This document shows, piece after piece, positions 1 through 64,000 of a stretch of DNA of 64,000 bases. Under the pieces are notes generated by a model, which was given only the letters and a program-made list of their open reading frames with translations, was not told the DNA's origin and did not search any database. The stretch's first letter is position 1. Each line of letters opens with the position of its first letter. The position numbers were made by a program, and so were the translations under genes. Origin of the DNA: Sphingobacteriia bacterium 28-36-52 (GTDB lineage: Bacteria; Bacteroidota; Bacteroidia; Chitinophagales; Chitinophagaceae). The stretch is from the NCBI GenBank assembly GCA_002281575.1, contig NCGN01000005.1:146837-210836 (forward strand), written 5' to 3'.

Positions 1-1413
1 GGCTACGCCTATTGGATACCATAATCCTTCTAAGTACCAATCCGCTTTACCAGAGGTCTTGGCATTGGTTGCGAGGTAAGTAGCAACAGCTGGTAACAAT
101 CCCCCAAATACCCCATTACCAATATGGTATGGTAAGCTCATGGATGTATACCTGATTTTGGTTGGGAACATTTCTACTAAGAATGCTGCGATTGGTCCAT
201 ACACCATGGTTACAAACAATACTTGTGTAAAGACCAGCCAGATGAGTTTTTGCTTGTCTTTGCTATTAATGTTGATTATAGTGGTACTGGTGATGGCGCC
301 TGTTTCCGAGTTGGTTTTTTGTATTTCTTTCACAATAGTGCTATCTGAATAAACACGGGTGATGGTGTTTACATTATTGAGCATATTATTGGCTTTGCTG
401 ATTTCTTTTTTATTGGCCACATTGGTGGTCTGGTACATATTTTCGTAAATAGGTCTGTACGAAACAATGGCAATAAGCATACCTGCCATCATGATCCATT
501 TACGCCCAATTTTATCGCTTAACCATCCAAATACCAAAAAGAATGGGGTGCCTAACATTAATGCAATAAACATTAAACTGTCTACTTGCTCTTTGTTTAC
601 GCCCATGGTTTTTTCTATAAAACTCATGGCATAAAATTGTCCAGTGTACCAGATAACTCCTTGGCCCATTACGGCTCCAAACAATGCCAACAATACAAAT
701 TTGAAATTGAGTTTTTTGCCAAAGCTTTCTTTTAATGGATTGGTAGATGTTTTGCCCGCTGCTTTTGCCTTTGCAAACACCGGCGACTCTTCCATATTTT
801 TTCTAATCAAATAAGAAACCAGTACCATTAAAATAGATACCCAAAACGGTACTCTCCATCCCCATGTATCAAAATCTTCTGCCGATAATGCAGCACGGGT
901 TCCCATAATTACCAACAATGAAACAAATAATCCTACTGTTGCAGTAGTTTGTATCCATGCGGTCATGAATCCTCTTTTTCCTTCGGGTGAATGCTCGGCT
1001 ACATAAGTTGCTGCGCCTCCATACTCTCCGCCCAAAGCCAAGCCCTGTAAGAGTCTTAGTAATAAAATTAATACTGGTGCCATGAAGCCAATCGTTTCAT
1101 ACGATGGAATACATCCAATTAAAAAAGTAGCACCTCCCATTAACAAAAGGGTTACCATGAATGTGTATTTTCGTCCAATTAAGTCGCCCAGTCTTCCAAA
1201 AAACAATGCCCCAAATGGTCTTACCACAAAGCCTGCGGCAAATGTGGCCAATGTACTTAAGAATGCTGCAGTAGGATTGTCTTGCGGAAAAAATTTAGTC
1301 GATATTACAGTGGCCAAACTTCCGAATATATAGAAGTCGTACCATTCAATCATGGTACCAACGGAAGATGCGCCGATAACACTGGTAATGGAAGTTCCTT
1401 TTGTTTTACTCAT
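1..1413 (-). CDS. MFS transporter, metabolite:H+ symporter type (C-terminus outside window)
   Basis: Inner-membrane secondary transporter, probably proton symport of a small carboxylate or similar metabolite. The start is the ATG at 1411-1413 and the frame stays open to position 1, so the C-terminus is missing. The visible 471 residues begin MSKTKGTSITSVIG and continue with GTMIEWYDFYIFG, a hallmark of the MHS (ProP/ShiA-like) family. The loop signature RPFGALFFGRLGDLIGRK follows near residue 65. A polar insertion of about 50 residues, carrying KEIQKTNSETG, separates late membrane helices and is longer than usual in the family. It diverges from acs across 79 bases, which makes acetate or another short organic acid a reasonable but unproven substrate. 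A TATATTTA sequence (minus strand, 1424-1417) ends three bases before the start codon. Confidence 0.85.
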   Translation of the reverse strand, partial: MSKTKGTSITSVIGASSVGTMIEWYDFYIFGSLATVISTKFFPQDNPTAAFLSTLATFAAGFVVRPFGALFFGRLGDLIGRKYTFMVTLLLMGGATFLIGCIPSYETIGFMAPVLILLLRLLQGLALGGEYGGAATYVAEHSPEGKRGFMTAWIQTTATVGLFVSLLVIMGTRAALSAEDFDTWGWRVPFWVSILMVLVSYLIRKNMEESPVFAKAKAAGKTSTNPLKESFGKKLNFKFVLLALFGAVMGQGVIWYTGQFYAMSFIEKTMGVNKEQVDSLMFIALMLGTPFFLVFGWLSDKIGRKWIMMAGMLIAIVSYRPIYENMYQTTNVANKKEISKANNMLNNVNTITRVYSDSTIVKEIQKTNSETGAITSTTIININSKDKQKLIWLVFTQVLFVTMVYGPIAAFLVEMFPTKIRYTSMSLPYHIGNGVFGGLLPAVATYLATNAKTSGKADWYLEGLWYPIGVA

Positions 1414-1492
1414 TCATAAATATATTGTTTTAACAAGAAATCTTCAACAACTCTCTACAAGATGGTTTAAATTACGAGGGTAAAATGATGTT

Positions 1493-3415
1493 ATGAGCTA
1501 TCCTTATCAAATCAATTCCTTTGAAGAGTACCAACAAGTGTACAAAGAGAGTGTAGAGAACCCCGAAGCTTTCTGGGCTTCTGTTGCCGAAAACTTTGTT
1601 TGGAAAAAAAAGTGGGATAAAGTACTCGACTGGAATTTTACTGAACCTAAGAACGAATGGTTTAAAGGTGGTAAACTCAATATCACCGAAAACTGCTTAG
1701 ACCGTCACTTAGCTGAACGTGGCAATACACCTGCCATTATTTGGGAGTCGAATGATCCCAGCGAAAAACAACGCATTCTTACTTATAATATTTTACATAA
1801 ACGTGTTTGCCAATTTGCACAAGTGCTTATTAACAATGGTGTTCAAAAGGGTGATCGTGTTTGTGTATACATGGGTATGATTCCTGAATTGGCCATTGCC
1901 ATTTTAGCCTGTGCTAGAATTGGCGCAATACACTCTGTAATTTTTGGGGGCTTTAGTGCACAAAGTATTGCCGATCGTTTATATGATGCGCAAAGTGAAT
2001 TCATTATTACTTGTGATGGTGCTTTCCGTGGCGGAAAAGATATTCCGTTGAAGTCGGTGATTGATGATGCATTAATTGGCAATAGAACCGTTAGAAAAGT
2101 AATTGTTTATACGCGTACGCGTACCCCTATTTCTATGATTAAAGGAAGAGATGTTTGGTGGGAAGATGAAATGCGTCATGTGGAAGAAATGGGTATCAAA
2201 GAAATTGATGCGGTTGAAATGGATGCAGAAGACCCACTCTTTATTTTATATACTTCGGGTAGTACGGGTAAACCAAAAGGGGTGGTGCATGCATGTGCGG
2301 GATATATGGTGTACACCAATTATACTTTTGTAAACATCTTTAATTATCAACCCGGTCAAATACATTTTTGTACAGCAGATATTGGGTGGATTACAGGGCA
2401 CTCTTACATTGTGTACGGTCCGTTAAGCGCAGGCGCTACTTCTTTAATGTTCGAAGGGGTTCCTACCTGGCCCGATGCAGGAAGGTTCTGGGAAATTGTA
2501 GACAAATACAAAGTCAATATTTTATATACTGCTCCTACTGCCATTCGTTCTTTAATGAGCTATGGCTTAGGACCCTTACAGGGAAAGGATTTGAGCTCAC
2601 TCAAAGTATTGGGCACCGTGGGTGAACCCATTAACGAAGAAGCTTGGCATTGGTACAATGAAAACGTTGGTAAGAAAAAATGTCCCATCATAGATACTTG
2701 GTGGCAAACCGAAACAGGCGGTTGTTTAATCAGCAACTTAGCGGGCATTACTCCGTCTAAACCTGGTTGGGCTACACTACCTATGCCTGGTATACAACCC
2801 ATTTTAGTAGACGATAAAGGAGTTGAAATTACCGAAGCAGAAGATGGTATTTATAAAGGCAATTTGTGCATCAAGTTTCCTTGGCCTTCTTTATTGCGCA
2901 CTACTTATGGTGATCACGAGCGTTGCAGAACAAATTATTTTGCTACCTACGAAAATTTATATTTTACGGGTGATGGGGCATTAAAAGATGAGAATGGATT
3001 TTATCGCATCACAGGTAGAGTAGATGATGTACTCAATGTGAGTGGACATCGTATTGGTACTGCCGAAGTAGAGAATGCCATCAATATGCACGCAGGTGTA
3101 ATTGAGAGTGCGGTGGTAGGTTATCCGCATGATGTAAAAGGACAAGGCATTTATGCTTATGTTATTTATAGCAATACCCATGGCGACGAAGAGCTTACAC
3201 GTAAAGACATTTTGCAAACGGTAACTCGCATGATTGGACCCATTGCCAAACCCGATAAAATTCAGTTCGTCAATGGATTACCTAAAACACGTAGTGGTAA
3301 AATCATGCGTAGAATTTTGCGCAAGATTGCAGAAGGCGAAACAGAAAACCTAGGTGATACTTCTACCTTATTAGATCCGGGTGTGGTAGACGAGATTAAG
3401 AATGGACATATTTAA
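1493..3415 (+). CDS. acs: Acetyl-CoA synthetase
   Basis: AMP-forming acetate:CoA ligase, which activates acetate to acetyl-CoA through acetyl-AMP in the cytoplasm. The 640 residues match the usual Acs length (about 640-650). Seen in order: an N-terminal ACS domain with the W-x-F-x-G-K-L-N-type region near residue 60, the P-loop LYTSGSTGKPKGVVHA near residue 255-270, DTWWQTETGG near 400, the YFTGDGA adenylation motif near 490, and the C-terminal PKTRSGKIMRR, whose lysine (GKI) is the catalytic residue and the target of regulatory acetylation in Acs enzymes. It starts at ATG 1493, 79 bases from the divergent symporter. The following DUF1080 gene begins 40 bases after its stop, so cotranscription is possible. 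Confidence 0.96.
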   Translation: MSYPYQINSFEEYQQVYKESVENPEAFWASVAENFVWKKKWDKVLDWNFTEPKNEWFKGGKLNITENCLDRHLAERGNTPAIIWESNDPSEKQRILTYNILHKRVCQFAQVLINNGVQKGDRVCVYMGMIPELAIAILACARIGAIHSVIFGGFSAQSIADRLYDAQSEFIITCDGAFRGGKDIPLKSVIDDALIGNRTVRKVIVYTRTRTPISMIKGRDVWWEDEMRHVEEMGIKEIDAVEMDAEDPLFILYTSGSTGKPKGVVHACAGYMVYTNYTFVNIFNYQPGQIHFCTADIGWITGHSYIVYGPLSAGATSLMFEGVPTWPDAGRFWEIVDKYKVNILYTAPTAIRSLMSYGLGPLQGKDLSSLKVLGTVGEPINEEAWHWYNENVGKKKCPIIDTWWQTETGGCLISNLAGITPSKPGWATLPMPGIQPILVDDKGVEITEAEDGIYKGNLCIKFPWPSLLRTTYGDHERCRTNYFATYENLYFTGDGALKDENGFYRITGRVDDVLNVSGHRIGTAEVENAINMHAGVIESAVVGYPHDVKGQGIYAYVIYSNTHGDEELTRKDILQTVTRMIGPIAKPDKIQFVNGLPKTRSGKIMRRILRKIAEGETENLGDTSTLLDPGVVDEIKNGHI

Positions 3416-3455
3416 TTATCTTCAGGCTTACTATTAAAAAGTAAAGCTTGCCGAT

Positions 3456-4415
3456 ATGAAAAAAACTTGTTTGTTACTTGGTCTTGCATTTTTTACGAGT
3501 ACTGCGCTATTTGCTTCAAGCTCAAATGCTGCTGCCGCCAAAAAAGTTGCCGCCGATAACGATATTATTGGTCGTTGGGATTTAACAGTGAATATGGATG
3601 GGCGCATTGCGCCTTCTTGGTTAGAAGTTAAACTATCTGGAGTAAAAACTTTAGTAGGTTATTTTGTTGCCGATGGTGGTAGTGCCAGGCCGATTAGTCA
3701 TGTGCAAGTGAAAGACGGTAAAATTCATTTCAGCATTCCTTCTCAGTGGGATCGTTTAGATAAGTATATGGAGTTTGATGCAGTTTTAGAAAACGATCAA
3801 TTAAAAGGAACCATCACGCAATCTTATGGCAAAGTGCATTCCTTTACTGGTGAGCGTGCCCCTTTATTAAAAAGAGACAAAGCGCCTGTATGGGGTAAGC
3901 CAATTAATTTATTAAGTGGCAAAGGCATTGAAGGTTGGCATGCTGATAGAAATAATAATCAGTGGGTAAATATCAATGGGGTGTTAACCAGCCCAAAAAG
4001 TGGTGCCAATATTATTACTGATCAATCTTTTGAAGATTTTAAATTACATATTGAATTCAGGTATCCTGCAGGAAGCAATAGTGGCGTGTATTTGAGAGGT
4101 CGTTACGAAATTCAAGTAGAAGACAATATGTGTAAAGAGCCCAGTTCTACCTTATTTGGTGGCATCTATGGGTTCATTACACCCAATGAAATGGTGGCTA
4201 AAGCCCCAGGTGAATGGCAAACCTATGATATCACTTTAGTGGGTCGCAGGGTAACGGTGGTGGCCAATGGAAAAGCCATTATTGTAGATCAAATTATTCC
4301 AGGTATAACAGGAGGTGCACTCAATAGCAAAGAAGGGGAACCAGGTCCTATTATGTTACAAGGTGATCATGGTCCGGTTGAGTATCGCAATATTATTATC
4401 ACGCCTGCGAAATAA
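3456..4415 (+). CDS. Exported DUF1080 (3-keto-disaccharide hydrolase domain) protein
   Basis: The 319-residue protein has a signal peptide (MKKTCLLLGLAFFTSTALFASS) and should be periplasmic or surface-exposed. Residues about 38-130 form a small beta-rich domain (IIGRWDLTVNMDG...). Residues about 145-317 form the DUF1080 domain, recognised by INLLSGKGIEGWHADRNNNQW, the jelly-roll segment LHIEFRYPAGSNSGVYLRGRYEIQVED and the closing GPIMLQGDHGPVEYRNIII. DUF1080 proteins are concanavalin-like folds; some hydrolyse 3-keto-glycosides. The family is common in Bacteroidota and Planctomycetota. No lipobox is visible. It lies 40 bases after acs and 31 bases before the cyanophycinase-like gene, all in one direction. 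The substrate cannot be read from sequence. Confidence 0.88.
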   Translation: MKKTCLLLGLAFFTSTALFASSSNAAAAKKVAADNDIIGRWDLTVNMDGRIAPSWLEVKLSGVKTLVGYFVADGGSARPISHVQVKDGKIHFSIPSQWDRLDKYMEFDAVLENDQLKGTITQSYGKVHSFTGERAPLLKRDKAPVWGKPINLLSGKGIEGWHADRNNNQWVNINGVLTSPKSGANIITDQSFEDFKLHIEFRYPAGSNSGVYLRGRYEIQVEDNMCKEPSSTLFGGIYGFITPNEMVAKAPGEWQTYDITLVGRRVTVVANGKAIIVDQIIPGITGGALNSKEGEPGPIMLQGDHGPVEYRNIIITPAK

Positions 4416-4446
4416 TCAACAAAGCCTACCAAGTAAAATTTTGTAA

Positions 4447-5289
4447 ATGAAAAAATTTTGTACAAGTATATTAGTGCTTGTTGTTTTGCTATTTGTGCAA
4501 TCAGTAATAGCACAAACCACTACCTCTACACTGGCAAAGGGTAAATTAATTATTGTTGGCGGAGGCTCCATGCCCGATACCATGTATCAGTTGTTTGCAA
4601 AGTCCATTGGTGGTAAAGACCAGTCGGTGGTGGTAATTCCCACGGCAACCAACGACTCTGCTATTTATGCGGGCGCACATTTAACTCGTTTTAAAAAAGA
4701 AGGCTTTACCAATTTAACTACCGTACATGCGCGCAGCAAAGAAACAGCTGATGCTCCTGCATTTATTAAAGCCATTCAAAATGCAAAGGGTATTTATTTT
4801 TCCGGGGGCGATCAAAGCCGCATTGCGGATGCATTTCTGGGTACGCAGGTACACGCCGCCATGTTGGCATTATTTCAAAATGGTGGGGTGTTCATGGGCA
4901 CTTCTGCTGGCGCAACTATTATGGGATCGCTTTTAGTAGGTGGCGATGCTAGAAAAGATTTGACCAAGCCCTTTGATTTTCCTGCTGCATTAAATTTATT
5001 TAAGAACACCGCCATAGATCAACATGTGTTGGCTAGAAATCGTCAATTCGATTTAATTCCAGTGATAGAACAGCATCCGCTTTTATTGGGCATTGCTATT
5101 GATGAGTCTACTGCTATTGTGGTAGAAGGAAATCAGTTTTCTGTTTTGGGTAAATCTTATGCAATGGTGTACGATGCACAAAACTGGGATGAACAAAAAA
5201 AGCAATGGGGGCGCGTGTTGAAACCTTTTCTAATGATTGCTCAACCGCAACGTTACGATATAGAAAAAAGAAAAGTAATTCGCAATTAA
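4447..5289 (+). CDS. Exported cyanophycinase-like peptidase (family S51)
   Basis: Serine peptidase of the S51 family (dipeptidase E/cyanophycinase). The 280 residues start with a signal peptide (MKKFCTSILVLVVLLFVQSVIAQ). The core begins LIIVGGGSMPD near residue 34. The nucleophile elbow GTSAGA places the catalytic Ser at residue 153, preceded by the YFSGGDQSR segment near 118. AIDQHVLARNRQFDL near 191 and the acidic GIAIDESTAIVVEG segment near 216 are also typical. Cyanophycinases cleave the Asp-Arg storage polymer cyanophycin, but exported Bacteroidota homologues may act on other beta-aspartyl or dipeptide substrates, so specificity is uncertain. The last four bases overlap the 3' end of the convergent psuG gene. 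Confidence 0.88.
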   Translation: MKKFCTSILVLVVLLFVQSVIAQTTTSTLAKGKLIIVGGGSMPDTMYQLFAKSIGGKDQSVVVIPTATNDSAIYAGAHLTRFKKEGFTNLTTVHARSKETADAPAFIKAIQNAKGIYFSGGDQSRIADAFLGTQVHAAMLALFQNGGVFMGTSAGATIMGSLLVGGDARKDLTKPFDFPAALNLFKNTAIDQHVLARNRQFDLIPVIEQHPLLLGIAIDESTAIVVEGNQFSVLGKSYAMVYDAQNWDEQKKQWGRVLKPFLMIAQPQRYDIEKRKVIRN

Positions 5290-6203
5290 TCGGTAATTGC
5301 CGATAAGTCTACCGCAATTTTTGCGCCTACCGCTGCATTGTTTTTAATCAATGATATATTGGCTTCTAAGCTTTCGCCATTGGTATGGTTTGCAATGTAT
5401 TTGAGTAAAAAAGGGGTGATATCTTTCCCATTTACTCCTGCTCTTTGTGCTGCATCCAATGCCAACACAATATGTTCTTCCATAATATCCGATGGAATTT
5501 CTTGGTTGGCTGGTACTGGATTGGCAATTAATACCGATCCTTTCAAACCCATATCCCACTTCACTTTCAGCATAGCAGCAATGGCTTCGGGGCTATCTAA
5601 TGTGAGTGGACTTTTAAACCCACTGGTTTGAGAATAAAAACTGGGGAATGCTGCTTGCCCCAAGGTTACAACTGGTATACCCTTTGTTTCTAAATATTCT
5701 AGTGTAAGCCCAATATCTAAAATAGATTTTACGCCTGCCGATACTACTGCCACATTTGTATGTTCCATTTCTGTTAAATCTGCTGAAATATCCATACTAT
5801 TTTCTGCTCCTCTATGCACGCCTCCAATTCCTCCTGTTACAAATATTTGTATGCCTGCCATAGCTGCTATTCGCATGGTGGCAGCAACCGTTGTTGCTCC
5901 ATATAACCCATTGCTAATAACATAAGGCATATCACGCAAACTCACTTTGAGTATGTCTTTTGCTTGCCCAAAATATTCCAATTCTTCATCGGTTAATCCT
6001 ACCGTACATTTCCCTTTGATAATAGCAATGGTAGCAGGAATGGCTCCGTTGCTTCTCACTATTTCTTCTACAGCCCTTGCTGTTTGGGTGTTTTGCGGAT
6101 AGGGCATTCCATGTGCAATGATGGTGCTTTCTAACGCTACTACAGGTTCTCCGTCTCTTAATGCGGCTGCTACGTCGGGATGTAAATGAATGGATGTATG
6201 CAT
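5286..6203 (-). CDS. psuG: Pseudouridine-5'-phosphate glycosidase
   Basis: Cytoplasmic enzyme that reversibly splits pseudouridine 5'-phosphate into uracil and ribose 5-phosphate. The 305 residues match the family length. Recognisable PsuG segments are VVALESTIIAHGMPYPQN near residue 22, IAIIKGKCTVGLTDEELE near 60, TVAATMRIAAMAGIQIFVTGG near 105 with the following VHRGAENSMDISADL, and SVLIANPVPANQEIP near 225. The start is ATG 6203, 16 bases after the stop of psuK, so the two genes form an operon for pseudouridine salvage. It is convergent with the cyanophycinase-like gene and overlaps it by four bases. Confidence 0.95.
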   Translation of the reverse strand: MHTSIHLHPDVAAALRDGEPVVALESTIIAHGMPYPQNTQTARAVEEIVRSNGAIPATIAIIKGKCTVGLTDEELEYFGQAKDILKVSLRDMPYVISNGLYGATTVAATMRIAAMAGIQIFVTGGIGGVHRGAENSMDISADLTEMEHTNVAVVSAGVKSILDIGLTLEYLETKGIPVVTLGQAAFPSFYSQTSGFKSPLTLDSPEAIAAMLKVKWDMGLKGSVLIANPVPANQEIPSDIMEEHIVLALDAAQRAGVNGKDITPFLLKYIANHTNGESLEANISLIKNNAAVGAKIAVDLSAITD

Positions 6204-6219
6204 TGGAATGGTGGTTGCG

Positions 6220-7146
6220 TTAAGATGGATAATATTTACTTACCCTGGATAATAATGCTGCTTGTGATAAATGTGTAACAATAGCTCCATTCACTTGCAG
6301 TATTTCTGCCGACAAAGTGTGGGCAAGCTTTATGCATTCTTCGTCTGTTCTGCCCAATGTTTTTCCTAATAAGAATCCCGACAAAGAACCGTCTCCTGCT
6401 CCTGTGCAATCTACTACTTCTATATCAGGTGCATGTAAGGTAATTGCTTTGTCTTTATTATAAAATGCAGATCCCTGCTTTCCGTTGTGCAGCCAAATAT
6501 TTTGTACCCCTCTTTTTAATAATTCTTCTACTTGCAATTGGGTTAAGAATGATTTTTCACTGCACATTACTGGCAACTCATCTTCGTTGGGCGTTACCAT
6601 GTACAAGCCATTCAAATCCATATCTTTTAATTTAGATGCGGGTGGTACAGATACGGGTTCTATAATAAATGGTATGCCTGTTTTTTTACTAAACTGCAAC
6701 AACCATTTCATACTATCTACACTGGTATTGGCATCTGCCATAATGTATTGTGCGCTTAATAACAAGTCTTCGTGCTTTTCTAAATGAGTAGGGGTTACCA
6801 TTTCTACTGCTGCATTAGATAAGAATGCCGTGTACAATGAACCATCTACATTTAATACGCCGGTATACCTTCCTGAAATGCCTTCTTTGGTAATGCTGGC
6901 ATCTATTTTTACGCCTGCTGCTGAACAAGACTGTTTTAACCAATCTCCATCACTATCGTTTCCAAACACACTTATTAATTGTACATGGGCGCCTAATATG
7001 CTTAATTGTTTGGCAATATTATGGGCTACGCCTCCGGCAGTTTTAGTAATTTTAGCATCCACTGTAGTTGCTGGAAGTATGGAGTGTCCTGCGTGTATAA
7101 GCTCATCTACCAAAATGGCCCCTACACAAATGATTGGTTTTTGCAT
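6220..7146 (-). CDS. psuK: PfkB-family carbohydrate kinase, probable pseudouridine kinase
   Basis: Ribokinase-like kinase, expected to phosphorylate pseudouridine at the 5' position for PsuG. It is about 308 residues from ATG 7146. An in-frame TTG at 7161 would add five residues but lies inside the putative promoter, so I prefer the ATG. The N-terminal substrate motif AGGVAHNIAKQLSILGA (near 38) and the PfkB signature VVDCTGAGDGSLSGFLLG (near 245), with its catalytic Asp, are clear. The function is taken from its position directly upstream of psuG with a 16-base gap; by sequence alone it could be another nucleoside or sugar kinase of the family. Confidence 0.88.
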   Translation of the reverse strand: MQKPIICVGAILVDELIHAGHSILPATTVDAKITKTAGGVAHNIAKQLSILGAHVQLISVFGNDSDGDWLKQSCSAAGVKIDASITKEGISGRYTGVLNVDGSLYTAFLSNAAVEMVTPTHLEKHEDLLLSAQYIMADANTSVDSMKWLLQFSKKTGIPFIIEPVSVPPASKLKDMDLNGLYMVTPNEDELPVMCSEKSFLTQLQVEELLKRGVQNIWLHNGKQGSAFYNKDKAITLHAPDIEVVDCTGAGDGSLSGFLLGKTLGRTDEECIKLAHTLSAEILQVNGAIVTHLSQAALLSRVSKYYPS

Positions 7147-7158
7147 GCGGCAAATGTA
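7147..7158 (-). promoter_or_regulatory. Putative psuK promoter, -7 box next to the start codon
   Basis: On the minus strand TACATTTG (7158-7151) matches the Bacteroidota -7 consensus TAnnTTTG. Only four bases (7150-7147) separate it from the psuK ATG, so transcription would begin at or almost at the start codon and the mRNA would be leaderless. No convincing -33 box was found. Confidence 0.5.
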
Positions 7159-7207
7159 CAAAGTGGATTGGCCTTTTTATGTTATTTTCATCATTCAATT
7201 TTGATTT

Positions 7208-8869
7208 ATGAACAGAAGAAAATTTTTGCGCAATGGTTCCTTAGCTGCTGCGGCTGCTGTAACTGTAGCGGGCACTGCTGCTACCGTTTTAACTGGCTGT
7301 GGCGGAGGCACTGATTCATCTAAACAAAACAAAGCCGATAGTGCCGAAATAGCGGCGGCTGCTGCTTCTGGAAGAGATGAGTTTGAATTTTCCGAATTTA
7401 CTATTGCAGAATTGCAAGCTGCTTTAAAAGCGGGAACTATTTCTTCGGTTAAATTGACTGAATTGTATTTGCGTAGAATTAGTAATATAGATCAAGGGTA
7501 TCATGACCTTAAATCGGTAATTGAAGTAAATCCAGAAGCTATGCAATTGGCTGAACAAATGGACAAAGAACGCAAAGAAGGAAAATTGCGTGGTCCTTTG
7601 CATGGTATTCCAATCATGATTAAAGATAATATTGACACGGCCGATAAAATGCATACAACTGCAGGTTCTTTGGCTTTAGAAAATCATATTGCCACCAAAG
7701 ATGCTTTTGTGGTTACTCAATTACGTAAATCGGGGGCACTTATTTTAGCCAAAACAAACTTAAGTGAGTGGGCTAATTTTAGGTCTACTCGTTCTAGTAG
7801 TGGTTGGAGCAGCAGAGGCGGCCAAACCAGAAACCCATATGTAATTAATCGCTCTCCCTGTGGTTCTAGTGCTGGATCGGCTGTGGCTGTTTCTGCTAAC
7901 TTATGTGCGGTAGCGGTGGGTACTGAAACCGATGGATCTGTTATAGCACCTGCTTCTTTTTGTGGAATTGTGGGGCTTAAACCTACTGTTGGTTTGGTGA
8001 GTAGATCGGGCATTATTCCTATTTCTGCTACACAAGATACTGCTGGCCCAATGACTCGTACAGTGGCCGATGCAGCTATTTTATTGAATGCCATGGTTGG
8101 GGTTGATGCTGCTGATGCAGTTACGTTGAATAGTAAAAACAAGATTGCCAAAGACTATACTTCTTTTTTAAATAAAGATGAATTAAAAGGAAAACGCATT
8201 GGGGTAGAGCAATCTTTTTTAAGAGGCCGTCAAGAAGAAGTAGTGGCTTTGTATCAGAAAGCCATTGATCAATTGAAAAAAATGGGGGCTACCATTGTTC
8301 CTATTGAGCTAGTTAAAGAAACGGGCCCATTGGGTGAAGCGGAGTTTCAAGTATTGTTGTATGAGTTTAAAGATGGATTGAATAAATATTTGTCTTCTGT
8401 AAAAAAAGGCGTGAAGAGCATGGGTGAATTAATTGAGTACAATAAAAAACATGCAGATAAAGTTCTTCGTTATTTTAAACAGGAATTGATTGAAATGAGT
8501 AATGCCAAAGGAAATTTAAATAGTGCTGAATATAAAACAGCCCTTGCTAAATCTACTTCTGCTAGGGCCATCATAGACCGCATATTACAAGCCAATCAGT
8601 TAGATGCCATTGTGGGTACCAGTTATGGTCCGGCACATTGTATTGATTGGGTAAATGGCGACCAAGACCCTGGTTTTTATTTTTGTCCTCCTGCCGCTAT
8701 GGCGGGATATCCGCATATTACGGTTCCAATGGGGGATATTCATGGATTACCTGTAGGGCTTTCTTTTGTTGCATCTGGTTACCAAGAAGGTGCTATCATA
8801 GGATTGGCTTATGCTTATGAACAAGCAACGAAGCATAGAACGCTTCCTCGCTTTAAACGATCTATTTAA
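7208..8869 (+). CDS. Tat-exported amidase lipoprotein (amidase signature family)
   Basis: Amidase-signature hydrolase of 553 residues. The N-terminus MNRRKFLRNG is a twin-arginine signal, and TVLTGCGGG near residue 31 is a lipobox-like cysteine, so it should be exported folded and lipid-anchored. The Ser-cisSer-Lys triad is visible: Lys139 in IPIMIKDNID, Ser220 in SPCGSSAGSA and Ser244 in GTETDGSVIAP. The C-terminal part carries FCPPAAMAGYPHITVPMGD, typical of amidases that act on aryl or alkyl amides or peptide amides. The substrate is not predictable; GatA function is unlikely given the export signal. It diverges from psuK, with 61 bases between the start codons. The AmpG-like gene follows 52 bases after the stop. 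Confidence 0.93.
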   Translation: MNRRKFLRNGSLAAAAAVTVAGTAATVLTGCGGGTDSSKQNKADSAEIAAAAASGRDEFEFSEFTIAELQAALKAGTISSVKLTELYLRRISNIDQGYHDLKSVIEVNPEAMQLAEQMDKERKEGKLRGPLHGIPIMIKDNIDTADKMHTTAGSLALENHIATKDAFVVTQLRKSGALILAKTNLSEWANFRSTRSSSGWSSRGGQTRNPYVINRSPCGSSAGSAVAVSANLCAVAVGTETDGSVIAPASFCGIVGLKPTVGLVSRSGIIPISATQDTAGPMTRTVADAAILLNAMVGVDAADAVTLNSKNKIAKDYTSFLNKDELKGKRIGVEQSFLRGRQEEVVALYQKAIDQLKKMGATIVPIELVKETGPLGEAEFQVLLYEFKDGLNKYLSSVKKGVKSMGELIEYNKKHADKVLRYFKQELIEMSNAKGNLNSAEYKTALAKSTSARAIIDRILQANQLDAIVGTSYGPAHCIDWVNGDQDPGFYFCPPAAMAGYPHITVPMGDIHGLPVGLSFVASGYQEGAIIGLAYAYEQATKHRTLPRFKRSI

Positions 8870-8921
8870 GTGAAAAAATACCCTATATTCATGTTTTTAT
8901 TAATGGGTTTAAATTAACATA

Positions 8922-10208
8922 GTGGCTGAAATAAATACCAAACAAGCTTCTCCATTAGGTTGGATTGCCAGCACTTGGTTTGCAATGGGCATTCCTTTTA
9001 TTGCACTGTCTAGTTCGGCTGCAATTATGTATCAGTCTTTTAAGCTGCCTGATGAGGAAGTGGCTTTTTGGACTTCTTTTATTCTTTTGCCTTGGGCACT
9101 TAAATTTTTATGGGCTCCCTTATTAGAAATGTTTAAGAACAAAAAATACTTTGTGTATGTATCGCAGTTTTTTTTGGGTGTACTGTTTGCTTTAGTTGCT
9201 GTGAGTATTATTTCTGATCGATTTTTTGGTTTATCTATTGGCTTATTCACTGCTATTGCTGTTGCTGCAGCCACACAAGACTTAGCAGCAGATGGTATTT
9301 ATATTAACGAGTTGAATAAATTTCAGCAACAACAATTCATTGGTTGGCAAACTGTTTTTAGTCAGTTGGCTAAAGCCATTTTTGGTTCTGCCTTGGTGTT
9401 ATTGGCATTTCAATTGGAAGAAGTATATGGGTTAAAAATTGCCTGGATGACGGTGATGATTATTTATGCGATTGCCATGATAACGCACGGTGTCATTACT
9501 GTAAATAAATTACCTACAGGTGGAGATGCAGTTCATGCTGTAGATTCAGCACCTGAAGCAATTGTTATTTACAGAGATGTATTATTGCAGTTCTTGAAGA
9601 AAAAAAATCTATGGATTGGATTACTTTTCATATTTCTATATAGACTAGCAGAAGCGCAGGTAGTAAAAATTGCACCCTTCTTTTTTAAAGCATCTAGAAT
9701 AGATGGAGGGCTAGGAATTGATAAAGCTGATACCAGTTTTATTTTTGGTGTAGTTGGAACCATTGCATTTGTTTTGGGCAGTTTAGCTTCTGGTTATTTT
9801 GTTGCTTCTAAAACCTTTAATAGAAAAACATTACTCACTTTGTGTGCAATTATGAATATTCCTTTGTTGGTGTATTCTTATTTAGCTATTACACAACCTG
9901 TAGATGAATTGCCAATTATCCTAATGGTTGCATTTCAACAATTTTGTTATGGCTTTGGCTTACTGGCATTGGTCTATTACATTTTACAAGAAATTGTACC
10001 TGGTAGGTATCAACTAGCTTATTTTAGTTTTGCAGCTGCCGCCATGAATTTTGCTTTCATTATTCCTGGTATGTTCAGTGGCTATTTAAGTGATTACATG
10101 GGTTATTACGAGTTTTTCATTTGGGTAATTATATGTACGGTACCTGCTTTTATTATGAGTGCTACTGTTCCGTTAACCAATGCTACTGATTCTTCTACTG
10201 CCAATTAG
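8922..10208 (+). CDS. MFS transporter, AmpG/PAT-like
   Basis: Integral membrane protein of 428 residues with about 12 hydrophobic helices. The start PLGWIASTWFAMGIPFIAL and the cytoplasmic segment FLWAPLLEMFKNKKYFVYVSQF resemble the AmpG/acetyl-CoA-transporter-like branch of MFS, which in other bacteria includes muropeptide permeases. QDLAADGIYINEL near residue 123 fits the same group. The assigned start is GTG 8922; the first in-frame ATG would remove part of helix 1. The stop overlaps the 3' end of the convergent M24 peptidase gene by 14 bases. The substrate may be a peptidoglycan fragment or amino sugar, which is inference from the family only. Confidence 0.82.
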   Translation: MAEINTKQASPLGWIASTWFAMGIPFIALSSSAAIMYQSFKLPDEEVAFWTSFILLPWALKFLWAPLLEMFKNKKYFVYVSQFFLGVLFALVAVSIISDRFFGLSIGLFTAIAVAAATQDLAADGIYINELNKFQQQQFIGWQTVFSQLAKAIFGSALVLLAFQLEEVYGLKIAWMTVMIIYAIAMITHGVITVNKLPTGGDAVHAVDSAPEAIVIYRDVLLQFLKKKNLWIGLLFIFLYRLAEAQVVKIAPFFFKASRIDGGLGIDKADTSFIFGVVGTIAFVLGSLASGYFVASKTFNRKTLLTLCAIMNIPLLVYSYLAITQPVDELPIILMVAFQQFCYGFGLLALVYYILQEIVPGRYQLAYFSFAAAAMNFAFIIPGMFSGYLSDYMGYYEFFIWVIICTVPAFIMSATVPLTNATDSSTAN

Positions 10209-11547
10209 GGTTTCCTACTAAATGTAATTTGGTTTGTCTTCCGCTAATGTATTTAAAACCTGCTTGGTCAAAATATCCATCTTGCTCTAACATGATTCGG
10301 ATGGTTTTTTTCCATTCTTTAATTTCAACTGCAGCATTCAATTCTATGGAATATGCCGTATTATAATACATGGGATAGTCTCCACTACCGGGCACACCAT
10401 TTTGTTGGTCCCACATACCAATGGTTGGTCCAGCTGCGTGTCCATGCGCTCCTATAGGATGTGTATATATAGTGGCATTGATTTGTTGTTTTTTTGCTTC
10501 TGCTAATGCGTCCGATAAAATTTTATTGCCCGATTTATTGAGTGCAAATTGATTGGTTAAAATATCTTGTAATTGATTCCCTACCGCTAAAGCATTTTTT
10601 AAATAGTCGGGTGCATCTTTTTCTTCTGGTTTTAAAACATACGCATGCTCTTGTATATCTGAGTTAAGTCTTAAATAAGTAATGCCAAAATCAACATGTA
10701 ATAAATCGCCTGCTTGTATAATATTCTTAGGGTCATATCCTTTATTACTGAATGCTTTTAAATGATCAAATTCAATTTGGTCGTTGCGCTGAATTTCTAC
10801 TGAAGGATGAAACCAAGTGCTTAATCCAAGACTATTAATTTTTTGTCGGTACCACCATACTAGGTCTTCTGATGTAGTAATGCCTGGGGTAATTACTTTA
10901 CTGCTAAATCCCTCTGCAATAATGGCCTTACTAATTTGTACTACTTGTGGGTAGTATTGCATTTCTCTGGCTGTTCTGGTTTCTAACCAAGCAACTGCCA
11001 ATGGTTCTGATGAAACTAATTTCGTTTTAAATGCTACGGGTAATTTTTGCATAAATTGTTCATATTCTGTATGGTCTAACCCATCAGCATGTCCGTAGCT
11101 TTTAGAGATATTGAGGCCTATTTTTTTTGGTTGGTGTTTATTTACCAATGCCATTAATGCATCCCACTGATCGGGATACTTAGTCATGTCCCATGCTGCT
11201 TTTATTGAACTGCCTACATTGTATCTGGCTACGGCAGACTTGGTGTATTCTTTTGTTTGTGGATTATAGTAAAATACCAACATTGTGGTTCTTCTTGCAC
11301 TAATCCAGGTTGCGGGCAACATGGTTTTTACAATGGGATCTTCATTGTATTCTCTGGTTATCATTACCCACATATCTATTCCTGTTCGCTCCATTAACTG
11401 TGGCAACAAATTGTTTAAACGATCGTCTATTACTTCGTCAATTAATTTTGCTTGCTCTCTCAAAGCAAGAACTTGGGCTTGTGTTGATACGCCAATTAGA
11501 CTTGTAAAAACTAAACTCAATGTTAAGAGTAGGGTGTTCTTATTCAT
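10195..11547 (-). CDS. Exported M24-family metallopeptidase (Xaa-Pro aminopeptidase-like)
   Basis: Dinuclear-metal peptidase of the pita-bread fold, 450 residues with a signal peptide (MNKNTLLLTLSLVFTSLIGVSTQAQ). The N-terminal creatinase-like domain covers about 30-200. In the catalytic domain the five expected metal ligands can be assigned: Asp in LLHVDFGITY, Asp in RLNSDIQEHA, His in HGHAAGPTIG, Glu in AYSIELNAAVE and Glu in IMLEQDGYF. Periplasmic location and an M24 fold suggest a Xaa-Pro aminopeptidase or dipeptidase, but no specificity-defining residue can be claimed. A TATATTTA sequence (minus, 11571-11564) lies 16 bases before the ATG. Confidence 0.9.
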   Translation of the reverse strand: MNKNTLLLTLSLVFTSLIGVSTQAQVLALREQAKLIDEVIDDRLNNLLPQLMERTGIDMWVMITREYNEDPIVKTMLPATWISARRTTMLVFYYNPQTKEYTKSAVARYNVGSSIKAAWDMTKYPDQWDALMALVNKHQPKKIGLNISKSYGHADGLDHTEYEQFMQKLPVAFKTKLVSSEPLAVAWLETRTAREMQYYPQVVQISKAIIAEGFSSKVITPGITTSEDLVWWYRQKINSLGLSTWFHPSVEIQRNDQIEFDHLKAFSNKGYDPKNIIQAGDLLHVDFGITYLRLNSDIQEHAYVLKPEEKDAPDYLKNALAVGNQLQDILTNQFALNKSGNKILSDALAEAKKQQINATIYTHPIGAHGHAAGPTIGMWDQQNGVPGSGDYPMYYNTAYSIELNAAVEIKEWKKTIRIMLEQDGYFDQAGFKYISGRQTKLHLVGNPNWQ

Positions 11548-11600
11548 TTTATTGTACTTTTATTAAATATACAATTGCATTGCCCAATAAACCCCTTTTA

Positions 11601-12845
11601 TTGAAAAAATTGATTTGCTTTTTGCTACTGATTGCTGGGCAATGGGTATTCAACAGTGCAAGAGCTCAAAATATCCCCTTTCCCCAAAAAGACATTAGTG
11701 ATGTGTTGTTTGGATCAAAAAAGCGCAAAGCACAACCACAAAATGATTCCTTGGTTCCTCGAAAATTCTATACCAGTTTTTTACCCATTCCTGGTTATAA
11801 TCCTGCATTGGGTTTTGTTATAGGTGGAGGAATAAGTACCAGTTTTTTGTCTGGGCAGTCTTCTAGCACTCGCAGATCTAATATTTTAGCCAATGCAACC
11901 ATTACCACGCGAAACCAGTTCAATCTGAATATTCGCAATATGATTTATTTAAAAGACGATCAATGGGTTTTACAGGGTGATTGGCGCTGGCTTATTTTTT
12001 CTCAACCCACTTATGGCTTGGGCATCAACTTTAATAATGCTTTTAGACCTCCTGCAATTGAACAACCTATGAAGTTTAATTATATCCGCTTTTATCAAAC
12101 CCTTTATAAAAAAGTATTGGGTCCATGGTATGCAGGTGTTGGAATTAATATTGATCGACACTATGATATAGTTGATCAACGCTTAGATGCAACAGGTCCT
12201 AACCCCTTTTTTACTGCTCATTATGATTATTCTACTTTAAATAATATTAGACAAGACCAATACTCTTCTGTTGGCTTGAGCGCCAACTTTTTATTTGACA
12301 ATAGAGACAATGCAGTTAATCCAAGAAAGGGTCAATACGCCTTAATGAGTTTTAGAATCAACAATGAAATATTTGGAAGTACTCGATCGCACAATACATT
12401 GTATTATGAATTTAGAACCTACTGGAATCCTACTAAAATGTTGGTACGGCCCCATATCGTTGGATTCTGGACGATGGGTCAATTTGTAACCAGTGGCAAA
12501 CAACCTTATTTAGAAATGCCTGGCATTTCTTGGGATATGTATAATAGAACCGGCAGGGGCTATGTGCAGGGAAGAATTCGTGGAGAAAATATGTGGTATG
12601 GAGAAACAGAATACCGTTTTCCTATTTCCAAAAATGGATTATTTGGTGGAGTAGCCTTTTTGAATTTAACCACTGCAACCAATGAGGCCAAACAACAAAA
12701 ATTGGCTGATGAATTTGCTGCTGGCTATGGAATTGGTTTAAGAATTAAAATGAGCAAGAAAACCAATACCAATATTGGCATTGATTATGGAATGGGCCGC
12801 GATGGTAGCAATGGCATTTACATTAACCTCCTCGAAACTTTTTAA
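11601..12845 (+). CDS. BamA/TamA-like outer membrane beta-barrel protein
   Basis: Outer-membrane protein of the bacterial surface antigen (Omp85 barrel) family without POTRA repeats. From TTG 11601 it is 414 residues and begins with a signal peptide (MKKLICFLLLIAGQWVFNSARAQ); the in-frame ATG at 11520 lies inside the divergent M24 gene and would spoil the signal peptide. FLFDNRDNAVNPRKGQYA near residue 235 is the characteristic Omp85-barrel segment, and GYVQGRIRGENMWYGETEYRFP follows near 315. The chain ends in LLETF, a terminal aromatic beta-signal for BAM insertion. The absence of POTRA domains argues against BamA itself. A phospholipid or small-substrate translocation role is possible but unproven. 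Confidence 0.85.
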   Translation: MKKLICFLLLIAGQWVFNSARAQNIPFPQKDISDVLFGSKKRKAQPQNDSLVPRKFYTSFLPIPGYNPALGFVIGGGISTSFLSGQSSSTRRSNILANATITTRNQFNLNIRNMIYLKDDQWVLQGDWRWLIFSQPTYGLGINFNNAFRPPAIEQPMKFNYIRFYQTLYKKVLGPWYAGVGINIDRHYDIVDQRLDATGPNPFFTAHYDYSTLNNIRQDQYSSVGLSANFLFDNRDNAVNPRKGQYALMSFRINNEIFGSTRSHNTLYYEFRTYWNPTKMLVRPHIVGFWTMGQFVTSGKQPYLEMPGISWDMYNRTGRGYVQGRIRGENMWYGETEYRFPISKNGLFGGVAFLNLTTATNEAKQQKLADEFAAGYGIGLRIKMSKKTNTNIGIDYGMGRDGSNGIYINLLETF

Positions 12846-12870
12846 TTTTTATGCTGGAATCACTTTTAGT

Positions 12871-14157
12871 TTATTGCGTTAATCGGTAAATAAATACGGT
12901 TGCCCTTTTCATTAAAGTAGGAAACTGTTTTGAATTTAATGTTTCTCCTGGTGCATGCGATCCTTTACCAGAAGCGCCTAAGCCATCTAAGCAATCTGCA
13001 TAAGCAGCAACATATGAAATATCTCCAGCTCCTCTACTGCCTGGATTTCCTGGTACCACTTTGCCCAATCCCATGTCTTCACTGGTTTTGCTTAACATAT
13101 TGGCCAAAGCTTCATTGCCTTTGGTAGGAGCCATAGACGGTATTCCATCCTGAAAGCTGATGGTTGCTTTAGTGACTGGTAAGCTAGCCGAAACAATTTT
13201 GCGCATGGCATTCCTGGCATTTATTTTTTGATTTTCGGTTAAAAAACGGAGGTCTCCATTTACAAATGTTTTAGGTGAAATAATATTGGTTTTGCCAGAT
13301 GCTTCACCACGCTGTTGTTCAAAGTTGGCGCTTACTTCGGAGCCTCCAATGAATATACCTGGATTAAAAGTGAGGTACTGCTCTTTGCTTAATGTTTCTC
13401 TAAAACTGTTTACAATTCTGGCTGCTTCATAAATGGCACCATATCCTGCTGAGCCAAATACTCCAGAAGAATGACCTTGCTTTCCTTCTACTATTAACTC
13501 CCATGAACTAGCCCCTCTTCTTGCAGTTGCAATGGTATTAAAACCAGCAGCTCCTTCAAAAGCCAACACTACATCGTGTTGCTTGGCTCTTTCTATAAAA
13601 TCTCCTCTGGTAATGCTTCTAGGCTCTCCTGCATTTTCTTCGTCACCCGTCATATAAATAGTGATGGTTGCATTATTCAATAAGTTTAATTCGTGCATTG
13701 CTTTCATTGCAGCAATAATCATTACATCGCCTCCCTTCATATCATTGATTCCTTGGCCGGTAATAGTACTATCATTCAAAACAGTGAATGGATTACTGGG
13801 CATATCTGGTTCAAACACCGTATCTAAATGGCCCAATAACAATAATTTTTTTCCTTTGTTGCCTTTTCTGGTAGCCACCAAATGTCCGGCACGCTTAATA
13901 GAATCGGGCATATTAATCCACTCAATGGCAAAGCCTAATTTTTCTAATTCCTTGGCGTATAATTGACCTACTGCTTTTACGCCTGCAATATTAAATGTGC
14001 CACTATTAATATTCACCGAGTTTTTGAGGAGCTCTATCATAGCAGGATAATGCTCGTCTATTTTTTTTATTAATTTTTGTTCAATCGGTTGTAAGCTTTG
14101 CGCAAAGCTTGTCAAATAAAAAACGCTACATAGGTAGAAAAAGAAGAATTTTTTCAT
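12871..14157 (-). CDS. Exported M20-family zinc peptidase (carboxypeptidase G2-like)
   Basis: Co-catalytic zinc exopeptidase of 428 residues from ATG 14157, which gives a proper signal peptide (MKKFFFFYLCSVFYLTSFAQ); the longer frame from 14187 adds ten residues before it. Metal-site motifs are LLLGHLDTVFE near 105, INDMKGGD near 135, TGDEENAGEP near 170 with the general-base Glu, and GKGSHAPGE near the C-terminus. The dimerisation (lid) domain spans roughly 215-325 and includes VEGKQGHSSGVFGSAG. It resembles glutamate carboxypeptidases that release C-terminal glutamate from folates or peptides. Convergent with the barrel gene; the stops are 25 bases apart. Confidence 0.92.
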   Translation of the reverse strand: MKKFFFFYLCSVFYLTSFAQSLQPIEQKLIKKIDEHYPAMIELLKNSVNINSGTFNIAGVKAVGQLYAKELEKLGFAIEWINMPDSIKRAGHLVATRKGNKGKKLLLLGHLDTVFEPDMPSNPFTVLNDSTITGQGINDMKGGDVMIIAAMKAMHELNLLNNATITIYMTGDEENAGEPRSITRGDFIERAKQHDVVLAFEGAAGFNTIATARRGASSWELIVEGKQGHSSGVFGSAGYGAIYEAARIVNSFRETLSKEQYLTFNPGIFIGGSEVSANFEQQRGEASGKTNIISPKTFVNGDLRFLTENQKINARNAMRKIVSASLPVTKATISFQDGIPSMAPTKGNEALANMLSKTSEDMGLGKVVPGNPGSRGAGDISYVAAYADCLDGLGASGKGSHAPGETLNSKQFPTLMKRATVFIYRLTQ

Positions 14158-14307
14158 AAAAGCAGTTTTGCTCCCCAATTTAAGCATTGAATTGTATTCA
14201 AAAAATGATAGTTAAAGACGTTTAATTGATACTATTGAAAATACCTTGGTTTCTATTCGTTAATACTAGTGGTTATTAATATTTTTAATCGTATTAATTT
14301 CTTGTGT

Positions 14308-16140
14308 ATGCCCAATTGTTCTAATTATAGTTCAAAATATGAAACCCTTTTAGCAGTTGGTCAATTGGGTGGATGGGAATACAATGTACTTACCCAAGAG
14401 CTTTGGTGCAATACCTATTATTTTGAAATGCTTGGCCGCAAAGACTACGCAAGCGCTGATTGGGCAAAGTATCCCATTAAAGATGTTTGGGAAAACTGGC
14501 TACATCCCGAGGATCTAGCAAAAGCAAGAGAATATTTTTCCGATTTTATTTTAAATCCTGAAACAGAGTATACCCAGCAGTTTAGGATGTTGCATGCTAA
14601 TGGAGAATGGCTTACTATTTTGAGTAGAGCATCGGCCATGCGCAATACAGAGGGCGTATTAACAGGGATGATTATTGGTACCCATTTAGACATTTCCGAT
14701 ACTTTCCAACTTTTCGAAAATCTTACAATTACTAAAAAAGAGTTTGAGAAAAGCAAGAAGCAAATCATAAAAGACAATGCACTTTTAAAAGCCATTTTAA
14801 ATAGTCCCAAAGATTTATTCATTATTGCGATTGATAAAAAATACCAATTTCTAGGATTTTCGGATGCTTATACTGCTTTTGCTAAAACAGTACTTCAAAA
14901 AGAGATAGCAATAGGTATGAATGCTTTTGATGTATTGCCCGCCGATTTGCAAACACTTGCTAAGTCTAATTATGATAGGGCAATTGCTGGTGAAAACTTT
15001 GTGGTTACCAATAATTTTGTGTTTCCTGATGGAAAAAGAAGGTATTATGAAAATAAATACAGTCCAATAATTGATCAGAATGGTAAAATATTAGGCTTTA
15101 CCCTTTTTGCCAATGATGTAACGGTACTTAAAGAGCAGCTGGAAGAAACCAGAATTGTAGACATGCGTTATGCGGCTTTGTTTGATGGGGCAGAAGATGC
15201 CATTTTAATTGCAGATGCTGTTAGCGGCCATTTGGTTGATGTAAATGATAGGGCATGTGAATTATTTGGGTATACCAAATCTGAACTAATAGGCATGCAC
15301 CAAACCCAACTTCATCCGCCCGAAGACTTGTTAATTGTTGGCGAGCTATTTAAAAAGTTTACAAAAACAAGTACCTATCAATTTGTTGATGTAAATATTT
15401 TTAATAATGAAGGCAAAAGAAAACCGGTGAGAATCACCGCTGGTGCGCCTTTTAGGGCGGGTAAGTATTTGTTTTTAGCTGCCTATTTTAAAGACTTAAC
15501 CAAAGAAAAAGCTACCATAGAAAAGGCTTTAACCATTCAAGAAATGCTTTCAAAAGCCGAAGGTATTGCACATGTGGGTAGTTTTGAAGTTGAATTGCCA
15601 AGTGGTTTTGCAGTATGGAGTGATGAAATGTTTCGTATTCTAGATTTGTCACCTAATGAAGTAGTAGCACATACAGACGTATTTACTAGCATGGTTTTGC
15701 CCGATTATCTTGAGCAATATAAAAAATGGATTTTAAAGGAAAGTTCAGTTGAAGGTGAATCAAAACCTATTGAATTCCAGATAAAAACCCCTAAGGGTAA
15801 TCTAAAACACGTTATTGTTACAGGTGTTAGTTATAAAAACAAAGCCGGGTTAATTTACAAGTTCATTGGAGTAGTAAAAGACAATACTGCTCGTATTGAA
15901 ACCATGGAAAGCATCAAATTGCAAAACCAAAAGCTTCGGGAAATTGCTTGGGCACAATCTCATTTGGTTAGAGGACCACTTTCGGATATTTTAGGTATTA
16001 CTAAAATTATTCAAGACAACGTAGCGAATATTCAAGAAGAGGAAATGCTGATTAGTCAATTACATGACGCTGCCCAAAAATTAGACCAAGTGATTAAAGA
16101 TGTGGTGAATAATACCAGCTCATTAAATGAGACAACCTGA
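14308..16140 (+). CDS. Multi-PAS signalling protein with a kinase-like dimerisation domain but no ATPase domain
   Basis: Cytoplasmic sensor-type protein of about 610 residues from ATG 14308; a GTG start at 14269 would add 13 residues. Four PAS/PAC units can be followed: about 10-125 (ends GMIIGTHLDISD), 160-275 (ends FTLFANDVT), 285-400 (DAILIADAVSGHLVDVND) and 415-525. The last 75 residues hold REIAWAQSHLVRGPLSDILG, which looks like the histidine-containing helix of a HisKA domain. The protein stops before any N, G1 or G2 ATP-binding boxes. It cannot phosphorylate itself, so it could be a phosphotransfer or dimerisation partner of another kinase, or a sensor that lost catalysis. A terminator follows at 16225-16258. 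Confidence 0.8.
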   Translation: MPNCSNYSSKYETLLAVGQLGGWEYNVLTQELWCNTYYFEMLGRKDYASADWAKYPIKDVWENWLHPEDLAKAREYFSDFILNPETEYTQQFRMLHANGEWLTILSRASAMRNTEGVLTGMIIGTHLDISDTFQLFENLTITKKEFEKSKKQIIKDNALLKAILNSPKDLFIIAIDKKYQFLGFSDAYTAFAKTVLQKEIAIGMNAFDVLPADLQTLAKSNYDRAIAGENFVVTNNFVFPDGKRRYYENKYSPIIDQNGKILGFTLFANDVTVLKEQLEETRIVDMRYAALFDGAEDAILIADAVSGHLVDVNDRACELFGYTKSELIGMHQTQLHPPEDLLIVGELFKKFTKTSTYQFVDVNIFNNEGKRKPVRITAGAPFRAGKYLFLAAYFKDLTKEKATIEKALTIQEMLSKAEGIAHVGSFEVELPSGFAVWSDEMFRILDLSPNEVVAHTDVFTSMVLPDYLEQYKKWILKESSVEGESKPIEFQIKTPKGNLKHVIVTGVSYKNKAGLIYKFIGVVKDNTARIETMESIKLQNQKLREIAWAQSHLVRGPLSDILGITKIIQDNVANIQEEEMLISQLHDAAQKLDQVIKDVVNNTSSLNETT

Positions 16141-16224
16141 AAATACCTAAAAATGGGTATATGAAAACCCCAATTTTTGTGCAAATTGCATCAGGATTTC
16201 ATCCTACAATCGGGGTACATTCAT

Positions 16225-16258
16225 ATCGGGGGGTGTGATTGTCCCCGATTTGTTTTTT
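16225..16258 (+). terminator. Rho-independent terminator after the PAS protein
   Basis: ATCGGGG (16225-16231) pairs with CCCCGAT (16243-16249) and is followed by TTGTTTTTT. It would end plus-strand transcription about 100 bases after the PAS gene, before the convergent hydrolase gene. Confidence 0.75.
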
Positions 16259-16278
16259 ACCAATTTCTTGCCCCGTTT

Positions 16279-17214
16279 TTAAAATTCATTAATTAACGCA
16301 GCTGTTTTAGTTGGGTCTTCTTCCATGGGAACATGACCTATATTGTTTAAAATAACCAGCTTGCTTCCTTTTATGTCTTTATTGAATAAGTAGGCATTTT
16401 GTACAGGAATCAATCCATCTTTATCTCCCCAAATAATGAGGGTGGGCTTTTGAATGGTCTTTATTTTATCTGGCTCCTGCTCTAATCCCTTCTTAAAAAT
16501 AGCCAATAAAGCTTTTCTATTTCCTTTGGCAATAGCCATATCATGAAAGCGATCAATCTGTTCTTGGTTAATAATATTAGGGTCTTGATAGATTCCCTTT
16601 AAGCTGGCACTTACCAATGCTTTGGGGGTAATGAATAACATCACATTATTGATTACTGGAGTTGAAGCAATTTTAAAACCAATTGAGCCCTTTACATTCA
16701 TCACCGGGTAACCTGTTGCATCTATTAATATGAGCTTTCTCACTTTATTCGGAAAATAGGTAGTGAATTGCCAAGCAATTCCTCCGCCTAAAGAGTTCCC
16801 TCCTATATCACATAGTGGGATATTGAGTTTGGTTAAAAATGAGTCTAAGAATTGACTGTAATAGTTGAAGCTATATTCATTGTTGGCATTGGGTCCTGTT
16901 AATCCAAATGCAGGCATATCTAAAGTGATGACTCTTCTATTTGAATTTATCTTTTTTACAACAGCTTCAAATGTGTGTAATGAAGAGCTGGTGCCATGTA
17001 TTAAAATCAAAGGAACTGAATCAGTTGGATTGCCTTGATCTCTATAGTGCACATTCATTCCCATTAAAGGCATAAATTCCGATTCGTTGTTTACATACAA
17101 TGGTTTTAATTCATCTAAACTTTTGTCTGGTTGAAAGTATACAACAAACAATATCACTAGTAATGCTAGTATAGCACCAAAAAAATAACCAATATATCGT
17201 AAGAACTTTTTCAT
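16279..17214 (-). CDS. Membrane-anchored alpha/beta hydrolase
   Basis: Alpha/beta hydrolase of 311 residues with an N-terminal membrane anchor (FLRYIGYFFGAILALLVILFVVYF), probably placing the enzyme in the periplasm. The oxyanion-hole motif HGTSSSLHTFE is near residue 75, the nucleophile elbow GGNSLGGG near 145, the acid in IIWGDKDGLIP near 265 and the His in NNIGHVPMEEDP near 293, so the catalytic triad is complete. The family includes haloperoxidase- and lipase-like esterases; the substrate is unknown. The upstream minus-strand sequence TATATTTG (17241-17234) is a good -7 box 19 bases from the ATG. Confidence 0.88.
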   Translation of the reverse strand: MKKFLRYIGYFFGAILALLVILFVVYFQPDKSLDELKPLYVNNESEFMPLMGMNVHYRDQGNPTDSVPLILIHGTSSSLHTFEAVVKKINSNRRVITLDMPAFGLTGPNANNEYSFNYYSQFLDSFLTKLNIPLCDIGGNSLGGGIAWQFTTYFPNKVRKLILIDATGYPVMNVKGSIGFKIASTPVINNVMLFITPKALVSASLKGIYQDPNIINQEQIDRFHDMAIAKGNRKALLAIFKKGLEQEPDKIKTIQKPTLIIWGDKDGLIPVQNAYLFNKDIKGSKLVILNNIGHVPMEEDPTKTAALINEF

Positions 17215-17264
17215 GAAGCATGATTTAGTCTTACAAATATATTGGTCAGTTGTATAAAGCAGTA

Positions 17265-20200
17265 TTAATTTGTACGAATGGCGCCTATTCCCTCATTAAA
17301 CAATTGCTTATTTAATGCGGGAATTTCTACTTTGTTAAGATTATTCCCTCTTTCCTTTAATGCTTGCCATTGCGTGGTATATTTCTTAAGTAAATCTACA
17401 TTTGGTTGGTTAACCCTTGGAATGTCACTCTCAGTTTGGTTCATCAAGAACATATAGTTGGCTGTAAATTTATTCAAGAAGTTTTCTGCATCATCATAAG
17501 CAGTAGACTTACGCTGTATCATATCTTCATCCCAAGCTTGTATTTTTTTAGCCAATGATTCTGCATTGGTTTTGGTGGTTCCACTAGGTAACGTTTTTAT
17601 CAGTTGATCTAATTGTTGCTTCTTTGCAAACAACTCATTCACTAACTCATGCATTTCTTTTACGGTGCCTTCCATGCCCGTCATTACCTCATCAAATGCC
17701 GCGTATTCCGCTGCAGTGGTAGGGTAATTTGGATTAGCCAATATGGTTGCATTGGTACTCACTGTTTTTCCTTCTGCTTCTATAGTAATAATATAAGTTC
17801 CAGGTATGGCTTTGTGTCCGCGGAAGCTACTTTCAATATAAGTATTTGGAATGCCCGGCATGGTGGCGTGTCGTAGGTTCCATACAAATCTGTTCAACCC
17901 CTTGTTGGTAGACAATTGTGCTTCTTTTGGCGGTGCGCCATCGTATCTTTTATAATTCGGATCTGCTTTAGAACTATATGTTCTGATAATTTTACCAGCA
18001 GCATCTTTAATGGTCATGGTTACTTCTGCTTTTTCTTTTAGTTTAGGCAAATCATAGTACACTACAATTCCTGTTGCAGGATTAACACCTCTGTATGGAT
18101 TGGTTCCATCAAAGTCTGCGCTATTGCCATCTAACTCAGAACTGCCTGCTGCTAAAATTGCTGGCGAGGGTTCATAAACCGATAATGAATTAGGAACTGA
18201 TTTGTATTGTCTTACCAATGTTAAATCGTCTAATATCCAAAATGATCTACCCGATGTTGCTGCAATTAAATTGTTTTGGTGTACACGTAAATCGGTAATA
18301 GGTGCATTGGGTAAATTCAACTGAAATGGACTCCAATTTTTTCCTCCATTAAATGAAATGTACACGCCGTTTTCTGTTCCTGCATACAACAAATCTTTTC
18401 TTTTATCGTCTTCTCTTACCACGCGTGTAAAGGATCCTACTGGTATTCCGTTGCTGATATTGGTCCAGGTTTTTCCATAGTCTGTACTCTTGTATAAGCC
18501 TGGGGTATGGTCGTTAAATTTGTATCGGGTAGTTGCAATATATACAGTTGCTTTATCAAATGGAGATACTTCTATGGCGTTGATTAAACACTCTGCCAAT
18601 CCCGCGGGTGTAATATTTTTCCAATTTGCTCCCCCATCTTTTGTAACGTAAACTAATCCATCATCACTGCCTGTATAAATCACTCCTTTTTCTAATGGCG
18701 ATTCAATTACATAACTTAATGTGCCATAGTTTTCTGCACCTACTGATTCATTGGTAAATGGAACACCTGGCTTTACTTGTTTTTCTTTTTCATTGCGAGT
18801 TAAATCTGGTGATACTTCATCCCAAGTTTTACCCATATCCCTAGTTCTTAAAAGCAAATGAGCACCATGGTAATAAGTACCAGGTTCGTGTTGGCTATGA
18901 ATGATGGGGGCATTCCAATTGTAACGATACTTCATGTCTTTTGCATCCATTGCTAAATACTGTATGGGTGCTGCCATGATATTGGTACTTGCATTGGTTT
19001 TGGTATCTAATACTTCAATCGTTCCTTGATAAGACCCGCCCAATACATATCTTGGATTATTTGGATCAAATGCTAAGAATGCACTTTCACCTCCTGCTGA
19101 TGCAGACCAATCGGCGGCTGTAATCCCACCGGAAAAAGACCTACTTGCAATTTTTACCGATGAATTGTCTTGCTGTCCACCATAAATATTGTACGGAAAT
19201 AAATTGTCTACATTAATGCGATACATCTGTGCAGTTGGCATATTACTTTGGCTGCTCCAGGTTTGTCCCCCATTAAAACTAATGGTTACACCACCGTCAT
19301 CGGCCATCACTAAATTTTTTGAATCGCTTGGATTAATCCAAAGATTGTGGTAGTCTCCATGAACACCTTGTAGGTTTTCCCATGTTTTTCCGCCATCAAT
19401 CGATTTTAATGCAGGCGCACTTAATACATACAATGTGTTTTCGTTATTTGGATCTGGAAACACTTCTATATAATACCATGCACGCTGAATGATTTTATGT
19501 TCTGCCGAAACCTGACTAAAACTTTTTCCAGCATTATTAGAAACATACAATCCTCCTGCATTTTTATCAAAATCACTTTCAATTAATGCATACACTTTAT
19601 CTGAATTAGCCCCACTCACTGCTATTGCCATTTTACCCATTTCTTTAGGTAAACCTGTTGTTAGTTTTTCCCAGTTGGCTCCACCATCCGTTGATTTGTA
19701 CAAACCACTTCCAGCACCACCACTGATTACTTTCCATGGTAGTCTACCATGATCCCACATGGCTGCATATAAAATGCTGGGGTTCTTCGCATCCATCGAT
19801 AACTCTGCACATCCGGTTTTATCGTTGATGTATAAGACCTTTTTCCAAGTAGTTCCTCCATCGGTGCTTTTATAAATACCTCTTTCTGTTGAATTGCTGT
19901 AGAGTGCCCCTTGTGCTGCAACGTATACAATGTCTGGATTGCTTGGGTCTATAATTACTCGTGCAATATGTTGAGTAGCATCTAGTCCAATTTTTTTCCA
20001 GGTATTTCCTGCGTCGGTACTTTTATACATGCCATCTCCATGGTGCGTCATTACCCCACGCATAGCGTGTTCTCCCATTCCTACATAAACAATATTGGGA
20101 TTGCTTTCGGATACTGCAATGGCACCTACTGATCCTGTTTTAAACTGTCCATCCGAAATATTTTTCCAACTAATTCCTCGGTCGCTGGTTTTCCATAATC

Positions 20201-20411
20201 CACCTCCAGTGGTTCCCATATAATAAGTATGGATATCTCCTTTAACTCCGGTACCTGTATTTGATCTCCCTCCTCTGAAAGGCCCAATGCTGCGCCATTT
20301 CATCGGTTTAAAATATTGGTTTACATTTTCGGTACTAGGTTCTTTGCTGGCTTGTGCAGATGAATAGTCTGCACCAGTAATCAGGAGCAAACCTAAAAGC
20401 AGTTTATGCAT
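17265..20411 (-). CDS. Large exported BNR/sortilin-like repeat protein (sialidase-fold, glycosyl hydrolase-like)
   Basis: Exported protein of 1048 residues with a signal peptide ([20 protein letters not shown]). It contains many copies of the Asp-box/BNR motif, for example [29 protein letters not shown] and [15 protein letters not shown], spread over about residues 35-690; these form beta-propellers of the VPS10/sortilin or xyloglucanase (GH74-like) kind. The segment from about 760 to 1048 is a beta-sandwich followed by a helical tail containing [16 protein letters not shown]. Such proteins are widespread in Bacteroidota and usually annotated glycosyl hydrolase; no catalytic acid pair can be pointed to, so enzymatic activity is not established. 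The start is ATG 20411, divergent from the small gene at 20468. Confidence 0.87.
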
Positions 20412-20455
20412 ATTGGCTGAATTTTATTCAGAAATATACGCCATATTCTTTAGTG

Positions 20456-20467
20456 TATCTTTGTAAA
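20456..20467 (+). promoter_or_regulatory. Putative promoter, -7 box four bases before the start codon
   Basis: TATCTTTG (20456-20463) matches TAnnTTTG and is followed by TAAA and the ATG at 20468. The four-base spacing equals that seen at psuK and rlmD and predicts a leaderless transcript. Confidence 0.5.
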
Positions 20468-20890
20468 ATGCCTAAAGGGAAATTAGATATTATCGATAGA
20501 GTATTGGAAGCCTGTTATAAACACAATCCCGATGCTTTGTTTGTGATGAGTTTAATGCACCAATACGAAGAGCGTGGTAGTTTAAGTAAAAAACAATTGC
20601 AGGGTTTATTGGCTAAAGCGAGTAAAGTGCCTGATATGCCGCCCAATTTATTGGCTACACTGGAAGCTACCATTAATAGAATGCATACCAGAGAAAAAGC
20701 CCCCGCAACAGTGGGCAAGCCCTTATTCGAAAAAGATTTGCGGCTTGGTGAAAAAATGGAAGCCATTCTTGCAAAATATCCCCAACATAAGCGGGTGATT
20801 TTTCTTTTTGATAAATACAATCGAAAAGAGCATTTAACACCGATAGAGAAAGCGGAAGTAGAGAAGTTTCATAAACTATTGATAAAATAA
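20468..20890 (+). CDS. Small conserved hypothetical protein
   Basis: A soluble protein of about 140 residues starting MPKGKLDIIDRVLEACYKHNP. An alternative GTG at 20453 would overlap the -7 box, so the ATG at 20468 is chosen. It is rich in Lys, Leu and Glu, probably mostly helical, with no signal peptide and no cysteine or metal-binding pattern. The C-terminal part KRVIFLFDKYNRKEHLTPIE looks like a conserved helix-turn-helix-like segment but not a recognised DNA-binding domain. I do not recognise the family. It sits between the divergent BNR-repeat gene and the PhnA-like gene. Confidence 0.72.
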   Translation: MPKGKLDIIDRVLEACYKHNPDALFVMSLMHQYEERGSLSKKQLQGLLAKASKVPDMPPNLLATLEATINRMHTREKAPATVGKPLFEKDLRLGEKMEAILAKYPQHKRVIFLFDKYNRKEHLTPIEKAEVEKFHKLLIK

Positions 20891-20962
20891 GGATATGATT
20901 TTTATCATTTTGGCCCATTGCTAAAAAAGGTAACTTCGGCGCTTTAATTAATTCACTTATTT

Positions 20963-21541
20963 ATGAGTTTATCCAAATCTATAGAAGCGCGTAGCCAAAA
21001 TCAATGTGAGCTTTGCGCTGCAACAACCCCTTTGTCTTTATTTGAAGTTCCTCCTGTAGACCGAACTACCGAAGACAATTGCATAATGATTTGTAGTAAA
21101 TGTTTGCAGCAAATAGAAAAGAAAGAAGCTTTAGACAGCAAACATTGGGACTGTTTAAATACTGCTATGTGGAGTGAAGTGCCAGGTATTCAAGTAGTAT
21201 CGTGGAGAATGTTGAATAGATTAAGAAATGAATCTTGGGCTGCAGATTTATTAGATATGCTTTATTTAGATGATGATAAATTGGCTTGGGCTAAAGCAAC
21301 TGGAGATCACGATAACGATGGCACAGTAGATTTACATTTGGATTGCAATGGGCAACAACTATTTACTGGAGACTCAATTGTGTTAACCAAGTCTTTAGAT
21401 GTTAAGGGAACCAGTTTGAATGCAAAAATGGGTACAGTGGTGAAGAATATTCGTTTGGTACCCGATAATACAGAACAAATTGAGGGTAAAATTGAAGGTC
21501 AAATGATTGTTATTCTAACAAAATACGTTCGCAAAGCATAA
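20963..21541 (+). CDS. PhnA-like zinc-ribbon protein
   Basis: Protein of 192 residues with an N-terminal zinc ribbon (CELC near residues 16-19 and CSKC near 44-47) and a C-terminal PhnA domain (about 118-190: WAKATGDHDNDGTVDLHLD, then TGDSIVLTKSLDVKGTS). Despite the name, PhnA-family proteins are not phosphonoacetate hydrolases and their biochemical role is mostly unknown. The middle part, SWRMLNRLRNESWAADLLDM, is a linker helix found in the longer Bacteroidota versions. The aldehyde dehydrogenase gene starts 14 bases after its stop, suggesting one transcript. Confidence 0.88.
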   Translation: MSLSKSIEARSQNQCELCAATTPLSLFEVPPVDRTTEDNCIMICSKCLQQIEKKEALDSKHWDCLNTAMWSEVPGIQVVSWRMLNRLRNESWAADLLDMLYLDDDKLAWAKATGDHDNDGTVDLHLDCNGQQLFTGDSIVLTKSLDVKGTSLNAKMGTVVKNIRLVPDNTEQIEGKIEGQMIVILTKYVRKA

Positions 21542-21555
21542 CTTTATATGCAATT

Positions 21556-22908
21556 ATGCGAGTTAGAAATCCTAGAACCGGTGTGTACGATTATGAAATA
21601 CCGGATTGTACTGCTGCTCAAATAGTACAATGTTGTAAGCAATTACGAATCCATCAAGATGCTTGGGTAAGATCAGGCATTACCAATCGTGTTGCAGTTT
21701 TGCAAGAATGGAAACAATCTATTATAGTCAATAGAGAATTGTTGATAGGGGCATTAGCTGCTGATACAGGTAGAACTTGGGAAACTACAGCTGAAGTAGA
21801 TTGGGTAATTGATGCTATTGATAAATGGTGCGCTATTGCTAATAATTTTTATGAAGAATATGCCAATTGGATTCCGTACCAATTGATTGGAGTTATTAGT
21901 CCATGGAATTTTCCATTGGCCTTGTCTATGATGGATACCATTCCTGCCCTTTTATCAGGAGCTGCCGTTTTAGTAAAGCCCAGTGAAATAACCCCTCGTT
22001 TTATTGAAGTGATGAATAGAACTATTCTTGCAGTTCCTGGGCTTCAAAAAATACTATTATTTACGCCTGGCGATGCAAGCGCTGGTGCAACAATGGTAGA
22101 TCAAGTAGACTTAGTCTGTTTTACTGGCTCAGTAAATACAGGAAAGAAAATTGCTTTAGCTGTGAGTAAAAAATTAACCCCTGTATTAATGGAAATTGGG
22201 GCAAAAGATCCAGCGATTGTTTTACAAGGGGCTAACTTGGAAATTGCGGCATCAGCTATTTTAAAAGGCAGCACTACGAATGCCGGACAAAATTGTTTGA
22301 GTTTTGAAAGAGTTTATGTGCATGAGTCTGTTCATGATGATTTAGTTGATTTATTAATTGAAAAAACAAAAGCACTTCAACTAGTAGCAGATGATCAACA
22401 CAAGGGTGAAATTGGTCCCATCATTTTTGAAAAACAAGTGTTAACCATCAATACCCATTTAGAAGATGCAAAAGCTTTGGGTGCAATTATTGTGATAGGA
22501 AGCGAAAGTTGCGAACAAATTCATGGTGGTTTTTATTGCAGGCCAACCATTTTGGTTAACGTTACGCATAATATGTTGTTAATGAAGGAAGAAACTTTTG
22601 GACCTATCATGCCTATTATGTCTTTTAGTTCTGTAGAAGAAGTTGTTGAATTAGCCAATGCTACTAAATATTCTTTAGGTGCGGCAGTGTTTGCTGCAAC
22701 CGATGAGGAAGCAGAAGATATTGCAAATCGAATTAATGCAGGGTCTATAAGTATTAACGAGTCTGCGCTTACTGCTATTTTACATTATGGTGATAATCTC
22801 AGTTTTAATATGAGTGGTATTGGCGGATTAAGAATTGGCAAAGAAAATTTCAGCAGGTTCTTAAAGAAAAGAACCATTCATTTGTTAAAGAAATCTAATT
22901 CACATTAA
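21556..22908 (+). CDS. NAD(P)-dependent aldehyde dehydrogenase family protein
   Basis: Cytoplasmic oxidoreductase of 450 residues, typical of the class-3-like branch of the ALDH family. The cofactor segment GVISPWNFPLALSMM is near residue 115, VKPSEITPRFIEV near 140, the general-base Glu in LMEIGAKDPAIVL near 214 and the catalytic Cys in TNAGQNCLSFERV near 250. The late motif EETFGPIMPIM is near 350. The C-terminus RFLKKRTIHLLKK is close to that of fatty-aldehyde-type enzymes. It is probably cotranscribed with the PhnA-like gene upstream. The stop lies directly before operator site A of the two-component regulon, so the next gene is likely controlled separately. Confidence 0.92.
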   Translation: MRVRNPRTGVYDYEIPDCTAAQIVQCCKQLRIHQDAWVRSGITNRVAVLQEWKQSIIVNRELLIGALAADTGRTWETTAEVDWVIDAIDKWCAIANNFYEEYANWIPYQLIGVISPWNFPLALSMMDTIPALLSGAAVLVKPSEITPRFIEVMNRTILAVPGLQKILLFTPGDASAGATMVDQVDLVCFTGSVNTGKKIALAVSKKLTPVLMEIGAKDPAIVLQGANLEIAASAILKGSTTNAGQNCLSFERVYVHESVHDDLVDLLIEKTKALQLVADDQHKGEIGPIIFEKQVLTINTHLEDAKALGAIIVIGSESCEQIHGGFYCRPTILVNVTHNMLLMKEETFGPIMPIMSFSSVEEVVELANATKYSLGAAVFAATDEEAEDIANRINAGSISINESALTAILHYGDNLSFNMSGIGGLRIGKENFSRFLKKRTIHLLKKSNSH

Positions 22909-22946
22909 TATGTGATTGGTTCAGGTTGGCTTAAAGGGGTTCTTTG
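22900..22946 (+). promoter_or_regulatory. Operator A and promoter of the first lipoprotein gene
   Basis: TCACAT (22900-22905), TAAT, ATGTGA (22910-22915) is a perfect 6-base inverted repeat with a 4-base spacer. Its centre is 35.5 bases before the first T of TTTG (22943-22946); the sequence before that box (GTTC) is a poor match to TAnn, as expected for an activator-dependent promoter. The gene start at 22966 is 19 bases further on. The same geometry recurs at four other promoters nearby. Confidence 0.72.
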
Positions 22947-22965
22947 CAATCCTAAATTAATTCCA

Positions 22966-23757
22966 ATGAAACCAATGAATGTATTTTTTGCAGCTATACT
23001 ATCCATGCTGCTTTTTTCTTGTAAAAAACAAGATCAGCCAGCCCCAGTGCCGGGTACAGAGACCAAACTCTTAAAGAAAATCTACACAAGTGCAAATGAT
23101 TTTCAATTGTTTACTTACAATGAAAGTAAGCAACTCGTAAAGTTAACCAATCAGTATGTAGATGACCCTATTAATAACGGGATTATTACTGAAGAAGCTG
23201 TTTTAACTTATGAAAGCAATAAGTTAAAGCGAGTACAACATGAAGGAGGATATATGATTTATCATTACACTGGTAATCATTTAGACTCTATTCAAAACTT
23301 TACATTGACCAATAGATTAATGAGTGTTGATTATCCTGAAATAAATGCACAAAATCAGTTGGTGACGGTTACAACCAAGTTGCCTGGATTATTCCCTGGT
23401 CTTCCAATTGCATTACAGCGTTTATTTACTTATTCAGCTTCAGGAAACTTAACTGAAATGCGCTATTCATTTAAAAGAACCACCAATGGCGTTTACGAGT
23501 TACAGGAACGAATAGTTTTTTCTGCATATGATAGTAAGCAGAATCCAGACCAATTTAGTTATACAGAACATTATATTCCTGGCTTAATATTCATGAAAAA
23601 CAATCCTGGAAGAGTTCAATATTATGATGATAATGGTGATGTTTCTGAAGATATTAACTTTGTATATCAATTTGATTCTGCTGGTTGGGTATCTAAAAAA
23701 ACGGCTACCACAGTAGGTTCGCCTAATCCTGAAGTAGCGTTTTACGAGTACTATTAA
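22966..23757 (+). CDS. Hypothetical lipoprotein, predicted member of the two-component regulon
   Basis: Lipoprotein of 263 residues from ATG 22966 (MKPMNVFFAAILSMLLFSCKKQD); the lipobox LFSC puts the lipidated Cys at about residue 19. An in-frame GTG at 22912 lies inside operator A and is rejected. The mature part is beta-rich with loosely repeated strands ending in Tyr, such as FQLFTYNESKQLVKLTNQ, MIYHYTGNHLDSIQNF and RLFTYSASGNLTEMRYSF, similar in style to DUF4595/YD-repeat-like lipoproteins of Bacteroidota. Function unknown. A strong terminator follows at 23769-23808. Confidence 0.8.
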   Translation: MKPMNVFFAAILSMLLFSCKKQDQPAPVPGTETKLLKKIYTSANDFQLFTYNESKQLVKLTNQYVDDPINNGIITEEAVLTYESNKLKRVQHEGGYMIYHYTGNHLDSIQNFTLTNRLMSVDYPEINAQNQLVTVTTKLPGLFPGLPIALQRLFTYSASGNLTEMRYSFKRTTNGVYELQERIVFSAYDSKQNPDQFSYTEHYIPGLIFMKNNPGRVQYYDDNGDVSEDINFVYQFDSAGWVSKKTATTVGSPNPEVAFYEYY

Positions 23758-23762
23758 TAAAC

Positions 23763-23809
23763 TCACATACTCATGTGATTGTTTCAATCACATGAGTGTT
23801 TTTTCTTTG
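23763..23809 (+). promoter_or_regulatory. Operator B and promoter of the second lipoprotein gene
   Basis: TCACAT (23763-23768), ACTC, ATGTGA (23773-23778) is a perfect 6-base inverted repeat with a 4-base spacer. Its centre is 35.5 bases before TTTG (23806-23809). It overlaps the terminator hairpin of the preceding gene. Confidence 0.72.
23769..23808 (+). terminator. Strong Rho-independent terminator overlapping operator B
   Basis: ACTCATGTGATT (23769-23780) pairs perfectly with AATCACATGAGT (23786-23797) around a GTTTC loop, followed by GTTTTTTCTTT. It should stop read-through from the lipoprotein gene upstream. Confidence 0.85.
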
Positions 23810-23830
23810 CTCAAGTTTAATATTAAAAGC

Positions 23831-24640
23831 ATGAATAAATCCCTATTACTTTTTGCATCAATAATTATTCTCTTATTAAGTGGCTGTTCCTCTGTAAAAA
23901 TTTCTTTACAAGGTGAAGCTTGGAACGATAAAGAAACTTTTCCTGTAAAAGGAAGGGGAATTGCATTTATAAAAGAAAAAATAAGCTTTGGCAATTATGC
24001 TACTAGTTATGTAAAACGCTCTTGGACAAGAGGTGGAAATTCAAAATATGGAATAGGAACAGGAATGCCTGGCACCCCTGAGTACGCAAATATCATTTCT
24101 GTAGGTTATATTGATAAAAAGCAAACACTGAGATTTGGTTTAACTGATGGAACATCTAATCAATCAGATGTTTTTGCTGTTGCTAATTTTAACGCACGCG
24201 AATTTCAAATTGGCAAAAATGAAAATAGTCTTTTGAATATTGCATTAGATATTTTTCAACAAGCTAAAAAGCCCTCTACTTCCATGTACTATGTTCAATT
24301 GTATATGAATAAGGAAGAAAGTCCATGGCAATTGATTCATGATAACTATACCTCACAGCAGCCTGCTAAAAATTATATTGGTTACTTAACTAAAAGCAAG
24401 AATCACTATTACCAAATAGTACCTATTAGTAGTGTAGAAAACAATAAAGGTAAAATTATGAATATGCCTTTTGGGGCAAATGGATTTGCATTCTTAACCA
24501 AAGAAGGACAACCATTGGTAGCTGTTTCACTACTAGATAGAGGCACCGTTTATTTTGCTAAAGATATTTTACCAGATGAGAAGTTTTTATTGGCTAATGC
24601 AGCAACCGCTTTGTTAATGCAACAAGAATTGGGCGGTTAA
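23831..24640 (+). CDS. Hypothetical lipoprotein, predicted member of the two-component regulon
   Basis: Lipoprotein of 269 residues from ATG 23831 (MNKSLLLFASIIILLLSGCSS), with lipobox LSGC. The ATG at 23792 is rejected because it lies inside the terminator hairpin and upstream of the -7 box. The mature part is of mixed composition; EFQIGKNENSLLNIALDIF and YYQIVPISSVENNKGKIMN suggest a beta-sandwich or lipocalin-like fold, but I do not recognise the family. It is convergent with the SDR gene and the two end four bases into each other. Operator B sits directly upstream, so it is predicted to respond to the same regulator as the neighbouring lipoprotein. Confidence 0.78.
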   Translation: MNKSLLLFASIIILLLSGCSSVKISLQGEAWNDKETFPVKGRGIAFIKEKISFGNYATSYVKRSWTRGGNSKYGIGTGMPGTPEYANIISVGYIDKKQTLRFGLTDGTSNQSDVFAVANFNAREFQIGKNENSLLNIALDIFQQAKKPSTSMYYVQLYMNKEESPWQLIHDNYTSQQPAKNYIGYLTKSKNHYYQIVPISSVENNKGKIMNMPFGANGFAFLTKEGQPLVAVSLLDRGTVYFAKDILPDEKFLLANAATALLMQQELGG

Positions 24641-25413
24641 CCCATGATTCCTTTTACTGCTCCTCCATCTATTGTGATGGTTTGACCTGTAATAAATTTA
24701 CTTTGTGGACTCAATAACCAAATGGCCAATCCAGCAAAATCGGCTGCTTCTCCAAGCTTACCTACTGGTATTTGCTGTATTCCCATTTCTTTCACTTGAT
24801 CAAAAGGTAGTCCAGTTTGCTCTGCTTTCTTGGTATAAAGTCTGTTGATTGCAGGTGTATTATGTGAGCCTGGTCCTAATATATTTAATGTAACACCGGT
24901 TGAAGCTATTTCTTGTGAAAGGGTTTTAACCATTCCCACTACAGCTAGTCTTAAAGAGGTACTCAATACCAAATTTTCAACAGGCTGTTTTACTGAAACA
25001 CTTTCTATATAAACAATTCTGCCATAGCCTGCATTCACCATTTTAGGAACAATTGCTTGTGTAAGCGCCACTTTCCATCTTAAAATTGTGTGATAAGCTT
25101 TATCCCAATCTTCTAATGTGGTTTCTAATACCATTTTTGCAGGTGGGCCTCCTGCATTAACAACCATACCGTGTACGGGTTTGTCATTGATTAGCTCTAG
25201 TAATCTTGAAAGCGTTTCTTCTTCGGCTAAGTCGCCTGCTAATATATTTATTTGATTGGGTGCTGTTAATTGCAGTTCTGCTAGTTTATCTATTCCTCTT
25301 GCAATTGCTATAACCAATGCACCTTCGTTTACTAAAGCCAGGGTAATGGCTTTTCCAAATCCTGAGGTAGCTCCTCCAACTATAAACAACTGATTTTGTA
25401 GGCCTAAATTCAT
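24637..25413 (-). CDS. SDR-family protein lacking the YxxxK active site
   Basis: Short-chain dehydrogenase/reductase fold of 258 residues. The nucleotide-binding GGATSGFG (near 13-20) and VVNAGG (near 84-89) are intact. The Ser at 138 (IESVS) is in the usual place, but the residues 13 and 17 further on, where Tyr and Lys of YxxxK should be, are Ser151 and Arg155 (VLSTSLRLAV). A related SDR group with SxxxR-like sequences exists, so this may be a true subfamily with altered catalysis or a binding role. It follows the response regulator gene by eight bases on the same strand and is probably in its operon. Confidence 0.88.
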   Translation of the reverse strand: MNLGLQNQLFIVGGATSGFGKAITLALVNEGALVIAIARGIDKLAELQLTAPNQINILAGDLAEEETLSRLLELINDKPVHGMVVNAGGPPAKMVLETTLEDWDKAYHTILRWKVALTQAIVPKMVNAGYGRIVYIESVSVKQPVENLVLSTSLRLAVVGMVKTLSQEIASTGVTLNILGPGSHNTPAINRLYTKKAEQTGLPFDQVKEMGIQQIPVGKLGEAADFAGLAIWLLSPQSKFITGQTITIDGGAVKGIMG

Positions 25414-25421
25414 CCCACAAT

Positions 25422-26054
25422 TTAAACAATTTTATCCTTAAATGCCTTAGCTACTGCTTCACTTTTACTGTTCACATGTAATTTCTCATAAATCTTTTTA
25501 ATATGACTTCTAACAGTATCAATAGCAATAATCATTTCGGCTGCAATCATTTTATAACTGTATCCATTCACTAAAAACTGCAGTACTTGTTTTTCTCTTT
25601 CACTTAAATTATAGTCTTCTCCTTTTTGATTGTTCATAGCAGAAAACATTTTCAAAACTTGTGTTGCTATATTGGCACTCATAGGTGCACCTCCGCTTGC
25701 AGCTTCTGTAATATATTCTAGTAAACGTGCTGGTGCAGTCTTTTTTAAAATATATCCATTTGCACCATTTTTAATTGACTCAAATACATTTTTATTGTCG
25801 TCAAATACGGTGAGCATTAATATTTTTACTTCCGTATTGGTTGTCCTAATATTTTTAAGTCCCTCAATTCCATTTATACCAGGCATGTCTATATCCATTA
25901 AAATGACATCTGGATTAAATGCAGCTACTTCATCTATTGCATTGTTACAATTTTTGTATGCAGCAACAACCCTGAATCCATCGCTTCCATCAATAAGCAT
26001 GGTTAAACCTTCTCTTAATTGAGGATTGTCTTCGTATATGAGTACTTTAATCAT
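25422..26054 (-). CDS. NarL/LuxR-type response regulator, predicted regulon controller
   Basis: Response regulator of 210 residues from ATG 26054 (MIKVLIYEDNPQLREGL); upstream in-frame codons precede the promoter box and are excluded. Receiver domain about 1-125, with the acidic pair Glu8-Asp9, phospho-acceptor Asp54 (ILMDIDMPG) and Lys in ANGYILKKT. The LuxR-type helix-turn-helix is about 145-207, with LSEREKQVLQFLVNGYSYKMIAAEM. Its likely partner is the propeller kinase encoded 1.2 kb upstream, whose HisKA_3 domain normally pairs with NarL-type regulators. The gene has an upstream copy of the operator motif at the regulon spacing, suggesting autoregulation. Confidence 0.93.
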   Translation of the reverse strand: MIKVLIYEDNPQLREGLTMLIDGSDGFRVVAAYKNCNNAIDEVAAFNPDVILMDIDMPGINGIEGLKNIRTTNTEVKILMLTVFDDNKNVFESIKNGANGYILKKTAPARLLEYITEAASGGAPMSANIATQVLKMFSAMNNQKGEDYNLSEREKQVLQFLVNGYSYKMIAAEMIIAIDTVRSHIKKIYEKLHVNSKSEAVAKAFKDKIV

Positions 26055-26071
26055 TAAGTTGAATTGAATGT

Positions 26072-26118
26072 TAAAACTACAAATTGAAATGGTTTTATAC
26101 AATCACATAAATATGTAT
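26072..26118 (-). promoter_or_regulatory. Operator F and promoter of the response regulator gene
   Basis: Read on the minus strand the site is ATACAT-ATTT-ATGTGA (26118-26103), matching ten of twelve positions of the motif TCACAT-N4-ATGTGA. Its centre is 35.5 bases before TTTA of the -7 box TAGTTTTA (26079-26072). The ATG at 26054 is 17 bases further. This implies feedback control of the regulator-SDR operon. Confidence 0.65.
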
Positions 26119-26123
26119 TTATT

Positions 26124-27230
26124 TTAGTATCCCCTTCCGCCTGTTAAAACAGAATAGATTTTTGGAACCAATTTCCTGATTAATTCACCAACTGCAATAC
26201 TAATTGCTATTACTAACAATGGAATTAATAAATAACAGGTTATTCTGTTTAGCCAAAAATTGGACGTAATATTTAATGCGTAAGTCATTAAATATGGAAG
26301 CATGGGTACATGTAAGGCAAATATGAAAAAAGAGTGTTTGCTTATATGGAGAAACCATTTTTGGTTGATGGTATATTTTATAATTGGATCTATTCCATAC
26401 CATATAGCAACCATTCCACAAAGAATGGCTATTCTATGTAAAATGGTGAGTGTTAAATGTGTTTTAATGACATTGGGCTCAAGCTCGAATGCCATAAAAG
26501 TTTTAATTACACTAATTCCTACAAATAGTATAAAAAATATTCCAATGCTTAACCACTGGGGCCTTTTCTCTAAAAAAATCCCCTTTTTTTGTGCCAATAC
26601 TCCAACACTAAAAAAGAATAAACCTTGGCCATCTAATATAAAAAACTGAATGGGAAAGAACCAGATAAGAAAAGTAAAACTCAACCAAATAATTGGAACT
26701 TTTTGTAAGACCCATCTAATAAATGGATAAATAAGATTGTATATAAACAATGCCATAATAAACCAAAGCTGAAAGGCAATAGGTGTAAAAATCCACCTAA
26801 AGAAAATGCCATTCCAACCAATTTCACTATACGGCCTATTATCACCCATTTGATCTATTCCTGTTTGAGCTATAATTGCTGCACTGCCCTTAAATTGTTG
26901 TAGTGCATAAGTAAACAACAATGCAATTGCGCTCCATAATAAATATGGAATCATTAAAGTCTTAACTCTTTTTTTGATACTTTCTATATAAGACCTTGAA
27001 TCAAATAAAGCAAATAAATATCCGGAAATAATGAACAAGAGCGGTATCCTAAACCTAAGGAGTCCGTTGGCAAATAAATATTCAAAAAAACTAGTAAAAC
27101 TCAGGGGCTCTTCTACGATGCTATAAGGAGCTAAATAAGTCTCCTTTAAATTGTACCCGTGCACATAAGACAGCAAACAAATACTAATGAAAGTAAAAAA
27201 TCTGAATTTTTGGCTAAGTGCTCTATTCAT
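26124..27230 (-). CDS. Membrane acyltransferase, family 3
   Basis: Integral membrane protein of 368 residues with about ten hydrophobic helices, of the acyltransferase-3 (OatA/OafB-like) family that transfers acyl groups to sugars or lipids. The early segment FRFFTFISICLLSYVHGY replaces the usual motif around the catalytic His: only one His (in YVHGYN, near residue 24) is present there. LLFIISGYLFALFDSRSYIESIKKRVKTLMIPYLLWSA near 61-98 is typical of the family (loop R-R-...-P-Y). It lies six bases after the kinase gene and is expected to share its transcript. A link between acylation and the sensed signal is conjecture. Confidence 0.85.
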   Translation of the reverse strand: MNRALSQKFRFFTFISICLLSYVHGYNLKETYLAPYSIVEEPLSFTSFFEYLFANGLLRFRIPLLFIISGYLFALFDSRSYIESIKKRVKTLMIPYLLWSAIALLFTYALQQFKGSAAIIAQTGIDQMGDNRPYSEIGWNGIFFRWIFTPIAFQLWFIMALFIYNLIYPFIRWVLQKVPIIWLSFTFLIWFFPIQFFILDGQGLFFFSVGVLAQKKGIFLEKRPQWLSIGIFFILFVGISVIKTFMAFELEPNVIKTHLTLTILHRIAILCGMVAIWYGIDPIIKYTINQKWFLHISKHSFFIFALHVPMLPYLMTYALNITSNFWLNRITCYLLIPLLVIAISIAVGELIRKLVPKIYSVLTGGRGY

Positions 27231-27236
27231 TGTTTT

Positions 27237-30200
27237 TTATTGAACAGGTATTTGTAATTGAATATTGGTTCCTTTATTTAATTCAGAATTGATTATTAAA
27301 ATACCATTCAAAGCATCTGAACGCTTCTTCATATTACCCAAGCCATTTCCATTATCTGTGGTTTTTGTATCAAAACCTAACCCATTGTCTTTGATAGATA
27401 AGATTAATTTTTTACCAATAACAGTAAGTTCAACTGTAATATTTGAAGATTTTGAATATTTGGCTGCATTATTAATGGCTTCTTTAAAAATTAGAAAGAA
27501 ATCTCTGCGCGCTTCCATATTCAATTTAACTTCATTAACCATATCGGCACATAAGAATTGGAGTTCAATGTCTTTTGCTTCACACACATTGGTGGCAAAC
27601 TCTCGCATTCTTGCCACAATTTTTTGCATACTGTCGTTAGCCGGTTTGATGCTCCAAACAATATCATCCATTGCTTCCATCATTCTTTGACTATTGTCCG
27701 AAATTTTATTCAAGTATTCTCCTGTTTTAATATTATCGCTAAGCCTTGCTTTAGCCATTGAACTTAAAATATTAATGGTGCTAAGTGTGCTACCCATATC
27801 GTCGTGTAAATCTCTTGCTACCCTTGTTCTAATATTTTCTACTTCTATTAATTTATTTAACCTTAATCGATGCATGGTATAGGCTATTAAAGCTACCATG
27901 GTTAATAATAGGCTAATAAACCACCCCGTTCTCCAAAATGGTGGTCTAATATAGATTTGCATGCTACTAATATTGTTAGACCTATTGCCATCATTGTCTT
28001 CGCAATAAATTTGAAAAGTATAATTGCCAGGCCTTAAATATGAGTAGTTAACCGTATTATTTCTATCTGCTTTAATCCAATCCTGGTCTATCCCTACCAT
28101 TTTATAATAGTAAGTAAGCTTATCTCTTAGGATAAAGCTGAGTGCAGAAAAACTTATTGAAAAACTGTTTTGATGCGAATTCAACAATACTTTAGGTAAT
28201 AATTGCAAAGAATCTACTGGTATATAAGTATTGGAGAGTTTAAAGTCGGTAAAAGCTACATCAGGAGGTGTTGTATTATTAGTAAATGCTGTAGGCGAAA
28301 AAAATAATAAGCCATTTGATCCAGCAAATAAAACAAATTGATCGCTGGTAATATAATCTGCTTCAGTGGTTAAGTTGGCTATTACAACACCATCCTTTTT
28401 TTCATATGGAGTGATAACACCATTTACTGGATTATATCTGCAAAGCCCATTTCTTGTAATCATCCAGCAGTTTCCTTTATGGTCTTTCCTAATGCGTAAT
28501 ACCGAATTGGCTGGTAACCCATCTTCTGTTGTTAGCCAAGTTACTTTTTTTGTTTTTTTATTAATAAAATTGAGTGCGCCAGCAGCAAACACCAATGTAC
28601 TATCATTTAATTGGTCTATATCGTCTCCACCTTTTTGAAAAAGTGGATTTGTTTTATCTGAAACAGAATAGTGATGCACTAATGTTTTTCCATCTCCAGT
28701 AAAACAATACAAACCTTGATTTAAAGACGTTACCCATAATAGCCCTTCTGAATCAAAGAAAATTTTTCTAACGATGGTTCCTATTTTCTGAACCACATCA
28801 AAACCTTTTCCATTGTATTTAATAATATCTCCCCGCTGTGTGCTCATCCAAATATTCCCTTTGGGGTCTTCTGTTATAAATCGAATAGTAGCACCTGCAA
28901 CTTCCTTAACTTCTAAATATTGCATTTTTTTAAGAGAAGTGTCGTACACCATGTACTTGCCTCCTTGACAGCCCAACCAAATTTTTCCATTACTATGTTG
29001 ATATAAACTCCAGATTTGTTGGTATTGAATTTTAGACTCGCCTTTAATATGCTTGGGCATATTATTGAGTAAATCATTTTTGTAACTAGCTAAATTTTTT
29101 GATAAAGTAAGAATGCCTGCGCCCCATGTACTCAACCAGTATCCGCCATTTTTTAATTCGAGAATATCTGTTATTTCTATTCCTCCTTTTGTTTCACTAA
29201 AAATAAAGTTGACAACATTGCCACTGCTACTTTGATCACTTGACATATATAAACCATTGTCGCTGGCAATCCATATATTACCATCTCTGTCTTCGGTCAT
29301 ATGATGTATATACTCATACTGAATGCCAATGCTACTTCCAAATTCACTTTTATATAAGTTAAATTTGTTCAACCTTTGATTATAGCTGTATAAAGCATTG
29401 CTTCCATACATCCATAGGCTCCCTGTTTTACTTTCAAAAAAATACCTTAACTCTTCATATTGTGGATTTACATTTAAGCCCGAAGTGTCTGTTAATTCTT
29501 TACCAGCATAATTAAAAACCTGTCTTATATGCCTATCGGGCCAATCAAAAATCCAATACCTTTCCTGCTTGTCAATATATATTTCAGTTATATTTTTCCA
29601 TTTATTTTTTTTATTGAGTAATGGTATTTGCAATGGATTATTTTCTGAAGTGTACACTTTTTTGTTTTTCCTATCATAAACCGCTAGTCCTTTATTTAAG
29701 CATGCAAACCAAATTTGTTCAGTTTTTGTATTCTCTGCAAACGCCTGATTAGCTACCCATCCTGCTGGTAGTATCATTTCATGTTCTGGAAGAAATGCTT
29801 TTTTACTTTGGTTATACCTGAATAATCCTACACCTTGGATATTCAAAAAAGTATTTTGTTTACTGTCTTGCTGCAAACGCATTGAACTTTTTGAAGGTAT
29901 TGCTGTGGTAGATTGAATGGGAATGGTTTGATAAACCAATGAAGCATGATTGAACAGACCAATTTTACCTTGAGATGCAAAATTGAGCAACAGCTCCTGT
30001 TTCCCTACTGGAATTATTTGATGTAAGTCTGCAATAGGTAAATCATCTTTACTACGCTTACTAGTACCGTAATTGATAAATCTATTTCCATCAAATCGTT
30101 GGAGTCCATTTGCAGTCCCTACCCACATAAAACCCAGCTTGTCTTGGTAAACAGTATAAGTAACATTAGAGGCTAATCCCAAGCCATCTTCTTTTCCAAT

Positions 30201-30284
30201 TTTTAAAAATGCATATCCCTCCTTTTGTGCCATGGAAATTAAACTCACATGCAATAATAGAAAGGCGAGGATCCATTTTTTCAT
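27237..30284 (-). CDS. Propeller/Y_Y_Y sensor histidine kinase
   Basis: Membrane sensor kinase of 1015 residues from ATG 30284, with a signal peptide (MKKWILAFLLLHVSLISMAQ). A periplasmic two-component propeller region (about 25-690) contains repeated blades such as FMWVGTANGLQRFDG, NIWIASDNGLYMS and NCWMITRNGLCRYNP. It is followed by a Y_Y_Y domain (about 695-765), one membrane helix near 775-797, a HisKA_3 domain with His827 (RVARDLHDDMG) and a C-terminal HATPase (NNAAKYS, DNGLGF, GNGLGNM). Unlike the hybrid one-protein regulators of Bacteroides, it has no fused receiver; the separate NarL-type regulator nearby is the likely partner. The ligand may be a carbohydrate or other envelope-derived compound, which is inference. 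Confidence 0.93.
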   Translation of the reverse strand: MKKWILAFLLLHVSLISMAQKEGYAFLKIGKEDGLGLASNVTYTVYQDKLGFMWVGTANGLQRFDGNRFINYGTSKRSKDDLPIADLHQIIPVGKQELLLNFASQGKIGLFNHASLVYQTIPIQSTTAIPSKSSMRLQQDSKQNTFLNIQGVGLFRYNQSKKAFLPEHEMILPAGWVANQAFAENTKTEQIWFACLNKGLAVYDRKNKKVYTSENNPLQIPLLNKKNKWKNITEIYIDKQERYWIFDWPDRHIRQVFNYAGKELTDTSGLNVNPQYEELRYFFESKTGSLWMYGSNALYSYNQRLNKFNLYKSEFGSSIGIQYEYIHHMTEDRDGNIWIASDNGLYMSSDQSSSGNVVNFIFSETKGGIEITDILELKNGGYWLSTWGAGILTLSKNLASYKNDLLNNMPKHIKGESKIQYQQIWSLYQHSNGKIWLGCQGGKYMVYDTSLKKMQYLEVKEVAGATIRFITEDPKGNIWMSTQRGDIIKYNGKGFDVVQKIGTIVRKIFFDSEGLLWVTSLNQGLYCFTGDGKTLVHHYSVSDKTNPLFQKGGDDIDQLNDSTLVFAAGALNFINKKTKKVTWLTTEDGLPANSVLRIRKDHKGNCWMITRNGLCRYNPVNGVITPYEKKDGVVIANLTTEADYITSDQFVLFAGSNGLLFFSPTAFTNNTTPPDVAFTDFKLSNTYIPVDSLQLLPKVLLNSHQNSFSISFSALSFILRDKLTYYYKMVGIDQDWIKADRNNTVNYSYLRPGNYTFQIYCEDNDGNRSNNISSMQIYIRPPFWRTGWFISLLLTMVALIAYTMHRLRLNKLIEVENIRTRVARDLHDDMGSTLSTINILSSMAKARLSDNIKTGEYLNKISDNSQRMMEAMDDIVWSIKPANDSMQKIVARMREFATNVCEAKDIELQFLCADMVNEVKLNMEARRDFFLIFKEAINNAAKYSKSSNITVELTVIGKKLILSIKDNGLGFDTKTTDNGNGLGNMKKRSDALNGILIINSELNKGTNIQLQIPVQ

Positions 30285-30298
30285 TACAAACAAATTTA
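30285..30298 (-). promoter_or_regulatory. Putative promoter of the sensor kinase gene
   Basis: TAAATTTG on the minus strand (30298-30291) is an exact TAnnTTTG box, six bases from the ATG at 30284. It does not show the 35.5-base operator spacing, so the kinase gene appears to be outside the regulon. Confidence 0.45.
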
Positions 30299-30336
30299 CA
30301 AATGCTGTTTGGAAATTAGCACTATGTGAGGTAAAA

Positions 30337-30352
30337 CCACATGTTTATGTGA
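30337..30352 (+). promoter_or_regulatory. Upstream operator C in the GIN-gene control region
   Basis: CCACAT-GTTT-ATGTGA matches eleven of twelve positions of the motif. Its centre lies 42 bases upstream of operator D, four helical turns, which would allow two dimers to bind on the same DNA face. A lone half-site ATGTGA is at 30324-30329. Confidence 0.55.
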
Positions 30353-30378
30353 GCACCAAACCTATTAGGGTTCACTTT

Positions 30379-30425
30379 TCACATCTATGTGCGATTGTTA
30401 TTGATTTTATGAATGGGCATTTTTG
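30379..30425 (+). promoter_or_regulatory. Operator D and promoter of the GIN-domain gene
   Basis: TCACAT-CTAT-GTGCGA (30379-30394) has one perfect and one degenerate half-site. The centre is 35.5 bases before TTTG (30422-30425). The gene start at 30457 follows after a 31-base leader. Confidence 0.6.
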
Positions 30426-30456
30426 CTGTCTTAAAATAATTAAAAAATTCAATTGT

Positions 30457-30945
30457 ATGAAAAACTTATTCTTATCATTGGCATTAACAGCACTTTGTTT
30501 TAGTGCATTTGCTTCAACTGGCTTGAAGCCAACTTTTAAAGCAGGCAAAGCTATGGCTGCGCCTTACAAGCGGTTGGTTGTATATGGAAATTTAAAAGTA
30601 GTACTTGTTAGTGCAGATCAACAACATGTTTCAATTGCACCTCAATCTGAATCCGAAAAAGTAAATACCATTTATAGTAAAAATGAATTGGTATTAGACG
30701 GCTCATCTGTTAGTGAACTAGGTCAAGTTACTGTAAGGGTTCCAGTAAATCAGCTAGAATTACTCGATATAATCGGCAATGCTACAGTGCTTTCTGAAAG
30801 TACTTTAAATATTAGTAATCTAATTGTGACAATGCAGGGCGAAGGAAAAATTAATATTAAAAATACCGGTTCAATTAAAGTTAAATCTGATGCTGGCTAC
30901 CAATTTAAAACGATCACTCAAAAAGGTAAAGTTTGTATTGAATAA
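30457..30945 (+). CDS. Exported GIN/DUF2807-like beta-helix protein
   Basis: Exported protein of 162 residues from ATG 30457 (MKNLFLSLALTALCFSAFAS); the 75 upstream in-frame codons have no sensible start and cover the operators. The mature part resembles the head-GIN-domain (DUF2807) family: YKRLVVYGNLKVVLVSADQ, then short repeating beta strands VRVPVNQLELLDIIGNATV and IKNTGSIKVKSDAG, which fit a small beta-helix. GIN proteins are abundant in Bacteroidota and often regulated by envelope signals, but their function is not known. Two operator copies lie upstream and a terminator follows the gene. Confidence 0.8.
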   Translation: MKNLFLSLALTALCFSAFASTGLKPTFKAGKAMAAPYKRLVVYGNLKVVLVSADQQHVSIAPQSESEKVNTIYSKNELVLDGSSVSELGQVTVRVPVNQLELLDIIGNATVLSESTLNISNLIVTMQGEGKINIKNTGSIKVKSDAGYQFKTITQKGKVCIE

Positions 30946-31013
30946 GGTAAAAAGAGTATTGTCTAGTATTCCTTTGGTTACGTATTCATATATAGGTTTT
31001 GTTATTAAGCAAG

Positions 31014-31037
31014 GTCCCAGCTATGCTGGGACTTTTT
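31014..31037 (+). terminator. Rho-independent terminator after the GIN-domain gene
   Basis: GTCCCAGC (31014-31021) pairs with GCTGGGAC (31025-31032) around TAT and is followed by TTTTT. It separates the GIN gene from the DinB-like gene that starts at 31051. Confidence 0.85.
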
Positions 31038-31050
31038 AAATCATTTAATC

Positions 31051-31659
31051 ATGAATAACCCGCAAGATTTTATTAAAACCCTTTCTAAGCAATTGGCTCA
31101 GATAGAAAAAATTTTTGAGCAAGATGTTTTGAAAGCAAATGAAGATAGTTTAAGTGTAATACCCAACTATGGTGGTTGGTCTATTCTACAGGTATTAGAT
31201 CATTTAAATTTTTATAATAGATGGTATCTGCCAAAAATGGAAATGGCAATTAATAAAAGTATTACACAAAAGAAACGCCCACCTGAATTCTATAAGTCTG
31301 GGTGGTTGGGCGCTTATTTTGTTAAAATGATACAGCCAAAACCAGATGGAAACCTTACTTCTAAAATGGTTGCACCTAAAAATGCCATTCCTGCAACTAT
31401 ATTAAATTCAGAAAAGGTATTAAATGAATTTTCAACTCATCTAGCTCATTTAAGTAATCTGCTATACTTGGCCATGAATACTGATATCAGCAATACTCGT
31501 GTTGTTACTTCACTTTCCTCTTGGGTTAGTTTAAAAACGGGCGACAGTTTCGCTTTTTTAATAGCGCATATGGAAAGGCATTTTGTTCAGATTGTGCGAA
31601 TTAAACAAAGCATACCACATAAATATGTGGTTTCCGAGTTGGAAAAAGAGGCAGTTTAA
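31051..31659 (+). CDS. DinB-like putative metal-dependent protein
   Basis: Soluble protein of 202 residues of the DinB/YfiT four-helix-bundle superfamily. The three expected metal-binding His can be placed: one in ILQVLDHLNFYNRWY near residue 49 and two in FLIAHMERHFVQIVRI near 170-175. Members include thiol transferases (bacillithiol, mycothiol) and many proteins of unknown role. No close specificity clue is visible. It sits between two regulon genes, but the terminator at 31014 and the lack of an operator at a fixed distance suggest separate control, with its own TTTTG-like box near 30998. Operator-like site G overlaps the end of the coding sequence. Confidence 0.85.
   Translation: MNNPQDFIKTLSKQLAQIEKIFEQDVLKANEDSLSVIPNYGGWSILQVLDHLNFYNRWYLPKMEMAINKSITQKKRPPEFYKSGWLGAYFVKMIQPKPDGNLTSKMVAPKNAIPATILNSEKVLNEFSTHLAHLSNLLYLAMNTDISNTRVVTSLSSWVSLKTGDSFAFLIAHMERHFVQIVRIKQSIPHKYVVSELEKEAV
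31615..31630 (+). promoter_or_regulatory. Operator-like site G within the DinB-like gene
   Basis: CCACAT-AAAT-ATGTGG is a nearly perfect palindrome with ten of twelve matches to the motif. No TTTG lies 35.5 bases downstream. It is 124 bases upstream of operator E, so it may be an accessory site or chance. Confidence 0.4.
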
Positions 31660-31717
31660 TCAACAAATGGTAAAATGTAAAGATGAATGGTGGCTTAAAA
31701 AAGAATTGGCTTCTTTC

Positions 31718-31739
31718 ACTCCTTTTAGGGAGTTTTTTT
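31718..31739 (+). terminator. Probable terminator after the DinB-like gene
   Basis: ACTCC (31718-31722) pairs with GGAGT (31729-31733), loop TTTTAG, followed by TTTTTT. The T run ends where operator E begins. Confidence 0.65.
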
Positions 31740-31785
31740 CACCTCTTTATGTGATTTTCTTGCTGCTTTAAATCAGCAACTTTTG
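31739..31785 (+). promoter_or_regulatory. Operator E and promoter of the outer-membrane barrel gene
   Basis: TCACCT-CTTT-ATGTGA (31739-31754) matches eleven of twelve motif positions. The centre is 35.5 bases before TTTG (31782-31785), and the ATG at 31804 is 18 bases further on. Confidence 0.68.
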
Positions 31786-31803
31786 TATCCTCAAACATTT
31801 TTT

Positions 31804-34227
31804 ATGTCAAAGTTATTTACACTCTTCTTTTTTGTAGGATTATTTCTTTCTGCTTCTGCTGCAAAAGAAAATAACATTAATGGTTCTGTTATAGCAGACG
31901 GAAAGCCAATAAGTGGTGCAGTTGTTTATTTATTAAAAGACACGGGTACTGTAATTGTAAAAACAACTATTACCGATACAGATGGTAAGTTTAGTTTTAC
32001 CAGTACCCTGGCTAATTTTCGTATAACCGTTAATGCTATGGGTTATAATGAATTTACCAGTAGCGTTAAACAACCAGGATTACCCATTGAAGCTGTATTA
32101 ACGGCTTCCGAAAAATTAATGACTGCTGTTACAGTTGTTGCTCAAAGAAAACTGGTAGAAGTTAAAACCGATAAAACAGTTATTAACGTTGATGCTGCCC
32201 CAACCAATATAGGAACTACTGCATTGGAAGTGCTTGAAAAAGCACCTGGTGTAATGGTAGACAAAGATGGAAATATTTCTATGTTAGGTAAAGCTGGGGT
32301 GGTTATCATGATTGATGGTAAGCCAACTTACATGAGTAGTGCCGATGTAGCTAATTATTTAAAATCATTAAGCAGCAGTCAGCTAGATCAAATTGAATTA
32401 ATTACACAGCCTTCTGCAAAATTTGATGCGGCAGGTAATGCTGGAATAATTAATATAAAAACCAAAACCAATAAACCAATGGGTACCAATGGATCAATTG
32501 GTGCAACTTATTCTCAGGGTGTAAACCGAAGATTGTCGTTGAATGGTAGTTTAGGATATAGAAAAGGGAAGTTGAACTTATTTGGAAGTGTTAACTACTT
32601 TGATAACATTTCATTTAATGAAGTGTATTTATCTCGCAATATTCGTAATCCAAACACCAAAGAAATACTATCTGTTTTAGACCAAACTACTGGCATGAGT
32701 GTTCATGTAAAACCTTTTAATACTAAGTTCAGCTTAGATTATTTGGCTACAAAGAATACGAGTTTTGGAATGGCATTCTCAGGAAATTTTAATAGTAACT
32801 TTTTTAAGTTACCTACTAGAATGGAAGTGATTAACTCGACAGGTGTTTTACAGGGTGTTTATAATTCTGTTACTGAAAATGCAATGAACATAAATAATAT
32901 TATTGGTAATATTTATTGGAAAACCAAGTTAGATACTACCGGAAGAGAGCTTACCGCAGATATAGACTTCATAAGAAATAGCTCAGACTTTAACCAAACT
33001 ATGAATAGCTATTATTATCCTCAACAAAATAATCCTGCCGAATCTCCTTATATTTTAAAAGGACTTAATCCTTCTGTGGTTAAAGTATATACTGGGAAAA
33101 TTGATTATGTACATCCACTAAAGAAGAATGCAAAATTAGAAGCGGGTATAAAAGCCAGCTTTGTAGAAACAGACAATAATTCATTATTTAATGTTTTAAA
33201 AAATAATGTATGGGAAGTTGATCCAAGAAGCAATGATTTTATTTATAAAGAAAATATTTATGCTGCTTATTTAAATGGAAACAAGCAATGGAAAAAATGG
33301 GGACTACAATTGGGTCTTCGGTTAGAAAATACCATTATGAATGGTGATCAAATTACGACACAGCAAAAGTTTGAAAGAAATTTATTGCAGCTATTTCCAA
33401 CAGCGTTTTTGAGTTACAAGGCTTCTGATATTAGCATGTTTACTATCAATTTTGGAAGAAGAATTGATCGCCCAAACTATCGTGACTTAAACCCCTTTCA
33501 ATTATTGCTAAATCCTTTCACTTATAATCAAGGTAATCCAAATTTGCGTCCTCAGTTTACCAATAATGCCGAATTAGGATATAGTTTTAAAAATGGTATG
33601 ATTACTGCTAAGTTGGGGTATTCAAAAACTACGGATATCATTACCGATATTATTAGAGCAAATGATGCCGAAAAAGTTACTTATCAAACCAGAGAGAATG
33701 TTGCATCAAGAGAGAATATTAATTTGAGCTTGGGATTTAATAAATCTTTAAACAAAATACTCACTACAGGATTCTTTGCAAATATTTATAACAATAAGTA
33801 CAATGGTATTTTCAATAACGAACCATTAGATGAACAGTTTACTTCCTTTTCGCTAAATATGAATAATCAATTCAAGTTTGGTAAAGGTTGGTCTGCGGAA
33901 TTAAGTGGATACTACAATCACAAAGGTTTATTGTTAGCTCAAGCGTTTATTGAACCCATGTGGCAAGTAGGCTTTGGTGTAAGTAAGCAGGTGTTCAAAA
34001 ACAAAGGAACCATCCGATTATCTGCTAGAGACATATTCTTCTCGCAACGAGTAAAGATTGACCAGCGTTACCAAAACCTAGACAGTAAATTTCAACAATA
34101 TTCTGATAGCAGACATGTTGCTCTTTCTTTCACATTCCGGTTTGCCAAGAATGCTTCTAATGTAATAAGAAGAAGCGGAGGCGCATCTCAGGAAGAACAA
34201 AACCGAGTAGGAGGCGGTAACAATTAA
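31804..34227 (+). CDS. TonB-receptor-like outer membrane beta-barrel protein
   Basis: Outer-membrane protein of 807 residues from ATG 31804 with a signal peptide (MSKLFTLFFFVGLFLSASAA). Residues about 22-100 form a carboxypeptidase-regulatory-like domain (NGSVIADGKPISGAVVYLL). A plug-like domain follows (about 125-220: EVLEKAPGVMVDKDGN, SSSQLDQIELITQPSAKFDAAG), and the rest is a large barrel of the OMP_b-brl_3 type with RRIDRPNYRDLNPFQLLLNP near 550. No SusD partner gene is adjacent, unlike polysaccharide-utilisation loci. The tail RRSGGASQEEQNRVGGGNN is hydrophilic and not a typical beta-signal. Predicted to be controlled by operator E. Confidence 0.88.
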   Translation: MSKLFTLFFFVGLFLSASAAKENNINGSVIADGKPISGAVVYLLKDTGTVIVKTTITDTDGKFSFTSTLANFRITVNAMGYNEFTSSVKQPGLPIEAVLTASEKLMTAVTVVAQRKLVEVKTDKTVINVDAAPTNIGTTALEVLEKAPGVMVDKDGNISMLGKAGVVIMIDGKPTYMSSADVANYLKSLSSSQLDQIELITQPSAKFDAAGNAGIINIKTKTNKPMGTNGSIGATYSQGVNRRLSLNGSLGYRKGKLNLFGSVNYFDNISFNEVYLSRNIRNPNTKEILSVLDQTTGMSVHVKPFNTKFSLDYLATKNTSFGMAFSGNFNSNFFKLPTRMEVINSTGVLQGVYNSVTENAMNINNIIGNIYWKTKLDTTGRELTADIDFIRNSSDFNQTMNSYYYPQQNNPAESPYILKGLNPSVVKVYTGKIDYVHPLKKNAKLEAGIKASFVETDNNSLFNVLKNNVWEVDPRSNDFIYKENIYAAYLNGNKQWKKWGLQLGLRLENTIMNGDQITTQQKFERNLLQLFPTAFLSYKASDISMFTINFGRRIDRPNYRDLNPFQLLLNPFTYNQGNPNLRPQFTNNAELGYSFKNGMITAKLGYSKTTDIITDIIRANDAEKVTYQTRENVASRENINLSLGFNKSLNKILTTGFFANIYNNKYNGIFNNEPLDEQFTSFSLNMNNQFKFGKGWSAELSGYYNHKGLLLAQAFIEPMWQVGFGVSKQVFKNKGTIRLSARDIFFSQRVKIDQRYQNLDSKFQQYSDSRHVALSFTFRFAKNASNVIRRSGGASQEEQNRVGGGNN

Positions 34228-34228
34228 A

Positions 34229-34342
34229 ATGAAAAAGATCTCCAATAAAATTGAAAAAATATTAGACAGTTTCTTTCATTTCTTATTACTGTTAAGTGGC
34301 GAAGAGAAGCCAGAAGAAGTATCAATTGATCATATTTTATAA
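34229..34342 (+). CDS. Possible 37-residue small protein
   Basis: Short open frame starting one base after the stop of the barrel gene (TAA-A-ATG), which favours translational coupling. The product begins MKKISNKIEKILDSFFHFLLLLS and ends SIDHIL. The middle is hydrophobic and could be a short membrane or amphipathic helix, followed by an acidic EEKPEE segment. No homologue is recognised, and coding potential is supported only by position and composition. Confidence 0.4.
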   Translation: MKKISNKIEKILDSFFHFLLLLSGEEKPEEVSIDHIL

Positions 34343-34351
34343 ATCATAATA

Positions 34352-34936
34352 ATGAAAAAAATAGTTGTATTAGCCAGTTTAGTAAGCATCGGTTTTTTAA
34401 TCCAGTCATGTTTTGATGGTAATAATAATCAAACGAAAAGCCATAGCATTTCAAAAGAGCAAAGTATAGAGCGTGGTAAATACTTGGTTAAAATTACCGG
34501 TTGTGGAGATTGTCATTCCCCCAAAAAAATGGGCCCGATGGGTCCTTTTGAAGACAGTGCACAATTACTATCAGGTTTTAGGGCTAATGATATTTTGCCT
34601 GAGATAGATACCAATAGTTTAAAAAGAGGCTGGGCTTTGTTTTATGCAGAAGGAACTGCTATGGTTTCTCCCGCAGGCACCGCTTATGCTGCCAATATTA
34701 CTTCGGACACCACTGGTATTGGTGCATGGAGTTTCAACCAATTTAAAATTGCAATGACCTTGGGTAAATGGAAGGGCTTAGAAAATAACCGTCACTTACT
34801 TCCCCCAATGCCTTGGCAAAATTTTGCACAAATGAAAGAGGAAGATTTGAGGGCTATCTACGATTATTTAATGAGTACTAAACCTGTTAAAAATTTAGTC
34901 CCTTCCGCTGTTCCCTCAGTACTTCAACAGCTTTAA
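34352..34936 (+). CDS. Cytochrome c-type lipoprotein
   Basis: Lipoprotein of 194 residues (MKKIVVLASLVSIGFLIQSCFDG, lipobox QSC). It has one haem-binding CxxCH motif, CGDCH near residue 51, preceded by RGKYLVKITG, typical of class I cytochrome c. The distal Met ligand may be in LPPMPWQNFAQM near 150. It probably transfers electrons on the periplasmic face of a membrane; no partner oxidoreductase is encoded next to it. It begins nine bases after the small frame at 34229, so it might be part of the same transcript as the barrel gene. Confidence 0.88.
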   Translation: MKKIVVLASLVSIGFLIQSCFDGNNNQTKSHSISKEQSIERGKYLVKITGCGDCHSPKKMGPMGPFEDSAQLLSGFRANDILPEIDTNSLKRGWALFYAEGTAMVSPAGTAYAANITSDTTGIGAWSFNQFKIAMTLGKWKGLENNRHLLPPMPWQNFAQMKEEDLRAIYDYLMSTKPVKNLVPSAVPSVLQQL

Positions 34937-34954
34937 AATCCAATGTTTGAATGA

Positions 34955-35296
34955 TTACTCTTCTGTGGCTGCTGGTAATTCGGTGGCCACTCCTTTTATG
35001 AGTAGTTGAAACTTTGTATTGAGAGATACAGTAAACTCACTACCTTCTAAAATCAATTTAGTATTGGCATCATCTAACATTACACTCGCCAAATCTGATG
35101 CTAATGCAGAGCTGCTGATTAAATTAGCCACTTTACCATTCTTGAATTCAATGGTGAACTTATACCCTGCTTTTCTTCCGGTTCCTAAACGCTCAAAATC
35201 AATCCTATTAAGATCAAGCACTTGGTTATCCTGCTTAGTTCTTTTTAATAATATGCGAATAATCGGTAGGTACTTGGTCCAAATCTGGGCGTACAT
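34955..35296 (-). CDS. Conserved hypothetical protein, 113 residues
   Basis: Soluble protein starting MYAQIWTKYLPIIRILLKRT. The body alternates hydrophobic and polar residues (GYKFTIEFKNGKVANLI, LILEGSEFTVSLNTKFQLLIKG), suggesting a small beta-rich domain. No signal peptide or cysteines. I do not recognise a family. The minus-strand sequence before the ATG contains CCTTTG within 35 bases, a weak -7 box. Convergent with the cytochrome gene and divergent from the nucleoid-associated protein. Confidence 0.7.
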   Translation of the reverse strand: MYAQIWTKYLPIIRILLKRTKQDNQVLDLNRIDFERLGTGRKAGYKFTIEFKNGKVANLISSSALASDLASVMLDDANTKLILEGSEFTVSLNTKFQLLIKGVATELPAATEE

Positions 35297-35399
35297 GTAG
35301 CAGGGTTAATGGTTAAGAATGATACAAAGGTCCGAAATTTATTGACGATTTCCGAATTTGGTTTTTAAAAGGCCGCTTATCTTCTATATTCGCATTATT

Positions 35400-36437
35400 A
35401 TGAATACAATTTCCGGGGTAATAATAAACAAGCTAATGGTGCACCAGGCGGGCAATGCAGCCCAAGGAGGCACCCTAATTTTATCTGAAACTGCCCATGA
35501 AATTCCTGATGAATTTTGGCAGCAAACACTGGCCCATTTTTTCCTAAAACCCTTTAATGAGGCTGAACAATACCGTTTAAACCTAGAAAATAACTTGGTT
35601 TACAATACCATAGCTCAGGTATTTGATGGTGACACTTCCTTTGAAACAGGGAGTAAAACGCTGGCTGAACATTTTCATGTTAAGAGTCAGTCGGTTTTTG
35701 CTAAATCAGGTGAATTGTATATGGTATTTTTTGAAAATATTCCTTTTGATGATGGTTTTACCGATGCAATCGGCCTTTTTCATACTTGTACCAAAGACCA
35801 ATTCTTAAAAGTCAATACTAAACCAACTGGTATTAATTTGACTATAGAAGACGGAATTGACCTAAAAAAGCCCGAAAAAGGGGTCATTTTGCTAAGAAAA
35901 GAGCAAAATCAAGGGTTTTTAGCTTTAATTCATGAATCGGCTGCTTCCAAACAAGGGGACGCTGCTTTTTGGAAATCTGCTTTTTTGCAAGCAAACCCAA
36001 TTGTAAATAGTTACCATAATACCAATGAAACATTGGGAATGTGTAAGCTTTTTATCAGCAAAGAATTAAATGAGCATTTTGATACCAACAAAACTGATCA
36101 AATTGATATGCTACAAAGAAGCATGGAGTATTTTAAAACCCATGATCAATTTCAACTAGACCAGTTTAGTAAGGAAGTTTTATACCACCCTGAAGTGATT
36201 GATAGTTTTACCCAATATAAGCAACAATATGAAGTAGCTAAGCAAGTAAATATTGAAGACGAATTTGCTATTAACCCAGCTGCTATTCAAAAACAGCAAA
36301 GGCAATTTAAAAGCATACTTAAATTAGACAAGAACTTTCATGTATATGTTCATGGTCGTAGAGACCTTATAGAAAAAGGCTACGATGAAATGACAGGCAA
36401 ACATTACTACAAACTTTACTTTGATCAGGAGCAATAA
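35400..36437 (+). CDS. Nucleoid-associated protein (NdpA/YejK family)
   Basis: DNA-associated protein of the 37-kDa nucleoid protein family, 345 residues from ATG 35400; the longer frame from 35358 adds 14 residues without family similarity. Recognised by GVIINKLMVHQAGN at the start, FHVKSQSVFAKSGELYMVFFEN near 95 and a DALGLFHT-like segment (TDAIGLFHT) near 120. The family binds double-stranded DNA; its role in nucleoid structure is poorly understood. It is convergent with the next gene and ends one base before it. Confidence 0.85.
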   Translation: MNTISGVIINKLMVHQAGNAAQGGTLILSETAHEIPDEFWQQTLAHFFLKPFNEAEQYRLNLENNLVYNTIAQVFDGDTSFETGSKTLAEHFHVKSQSVFAKSGELYMVFFENIPFDDGFTDAIGLFHTCTKDQFLKVNTKPTGINLTIEDGIDLKKPEKGVILLRKEQNQGFLALIHESAASKQGDAAFWKSAFLQANPIVNSYHNTNETLGMCKLFISKELNEHFDTNKTDQIDMLQRSMEYFKTHDQFQLDQFSKEVLYHPEVIDSFTQYKQQYEVAKQVNIEDEFAINPAAIQKQQRQFKSILKLDKNFHVYVHGRRDLIEKGYDEMTGKHYYKLYFDQEQ

Positions 36438-36911
36438 TTAGCATTCATTCATCATTTGTAAGTAATCGTATTGCAAGTCTTCATGTAGGGTACCAAGTGC
36501 TGCATTTATTTTTTTAATTTGATGTTTATACAAATTAGCCAATGCAGTACTTTTCATAAATGGAATCCCCGATTTTTTTAAACTTAAACTAAAATGCAGC
36601 AAAATGGCAACTTCTGCTTGCTTAGAGCCAGTGTAGCGAATATGTTTGGTTGCAATTCTTAGTATTTTACGCAGGGTTTTTTTTACGAAATAAAGGTTTT
36701 GGCCTGGATCAATTTCAGCAAACTCATCTGAGATCTGTTGATTTACTTCAGCTATATAAGCTTCTTCGTTGTGTGCTTCAAATAATAAAAAGGTAAGTAA
36801 CTCTTTATTCTCTTTCTTAAACTTTGCCAGTCTTAAACAGAGTTCTGCCAACTCTTTGTTTGAGTTGCTCATTAAAGCCTGTTTGATCTCGTGCACAGAT
36901 GCTGCTTTCAT
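36438..36911 (-). CDS. Conserved hypothetical helical protein
   Basis: Soluble protein of 157 residues from ATG 36911 (MKAASVHEIKQALMSNSNKELAELC). It is highly charged, probably all helical; LRLAKFKKENKELLTFLLFEAHNEEAYI and the repeat-like LLHFSLSLKKSGIPF resemble helical-repeat proteins. No enzymatic motif. Known function: none that I recognise. It is divergent from the Tat-exported isomerase-like gene, with 41 bases between the start codons. Confidence 0.72.
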   Translation of the reverse strand: MKAASVHEIKQALMSNSNKELAELCLRLAKFKKENKELLTFLLFEAHNEEAYIAEVNQQISDEFAEIDPGQNLYFVKKTLRKILRIATKHIRYTGSKQAEVAILLHFSLSLKKSGIPFMKSTALANLYKHQIKKINAALGTLHEDLQYDYLQMMNEC

Positions 36912-36952
36912 ACAAAATTTGCGTACTTTGGTTATCACAAAAAATCAAAAAT

Positions 36953-37867
36953 ATGCAATTGAACCGTCGTAAATTTTTACAAAAAGGCACTTTAGCTGCT
37001 TTAGCAACTGTTACCCTTCCTTCTTGGGCTTCTGCTGCCGCCAAAAAGAAATTCATTACAGGTGTTCAATTGTATTCTGTGCGTGAAGATATGCGTAAAG
37101 ACCCATTGGCTACTTTAAAAGCCGTTGCTGAAATGGGATATAAAAATGTAGAACACGCCAATTATGTGAATAGAAAATTTTATGGCTATACTGCTACTGA
37201 ATTTAAAAAAGTACTAAGCGATTTGGGTATGAAAATGCCCTCTGGCCATACTGTAATGGGTGCCAATCATTGGGATGCAACAAAAAAAGACTTTACCGAC
37301 ACTTGGAAGTACACCATTGAAGATGCGGCATTAGTTGGTCAAGAATTAGTGATTAGCCCATCTTTAGAATCTGGGTTGCGTAAGTCTAAAGACGATATGT
37401 TGCGCTTTATGGAAGTGTTTAATAAATGTGGAGAGCTCTGTAAAAAATCGGGAATGCGTTTTGGTTATCACAACCACGATTTTGAATTCACTCAAATGAT
37501 GGGCACTGAAACCATGTATGAGGTAATGCTTAATAATACCGATCCTTCCATGGTAACGCAACAATTTGATATGGGAAATTTATATGGTACCGGTGCAGAT
37601 GCATTAGCTATTGTGAAAAAATATCCAGGTCGCTTTGTTTCAATGCATGTAAAAGATGAAATCAAAAGAGCAAATGGTAACGGATATGAAAGTACCATTT
37701 TAGGAAAAGGAGTTCAACAGGTAAAAGAAATTATTGAAGAGGGTTTAAAAAATGGGGGGACTATTCATTTTATTGTTGAGCAAGAAGCCTATCAAGGTAT
37801 TACACCTTTAGACTGTATAAAAGAGGATTTAAAAGTAATGAAGCAATGGGGATTTAAAGGCCAATAA
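36953..37867 (+). CDS. Tat-exported sugar phosphate isomerase/epimerase-like TIM barrel
   Basis: Xylose-isomerase-like TIM-barrel protein of 304 residues from ATG 36953. The N-terminus MQLNRRKFLQKGTLAALATV is a twin-arginine signal ending at ASA. The barrel carries GVQLYSVREDM near 35, ALKAVAEMGYKNVEHA near 50, GYHNHDFEF near 165 (metal-ligand His region), QQFDMGNLYGTG near 205 and FVSMHVKDE near 230. Metal-binding Glu, Asp, His and Glu positions of the family appear kept. Substrate unknown; exported Bacteroidota members are often annotated as sugar phosphate isomerase although their real substrate is likely an unphosphorylated sugar. Confidence 0.88.
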   Translation: MQLNRRKFLQKGTLAALATVTLPSWASAAAKKKFITGVQLYSVREDMRKDPLATLKAVAEMGYKNVEHANYVNRKFYGYTATEFKKVLSDLGMKMPSGHTVMGANHWDATKKDFTDTWKYTIEDAALVGQELVISPSLESGLRKSKDDMLRFMEVFNKCGELCKKSGMRFGYHNHDFEFTQMMGTETMYEVMLNNTDPSMVTQQFDMGNLYGTGADALAIVKKYPGRFVSMHVKDEIKRANGNGYESTILGKGVQQVKEIIEEGLKNGGTIHFIVEQEAYQGITPLDCIKEDLKVMKQWGFKGQ

Positions 37868-37917
37868 TATGATTGGTAGAATCATTGTTACAAATCGTTA
37901 ATATCAAATAAAGTTTT

Positions 37918-40107
37918 ATGAAAATAGGGTTCTTTGCATTTTGTAGTTTGATGATGGTCTCCGCTTTTGCTCAATCGCCTAGCATAGCTGAAGTAAAACG
38001 TTGGGAAGCCCAAGCCAAACAAGTAAATATTGTAAGAGACACATATGGTGTTCCACATATTTATGGTAAAACAGATGCGGATGTTGTTTTTGGATTAATG
38101 TATTCTCAGTGCGAAGAAAATTTTGAACGCATTGAGCGTAATTATTTGGAAATGTTGGGTAGAAGAGCTGAGATGGAAGGAGAGAAGTTGATTTATAACG
38201 ACTTGTTGATGCGCTTAATTGCAGACAGCAACGATGCAAAGAAAGACTATTTACAAAGTCCATTGTGGTTGAAGAAATTGTTGAATGCACATGCTGATGG
38301 AATTAATTATTTCTTGTATAAACATCCCGAAGTAAGACCCGTTGTTTTAAAAAAATTTGAACCTTGGTTTCATTTAATGTATACAGACGGCAGTGTTTCT
38401 GCAACAAGTACTGGTGGAGCATCTGTAGAAGAAATTAAGCAGTTTTACGAAAATGGTCCTGAAACCAATTCAACAGCCTACCACCAAATAAAAGAGATTG
38501 AAGAAAGAGGATCAAATGGATTTGCGATTGCACCTAAGCGATCAGCTTCAGGTAATGCAATGTTGTACATTAATCCACACGTGCCTTTCTATTTTAGATC
38601 AGAAGCGCAAATGGTGAGCGAAGAAGGGTTGAATGCTTATGGTGCTGCCACTTGGGGTCAATTTTTTATTTACCAAGGTTTTAATGAACATGTTGGCTGG
38701 ATGCATACTTCTGGATATACCGACGTGGCCGACTTATATGAAGAAAAAATTACTAAAACCAATAAAGGTTGGGTGTATGAATACGATAAAAAATTTATGC
38801 CAGTAAAATCTAAACCAATTACTATTTACTATGCGGTTAACGGAGAAAGACAGGCTAAAACATTTACAGCATTCTATACGCATCATGGACCTGTAGTAGC
38901 TAAAAGAAATGGCAAGTGGTTGGCTTTAAAAGAGTACAATAGATCTATGAAAGCCTTAGTACAAAGTTGGAAAACAACCAAGGCCCAAAATTTAGAAGAG
39001 TACACTACTGCTATGAAAGGTTTGTCTAATACTACCAATAACACAGTGTATGCAGACGATCAAGGAAATATTGCTTATTGGCATGGGAACTTTGTACCAA
39101 AAAGAAATCCTGGATTCGATTTTAACTTGCCTGTTGATGGCTCTATTGCTGCAACAGAGTGGCAAGGTGTGCATCCATTAGAAGAAACAGTTCATTTAAT
39201 TAATCCAGCTAGTGGATGGATGCAAAACTGCAATGCTACTCCATTTACTTTAGCAGGAGAAAGCAGCCCCAATAAAAACAATTATCCTTATTATATGGCT
39301 CCCGATGGACAAAATGCCAGAGGAATAAATGCAATGCGTTTGTTAAACAATAGAGACAGCATTACGTTGGAAGAATTAATTGAAATTGGATACGATCGTT
39401 ATTTATCTGCATTTGATATTTTATTGCCTCCTTTATTCAAGGCATTTGATGAAACCAGCAATACAGACTCATTAAAAAATAAAATTAGACCTGCAATTGA
39501 AACACTTAAAGCTTGGAACAAAATTACCGATACTAGTTCAGTAGCTACTACATTGGCAATTGATTGGGCTACCAAAATAAATGCACTTTGGCCTCGCGCT
39601 AGAACGCAAGAAGAAAACACAGAATGGATTGGCCGATTTAATGCAATAACTAATGGAGTTAGCGGTAAAAAAATGTTAGAGAAGCTAAATGAAGTATTGA
39701 GTGAATTAAATGCAAAATACGGTCGCTGGCAAGTAAGATGGGGTTCTATCAATCGTTTCCAACGATTAACAGGAAAATTTGCTGAAGTATATGACGACAA
39801 TAAGGCAAGTTTAGCAGTTCCTTTAAGTTCATCTAGATGGGGTTCATTACCGGCATTTGAAAGTAGGTCTATGTATAGTTCAAGAGGCAGATATGGTTTT
39901 TCTGGAAATAGTTTTATTGCTGCAGTTGAATTTGGTAAACGTGTTAAAGCCAAAACGATTGTTACGGGTGGACATAGCAATAATCCATTATCTCCCCATT
40001 TTAAAGATCAATCTGAAGGGTTTGTTTATGGCAAGTTTAAGGATGTGTTTTTTTATAAGGAAGACGTATTTAAAAACAAGGAAAAAGAATATCATCCAGG
40101 AGAGTAA
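37918..40107 (+). CDS. Exported penicillin-acylase family N-terminal nucleophile hydrolase
   Basis: S45 family hydrolase of 729 residues, made as a precursor with a signal peptide (MKIGFFAFCSLMMVSAFAQ). The alpha chain would cover about 20-198. Autoprocessing before Ser199 (ERGSNGFAIAP) would expose this Ser as N-terminal nucleophile of the beta chain; Asn is retained in the NNTTNNTVYADDQGNIAYW-type segment (SNTTNNTVYADDQ near 370). The family includes penicillin G acylase, aculeacin acylase and quorum-quenching acyl-homoserine lactone acylases. The specificity here is unknown. The convergent cysS gene ends one base away. Confidence 0.93.
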   Translation: MKIGFFAFCSLMMVSAFAQSPSIAEVKRWEAQAKQVNIVRDTYGVPHIYGKTDADVVFGLMYSQCEENFERIERNYLEMLGRRAEMEGEKLIYNDLLMRLIADSNDAKKDYLQSPLWLKKLLNAHADGINYFLYKHPEVRPVVLKKFEPWFHLMYTDGSVSATSTGGASVEEIKQFYENGPETNSTAYHQIKEIEERGSNGFAIAPKRSASGNAMLYINPHVPFYFRSEAQMVSEEGLNAYGAATWGQFFIYQGFNEHVGWMHTSGYTDVADLYEEKITKTNKGWVYEYDKKFMPVKSKPITIYYAVNGERQAKTFTAFYTHHGPVVAKRNGKWLALKEYNRSMKALVQSWKTTKAQNLEEYTTAMKGLSNTTNNTVYADDQGNIAYWHGNFVPKRNPGFDFNLPVDGSIAATEWQGVHPLEETVHLINPASGWMQNCNATPFTLAGESSPNKNNYPYYMAPDGQNARGINAMRLLNNRDSITLEELIEIGYDRYLSAFDILLPPLFKAFDETSNTDSLKNKIRPAIETLKAWNKITDTSSVATTLAIDWATKINALWPRARTQEENTEWIGRFNAITNGVSGKKMLEKLNEVLSELNAKYGRWQVRWGSINRFQRLTGKFAEVYDDNKASLAVPLSSSRWGSLPAFESRSMYSSRGRYGFSGNSFIAAVEFGKRVKAKTIVTGGHSNNPLSPHFKDQSEGFVYGKFKDVFFYKEDVFKNKEKEYHPGE

Positions 40108-40108
40108 T

Positions 40109-41614
40109 CTACTGGATGGTATAACTCATTCCTCCATCTTTTTCATCTTTTAATTGAACGCCCAAAGCGCTTAATTCATTTCTGATTTTATCGGATGTAA
40201 CAAAGTCTTTTCTTTGCTTTGCTTCTTTGCGAATATTGATTAACAATTGTAAAACCCCTTCCAGCTTATTATTGTTATCGGCTTTGCTGCTTTGTAAACC
40301 AAAAATACTTACTATAAATGCAGAAAGCTGTTTTTTCATCAAGGATATGGTATTGCTGTCTAACGCATTTGCACTAATATGTTTGTCTTTTAATGAATTG
40401 ATTACCGGAACCAATTCAAACATATTGGCAATTACTTTTGCAGTATTAATATCGTCGTTCATGAACTCATCAAACTCTGTAACCAACTTTATTACTTTTT
40501 GATTGAGTGTAAGGTCATCGGCAGTTTGATTTGTAGTGTAGTCAAAGCTCATTAACCACTCATAAGCATCCATTAATCTTCTTAAAGCCTTTTCACTTGC
40601 TTGTAAAGCTTCATTACTAAAGTCTAATGTGCTTCTATATTGAGATTGTAAAATAAAAAAGCGAACAGTAGAAGGTGCATAAGCCTGCTCTAATATTGGA
40701 TGTGTTCCTGCAAACAATTCACTAAGCTTAATCACATTGTTATAGCTCTTTCCCATTTTCTTACCATTAATGGTAATCATATTGTTGTGGAGCCAATACT
40801 TTGCAGGCATTTGATGATTACAAACCGTACTTTGGGCAATTTCACACTCATGATGTGGAAATTGTAAATCCATACCACCTCCATGAATGTCAAATTCTTT
40901 TCCTAGGTATTTTGTACTCATTGCAGAACACTCTATATGCCATCCAGGGAAGCCCTCACCCCAAGGACTCTGCCAACGCATGATATGTTCGGGTGGTGCA
41001 TTTTTCCAAAGAGCAAAATCACTTTTATTCCGCTTTTCCTCTTGATTTTCTAATTCTCTTGTACTTTCTATTTGATCATCTAAAATTCGTCCACTTAGAA
41101 TTCCATAAGGTTGTCCTTTGGCACTAAAATCGATATTGTATTTCTCTACATCAAAATATACAGAGCCATTAGATTCATATGCATAGCCATCTTCAATGAT
41201 TTTTTTAATCATTTCAATCTGCTCTACAATATGTCCTGTTGCTGTAGGCTCTATACTTGGTGGCAGGTTGTTAAACTGGTTCATAGCCCAATGGTACATA
41301 TTGGTATATTTTTGTACCAATTCCATTGGTTCTAATTTTTCAAGAACTGCCTTAGAACTAATTTTATCTTCAGCTGCTCTGCCCTCTTCTTCAAAATGGC
41401 CCGCGTCGGTAATATTTCTTACATATCGTACCTTATACCCTAAATACATTAAATAACGATATAGTACATCAAATGTTATAAATGGTCTTGCATGACCTAA
41501 ATGACTTTCTCCACTTACAGTTGGGCCACAAACATACATTCCCACATAAGGGGGATTGATGGGTTCAAAAACTTCTTTTTTACGGGTAAGCGAGTTGTAT
41601 ACTTTCAGCGACAT
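40109..41614 (-). CDS. cysS: Cysteinyl-tRNA synthetase
   Basis: Class I aminoacyl-tRNA synthetase that charges tRNA-Cys, 501 residues. Cys29 in [10 protein letters not shown] and the later [10 protein letters not shown] and [10 protein letters not shown] segments provide the zinc site. The HIGH-type motif is HLGH (near 37-40) and the KMSKS-type motif is KMGKS (near 288). The C-terminal helical anticodon-binding part ends MSYTIQ. The start is ATG 41614. It follows the EEP gene by 17 bases on the same strand, with an internal -7 box TAACTTTG between them. Confidence 0.96.
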
Positions 41615-41629
41615 GATGCCGCAAAGTTA
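41615..41629 (-). promoter_or_regulatory. Putative cysS promoter
   Basis: TAACTTTG on the minus strand (41629-41622) matches TAnnTTTG and is seven bases before the cysS ATG, so cysS may be transcribed independently of the upstream run with a very short leader. Confidence 0.45.
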
Positions 41630-41631
41630 TT

Positions 41632-42735
41632 TTATTTTTTCAAACGAATATCAGCTACCAACATGATATGGTCGCTTAATGCTTCATCAACCATATCAAA
41701 TTGCTTTACTTCAAATTGTCTATCTAATAAGATATAGTCAATTCTTAGGGTTGGGGCTAATGAAATAAAGGTTCTGCCAAGGCCAAAGCTTCTTTGTAGA
41801 AAGGCATCATTTTTATCTCCCTTAATATTAAAATAGGTATATGAGTTGGGAACGTCATTAAAATCTCCAGTAATTACTGTTGGGTATGGACTTCTGTCTA
41901 GGGCAGTTCTTACTAAATTTGCTTGAATACCTCTTTTCTGATAAGCTGCCTTCATTTTTCGCATAATACTGAGTGAAGCACTAAATGAGGATTCGTCGGA
42001 GTCTTTTATTTTTTCAATATCAGCATAATCTTTCTTTTTAAACTTGAAAGACTGTAAATGAGTAGTAAATACCCTAATGGTGTCATTTCCTTTTAACAGG
42101 TCTGTATAAATGAGACTTTCTTCAGAAGGAAATACAACTCTGCCAGAATCGATGATAGGATATTTAGAGAAAATAATACAACCAGATTGATAGGTCCCGT
42201 CATTTCTTTTGTGGTCCTTAGAAAAAAAGTAATACTGATGGGTGCTTCTGAATAAACTGATATTATTTTCTGCTTCCGCATTATTGAACTCTTGTAAGCA
42301 TATTACATCTGGGTAGGTTTTTAAAATGCTTGATGCTACTTCATTCCTAACTAATTTTTTTGCTAATGCATCTTTAGATAATCCATTAAAGCTTTGCACA
42401 TTCCAGTTTACAATCCTAAAATGATTTTCTGCTTTCCTTTTTGTAAAGATGGAATTACCCGTCCAGGCAAATACTACTGCAATTTGTTGCCATCCAATTA
42501 ATAAAGCTATGATTGGCATGAGTGACCAAATTGGTTTAGAGATTAACCAAAACAAAGTAAATAAGATAAGGGCTAAAATTAGATAGGGTGTAGTTAAAGC
42601 CAATAATCCATGGAACCAAATCTGATTAGGATTAACATAAGGAGATAATGCAGCAATCAAAAAAAATAAGACAATAATTGCATTGACAATAATGAAAAAT
42701 TTCTTAGTGGTTTTCCTAATCCAGCCTTTTGCCAT
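41632..42735 (-). CDS. Membrane-anchored endonuclease/exonuclease/phosphatase family protein
   Basis: EEP-superfamily protein of 367 residues from ATG 42735 (MAKGWIRKTTKKFFIIVNAI), with two or three membrane helices in the first 95 residues. The catalytic domain holds NWNVQSFNG near 115, CLQEFNNAE near 150 (metal-binding Glu), VITGDFNDVPNS near 300 (Asp, Asn) and LSDHIMLVADI near 355 (Asp-His pair). This is the DNase-I-like fold; substrates range from phospholipids and inositol phosphates to DNA. A membrane anchor suggests a lipid or periplasmic phosphodiester substrate. It is a paralogue of the gene immediately upstream, spaced 19 bases. Confidence 0.88.
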   Translation of the reverse strand: MAKGWIRKTTKKFFIIVNAIIVLFFLIAALSPYVNPNQIWFHGLLALTTPYLILALILFTLFWLISKPIWSLMPIIALLIGWQQIAVVFAWTGNSIFTKRKAENHFRIVNWNVQSFNGLSKDALAKKLVRNEVASSILKTYPDVICLQEFNNAEAENNISLFRSTHQYYFFSKDHKRNDGTYQSGCIIFSKYPIIDSGRVVFPSEESLIYTDLLKGNDTIRVFTTHLQSFKFKKKDYADIEKIKDSDESSFSASLSIMRKMKAAYQKRGIQANLVRTALDRSPYPTVITGDFNDVPNSYTYFNIKGDKNDAFLQRSFGLGRTFISLAPTLRIDYILLDRQFEVKQFDMVDEALSDHIMLVADIRLKK

Positions 42736-42754
42736 AATTAAAATTACAAAAATT

Positions 42755-43876
42755 TTAATTGGCAAGTTGGATGTCTGCAATCACAGGGTAATGGTCTGAC
42801 AAATTCAGTTTGGGCGAATAATACTGCAAGGTTCTTAAATCGGTTGAAGTTAATATTAAATCAATCCTTGCAAAATAGCTGCCTTTTTTATAAGTACCCC
42901 TTAAACCTGCACCCTTTTCTAAATAGGTATCCAAAGTGTTTTGTCTTAATAACTGGTATACATAACTACTGGGTACTGCATTTAAATCGGCACAAAAAAT
43001 AAAAGGTATTTTTGTGTCTTCAAATGCACCAACTACTTGTTCAGCTTGATCTGTATGTATTCGATCATAATATTCTAATCTTTCAAATCGATTACTATTA
43101 AATAAAAAATTGGTGTCTTCTTTTACGTATTTTAAGTTTCCTAGCACACCACCTGATAATTTATTATAGTGTAAAAACATAGACCTGAAATGGGTATTAA
43201 ATAAGCGAAGGGTTTTGTTTGCTATTTCTAAATCGGCATATGCAATGCTTTCTGGGTGGGATGCTTGTGTATAAACTATTCGCCCACTATTATTAATGGG
43301 AAATTTAGAAAAAATAATTGTGCCATATGATATGTCGTCCATGCTAAAAAAATGATACGGAAATCCTAAACTGTCTCTTATAAATCCTGGAATATCACGT
43401 TCAGCCCAACCTGGTGCTACAATGAAATCTTGAAAGCAAAGTATATCTGGGTTTACTTCTTTAATAAAATTGAGCATCTTAACTTGATCATATTTCCAAG
43501 ATTCTAGCTCTGGCCTACTGTAAAGAAATTCATTTACATTCCAAGTTAATACCCTAACCGATTGTGCTTCCTTGATAGGATTAAAAGCTTGCGGTATACG
43601 AATTGAGTAAGTATTAAATAAATTAAAGCTTCCGGGCAATAACAATAAAAAGACCAGCCATGATTTTTTTTGAAATAGCAGCACAATAGTGCAACACCAC
43701 AAAAAACTAATTAGAAAAAGGATGGGAAAGCCAATAGCTAAGAAAGTAATTCCAGTAAAAATATGCGGATTCATCCAGCCACTAAATGAACCAACCCAAT
43801 AAATCAATATTAATGGAAAACCTAATGCAGCAATGCTGCTCTTGATAAATGTATAAAAAGATTGTTTTGATATCAT
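42755..43876 (-). CDS. Membrane-anchored endonuclease/exonuclease/phosphatase family protein (paralogue)
   Basis: EEP-superfamily protein of 373 residues and paralogue of the downstream gene, with similar N-terminal helices (LGFPLILIYWVGSFSG, LAIGFPILFLISFLWCCTIVLLF). Catalytic residues are visible in TWNVNEFLYS near 125, CFQDFIVAP near 162, FIFCADLNAVPSS near 300 and LSDHYPVIADI at the end. In CFQDF the usual metal-binding Glu is Asp. Its ATG shares one base with the stop of the upstream rhomboid-like gene (TAATG), a sign of translational coupling. The pair probably arose by tandem duplication. Confidence 0.88.
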   Translation of the reverse strand: MISKQSFYTFIKSSIAALGFPLILIYWVGSFSGWMNPHIFTGITFLAIGFPILFLISFLWCCTIVLLFQKKSWLVFLLLLPGSFNLFNTYSIRIPQAFNPIKEAQSVRVLTWNVNEFLYSRPELESWKYDQVKMLNFIKEVNPDILCFQDFIVAPGWAERDIPGFIRDSLGFPYHFFSMDDISYGTIIFSKFPINNSGRIVYTQASHPESIAYADLEIANKTLRLFNTHFRSMFLHYNKLSGGVLGNLKYVKEDTNFLFNSNRFERLEYYDRIHTDQAEQVVGAFEDTKIPFIFCADLNAVPSSYVYQLLRQNTLDTYLEKGAGLRGTYKKGSYFARIDLILTSTDLRTLQYYSPKLNLSDHYPVIADIQLAN

Positions 43877-44799
43877 TACAGTTCTTCGTCGCTGGCTCTT
43901 TTTAAAAAAGCCTTCTCCTCGTCTGTTAAAAACGCATAACCATGTTGATTTATTTTATCTAAGATATCATCTAGCTTCTGCTGAGTAATATTGGCAATCT
44001 TTTCATATGGCTTTCTATTAGCTCTATAGAAGTGTTTTTCGCTTTGTTTCTGTTGTTCTTTTTTCTTTTCAGGATTAAAAAGGTTGTCTATCCAATCTAC
44101 CAGTGCATTCATCCAAGCACTCCAATCTTTCCCTTTTTGTAATTGCTTCACAAAAAAGAAACCAACTGCACCACCAGCTAAATGAGCCGCACCAGTGCCA
44201 GCATTTCCTCCAGATAATGTGGCAAAATCTATGGCTACAAAAACCAACGTAAGCACCCAAAGCGGAATGCCTCCATTAATTAAGGGGAATAATCTATAAT
44301 CTGGTGCCAATGTGGTAGTAGCCAATGCAACAGCCATTACAGCTGCACCACCACCCATCATGGCTGGAGTAGTCAAGATATTTCTTTCCAGAACGGGGAA
44401 TAAGTTGTTGCTTAACAAAAAAACAACTGCGCCAACAAATCCACCATATAAGTAGATGGGCAATAATTTACTATTGCCTGCTAAATCTTGCAATATGTAT
44501 CCAAAAGCCCATAACCACAATAAAGTGCTAATTAACTGCCATATACTTAAATGGGTAAACATAGCAGTAAAAATGGTCCAGGGTCTTGCAAAAAACACTT
44601 CAGGTACGGGCGATAAAGTAAACCAATCTAATATTTGTTTATTGAAAAATTCTAGCGGAATGTCTGATAAAAAATAAACAATCCTGATAAAATTAATTAA
44701 TACAAAAACCAAGGAATTCACTGCGAATAAAAATACCAACGCGTTATTGTCTTGACCAAGTAAAATATTTCTTGCGCTTTTTTGTGTTAGTGGTGACAT
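43876..44799 (-). CDS. Rhomboid-like protein without the catalytic serine (pseudoprotease)
   Basis: Rhomboid-fold membrane protein of 307 residues from ATG 44799 (MSPLTQKSARNILLG). Helices and the FFARPWTIFTAMFTHLSIWQLISTLLWLWAFG segment are family-typical. At the GxSG site the sequence is MMGGGAAV (148-154), so Gly151 stands where the catalytic Ser should be; the His206 in GTGAAHLAGG remains. It is therefore probably inactive as a protease and may bind substrates or partner the active rhomboid upstream, as iRhoms do in animals (analogy only). A cytoplasmic charged tail follows the helices (NPEKKKEQQKQSEKHF). The start is one base after the stop of the rhomboid gene. Confidence 0.85.
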   Translation of the reverse strand: MSPLTQKSARNILLGQDNNALVFLFAVNSLVFVLINFIRIVYFLSDIPLEFFNKQILDWFTLSPVPEVFFARPWTIFTAMFTHLSIWQLISTLLWLWAFGYILQDLAGNSKLLPIYLYGGFVGAVVFLLSNNLFPVLERNILTTPAMMGGGAAVMAVALATTTLAPDYRLFPLINGGIPLWVLTLVFVAIDFATLSGGNAGTGAAHLAGGAVGFFFVKQLQKGKDWSAWMNALVDWIDNLFNPEKKKEQQKQSEKHFYRANRKPYEKIANITQQKLDDILDKINQHGYAFLTDEEKAFLKRASDEEL

Positions 44800-44800
44800 A

Positions 44801-45643
44801 CTAATAGAACGTTTTTTTACGGGTTTTGTTCCAAGTAATAACAATTAGTAATCCTACGATTGCTCCACCTATATGCGCCCATCTGGCTACATTGTCTCCT
44901 GCTGAGTTTTTAAGTGCAAAAAAGAACTCATAAGAAAAGTAGATCAACCCAATCCATTTTGCTTTTATTGGGAATAGAAAATAGATATAGATATAGGTAT
45001 TGGGGAATAAATAAATAAACGCTGCCAAAATACCAAATACCGCCCCACTGGCTCCTAATGTGGCGGTATTTATGTTTTTATCGTAAAAGTTGGTTAATGC
45101 CTCAAACATCTGCGCACTGGCAAGGGTATTATCTGGGTTTAACCTTAAACTGTTTATAATTTCACTGTGATTTTCGAATCGGATATTATAAGTATCAATG
45201 AAGCGAATCATGGCATTGTTTAAAGAAGCGCCACCATCTTCATGTAAGTTAAAAATGACTTTGTAGTCATTCATCAACGGAACAAACTCATAACTCAAAA
45301 ACAACAAGTGAATTAAAGCTGCACCTAGCCCACAAATCAAGTAAAAAGTTAAAAACTTTTTTGAACCCCATAGGTTTTCTAAAACCGATCCAAACATCCA
45401 CAACGCAAACATATTACCTAAAATATGGCCAAAATCTCCGTGCATGAACATATGCGTTATCAACTGCCATGGCTGGAATAAACTACTTTGCCATCCGTGT
45501 AAGGCAAAAATATTTTCCATATTCAAGAATCCATTAGGACCTGAAATGATATTTTGTGCCAGAAAAAAAAGCCCATTGATAATCAACAAGTTTTTTACGA
45601 TGGTAGGTAATATCTCAAATCTACTTGGGCGAAACTCAGTCAT
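44801..45643 (-). CDS. Rhomboid family intramembrane serine protease
   Basis: Intramembrane protease of 280 residues. The dyad is intact: Ser199 in TLGASGAVFG and His257 in ARWAHIGGAIVG. The L1-loop and helix-2 region WQLITHMFMHGDFGHILGNMFALWMFG (about 59-85) has the H-x4-H-x3-N-type pattern of rhomboids. An insertion of about 65 residues (120-185) between helices is longer than in GlpG. Substrates unknown. It starts two bases after the rlmD stop and is followed one base later by the Ser-less homologue, so all are presumably one transcript. Confidence 0.93.
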   Translation of the reverse strand: MTEFRPSRFEILPTIVKNLLIINGLFFLAQNIISGPNGFLNMENIFALHGWQSSLFQPWQLITHMFMHGDFGHILGNMFALWMFGSVLENLWGSKKFLTFYLICGLGAALIHLLFLSYEFVPLMNDYKVIFNLHEDGGASLNNAMIRFIDTYNIRFENHSEIINSLRLNPDNTLASAQMFEALTNFYDKNINTATLGASGAVFGILAAFIYLFPNTYIYIYFLFPIKAKWIGLIYFSYEFFFALKNSAGDNVARWAHIGGAIVGLLIVITWNKTRKKTFY

Positions 45644-45645
45644 AA

Positions 45646-47070
45646 TTAATTAATCAATTTCAGTTGTACAACATTCTCAATATGCAAGGTATGCGGAAAC
45701 ATATCAACAGGCTGTATTTTGGTTACTTGGTATTTTTCGCTTAGCAATGCCAAGTCTCTGGCTTGTGTTGCCGGATTACAGCTTACATACACTACCGTAG
45801 GCGCTGCTATTTCCAACAATTTTTTTACCAATTTCTCGTGCATCCCTGCTCTTGGGGGGTCTGTTATAACTACATCTGCTTTGCCATGTTCTTCAAAAAA
45901 TGCATCATTGCAAATATCAATGACGTCTCCAGCAAAAAATGTTGCATGGTTTACCCCATTTATAGCTGCATTTTCTTTGGCATCTTCAATTGCATCGGCT
46001 ACCATTTCAACCCCAATCAGCTTTTTGGCCAATTTGCTTACAAATAATCCAATACTCCCTGTTCCACAATACAAATCATAAACAAGTTGGCTGCCATCTA
46101 GTTCAGCAAATTCTCTGGTTACTGCATATAATTTCTCTGCCTGCTTAGTATTGGTTTGAAAAAACGACTTAGGGCTTATCTTAAATGAAAGTTCTTCTAA
46201 TTTCTCAATGATATATCCTTTGCCATAATAAATAATGGGTTCCTGATCGTGAAGGCTATCGTTTCTTTTGCCATTAATGGTGTACAATAAGGTAGTTATT
46301 TGTGGGAAGGACTTTAATAACTGATCTAAAAGCGCAATTCTATGCTCCTTCTCTTCATAAGCTATGACCATATTCACCATTAATTCTCCGGTAGTACTGC
46401 TTCTTACAAGGAGGTTTCTAATCCACCCCTCATGGCTTTTAATATTATAAAAAGGCAACTGATTCGCTAGAACATAAGCTGCTACTGCTTTTCTAATTAA
46501 GTTGGTAGGCTCTTCTTGTAAGTGACAAGTATCAATTTCGACTACTTTGTCAAAAAAGCCACGTACATGAAAGCCTGCAGCGCCAGGTTGGTTATTAAAA
46601 TCGACCCCTTCTGCTTTCATTCTTCTAAATTCTTCTGTTGGAATGTATTTGCGGGTAGCAAAAGTATATTCCATTTTATTTCTATATCCACGAGTAAAAT
46701 CGGCTCCTATAATGGGAGCTATTTCGGGGAGACTAATTTTTGCAATGCGGGTTAGGTTGTCGGTAACTTGTTTCTGTTTATAGAATAATTGCTTCTCGTA
46801 AGGTAACATTTGCCACTGGCAGCCACCACAAACACCAAAATGTTCGCAAAAAGGGGTAACCCTATCTGAAGACAAGCTATGAATATGAACAGTATGGCCT
46901 TCGGCCCAATCGGCTTTGTTTTTAGACAATTGTACATCTACCACATCGCCGGGTACTGCCCCCTCAATAAAAACTACTTTGCCATCTACTCTTGCCAAAG
47001 ACTTTCCTTCGGCGGCATAATCCTGTACCAGTACTTTCTCTAGTACAACTGTTTTACGTTGTTTTCTCAC
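45646..47070 (-). CDS. rlmD: 23S rRNA (uracil-C5)-methyltransferase, RlmD/RumA family
   Basis: SAM-dependent methyltransferase of 474 residues that methylates uracil in 23S rRNA (U1939 in E. coli). A TRAM RNA-binding domain covers about 5-62. The iron-sulfur cluster Cys are 75, 81 and 84 (FCEHFGVCGGC) plus one near 178 (DTCHL). SAM motif VYDLYCGTGSIGLF is near 325, TDPPRAGMH near 400, and the catalytic Cys is in VYVSCNPATQARD near 430. Start is GTG 47070. Homologous family members include TrmA and RlmC, so the exact target base is inferred. First gene of the five-gene minus-strand run. Confidence 0.92.
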   Translation of the reverse strand: MRKQRKTVVLEKVLVQDYAAEGKSLARVDGKVVFIEGAVPGDVVDVQLSKNKADWAEGHTVHIHSLSSDRVTPFCEHFGVCGGCQWQMLPYEKQLFYKQKQVTDNLTRIAKISLPEIAPIIGADFTRGYRNKMEYTFATRKYIPTEEFRRMKAEGVDFNNQPGAAGFHVRGFFDKVVEIDTCHLQEEPTNLIRKAVAAYVLANQLPFYNIKSHEGWIRNLLVRSSTTGELMVNMVIAYEEKEHRIALLDQLLKSFPQITTLLYTINGKRNDSLHDQEPIIYYGKGYIIEKLEELSFKISPKSFFQTNTKQAEKLYAVTREFAELDGSQLVYDLYCGTGSIGLFVSKLAKKLIGVEMVADAIEDAKENAAINGVNHATFFAGDVIDICNDAFFEEHGKADVVITDPPRAGMHEKLVKKLLEIAAPTVVYVSCNPATQARDLALLSEKYQVTKIQPVDMFPHTLHIENVVQLKLIN

Positions 47071-47082
47071 CCTGTAAAGGTA
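47071..47082 (-). promoter_or_regulatory. Putative rlmD promoter
   Basis: TACCTTTA on the minus strand (47082-47075) resembles TAnnTTTG and is four bases before the GTG start, the same spacing as at psuK and 20468. Confidence 0.4.
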
Positions 47083-47137
47083 GGTCGTTTTCTATTTAGC
47101 CCCCCAAAATGCGTATTTTTAGGCCTAAATAAGGAAT

Positions 47138-48628
47138 ATGCGTTTTTTGATATTTAGTGCGTTGCTATTGATTCAATTTCAAAGTTTATTTGCCCAACAA
47201 AAGTCTTTGGTTAAAAAAGCCAACACAATTGCTACAAAACCGGCTATTTCAAAAGGGGTTGTTTCAGGGGGAAGGGAGATTGCTATTACGCTAACCCCCC
47301 TTAAAAATTGTACGGTTTACTTGGGCAGCTATTTTGGCAAAGGGATGACGATTGTAGATTCTACCCGTTTAGACCAAAATAGTAAAGGGGTATTTAAGGG
47401 AGCCAACAAGCTTACTACAGGCATTTATTTTGTAGTATCTCCTACTTATACCATACAATTTGAGCTGTTAATGGATCAACAACAGCGTTTTAGTATACAA
47501 GCAGATACCAGTGCTAAAGAATCAGCCATTATAAAAGGCTCACCCGATAACGACTTATTCAAGAATTACGCGCTTTTTTCTAATGAAAAAGGAAGAACCT
47601 TACAGCAGTTAAAGCTGGCATTACAGTCTGCCGATGGCGCCGAGGCCAATAAAATAAGGCTTTCAATAGCCAATACAGAAAAAGAAATTAAACAGTATCA
47701 GGCTAATATTCATAAAACACAACCTCGCTCTTTATTATCTGCACTATTTTATATAATGCAGCGTCCTGAGTTGCCACCTGTTCCAATAGTTAACGGGAAG
47801 CCAGATTCTGCTTATCCATATCAATATGTAAAACAACATTATTGGGACAATGTCTTATTTAATGAAGATCGTTTGTTAAGAACACCTTTTTTTGAGCCTA
47901 AATTAGATGAGTACTTTAAATATTATGTTTCTGCAGATCCTGATTCTATTATATCGGAAGTAAAGCAAATGTTGTTGATGGCCAAAACAGGAAAAGAAAT
48001 TTATCCTTATTTGCTCACCAAGTTTACCAATAAATACATTAATCCTGAATTTATGGGTCAGGATAAAGTGTTTGTTTATTTGTTTGAAAATTTTTATGCT
48101 AAAGGCGATACAGTTTTATTGAACCCTGCATCACGGAAGTCAATTACAGAGAGAGCTTACAGCTTAATGGCTAATCAAATAGGTCAGCAAGCCCCTGTTC
48201 TTAATTTAACCGATACCAGTGGCAAAAAAGTGAGCCTATATAGTATTACTGCTCCTTTCACCATAGTAACGTTTTGGGATCCTAATTGTGGGCATTGTAA
48301 AGAAGAAATACCTAGATATGATTCTATTTATAAGGCAAAATGGAAAACCAATGGGGTAGCTGTTTACTCAGTAAATATTTACGAGAACGAAAATGCCGCT
48401 TGGAAAAAATTTATTGCAGACAATAAATTGTCTGCAGATTGGCATCAAGTGTATCAAACTAAAGAAGATAAATTAGTAGAAGAAAAAGCTGGATTGCCCA
48501 ATTACAGACAGTTGTACGATATTTTTAAAACCCCAACTGTATATTTATTAGACAATAAAAAGCGCATTTTGGCAAAACAATTGTCCTTAGAACAATTTGA
48601 TGCTTTAATGGATGCCAAAAAACGCTGA
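47138..48628 (+). CDS. Exported thioredoxin-like (TlpA/redoxin) protein with DUF4369/DUF5106-type N-terminus
   Basis: Periplasmic or envelope protein of 496 residues with a signal peptide (MRFLIFSALLLIQFQSLFAQ). The N-terminal part (about 45-150, ITLTPLKNCTVYLGSYFG) resembles DUF4369, and the helical middle (about 150-340) resembles DUF5106. The C-terminal thioredoxin fold carries the redox motif CGHC in DPNCGHCKEE near residue 385, and the cis-Pro in KTPTVYLLD near 465. A role in extracytoplasmic thiol-disulfide exchange is likely; the substrate is not known. It diverges from rlmD, with 67 bases between the start codons. Confidence 0.9.
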   Translation: MRFLIFSALLLIQFQSLFAQQKSLVKKANTIATKPAISKGVVSGGREIAITLTPLKNCTVYLGSYFGKGMTIVDSTRLDQNSKGVFKGANKLTTGIYFVVSPTYTIQFELLMDQQQRFSIQADTSAKESAIIKGSPDNDLFKNYALFSNEKGRTLQQLKLALQSADGAEANKIRLSIANTEKEIKQYQANIHKTQPRSLLSALFYIMQRPELPPVPIVNGKPDSAYPYQYVKQHYWDNVLFNEDRLLRTPFFEPKLDEYFKYYVSADPDSIISEVKQMLLMAKTGKEIYPYLLTKFTNKYINPEFMGQDKVFVYLFENFYAKGDTVLLNPASRKSITERAYSLMANQIGQQAPVLNLTDTSGKKVSLYSITAPFTIVTFWDPNCGHCKEEIPRYDSIYKAKWKTNGVAVYSVNIYENENAAWKKFIADNKLSADWHQVYQTKEDKLVEEKAGLPNYRQLYDIFKTPTVYLLDNKKRILAKQLSLEQFDALMDAKKR

Positions 48629-48692
48629 TTTTATGCAAGAGACTGAATGCTAATTGATACCTAGTTAAACTATGATGTAGTCACTTTACATC

Positions 48693-48908
48693 ATGGAACA
48701 TATATACGAAGAAATCAAAGAAAGACACCACAAGTGTCTGCGTGTACCTGCTGCTATCATTAGCTATATCATGTTTGCATTTTTGGTTACGGTATTTCTT
48801 GTGTCTACCAATAATTACGATAAATCTACTGAGCAATCGGCTCAAGACCTTTCAGCAGCGGGCAATACAGCTATAACCAGCAATTCAACCACTGCAGCAA
48901 GTAATTAG
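48693..48908 (+). CDS. Small single-pass membrane protein
   Basis: Protein of 71 residues: a charged cytoplasmic start (MEHIYEEIKERHHKCLRVP), one membrane helix (AAIISYIMFAFLVTVFLVS) and a short Ser/Thr/Asn-rich tail. No known family recognised. A terminator follows at 48947-48981, so it looks like a single-gene transcript situated before the signalling block. Confidence 0.6.
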   Translation: MEHIYEEIKERHHKCLRVPAAIISYIMFAFLVTVFLVSTNNYDKSTEQSAQDLSAAGNTAITSNSTTAASN

Positions 48909-48946
48909 CAACCAATTCAACTTTTTATTTATATCCCCCGATTGTA

Positions 48947-48981
48947 AGCGGAATTATCTTTTTGATGATTCCGCTTTTTTT
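48947..48981 (+). terminator. Rho-independent terminator
   Basis: AGCGGAATTATC (48947-48958) pairs with GATGATTCCGCT (48964-48975) with one G-U pair, loop TTTTT, followed by TTTTTT. It separates the small membrane protein from the response regulator gene. Confidence 0.87.
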
Positions 48982-49076
48982 ATGACCAATCTCATCTTGT
49001 TACTCAGTATTTATGAGTAAATTTAGTAAGGTACTATCTCCCTAGTTTAAGGGAAAACGCGGCATCCTTAATTGGT

Positions 49077-49084
49077 TAAATTTG
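49077..49084 (+). promoter_or_regulatory. Putative promoter of the response regulator at 49140
   Basis: TAAATTTG (49077-49084) is an exact TAnnTTTG box 55 bases before the ATG. No clear -33 partner is seen. Confidence 0.35.
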
Positions 49085-49139
49085 TATAAGTTTTTAGTAC
49101 AGAATCCTATTTATTACAAGAAATGCAAAAGAAACTAGA

Positions 49140-49787
49140 ATGTATTTGATAGGCATTATAGAAGATGATGTTCAATTGAGAAAAACAATGGAGAATTATA
49201 TCTCCCTACAACAGGATTTATCCTTGGTATTCTCTTGCAACAGAATTGAAAAATGGATTAGTATCAGGCAAGATGCAGGCATAGTGCCCGATTGCATCTT
49301 ATTGGATATTGGTTTGCCTGGGATTTCAGGGTTGGATGCCATTTCAATTATTAGTAGCTATTACCCTGGGGTAAAAATCTTGGTAATTACTGGAATGGAA
49401 GATCCTTTGGTAGCTTGGCAAGCAATGATGAATGGTGCAAATGGGTTTTTATTAAAACCATTTAGATTGGCAGAAATGCAAAAGCAATTAGAGGTTTTAC
49501 AATCTGGTGGCACCGTTCTAGAACCGGAAACTATGACAGGATTAATTAACACCGCAAGAAATAGATTGAATACAAATGGAGGAGTAGAAAGGTTTCAAGA
49601 GTTTGGATTAACCCAAAGAGAAATACAGGTTGCTGAATTATTGTTGGCTGGATCTAGTTATAAAGAAATCTCAACTATTTTAAATGTTTCATATACTACA
49701 GTAAATGAGCATATAAAAAATATTTATAAAAAAGTAAAAGTAAATTCTAAAATGGCATTCATTAATAGAGTGTCGGGTAAGAACTAA
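49140..49787 (+). CDS. NarL/LuxR-type response regulator
   Basis: Response regulator of 215 residues. Receiver domain about 1-125 with acidic residues Glu8-Asp10, phospho-acceptor Asp56 (CILLDIGLPG) and Lys in NGFLLKPFRL. The LuxR helix-turn-helix is about 152-212 (LTQREIQVAELLLAGSSYKEISTIL). First gene of a run of five plus-strand two-component genes. It is a different protein from the regulator at 25422 and its kinase is not obvious, since HisKA_3 kinases are absent from this block. Confidence 0.92.
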   Translation: MYLIGIIEDDVQLRKTMENYISLQQDLSLVFSCNRIEKWISIRQDAGIVPDCILLDIGLPGISGLDAISIISSYYPGVKILVITGMEDPLVAWQAMMNGANGFLLKPFRLAEMQKQLEVLQSGGTVLEPETMTGLINTARNRLNTNGGVERFQEFGLTQREIQVAELLLAGSSYKEISTILNVSYTTVNEHIKNIYKKVKVNSKMAFINRVSGKN

Positions 49788-49803
49788 AATTGATTCGTTG
49801 CTA

Positions 49804-50202
49804 ATGACTAATATAGAGAACCCATACGCCATACTTATTGCAGACGACGATGAAATTAATCGAGTTATATTAAAGCATATGTTAAAGTATGTAAGTGTAG
49901 AAATTAGCTGTGTTTCAAATGGCGAAGAAGCAATGGCGTTCTTAAATGAAAGCGCTAATAGAAAAGTTATTTTACTACTCGATTTAAATATGCCCAATAT
50001 GGATGGGAATGAAGTGATAGCTAGGGTAAATATGGATAGTTCACTTAAAAGCAGGGTCAAAATTATTGTTATTACGGCTAATTTATTGTCTGCATATTTA
50101 AAAACTGGAATGGGGGATAGTGTGCTAGATTGTTTAGAGAAACCAGTGAATAAAGAAGAGTTAATTAATCTAATCAAGTTGGGAGCAACACAATTAAATT
50201 AA
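49804..50202 (+). CDS. Single-domain response regulator (receiver only)
   Basis: CheY/Spo0F-like receiver of 132 residues from ATG 49804; the TTG at 49798 would add two residues. Acidic pocket DDDE near 14-17, phospho-acceptor Asp60 (LLLDLNMP), Thr/Lys switch residues in ITANLL and LEKPVN near 92 and 117. With no output domain it probably passes phosphate on or acts through protein contact. The kinase gene follows five bases later. Confidence 0.9.
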   Translation: MTNIENPYAILIADDDEINRVILKHMLKYVSVEISCVSNGEEAMAFLNESANRKVILLLDLNMPNMDGNEVIARVNMDSSLKSRVKIIVITANLLSAYLKTGMGDSVLDCLEKPVNKEELINLIKLGATQLN

Positions 50203-50207
50203 AACAA

Positions 50208-52112
50208 ATGAATCTGAAAAAAGAGGAATTATCCTTTATATTCAATAGTCTGCCACATGCAGTTCTATTTGAGTCTTCAGATCATACGGTATTGTATGTA
50301 AACCAAACCTTTTGTACTATTTTTGGTATTGATGCTTCTGCTGATGTTTTAATTGGCACCAATTGTAAAGACAATGCTGTTCAATCGGCTTCATATTTTA
50401 CTGAGCCATCTCTTTTTTTATCTAGAATTGAATCTATCTATGCCAATGGCAAGGAAGTATTAAACGAAGAAATCCGATTTGTAAGTGGTCAAACCTTATT
50501 GCGTGATTATAAGCCCATGACTTTAAATGGGAGTATAAATGGCCATCTTTGGTTATACAAGAAACCAGATACTGAAATCAGTTTTTTAAGTGCAGCCACA
50601 TCAGAGCGACATTTTTATGAAGACCTTTTAGATAATATTCCTGCAGATATAGCCATTTTTGATCCATCACATCGCTACCTTTTTGTAAATAAATTGGCCA
50701 TTGCAAAGAAGGAGTTGCGTAAGTGGATAATAGGTAAAGACGATTTTGACTATTGTAACTATGCAAACAAACCAATTGATGCTGCAGTTAGTAGAAGAAA
50801 ACTATTTGAGAAAGCGCTGTCGTCTAAAAAAACAGTAGAATTTGAGGAAATTAATTTGGATAGCGCAGGGAATAAAGTGTATAATTTAAGAAGATTTCAA
50901 CCCGTATTAGGATTGAATGAAAATGTAGAGTATGTAATTGGTTATGGAATAAACATTACCAATATTAGGGAAAGTGAACTTAGGCTTCAGCAACACTATG
51001 ACGAACTGGGCTTGATGTTTAATAATATTGACCAGCTTGTTATTACGCTAGACATGACTGGTACTGTCAATTTTGTGAATTCACAGTGGTTAACACTAAC
51101 TGGTCTTGAAAAAGAAATGTTGGGTGAAAACAGCATATTCAGATTAATTGAGACAGGGTTAGATCAGTTTAGAAAGACATTATTTACCGTTTTTAGTGGA
51201 CATATAGTTCCAATCAGAAATGAAAACCAGGTTGTAATTACCGATAAACGGGGTCAGCTGCGAACGCTTAGGTATTATATGTCTAGGTTTAATCAGGTAG
51301 AGGAAAGAGGTCAAATAGTAGCTATATTTTTTACTGATATTACCGACCAACTGAGGGCTGAGCAAGATTTGTTAGATGCTGCAATAAAAGAGAGAAGTTT
51401 GAGCGACATGAAAACAAACTTTATGTCGATGGTTTCACATGAATTAAGAACACCACTTTCTGTAATTCTATCTAGTGCAGAAATTCTTGAAATGATTTAT
51501 AGCAAATTACCTGCTAAAGAAATTGAAAAAGGGGCTGCTTATATTAATCGAATTGTTGGACAAGTAGATAAAATGACTCAATTGATGAATGATTTTCTAT
51601 TCATTAGTAAGATAGAGTCAGGTAAAATTATTCCTCAATTAGAATTGATTGATATTAATCTTCTTTTGCGTGAAATTAATGAAGAATTGTATAGCCCTTG
51701 GTCTGATGGAAGATTACTTAAAATGATATTTAAGGGTAATCCTAGTTTGGTAAAATTTGATAAAACCATGATAAGGCATATCATAATTAATTTATTGAAC
51801 AATGCCTTTAAGTATTCACCCGATTCTAAAGATGCACCAGTTGTAAGGGTTAGTTATACCAAAATGTGGTGGTTTTTTACAGTGGTTGATAAAGGAATTG
51901 GAATTGAGGAAGAAGATATTATAAAATTAGGAGAGCCGTTCATACGTGGTTCAAATGTTGGAGATATTGAAGGAACTGGCTTGGGTTTAATGACCATTAA
52001 ATATTTCACCGATCATCATCGTGGTTCTTTTAGAGTGCGGAGCAAAAAAAATAGGGGTACTATAGTAACTATTCGCTTTCCCTATGACATGAATAAAACT
52101 GGTAAACTATGA
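50208..52112 (+). CDS. PAS-domain sensor histidine kinase
   Basis: Soluble kinase of 634 residues with three PAS units (about 5-120, 135-250 and 260-385, the last closing FFTDITDQLRAEQ), a HisKA domain with His411 (MVSHELRTPLSV) and a HATPase (NNAFKYS, DKGIGI, GTGLGLM). No signal peptide or membrane helix, so it senses an intracellular or redox/ligand signal. Its stop overlaps the ATG of the next gene by four bases (ATGA), implying coupled translation with the REC-kinase protein. Confidence 0.92.
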   Translation: MNLKKEELSFIFNSLPHAVLFESSDHTVLYVNQTFCTIFGIDASADVLIGTNCKDNAVQSASYFTEPSLFLSRIESIYANGKEVLNEEIRFVSGQTLLRDYKPMTLNGSINGHLWLYKKPDTEISFLSAATSERHFYEDLLDNIPADIAIFDPSHRYLFVNKLAIAKKELRKWIIGKDDFDYCNYANKPIDAAVSRRKLFEKALSSKKTVEFEEINLDSAGNKVYNLRRFQPVLGLNENVEYVIGYGINITNIRESELRLQQHYDELGLMFNNIDQLVITLDMTGTVNFVNSQWLTLTGLEKEMLGENSIFRLIETGLDQFRKTLFTVFSGHIVPIRNENQVVITDKRGQLRTLRYYMSRFNQVEERGQIVAIFFTDITDQLRAEQDLLDAAIKERSLSDMKTNFMSMVSHELRTPLSVILSSAEILEMIYSKLPAKEIEKGAAYINRIVGQVDKMTQLMNDFLFISKIESGKIIPQLELIDINLLLREINEELYSPWSDGRLLKMIFKGNPSLVKFDKTMIRHIIINLLNNAFKYSPDSKDAPVVRVSYTKMWWFFTVVDKGIGIEEEDIIKLGEPFIRGSNVGDIEGTGLGLMTIKYFTDHHRGSFRVRSKKNRGTIVTIRFPYDMNKTGKL

Positions 52113-53185
52113 GTAAAAAAATTTTAGTAGTAGAAGACGAAAAAGATATACGCGATTCTTTAAAAACCATTTTAGAGTTGAACGATTATGAAGTGGAAAC
52201 TGCAGAGAATGGTCAAGTTGGGCTTGATAAAGCTATTGAAAGAAAGCCCGATTTAATTCTTTGTGATGTAATGATGCCGGTTTTAGATGGGTTTGGGTTA
52301 TTGGAGCAATTACGTAAAAAGTCAATAGAAACCCCATTGATATTTCTTACTGCAAAAGCGCAATACAACGATTTAAGAACTGGAATGAATTTAGGGGCTG
52401 ATGACTATATTTTTAAACCCTTTAAAAGTGCAGAACTACTACAATCTATTGAAAGAAGATTAGAGAGAAAAGATCAACTTGAACACCACTTAAAAAATTT
52501 GATAAATAGTCTTGAGCAAACAATCATACTTATGGTTGGTCATGAGTTTAAGACTCCAATGCATGGTATTTTGTCTTTTACCAATTTAATTAAGCAAAAG
52601 GCCAATGATTTAGCAAATGATGAGATAGAAGATTTTTGCAATTATCTGGAACGTTCAAGCAATCGATTAAAACAAACTTTTAGCAAAATCAAAGTTTACT
52701 ACGATTTAAAATTATCTGGTATTGCTCCCATGAGTGATCGAAGTAAGGTTAGATTAGATTTGCTTGTACAGCATATTGCCAGTCAAGTTGCAGCTGAACA
52801 CAATAGACTTCAACAATTGAATATAACACAAATGGAGCCTATAGAGGTTAATATTAGTGTTGAGTTATTCTCTATTGCTCTATATGAGTTAATTGATAAT
52901 GCGTTTAAATTTTCTGACAAAGAAGATACTGTAACCGTTAACCTTATTGCAGGATACAATGGGGTTAGTGTAGAAATATTAGACCAAGGTAAATTTTGTA
53001 ACGCATCTGAACTTAATGTTCAGTCAGGTGCTATAGGTCAAATAAAACGTTCCAAGTTTGAGCAACAAGGATTAGGAATAGGACTTGCATTAGCTATGTT
53101 AATTGTGAATAGCCAAAATGGGCAAATATTTTTTGACGATATTAAACCACAAGGCATAAGAACTGAAATTTCATTGAACCAATAA
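52109..53185 (+). CDS. Receiver-histidine kinase hybrid (REC-HisKA-HATPase)
   Basis: Protein of 358 residues with an N-terminal receiver (acidic Glu9-Asp10, Asp53 in LILCDVMMP, Lys in IFKPFK) joined to a HisKA domain (His145, GHEFKTPMHG) and a C-terminal HATPase. The N box ELIDNAFKFS and G2 box GLGIGLAL are good, but the G1 position reads DQGKF instead of DxGxG, so ATP binding may be weakened. An input receiver on a kinase suggests that phosphorylation controls its own kinase activity. It starts inside the upstream stop (ATGA overlap). Confidence 0.9.
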   Translation: MSKKILVVEDEKDIRDSLKTILELNDYEVETAENGQVGLDKAIERKPDLILCDVMMPVLDGFGLLEQLRKKSIETPLIFLTAKAQYNDLRTGMNLGADDYIFKPFKSAELLQSIERRLERKDQLEHHLKNLINSLEQTIILMVGHEFKTPMHGILSFTNLIKQKANDLANDEIEDFCNYLERSSNRLKQTFSKIKVYYDLKLSGIAPMSDRSKVRLDLLVQHIASQVAAEHNRLQQLNITQMEPIEVNISVELFSIALYELIDNAFKFSDKEDTVTVNLIAGYNGVSVEILDQGKFCNASELNVQSGAIGQIKRSKFEQQGLGIGLALAMLIVNSQNGQIFFDDIKPQGIRTEISLNQ

Positions 53186-53194
53186 TTTATTTTC

Positions 53195-53968
53195 ATGAAC
53201 GAAAGAAAAAAGGTATTAATTGTAGAAGATACCAAAATGCTTAGAATGTCGCTTGAAGTAATACTTCAAGAAACCTATGAAGTAGCAGGTGCTGCCGATG
53301 GCAATGAAGCCCTTGAAATACTCCGCAGTTTTACTCCAGATATTATACTACTCGATCTAATGTTACCGTATCCATTAGATGGATTCTCCTTGTTACGCCT
53401 ATTTAAAAGTAGCCCTACTACCAATAGGGTTCCAGTGATTATTATTTCTGGAATGTCGGGCGACGATAAGATTATTCAAGGACTAGAGTTGGGGGCCAAC
53501 GATTTTATGGTGAAACCAATAAAGTCTAAAGAGTTATTACTAAAAATCAGAAATCTTACTGGCATCGTTCAAATTAACGAAGAGAACGCGAAGCAAAAAA
53601 GACTGCTTTCTACTCGTGGGTCTTCGAATGGCAACTCTAAAGATTTTTTTGAAGATTCTTTTGAAGCAATTGTAGAGAAGCTCAATGAAGATGAATTAAA
53701 TACGATTCCTGCTATTGCCAAAAAAATGTCTGTTAGTGTTTCTACTCTAGAAAGAATGATTAAGGCCAAGTATAAAATGACGCCAAAGCAGTACATCACT
53801 GAGATTAAATTAATGAAAGCAGAGGTTTTATTACGTCAAGGAAATACCAGCGTTAAGCAAGTCTCTTTTCAATCTGGCTTTAACTCTGTGGCCTATTTTT
53901 GTCATTGCTTCAAGAAAAAATATGGTAAGCCTCCTAAAGCATATGCTGCTAATTTTGTTGGCAAATAG
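53195..53968 (+). CDS. Response regulator with AraC-type DNA-binding domain
   Basis: Response regulator of 257 residues: receiver about 5-122 with Asp54 (IILLDLMLPYPLDG) and Lys in FMVKPIKSKE; AraC/XylS helix-turn-helix about 160-252 with MSVSVSTLERMIKAKYKMTP and FQSGFNSVAYFCHCFKKKYG. Between them is a Ser/Glu-rich linker. It begins nine bases after the REC-kinase stop and closes the run. It is the only other DNA-binding regulator in the block besides the LuxR protein at 49140. It is convergent with the GAF/PAS kinase. Confidence 0.92.
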   Translation: MNERKKVLIVEDTKMLRMSLEVILQETYEVAGAADGNEALEILRSFTPDIILLDLMLPYPLDGFSLLRLFKSSPTTNRVPVIIISGMSGDDKIIQGLELGANDFMVKPIKSKELLLKIRNLTGIVQINEENAKQKRLLSTRGSSNGNSKDFFEDSFEAIVEKLNEDELNTIPAIAKKMSVSVSTLERMIKAKYKMTPKQYITEIKLMKAEVLLRQGNTSVKQVSFQSGFNSVAYFCHCFKKKYGKPPKAYAANFVGK

Positions 53969-53975
53969 CTTTAGA

Positions 53976-55964
53976 CTAAGCTAAAATGGGTAAAGAGAGC
54001 GTTACTTGTGTTCCTTTGTTAAGGACACTTTCTAAACTTATCTTTCCTCCATGTATTTCCATAAACTGTTTTGCAACGGATAAACCTAAACCAGAACCTT
54101 GATAGGTTTGGGTATTTGATGCTCTATAGAATGAATGAAATACTTTTTCAATTTCATCTTCTGGAATACCTATGCCAAAATCAATTATTTCAATAAAGGC
54201 GTTGTTGTCTTTGTAATAAATGGATACTTCTGGATTTGTACTTCCCTTAGAGTATTTTAAAGCATTAGATATTATATTGGTTAGCACATGCATAAACAAT
54301 AACTCATCTGCTGCAACCTTATTACTTGAAACTTCTTCTTTAAGTAAGACAGTTCTACCATCCATCTCATTTTGGAAATAAGTTTTGATAATAGATTTCA
54401 CAAAAGTTGATAAGCAAATTGGATGCAAATTATAGGCTAATTGCTTTGCATCATATCTGCCTACTAACAGAATATTATCCATTAACTGCGTCATTCGATC
54501 AATTTGATCTTTAATCATTTCTGCAGAATCTCTAATTGTATTGGATAATGCAATATTTAATTTTTTTGCAGATAATTCAATTACTTCAATATTTGAAAAT
54601 ATTACTGTTAGCGGGGTTCTGAATTGGTGTGAAGTGAGTGATACAAAACCTGCTTTTAATTCTGATAATTCTTTTTCTTTTTCTAAAGCTATTTTTTTGT
54701 CATGAATATCAATGATGCTTCCAGCAATAAAATAATCTTTGACTGATGCTGCTTTATTTTCTCTAAGAGATAATTCTGCCCAACGCCAATTTTTGTTTTT
54801 TTGCTTTAGTTTAACTTCTATGGTTGTTCTTCCTGTTTCTGAATTTCTTAAAGCTTCAAGATGTTCAAATATCAATTGCTTGTTGGTGTCTTCAAAAAAT
54901 TCTGTTATTGGCTCCATCATGCAATCTTGAATTTCAAATCCGGAAAGTTCATGCCAATAATGATTCATGAAAGTGATTTGGTTATAGCTGTTTAATCTAA
55001 AAACTGCTTCACCCAAGTTATTGATCAGTTTGTCAAATTCATTCTTCTGCTCTTCTAAAACTTCTTGTTGCTTTTTAAGAGGGCTTATATCTACATGTGT
55101 TCCTACCATATAAACAGGCCTACCTTGATCATCTCTTTTGGCAATACCAAATCCGTTAACCCATATATAATGACCAGCTTTATGTTTTAGCCTGAATTCG
55201 TTTTGATAAGTCTCAGTAATATTTGTAAAATATTCTGCTAAACTTTTTTCAGTTGCAACAATATCATCTGGATGTACCCGAATTTTCCAATTCTCATAGG
55301 TATGTTCAAACTCATTGGGTTCATAGCCTATCATTTTCATGAAAATGGGAGAATAATTTAATTTGTTATTGGCAATATCCCACTCCCACATGCCTTGCTG
55401 AGAAGCATTGATGGTCATTTGGAATCTTTCTAAAAGTCTATTTTGTTCTAATGTTGCTTTTTCTCTAGATAACCTGATTCCGATATTTCTAGCAACTGTA
55501 TAAAGCGATTGTACTACTTCTTGCTCCCATTTATCTTTGGTTGTGCAATTGTCGTAACCAATCCATCCCCAATAATCTCCGTCACAAAAAATGGGAGTAA
55601 ATAAATAGGTCAAAATACCCTGAGATTCCATTATTTCTTTAAAAGTGCTATTGTTAGACTCTTCCACCAATCCATACATATATTTGTCCTTAGACAATGT
55701 TTCAAACATGTCAGGAAAAAAATCATAAGAAATATCGCTTAAATCTGGATTACCCAATTGAACTTCTATCCCCTCCCTACACCATTCGTGTGTATAATAT
55801 AATCTTAGTTCGTTGCCGATTTTCTTATTGGTAAAAACATAGACACGATCTACTTGTGTTGCATGGCCTAAAATGGCAATAACATCATTGATAGCTTTGT
55901 CTATATCTCCTTCAGAAAGTAAGGCGCTATTGGCCTGGGATATGCTATTTAGCAAATGTAACAT
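53976..55964 (-). CDS. GAF/PAS sensor histidine kinase
   Basis: Cytoplasmic kinase of 662 residues from ATG 55964 (MLHLLNSISQANSALL); the TTG at 55997 lies upstream and would overlap the promoter box. GAF domain about 12-175 (VDRVYVFTNKKIG, IGYDNCTTKDKWEQEVVQSL), PAS domains about 180-295 and 300-425, HisKA with His446 (SLTSHQFRTPL) and HATPase ending (SNALKYS, DFGIGI, GSGLGLS). No transmembrane helix. A TAATTTTG box (minus, 55993-55986) lies 21 bases before the ATG. It faces the five-gene block convergently. Confidence 0.92.
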   Translation of the reverse strand: MLHLLNSISQANSALLSEGDIDKAINDVIAILGHATQVDRVYVFTNKKIGNELRLYYTHEWCREGIEVQLGNPDLSDISYDFFPDMFETLSKDKYMYGLVEESNNSTFKEIMESQGILTYLFTPIFCDGDYWGWIGYDNCTTKDKWEQEVVQSLYTVARNIGIRLSREKATLEQNRLLERFQMTINASQQGMWEWDIANNKLNYSPIFMKMIGYEPNEFEHTYENWKIRVHPDDIVATEKSLAEYFTNITETYQNEFRLKHKAGHYIWVNGFGIAKRDDQGRPVYMVGTHVDISPLKKQQEVLEEQKNEFDKLINNLGEAVFRLNSYNQITFMNHYWHELSGFEIQDCMMEPITEFFEDTNKQLIFEHLEALRNSETGRTTIEVKLKQKNKNWRWAELSLRENKAASVKDYFIAGSIIDIHDKKIALEKEKELSELKAGFVSLTSHQFRTPLTVIFSNIEVIELSAKKLNIALSNTIRDSAEMIKDQIDRMTQLMDNILLVGRYDAKQLAYNLHPICLSTFVKSIIKTYFQNEMDGRTVLLKEEVSSNKVAADELLFMHVLTNIISNALKYSKGSTNPEVSIYYKDNNAFIEIIDFGIGIPEDEIEKVFHSFYRASNTQTYQGSGLGLSVAKQFMEIHGGKISLESVLNKGTQVTLSLPILA

Positions 55965-56062
55965 CAGCGATAAATTGGGTTGGGCCAAAATTATCAATAT
56001 TTCAGCAGGACCACTATCAATTAATCGCTAATCAAATATCAATTATTCGGATTAATGCCTTT

Positions 56063-56819
56063 TTAATAAACAGCATTCACCACGTTCCAAATTACTTTGG
56101 GTTTTCCAAGGGTGTAATAGTGTAAAACGGGTACCCCAAAGGCTTTGAGTTCCTTACTTTGTTGTATCAACCATTCTGTTCCTACCTGTTCGCAATCGGC
56201 ATCTGTTTTGCATTTAGAAATGGCATTTGATAAGTCGGTGGGAATATCTACATGAATTGGGTGCTTCAAAATGTTTTTCGGGGTAACCAGCTGTACCAAT
56301 ACAGAAATTGGTTTTACCTCCATTCTGTATGTCTTCATCTAAATAGATGCCACTATTTAAATTCACGACCTGTTTTTGTAAATCAATCGCATATTTATGT
56401 CCATCGGCTTCTGGCTCAAAACTGGCTTCGTTTTTAGCAGCGTCTCCTCTTAAGACCAATACATTGTCAATCCCTAAAAAGTTTAGGTCTATTAATGCGT
56501 CTTCACTTTCTCTTTTGTTAAAGCCCCCACAAATAAAGTGGGGCACGGTGTCGATGCGGTAATGGTTCATAATAGCGGCACAAATCCCAACGGTACCAGG
56601 GCGCTTGCGCACTTCTACTTTTTCGAATGTGCCATCAACTTTCTTTTTAAAAGCGGTTTCACTTCTATGATAAGTTACGTTAATCCAAGAAGGCTTGAAC
56701 TCCATTAAGGGGTTCAAATGATCAAAAACATGTTGGATGGTCTTTCCCTTCAATGGTGGTAAAACTTCAAATGAAATTAATGTGTTCTTGGCCTCTTGAA
56801 TATGTTCAGTAACTTTCAT
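56063..56819 (-). pseudogene. metF: Broken methylenetetrahydrofolate reductase gene
   Basis: Remnant of metF, the enzyme that makes 5-methyltetrahydrofolate for methionine synthesis. From ATG 56819 the frame gives a normal N-terminal half ([22 protein letters not shown] to AGYPEKHFEAPN, about residue 188). At about 56249-56255 the reading jumps to another frame that encodes the normal C-terminus (HVDIPTDL, CKTDADCEQVGTEW, LKAFGVPVLHYYTLGKP, 63 residues, stop at 56063). Against the usual length of about 318 residues, some 67 codons of the barrel between the two parts are missing. So the gene has a deletion of roughly 200 bases that also shifts the frame, unless this is an assembly error. Confidence 0.88.
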
Positions 56820-56842
56820 GCTGCAATATACAAACGACATAT

Positions 56843-56850
56843 TACATTTG
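56843..56850 (+). promoter_or_regulatory. Putative lptB promoter
   Basis: TACATTTG (56843-56850) matches TAnnTTTG and lies inside the long upstream frame of lptB, 15 bases before the TTG at 56866. This supports the shorter start. Confidence 0.45.
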
Positions 56851-56865
56851 TATAAAGCGTTACCA

Positions 56866-57642
56866 TTGAACCTGACTATTCAAACCAATAACCTCTACAA
56901 AAGTTACAAGGGTAGAACCGTTGTAAACAATGTTTCCGTGAATGTTAAACAAGGAGAGATAGTGGGTTTGTTGGGCCCCAATGGAGCAGGTAAAACCACT
57001 AGTTTCTACATGGTGGTGGGTCTAATTAAACCCGATGAAGGAAGTGTTTTCTTAAACGACCAAGACATTACCAAATTACCTATGTACAAAAGAGCCCAAA
57101 TGGGAATTGGGTATTTGCCTCAAGAAGCAAGCGTATTCAGAAAACTGACTGTTGAAGACAATATCATGGCTGTTTTAGAAATGACCAATCTTACTAAAGC
57201 AGAACGTCATCACAAAATGGAATCTTTGTTAGATGAATTTAATTTACATCATGTAAGAAAAAACAATGGCGATAGTTTAAGCGGTGGCGAAAGAAGAAGA
57301 ACAGAAATTGCTAGGGCATTGGCAGTTGACCCTAAATTCATTTTGTTAGATGAACCGTTTGCAGGGGTAGACCCCATAGCAGTGGAAGATATACAGGGAG
57401 TTGTAGCCAAATTGAAATACAAGAATATTGGAATATTAATTACTGACCATAACGTAAACGAAACCCTCTCTATTTGCGACAGGGCCTATCTTTTAATTGA
57501 AGGCAAAATATTTAAACACGGAACTGCCGAAGAATTGGCAGAAGATGAACAAGTGAGAAGACTTTATCTTGGAACTAATTTTGAATTAAAACGCAAAGAT
57601 TGGATTATTGATATGGCCAAGGAGAACAGTGAAAATCTATGA
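56866..57642 (+). CDS. lptB: LPS export ABC transporter ATP-binding protein
   Basis: ATPase of the LptB2FGC complex that drives lipopolysaccharide transport to the outer membrane. About 258 residues from TTG 56866 (first residues [20 protein letters not shown]). The ATG at 56818 overlaps the divergent metF start and precedes the promoter box. Walker [10 protein letters not shown] near 37, signature LSGGERRR near 140, Walker [13 protein letters not shown] near 160 and the H-loop in ILITDHNV near 195 are intact. LptB-type segments [18 protein letters not shown] and [14 protein letters not shown] are present. Its stop overlaps the GH3 gene ATG by four bases. Confidence 0.93.
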
Positions 57643-59147
57643 AACTATTAAGTCCTGCAATATCACGTTTGGCCCGAATAAGGCACTGGCGTATTGCGCA
57701 ATGGGCGAATGATCCAATTGCTTCTCAACGCGAAGTACTCCAAGACCTTATTACCCACGGGCAATACACGGAGTTTGGAAGAAAGTACGGCTTTAATCAA
57801 CTTTTTAATATTCGAAAATTTAAAGAAGCAGTTCCTATTCATGAATACGACGATTTAAAACCCTATATCGACCGTATTATGGCAGGTGAAGAAAATGTGC
57901 TCTGGAATACGCCTGTTAATTGGTTTGCAAAAAGTAGCGGTACAACCAACGATAAAAGTAAGTTCATTCCAATAACGCAAGAAAGTTTAGAAGATTGCCA
58001 TTTTCAGAGTGCAAAAGATGTGCTTACCATGTATTATAACAACAGAAGCGAAAGCGATCTGTTAACTGGAAAGGGATTGGTTATTGGCGGCAGTCATCAA
58101 ATAAGCCATTTAAATGAAGACATGCATTGTGGCGATTTAAGTGCCGTGCTTTTGCAGAACACACCTATTTGGGCAAATTGGATTAGAACGCCTGAACTTT
58201 CTATAGCATTAATGGATGAATGGGAAGAGAAGATTGAAAAAATGGCCTATCATACTATTCAAGAAGATGTTACTTCTATTTCTGGAGTGCCTACTTGGAC
58301 CTTGATTTTGATCAAAAGAATATTGACCATAACAGGAAAAAAAACCCTTAAAGAAGTATGGCCTAATTTGGAATTGTATATTCATGGGGGTGTCTCTTTC
58401 ACACCTTATCGTGCACAATTTCATCAGTTGATTGGTGCAGGTTGTAGTTATTTAGAAATGTATAATGCCAGTGAAGGATTTTTTGCTGCACAAGTTTCAC
58501 CTGAAGAAGAAGGGATGTTGTTGTTTACTGAAAATGGCATTTTTTATGAGTTTATGCCAGTTAGTGAATATGGTAAGCCCAATCCAAAAACAATAGGTTT
58601 AAAAGATATTGTTGTTGGTGAAAACTATGCTATTGTAATAAGTACCAATGGTGGATTATGGCGTTATTTGGTAGGAGATACAGTGCAATTTATCACTAGG
58701 TATCCATTTAAATTAAAAGTTACTGGTAGGCTAAAACAATACATAAATGCGTTTGGTGAAGAACTGATTGCAGACAATGCAGACCAGGCTATAGCCATAG
58801 CATGTGCTAATACAGGGTTGATTGTAAGCGACTATACAGCGGCTCCCATTTATTTTAACGAGCAACATCAAGGTGCTCATGAGTGGTTAATAGAGTTTGA
58901 GCAACTACCCGATTCTATTCAGCATTTTACAAATGAATTAGACACTGCACTTAAAAGTTTAAATAGCGATTACGAAGCTAAAAGGCATAAAGACATGGCA
59001 TTGTCAATGCCAGTAGTGCATGCTTTAAGTCCTGGTATATTTAATCAATGGCTAAAACAGAAAGGAAAATTGGGTGGGCAACATAAGGTTCCAAGGTTAA
59101 GTAATGAACGTTTGTATATAGATGAAATAAAAAGTTTTTATTTGTAG
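57639..59147 (+). CDS. GH3-family protein
   Basis: Protein of 502 residues of the GH3 family, named after the plant auxin-responsive GH3 genes, whose members are acyl-acid amido synthetases that adenylate a carboxylate. ATP-binding motifs are visible: [16 protein letters not shown] near 100, [11 protein letters not shown] near 275 and YLVGDTVQF near 345, followed by [18 protein letters not shown] near 365. In Bacteroidota these proteins are often encoded beside lptB, but their physiological substrate is not known. The ATG overlaps the lptB stop (ATGA), so translation is coupled. Confidence 0.88.
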
Positions 59148-59166
59148 AACATTTTAATTGAATCAA

Positions 59167-59922
59167 ATGAAATTATTAGAAGGGAAAGTTTCAATTGTTA
59201 CTGGTGCGGCTCGTGGAATAGGAGCTGCCATTGCATTAAAACTAGCAGAACAAGGTAGTAATATCGTATTTACTTATGTAAGTGATAGTAGCGCTGAAAA
59301 AGCAGCTGCATTGGTTTCTCAAATAGAAGCATTAGGCGTTAAGGTTAAAGCAGTAAAGAGCAATGCAGGTATTTTTACCGATTGCGAAACTTTAGTGAAT
59401 GATACCGTAAAGGAATTTGGTGCTATTGATGTATGTGTTAACAATGCAGGTATTTCAAAAGACAATTTATTGTTGCGAATGACCGAAGAGCAATGGGATG
59501 AAGTAATGGATATTAATTTAAAAAGCATTTTTAATATGACCAAGCAGGTAATTCGTCCAATGATGAAAGCCAAGCAGGGCAGTATTATTAATATGAGTTC
59601 TATTATAGGTATTAGGGGTAATGCTGGGCAAAGTAGTTATGCAGCTAGTAAGGCGGGTATCATTGGATTTACCAAGTCTATTGCTGCCGAACTTGGTTCT
59701 AGAAATATCCGCTGTAATGCAATTGCACCAGGATTTGTAGAAACAGATATGACTCATTACCTTAAAGATGGGGAAGGTGCTGCTCAGTTCTTACAAAAAA
59801 TACCATTGGGTAGATTTGGTAAAGCAGAAGAAATAGCTAATACAACTTTATTCTTAGCAAGCAATATGAGTTCGTATATTACCGGTCAGGTTATTAGCGC
59901 CTGTGGCGGATTAAATATTTAA
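59167..59922 (+). CDS. FabG-like short-chain dehydrogenase/reductase
   Basis: SDR oxidoreductase of 251 residues from ATG 59167; TTG 59158 would add three residues. Cofactor site TGAARGIGAA near 10-20, NNAG near 90, catalytic Ser in NMSSIIG near 142 and Tyr/Lys in SYAASKAG near 156-160, and APGFVETDMT near 185. It is close to 3-oxoacyl-ACP reductase FabG, the likely role, although FabG-like SDRs also act on other carbonyl compounds. It follows GH3 in the same direction by 19 bases and precedes the SulP transporter by one base. Confidence 0.88.
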   Translation: MKLLEGKVSIVTGAARGIGAAIALKLAEQGSNIVFTYVSDSSAEKAAALVSQIEALGVKVKAVKSNAGIFTDCETLVNDTVKEFGAIDVCVNNAGISKDNLLLRMTEEQWDEVMDINLKSIFNMTKQVIRPMMKAKQGSIINMSSIIGIRGNAGQSSYAASKAGIIGFTKSIAAELGSRNIRCNAIAPGFVETDMTHYLKDGEGAAQFLQKIPLGRFGKAEEIANTTLFLASNMSSYITGQVISACGGLNI

Positions 59923-59923
59923 A

Positions 59924-61474
59924 ATGAAAAAATTATTACAGCATACAGCATCAGATATTTCCGCTTCTATTGTTGTTTTGCTGATAGGGTTGCCCCTTTG
60001 CCTTGGCATTGCACTAGGTTCAGGGGCACCATTGTTTTCGGGCATCATTGCAGGTATTGTTGGTGGAATTGTGGTTGGTTTCTTTAGTAAGTCCTCATTA
60101 AGTGTTTCGGGTCCGGCTGCCGCATTAACTGCAGTAGTAGTAACGGGAATAACTAGTTTGGGCTCTTATGAAGCATTTTTATTGGCAGTGGTATTGGCTG
60201 GTTTTTTTCAAATTATTTTAGGATTTATTAAAGCAGGTGTGATTGCGCATTACGTTCCTAACTCGGTTATTAGAGGAATGTTAACAGCTATTGGTCTCAT
60301 TTTAATACTAAAACAAATACCCCATATTCTTGGCTACGATGTAGATTTTGAAGGCGATGAACGTTTTTTTCAAAGTGATCAACAAAACACTTTCACAGAA
60401 ATTCTACAAGCATTAAATGCCATTCAGTCAACTGCTTTAATGATTGGATTAATCAGCTTATTTATATTATTGATTTGGCAAACAAAATCAATAAAGAAAA
60501 AGCTGTGGCTTAATTTATTACCTGCCCCTTTGTTGGTAGTTTTACTATCAACTGTTGCAAATTACATTCTTGAGTTTACCGCTTCTAATGCTAAATTAGA
60601 AGCCAGTCATTTAGTGAGTCTTCCAATTCCTAAAGATCTAACTGATTTTATCTCTTTTTTTACTTTACCTAATTTTAGTACTATACTCAACCCTACTACT
60701 TGGGTTATTGCTTTTTCTTTAGCTATTATTGCAAGTTTAGAAACACTTTTAGCGGTAGAGGCAATAGATAAACTAGATCCCCTAAAGAGAATTACTCCAA
60801 CCAACCGAGAATTAAAAGCACAAGGTATTGGCAATATTGTTTCGGGCTTAATTGGGGGCTTGCCAGTAGCTTCGGTTATTGTAAGAAGCTCGGTAAATGT
60901 AAATGCAGGGGCAACATCAAAAAAGTCTACAGTTATTAATGGTATTTTATTATTATTCTGTGCGGTCTTCATTCCAGGACTATTAAGTAAAATTCCATTG
61001 TCTGCACTTGCTGCAGTACTTATTTATACTGGCTTTAAGCTCGTGAGTTTAAAAGAAATCAAATCATTTTATGCTAAAGGCTGGGATCAGTTTATGCCCT
61101 TTGTTGCAACCGTACTAGCCATTTTATTAACTGATATGTTAACAGGGATTGTTGTTGGCATGTTGGTGAGTTTATTTTATTTGGTTAGAAGTAATTTTAG
61201 ATCGGCTATATTAGTGGTGAATGACAATAATAATTATTTGATTAGGCTAAGAAAAGATGTTTCTTTTTTAAATAAACCAATAATTAAAAAGCATCTACAA
61301 ACTTTCCCGGACAATTCTTTTGTTATAGTAGATGCTACTCGTGCAGACTTTATTGACAAGGATATTATTGAAGAAATCAACGATTTTATTAGTAACGCAC
61401 CTTCAAGAGGCATTTCTGTTTCTGTTAAAAAAGGCAATTACCAACCAATGCATTTATTATTTAAACAGCCATAA
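59924..61474 (+). CDS. SulP-family anion transporter with STAS domain
   Basis: Membrane transporter of 516 residues of the SulP/SLC26 family. About 10-12 helices, with the family segments LPLCLGIALGSGAPLFSGIIAGIVGG near 24 and SVSGPAAALTAVVV near 60, plus RELKAQGIGNIVSGLIGGLPVASVIVRSS near 290. A C-terminal STAS domain (about 430-510, IVDATRADFIDKDIIEEINDF) follows. The carbonic anhydrase gene nine bases downstream suggests bicarbonate rather than sulfate as substrate, as in BicA-like carriers with paired anhydrases; this is inference. Confidence 0.9.
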   Translation: MKKLLQHTASDISASIVVLLIGLPLCLGIALGSGAPLFSGIIAGIVGGIVVGFFSKSSLSVSGPAAALTAVVVTGITSLGSYEAFLLAVVLAGFFQIILGFIKAGVIAHYVPNSVIRGMLTAIGLILILKQIPHILGYDVDFEGDERFFQSDQQNTFTEILQALNAIQSTALMIGLISLFILLIWQTKSIKKKLWLNLLPAPLLVVLLSTVANYILEFTASNAKLEASHLVSLPIPKDLTDFISFFTLPNFSTILNPTTWVIAFSLAIIASLETLLAVEAIDKLDPLKRITPTNRELKAQGIGNIVSGLIGGLPVASVIVRSSVNVNAGATSKKSTVINGILLLFCAVFIPGLLSKIPLSALAAVLIYTGFKLVSLKEIKSFYAKGWDQFMPFVATVLAILLTDMLTGIVVGMLVSLFYLVRSNFRSAILVVNDNNNYLIRLRKDVSFLNKPIIKKHLQTFPDNSFVIVDATRADFIDKDIIEEINDFISNAPSRGISVSVKKGNYQPMHLLFKQP

Positions 61475-61483
61475 ACTTTATTT

Positions 61484-62116
61484 ATGAATTCATACGAACG
61501 TTTACTTCTAGAGAATAAGGCTTGGGCAATAGAAAAATTAAATGACGATCCAGATTATTTTAAGCGATTGGTTGATGTTCAAACTCCCGATTTTTTGTGG
61601 ATTGGATGCAGCGACAGCCGAGTTCCTGCAAATGAAATTACAGGAACCCAACCAGGAGAGATTTTTGTTCATCGGAATATTGCCAATATGGTGATTCATA
61701 CAGACCTGAATTTATTGAGTGTATTGCAGTATGCAGTTGAGGTATTAAAAGTGAAACATATCATTGTTTGTGGACATTATGGATGTGGTGGTGTAAAAGC
61801 GGCAATGACCAACCATAATTTTGGAATTATTAACAAATGGATTAGAAATATTAAGGACGTACATCGTTTTCATAGAGAAGAAATTGACGCAATTATTGAT
61901 CAGGATGCCCAATTAAATAGAATGATAGAGCTGAACGTACAGGAACAAGTATTAAATTTGGCTAAGACCTCTATTATTCAAAAATCATGGAAAGAACGTC
62001 TAGGTCCTGATCTCCATGGTTGGGTGTATGACCTACACGATGGGTTGGTTAAACCAATCTATGAAATGAGTTCGGGTACGCATATTGATGAAATTTATGA
62101 ATTTGATGACCTTTAA
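61484..62116 (+). CDS. can: Beta-class carbonic anhydrase
   Basis: Zinc enzyme that interconverts CO2 and bicarbonate, 210 residues. Zinc ligands Cys42 (IGCSDSRVP), His98 and Cys101 (VCGHYGCGG), plus the Asp44-Arg46 dyad, are all in place, as is HRNIANMV near 63. The length and C-terminal segment match Can-type enzymes. Together with the upstream SulP carrier it would supply bicarbonate for carboxylation reactions. The downstream ABC gene is 107 bases away and probably separate. Confidence 0.95.
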   Translation: MNSYERLLLENKAWAIEKLNDDPDYFKRLVDVQTPDFLWIGCSDSRVPANEITGTQPGEIFVHRNIANMVIHTDLNLLSVLQYAVEVLKVKHIIVCGHYGCGGVKAAMTNHNFGIINKWIRNIKDVHRFHREEIDAIIDQDAQLNRMIELNVQEQVLNLAKTSIIQKSWKERLGPDLHGWVYDLHDGLVKPIYEMSSGTHIDEIYEFDDL

Positions 62117-62223
62117 TTTATTTTGTTAATTATTCATTTTAGGAATATTCAAATGAACACTTTCACAAAAGCTTATTGGCAGTTAAATGACTTTAGGTAT
62201 AATACTTGTAATATTTGCCCGCA

Positions 62224-63948
62224 ATGGAAAAAAATAAGAATGTAGTATCACCAATGGGTGCAGCTCAAAAGATATTAGAGCTACTTAATTTAGACAAAAA
62301 AGATGTTTCTTCCATTTATGCATTTGCAATTCTAGCTGGTATACTGAGTTTGGCCATGCCACTAGGTATTCAGACCATTATTGGGTTTGTAATGGCGGGT
62401 TCTCTATCTACCTCTATCATTATTTTAATTGTTTTGGTAGTATTAGCAGTATTTATTTATGGATTACTTCAAGTACGGCAGTTGCAAGTAACCGAAAAAA
62501 TTCAACAGAAATTATTTGTACGATATGCACTGGAGTTTGCAGATCGATTGCCTAAAATGAATATTGAGAAGTTAGATGCCTATTATTTGCCTGAATTAGT
62601 AAATCGATTTTTTGATACCGTATCTCTACAAAAAGCAGTTGAAAAATTATTATTAGATGTTCCTGCAGCCATCATTCAAATATTCTTTGGATTAATTCTA
62701 CTTTCTATGTATCACCCTGTTTTTATTGGGTTTGGGGCGGTATTAACATTTATTGTATACTTAATTATGCGCTATACATTGCCAGCAGGTTTTCAAGCAA
62801 GTATTGAAGCAAGTAATCAAAAGTTTGCTACTGCAGCATGGCTAGAGGAAATGGCTAGGGTAATTAAATCATTCAAATATTCAAGAGGTACTCAATTGAA
62901 TATTAGGAAAACCGATGGGATTGTCTCTCAATATTTGAACGCGAGAACCAGTTATTTTAAAGTACTCTTAACTCAGTATTGGAGCTTGATTGTTTTTAAA
63001 GTATTAATCACTGCAGCTATGTTGACTGTTGGAGCTGTTTTGTTGGTAGATCAGCAAATTAATATTGGTCAATTTATTGCAGCAGATTTTGTGATTTTGA
63101 GCATTATTGCCTCAGTTGAAAAGCTAATTTTGAACATGGATAAGGTATACGATTTACTTACTTCCGTAGAAAAATTAAGTAAAATTACCGAGAGTGAAAT
63201 TGAAACACAAGGCACTGTAGAATTGGCAGATTCGTCAAATGGGGTGTCTATTTTGTTTGAGAATGTGGCATTTACATACGGCAATAATTCAAAAGCATTA
63301 GAAGGAATACAATTAAATATAGACGCAGGTGATAAAGTTTGTATTATGGGAGAATCTGGGTCAGGTAAGTCTACGATTCTGCGTTTATTAACCGGGGCGT
63401 TTAATAATTTTACAGGATCTATTCTTCTAGAGGGTATTCCCATGGGCAACTACAACCTGAATTCAGTTAGAGCTCAAACTGGCATTTTATTAAGCCAACA
63501 AGATATTTTTCATGGAACTATTTGGGAGAATATTACTATGGGCTGTGATACCATTCAATATGAAGAAGTGACTGATTTAGTGATGCGTAGTGGTTTAACC
63601 AGTTTCATTCAAGGATTGCCAAAAGGGTACGATACTTTACTAGATCCAACAGGTAAACGACTCAATAGTAAAATTAGACAAGACATTTTATTATTAAGGG
63701 CCCTACTTGGAAAGAAGCGTTTATTGCTTTTAGAAGAGCCACTTAATTTTTTAGAGAAAACTTATAAGCACAATATTCAAGACTATATATTTTCTGAAGA
63801 AAATGCAACTGTCATTATTGCTACCAATGACGTTGAAATAGCATCTCGATGCAATAAAGTGGTCTACTTGCAAGACGGAAGTGTAAAAGCGACCGGTGAT
63901 TGGGCAACTATTGCTTCACTTTTAAATGAAAATTATGGCCAGCAATAA
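62224..63948 (+). CDS. ABC-exporter-like protein with degenerate ATPase motifs
   Basis: Fused membrane plus ATPase protein of 574 residues from ATG 62224 (MEKNKNVVSPMGAAQK); TTG 62215 would add three residues. About five or six helices occur in the first 320 residues. Walker A GESGSGKST near 376 is intact. The signature reads LNSKIRQD near 479 instead of LSGGQ, Walker B reads LLLLEEPLN near 500 with Glu for Asp, and the H-loop position is Asn (ATNDVE near 535). It resembles type I secretion (HlyB-like) ABC proteins without a peptidase domain. It may hydrolyse ATP poorly or work in a complex with other parts. The next gene overlaps its end. Confidence 0.85.
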   Translation: MEKNKNVVSPMGAAQKILELLNLDKKDVSSIYAFAILAGILSLAMPLGIQTIIGFVMAGSLSTSIIILIVLVVLAVFIYGLLQVRQLQVTEKIQQKLFVRYALEFADRLPKMNIEKLDAYYLPELVNRFFDTVSLQKAVEKLLLDVPAAIIQIFFGLILLSMYHPVFIGFGAVLTFIVYLIMRYTLPAGFQASIEASNQKFATAAWLEEMARVIKSFKYSRGTQLNIRKTDGIVSQYLNARTSYFKVLLTQYWSLIVFKVLITAAMLTVGAVLLVDQQINIGQFIAADFVILSIIASVEKLILNMDKVYDLLTSVEKLSKITESEIETQGTVELADSSNGVSILFENVAFTYGNNSKALEGIQLNIDAGDKVCIMGESGSGKSTILRLLTGAFNNFTGSILLEGIPMGNYNLNSVRAQTGILLSQQDIFHGTIWENITMGCDTIQYEEVTDLVMRSGLTSFIQGLPKGYDTLLDPTGKRLNSKIRQDILLLRALLGKKRLLLLEEPLNFLEKTYKHNIQDYIFSEENATVIIATNDVEIASRCNKVVYLQDGSVKATGDWATIASLLNENYGQQ

Positions 63949-64000
63949 ATTTATAAGTACAATAATAGAAGAGGAAGTAACTGGTAGTTCACTTCAGTCA
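63935..64000 (+). CDS. Start of a further gene, cut by the window edge (possible secretion adaptor)
   Basis: An open frame begins at ATG 63935, overlapping the end of the ABC gene by 14 bases, and runs to the right edge (MASNKFISTIIEEEVTGSS). In similar Bacteroidota loci the gene after such an ABC protein is an HlyD-type periplasmic adaptor; only 22 residues are visible, so this is a context guess. Confidence 0.4.
   Translation, partial: MASNKFISTIIEEEVTGSSLQS

Follow-up and report, generated by a model that had tools for sequence, protein, structure and literature searches.

A 16-bp palindrome, TCACAT-N4-ATGYGA, stands at one fixed distance from the -7 box of five promoters in a 64-kb stretch of DNA (hereafter, the window) from a freshwater Bacteroidota bacterium (Sediminibacterium; 3.18-Mb genome). 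On the evidence of sequence comparison, an autoregulated NarL-type activator very probably controls a regulon of envelope proteins and lipoproteins through this palindrome. Specifically, we propose that a sensor kinase with propeller and Y_Y_Y domains would phosphorylate the NarL-type response regulator encoded nearby, a dimer of which would bind the palindrome. At the target genes and the regulator gene, the operator would be centred at -43.5, against the -33 TTG of a promoter of the form TTG-N20-TAnnTTTG, and at the kinase gene it would lie ~15 bp further upstream (centre ~-58.5) in a class-I-like arrangement. Because the operator abuts the -33 TTG at the targets and the regulator gene, the regulator would recruit RNA polymerase by direct contact, in a class-II-like manner, and because operators lie at the system's own genes as well as at the targets, the system would activate both itself and its regulon. 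This regulon would consist of lipoproteins, GIN-domain proteins, and outer-membrane and secreted proteins. We infer that the regulator binds the site, that it depends on phosphorylation, that it activates rather than represses and that the signal is related to the envelope.

Palindromes at a fixed promoter distance

Re-reading of the sequence bore out the five palindromes of the original prediction at their positions (Table 1), with TTTG (TTTA in site F) beginning 43 bases past the palindrome's first base, or 35.5 bases from the centre, in all five sites. All five are real; the list was incomplete in that it missed the palindrome of the kinase promoter as well as an orphan palindrome inside a DinB-like gene. 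The TAnn half of the -7 box is weak in sites A, B, D and E. Two local observations concern the surroundings of these sites: operator A overlaps the final codons and stop of the preceding aldehyde-dehydrogenase-like gene, and the orphan palindrome lies ~124 bp upstream of site E, with a perfect counterpart in the corresponding position in L104, the locus of the cultivable relative Sediminibacterium salmoneum.

Table 1 Features of the proposed regulon in the window
Feature	Position	Strand	Sequence or domains	Details
Site A	operator 22900-22915, whole 22900..22946	+	TCACATTAATATGTGA (12/12)	Promoter of LP1; TTG 22916-22918, TTTG 22943-22946; kept in L102, L103, L104
LP1, lipoprotein	22966..23757	+	Lipobox SCKK; weak RHS-repeat match	Predicted target
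Site B	operator 23763-23778, whole 23763..23809	+	TCACATACTCATGTGA (12/12)	Promoter of LP2; TTG 23779-23781, TTTG 23806-23809
Terminator-like hairpin	23767..23799	+	15-bp stem, then T6	Fold -19.9 kcal/mol, z -5.3
LP2, lipoprotein	23831..24640	+	Lipobox SGCSS	Predicted target
NarL/LuxR-type response regulator	25422..26054	-	Response_reg + GerE	Pfam E 3e-27 and 9e-17
Site F	operator 26118-26103, whole 26072..26118	-	ATACATATTTATGTGA (10/12)	Promoter of the regulator's own gene; then TTG, TTTA 26075-26072
Acyltransferase-3 membrane protein	26124..27230	-		Between kinase and regulator
Sensor kinase	27237..30284	-	Two-component regulator propeller + Y_Y_Y + HisKA_3 + HATPase_c
Kinase promoter palindrome	30352-30337, whole 30291..30352	-	TCACATAAACATGTGG	With TAAATTTG at 30298-30291
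Site D	operator 30379-30394, whole 30379..30425	+	TCACATCTATGTGCGA (10/12)	Promoter of the GIN gene; TTG 30395-30397, TTTG 30422-30425
GIN/DUF2807 protein	30457..30945	+		Predicted target
Orphan palindrome	31615-31630		CCACATAAATATGTGG	Inside DinB-like gene
Site E	operator 31739-31754, whole 31739..31785	+	TCACCTCTTTATGTGA (11/12)	Promoter of the barrel gene; then TTT, TTTG 31782-31785
Outer-membrane barrel protein	31804..34227	+	CarboxypepD_reg + OMP_b-brl_3; weak plug match	Predicted target

The clustering was assessed by genome-wide pattern searches with the perfect palindrome and with an extended pattern (palindrome, TTG, N24 and TTTG, allowing ≤3 mismatches). The perfect palindrome occurs twice in the genome, in sites A and B; the extended pattern has eight matches, five of them within this ~9 kb, and its reversed control none. 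In Markov-1 simulations of the window, the expectation per 8.9 kb is 0.0013 for the perfect palindrome (two observed) and 0.013 for the extended pattern (five observed), in agreement with the original claim that the cluster exceeds chance. With mismatches allowed, the palindrome is common, which would suit a chance cluster, and by itself is enriched neither genome-wide (≤2 mismatches; 72 versus 107 for the reversed control) nor in the window (≤3 mismatches; 27 versus 39 expected); the signal is the clustering and the promoter spacing. The excess of extended matches, together with conservation in most of 80 orthologous loci, refutes a chance cluster, the probability of which we consider negligible. 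At least two further promoters elsewhere in the host genome resemble regulon members. One extended match, on contig C17 (L022), was discarded as a false positive because it falls within a dehydrogenase gene.

We also considered whether the copies might be hairpins of terminators, or members of a small dispersed repeat. A terminator-like hairpin, probably the terminator of LP1, shares bases with operator B and its TTG, the only such overlap seen among the sites. This hairpin is intact in L102 and degenerate in L104, where the operator and its spacing are nevertheless kept, and the copies have only the palindrome and promoter letters in common. The comparative logo described below largely refutes this explanation, and we consider it highly improbable.

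Regulator, kinase and predicted targets

Pfam searches verified the domains of the kinase/LuxR-type regulator pair that had been placed in the cluster. The regulator combines a receiver with a GerE helix-turn-helix, and a HisKA_3/HATPase_c partner kinase is encoded nearby, which identifies the regulator as a member of the NarL/FixJ (LuxR-type) family; its best match among solved structures is NarL (1a04), across the full length. The kinase gene stays beside the regulator gene in most orthologous loci, and the acyltransferase gene occupies the same place in some of them. Among the compared genes, which were those of the window only, the regulator gene is the sole DNA-binding gene kept at all loci, and we propose its product as the protein that binds the palindrome.

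In 10 further target promoters, the gene behind this operator is a relative of LP1, and 11 relatives of the GIN protein likewise follow the operator elsewhere; for LP2, no Pfam family was found. By a crude pattern, lipoprotein signals are enriched in predicted targets (42/87) compared with background genes (57/504); the predicted targets showed no cluster for carbohydrate utilisation.

Conservation in orthologous loci

The original prediction had asked that the sites be compared across orthologous loci. We examined 80 loci whose regulators are orthologous (73-100% identity), drawn from Chitinophagaceae, Cyclobacteriaceae, Flavobacteriaceae and Prolixibacteraceae; 70 of them have the palindrome ahead of the regulator gene, and the distance to TTTG is kept to the exact base. 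In the other 10, the 400 bp before the regulator gene contain no site; in some of these, the kinase gene comes immediately before the regulator gene. These loci contain 421 palindrome sites compared with 2-18 for rearranged control palindromes, and TTTG begins at offset 43 in 127 of the 421 as against ~3 at most other offsets. The family logo, derived from 178 promoters, is TTTCACATNNTTATGYGATTG-N20-TAnnTTTG, and its consensus is a 6-4-6 palindrome over 16 bp. Selection for the logo required TTTG but neither TTG nor TAnn; yet TTG appears, on the promoter side only, and TAnn is strong (T 57%, A 86%). A weak TAnn, which the original prediction had read as a hint of an activator, is thus peculiar to this window. 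The sequence between the elements is not common to the sites.

Position relative to the promoter

Primary-sigma promoters of Bacteroidota have TTTG at -33 and TAnnTTTG at -7 (PMC7366714, PMC9723704), with TAnnTTTG spanning -12 to -5 (PMC9723704). The family logo has the same -7 box and -33 TTG, ~20 bases apart; different from ordinary promoters of this kind, the -33 TTG here comes with an operator at a set spacing. On these box positions (PMC9723704), the operator in the logo spans -51 to -36, the TTG -35 to -33, and the centre lies at -43.5.

The kinase gene is, by its promoter sequence, also a predicted member of the regulon, in a second fixed geometry ~15 bp further upstream. TTTG stands at offset 58, placing the palindrome centre at ~-58.5, and in 27 kinase promoters TTTG is found at 57-59, preceded by TAnn in 27/27. 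As a second operator of the GIN gene, the palindrome at 30337-30352 was rejected because a kinase operator fits better, the -58.5 geometry being kept in these 27 promoters; it may nevertheless serve both genes.

Negative autoregulation is common, and an operator adjoining the -33 TTG could also allow a bound dimer to block RNA polymerase or sigma, making the regulator a repressor. The operator, however, lies upstream of the -33 and -7 elements rather than over them, its distance is constant to a single base, as with activators that contact the polymerase, and the second fixed geometry at -58.5 is hard to square with occlusion. Moreover, NarL itself acts as an activator both at -44.5 and where its site lies immediately before the -35 element (PMC7419079). 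We therefore consider repression unlikely and favour activation.

Comparison with known systems

The closest comparison is E. coli NarL, which belongs to the same protein family. At yeaR-yoaG and ogt, Escherichia coli NarL binds 7-2-7 operators with one dimer against the -35 element (at -44.5 in ogt) and activates by contact with RNA polymerase (PMC7419079). The present site is likewise a 16-bp two-fold palindrome centred near -44, where a dimer would abut the -35/-33 element, at -43.5 instead of -44.5. Its letters are different, the consensus TCACATN-N2-NATGYGA departing from the NarL consensus TACYYMT-N2-AKRRGTA. Because the position agrees and the letters do not, the palindrome would work like a NarL site without being a NarL operator. 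The systems also differ in the partner kinase (NarX in E. coli, a propeller/Y_Y_Y kinase here), the Bacteroidota TTG/TAnnTTTG promoter, the surface-protein targets and the second, -58.5 geometry at the kinase gene.

VraSR/DesKR-type systems of Firmicutes, which exert autoregulated envelope control, have NarL-family regulators close in sequence and HisKA_3-type kinases, but differ in sensor architecture, operator letters and targets; no sign of a cell-wall-antibiotic or membrane-fluidity signal was seen here. Reg_prop/Y_Y_Y sensors occur in the hybrid two-component systems of polysaccharide-utilisation loci in Bacteroidota; this kinase has the same sensor domains but a non-hybrid architecture, its regulator being a LuxR-type protein of its own. 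A limited search of open-licence papers, weak evidence as such, found no operator described for NarL-type regulators of this type, and open-licence searches on the motif, Reg_prop/Y_Y_Y LuxR systems, Chitinophagaceae regulons, P. gingivalis FimR/HaeR and Sediminibacterium found no earlier description. The proposed autoregulated system is a further case of a known type, with an apparently wider operator grammar; it offers a sharply defined operator at an exact promoter position, a predicted and conserved regulon of envelope proteins and lipoproteins, and two classes of operator position.

Operator letters and paralogous regulators

Many dimeric factors could recognise a 16-bp two-fold palindrome such as this, and we considered whether an unrelated factor encoded elsewhere, e.g. 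of the Crp/Fnr type, binds it, the two-component genes being merely among its targets. CRP half sites have the same letters in opposite order; the CRP operator TGTGA-N6-TCACA therefore does not match, and across the 80 loci the CRP-like palindrome TGTGAY-N4-RTCACA does not rise above background, with 14 sites as opposed to 421. The FNR operator TTGAT-N4-ATCAA, compared by eye only, does not match either. Against an outside factor, the motif tracks this regulator rather than occurring throughout the family, being present in 13 of the 15 genomes that hold the regulator compared with 5/134 others (Fisher p 5e-13); one genome, G031, has several motif copies, and a matching regulator of its own was not located.

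Palindromes with other letters (CTACAT, TCCCAT, TCGGAT) occur in the same geometry at paralogous regulators (~50% identity), and paralogs that differ in the recognition helix differ in palindrome lettering as well. For example, the paralog clade with the helix TVRFHIKKIYDKLHVHSATEA has CTACAT-N4-ATGTAG, again in this geometry, in 7/7 genomes versus 4/142. The operator letters thus co-occur with the regulator clade (Fisher p 5e-13, 1e-9). That the letters follow the clade of the neighbouring NarL-type regulator would not be expected if an outside factor bound the palindrome, and we consider this explanation quite unlikely. Conservation upstream of the regulator gene, the exact TTTG spacing, the co-occurrence and the change of letters among paralogs strongly support, at the level of sequence, the original proposal that the NarL-type regulator binds the site beside RNA polymerase.

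We consider it rather likely that a large clan of Bacteroidota NarL-type regulators has a common grammar composed of a 6-4-6 palindrome, TTG, 20 bases and TAnnTTTG, in which the palindrome is often nnnnAT-N4-ATnnnn and the outer letters (TCACAT, CTACAT, TCCCAT, TCGGAT, TCGCAT) identify the regulator. Under the criterion used, ~60 of 80 paralogous loci had no clear palindrome near the regulator. The G078 regulator has a slightly different helix and keeps TCACAT, so the matching of helix and operator is not one to one. If the grammar is true, the recognition helix would predict the operator, the regulons of many orphan two-component systems would be readable from genomes, and the targets of many unstudied regulators might be predictable from sequence, providing a general route to assign regulons and build inducible promoters in the phylum. 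Chitinophagaceae encode many NarL-type regulators, with at least 20 scored matches in most genomes.

Palindromes and promoter spacing in the window and the genome

The original prediction placed TCACAT-N4-ATGTGA at five promoters (22900-31785) at one distance from the -7 box, and all copies and the spacing proved exact. Perfect palindromes occur twice in the whole 3.18-Mb genome, both times in the window. A genome search for the palindrome at the TTTG spacing, which had been proposed as a check, used palindrome, TTG, N24 and TTTG with up to three mismatches and returned eight matches, five of them in the 22900-31785 region, versus none for the reversed control; a Markov-1 simulation gave an expectation of 0.013 for this region versus the five observed. 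The loose palindrome alone was not enriched in pattern searches of window or genome; the information lies in clustering and spacing. Elsewhere in the genome, match L018 lies 5' of a membrane-protein gene and match L021 5' of one encoding a secreted S41-like peptidase (named from sequence inspection only), each with a perfect TATTTTTG as -7 box. Match L022 was rejected as an operator, lying within a dehydrogenase gene.

Features of the predicted regulon (window positions)
Feature	Position	Strand	Remark
Site A	22900	+	22900-22908 within preceding gene
LP1 (lipoprotein)	22966-23757
Site B	23763	+
Terminator-like hairpin	23767-23799		T6
LP2 (lipoprotein)	23831-24640
Regulator gene	25422-26054	-	NarL-type
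Site F	26103	-
Kinase gene	27237-30284	-
Kinase start region	30282-30298	-	inferred transcription start to ATG
Kinase promoter	palindrome 30352-30337; TAAATTTG 30298-30291	-	absent from the original prediction
Site D	30379	+
Extra palindrome	31615-31630		inside end of DinB-like gene
Site E	31739	+

Operator A covers the final three codons, including the stop (TCA CAT TAA), of an aldehyde-dehydrogenase-like gene. At B, a strong terminator-like hairpin has bases in common with the operator and the next promoter's -33 TTG; terminator and proposed activator site coincide there. The palindrome in the DinB-like gene, ~124 bp 5' of site E, has a perfect copy in L104, Sediminibacterium salmoneum (near 12162, reverse strand); it might serve the promoter of the barrel gene as a distal site. 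The host genome belongs to Sediminibacterium, where its near-identical relatives L102 and L104 place it.

Two promoter geometries

A logo of 178 distinct promoters, selected for TTTG at offset 43 from the first base of the palindrome, reads TTTCACATNNTTATGYGATTG-N20-TAnnTTTG. Because the TTG is found only on the promoter side, it is the -33 element and lies outside the palindrome. If TAnnTTTG is set at -12 to -5 (PMC9723704), the operator spans -51 to -36 (centre -43.5) and the TTG -35 to -33; 72% of these promoters have a purine at +1. E. coli NarL is arranged in the same way at ogt (-44.5) and at yeaR, with a single 7-2-7 site adjoining the -35 element (PMC7419079).

At the kinase gene, TTT comes after the same palindrome and the TTTG offset is 57-59 (58 being commonest). 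A perfect TAnnTTTG is present in all 27 kinase-type promoters, which were selected without regard to the TA. The operator centre lies at about -58.5, a class-I-like position. The inferred kinase transcription start in the window is ~2 bases before the ATG, i.e. the message would be nearly leaderless.

Conservation across loci

Of 149 family genomes, own genome counted, 15 encode an orthologue of the regulator (≥63% identity); the one other same-genus genome searched does not. In their 20-kb surroundings the palindrome again lies 5' of regulator, kinase and neighbouring genes. For comparison of the sites across related genomes, a separate collection supplied 80 loci with a regulator of 73-100% identity; they come from Chitinophagaceae, Cyclobacteriaceae, Flavobacteriaceae and Prolixibacteraceae and share some species with the first set. 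The palindrome (≤2 mismatches) was kept ≤400 bp 5' of the regulator gene in 70 of the 80, usually at 50-95 bp from the start codon. Among 421 sites with ≤1 mismatch (both strands scanned, each perfect palindrome counted twice), 127 have TTTG at offset 43, compared with ~3 for most other offsets; rearranged control palindromes occurred only 2-18 times. The loci share descent and their counts are not independent; that several families are spanned and spacer sequences differ argues against mere inheritance of one sequence.

The candidate binding protein

The NarL-type regulator had been proposed as the binder, and three lines of sequence evidence point to it. It has receiver and GerE domains, its nearest solved regulators being NarL, VraR and DesR; the kinase combines propeller repeats with Y_Y_Y, HisKA_3 and HATPase_c. 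First, the extended motif (≤1 mismatch) occurs in 13/15 genomes with an orthologue versus 5/134 without (Fisher p 5e-13, tallied by hand from search listings over genomes that are not independent samples). In G126, G128, G100 and G119 the site adjoins a different NarL-type regulator gene. Second, in the loci of 80 paralogous regulators with 43-53% identity, a perfect 6-4-6 palindrome followed by TTG has its TTTG at offset 43 in 10 instances and at offset 42 in 4, versus 0.28 on average for other offsets. The letters of these palindromes differ from TCACAT-ATGTGA: CTACAT-ATGTAG, TCCCAT-ATGGGA, TCGGAT-ATCCGA and TCACTC-GAGTGA. Third, the operator letters track the recognition helix: TVRFHIKKIYDKLHVHSATEA accompanies CTACAT in 7/7 genomes versus 4/142 others (p 1.2e-9, with the same hand tally and non-independence), and TVRSHIKKIYEKLHVNSKSEA pairs with TCACAT. 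The correspondence is imperfect, G078 being an exception.

Predicted targets

Targets predicted in the window are two lipoproteins, one GIN/DUF2807 protein and one outer-membrane barrel. Across the 80 loci, the operator most frequently precedes the regulator itself, followed by cytochrome-c-like, GIN and LP1-like lipoprotein genes, and more rarely a sigma-like factor (in Cyclobacteriaceae) and then S41-like peptidases; names are from sequence inspection except for families also present in the window. By a crude pattern, lipoprotein signals mark 42/87 non-regulator targets versus 57/504 other genes. Lipoproteins again make up most of the additional targets in other genomes, and one of these looks GIN-like by inspection. 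The most likely explanation is an autoregulated NarL-type two-component system with a promoter-locked operator at -43.5, from where the regulator would activate a predicted envelope regulon, and from -58.5 the kinase gene of the same system. Judged from the targets, our guess is that the signal is an envelope-related cue.

A possible wider operator grammar

A wider grammar, in which palindrome letters vary by regulator, is partly supported; about 60 of the 80 paralogous loci lacked such a site by the criterion applied. Other-letter palindromes with the same promoter geometry lie beside paralogous NarL-type regulators at loci L208, L218, L221, L227, L233, L277 and L284, and on both sides of the regulator gene at L218 and L284. 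At L229, TAGCGA-N4-TCGCTA-TTG occurs on the minus strand near 8623 and again near 8114, ~2 kb away from the regulator gene and each time with the TTTG offset unchanged, possibly as another operator of the same grammar.
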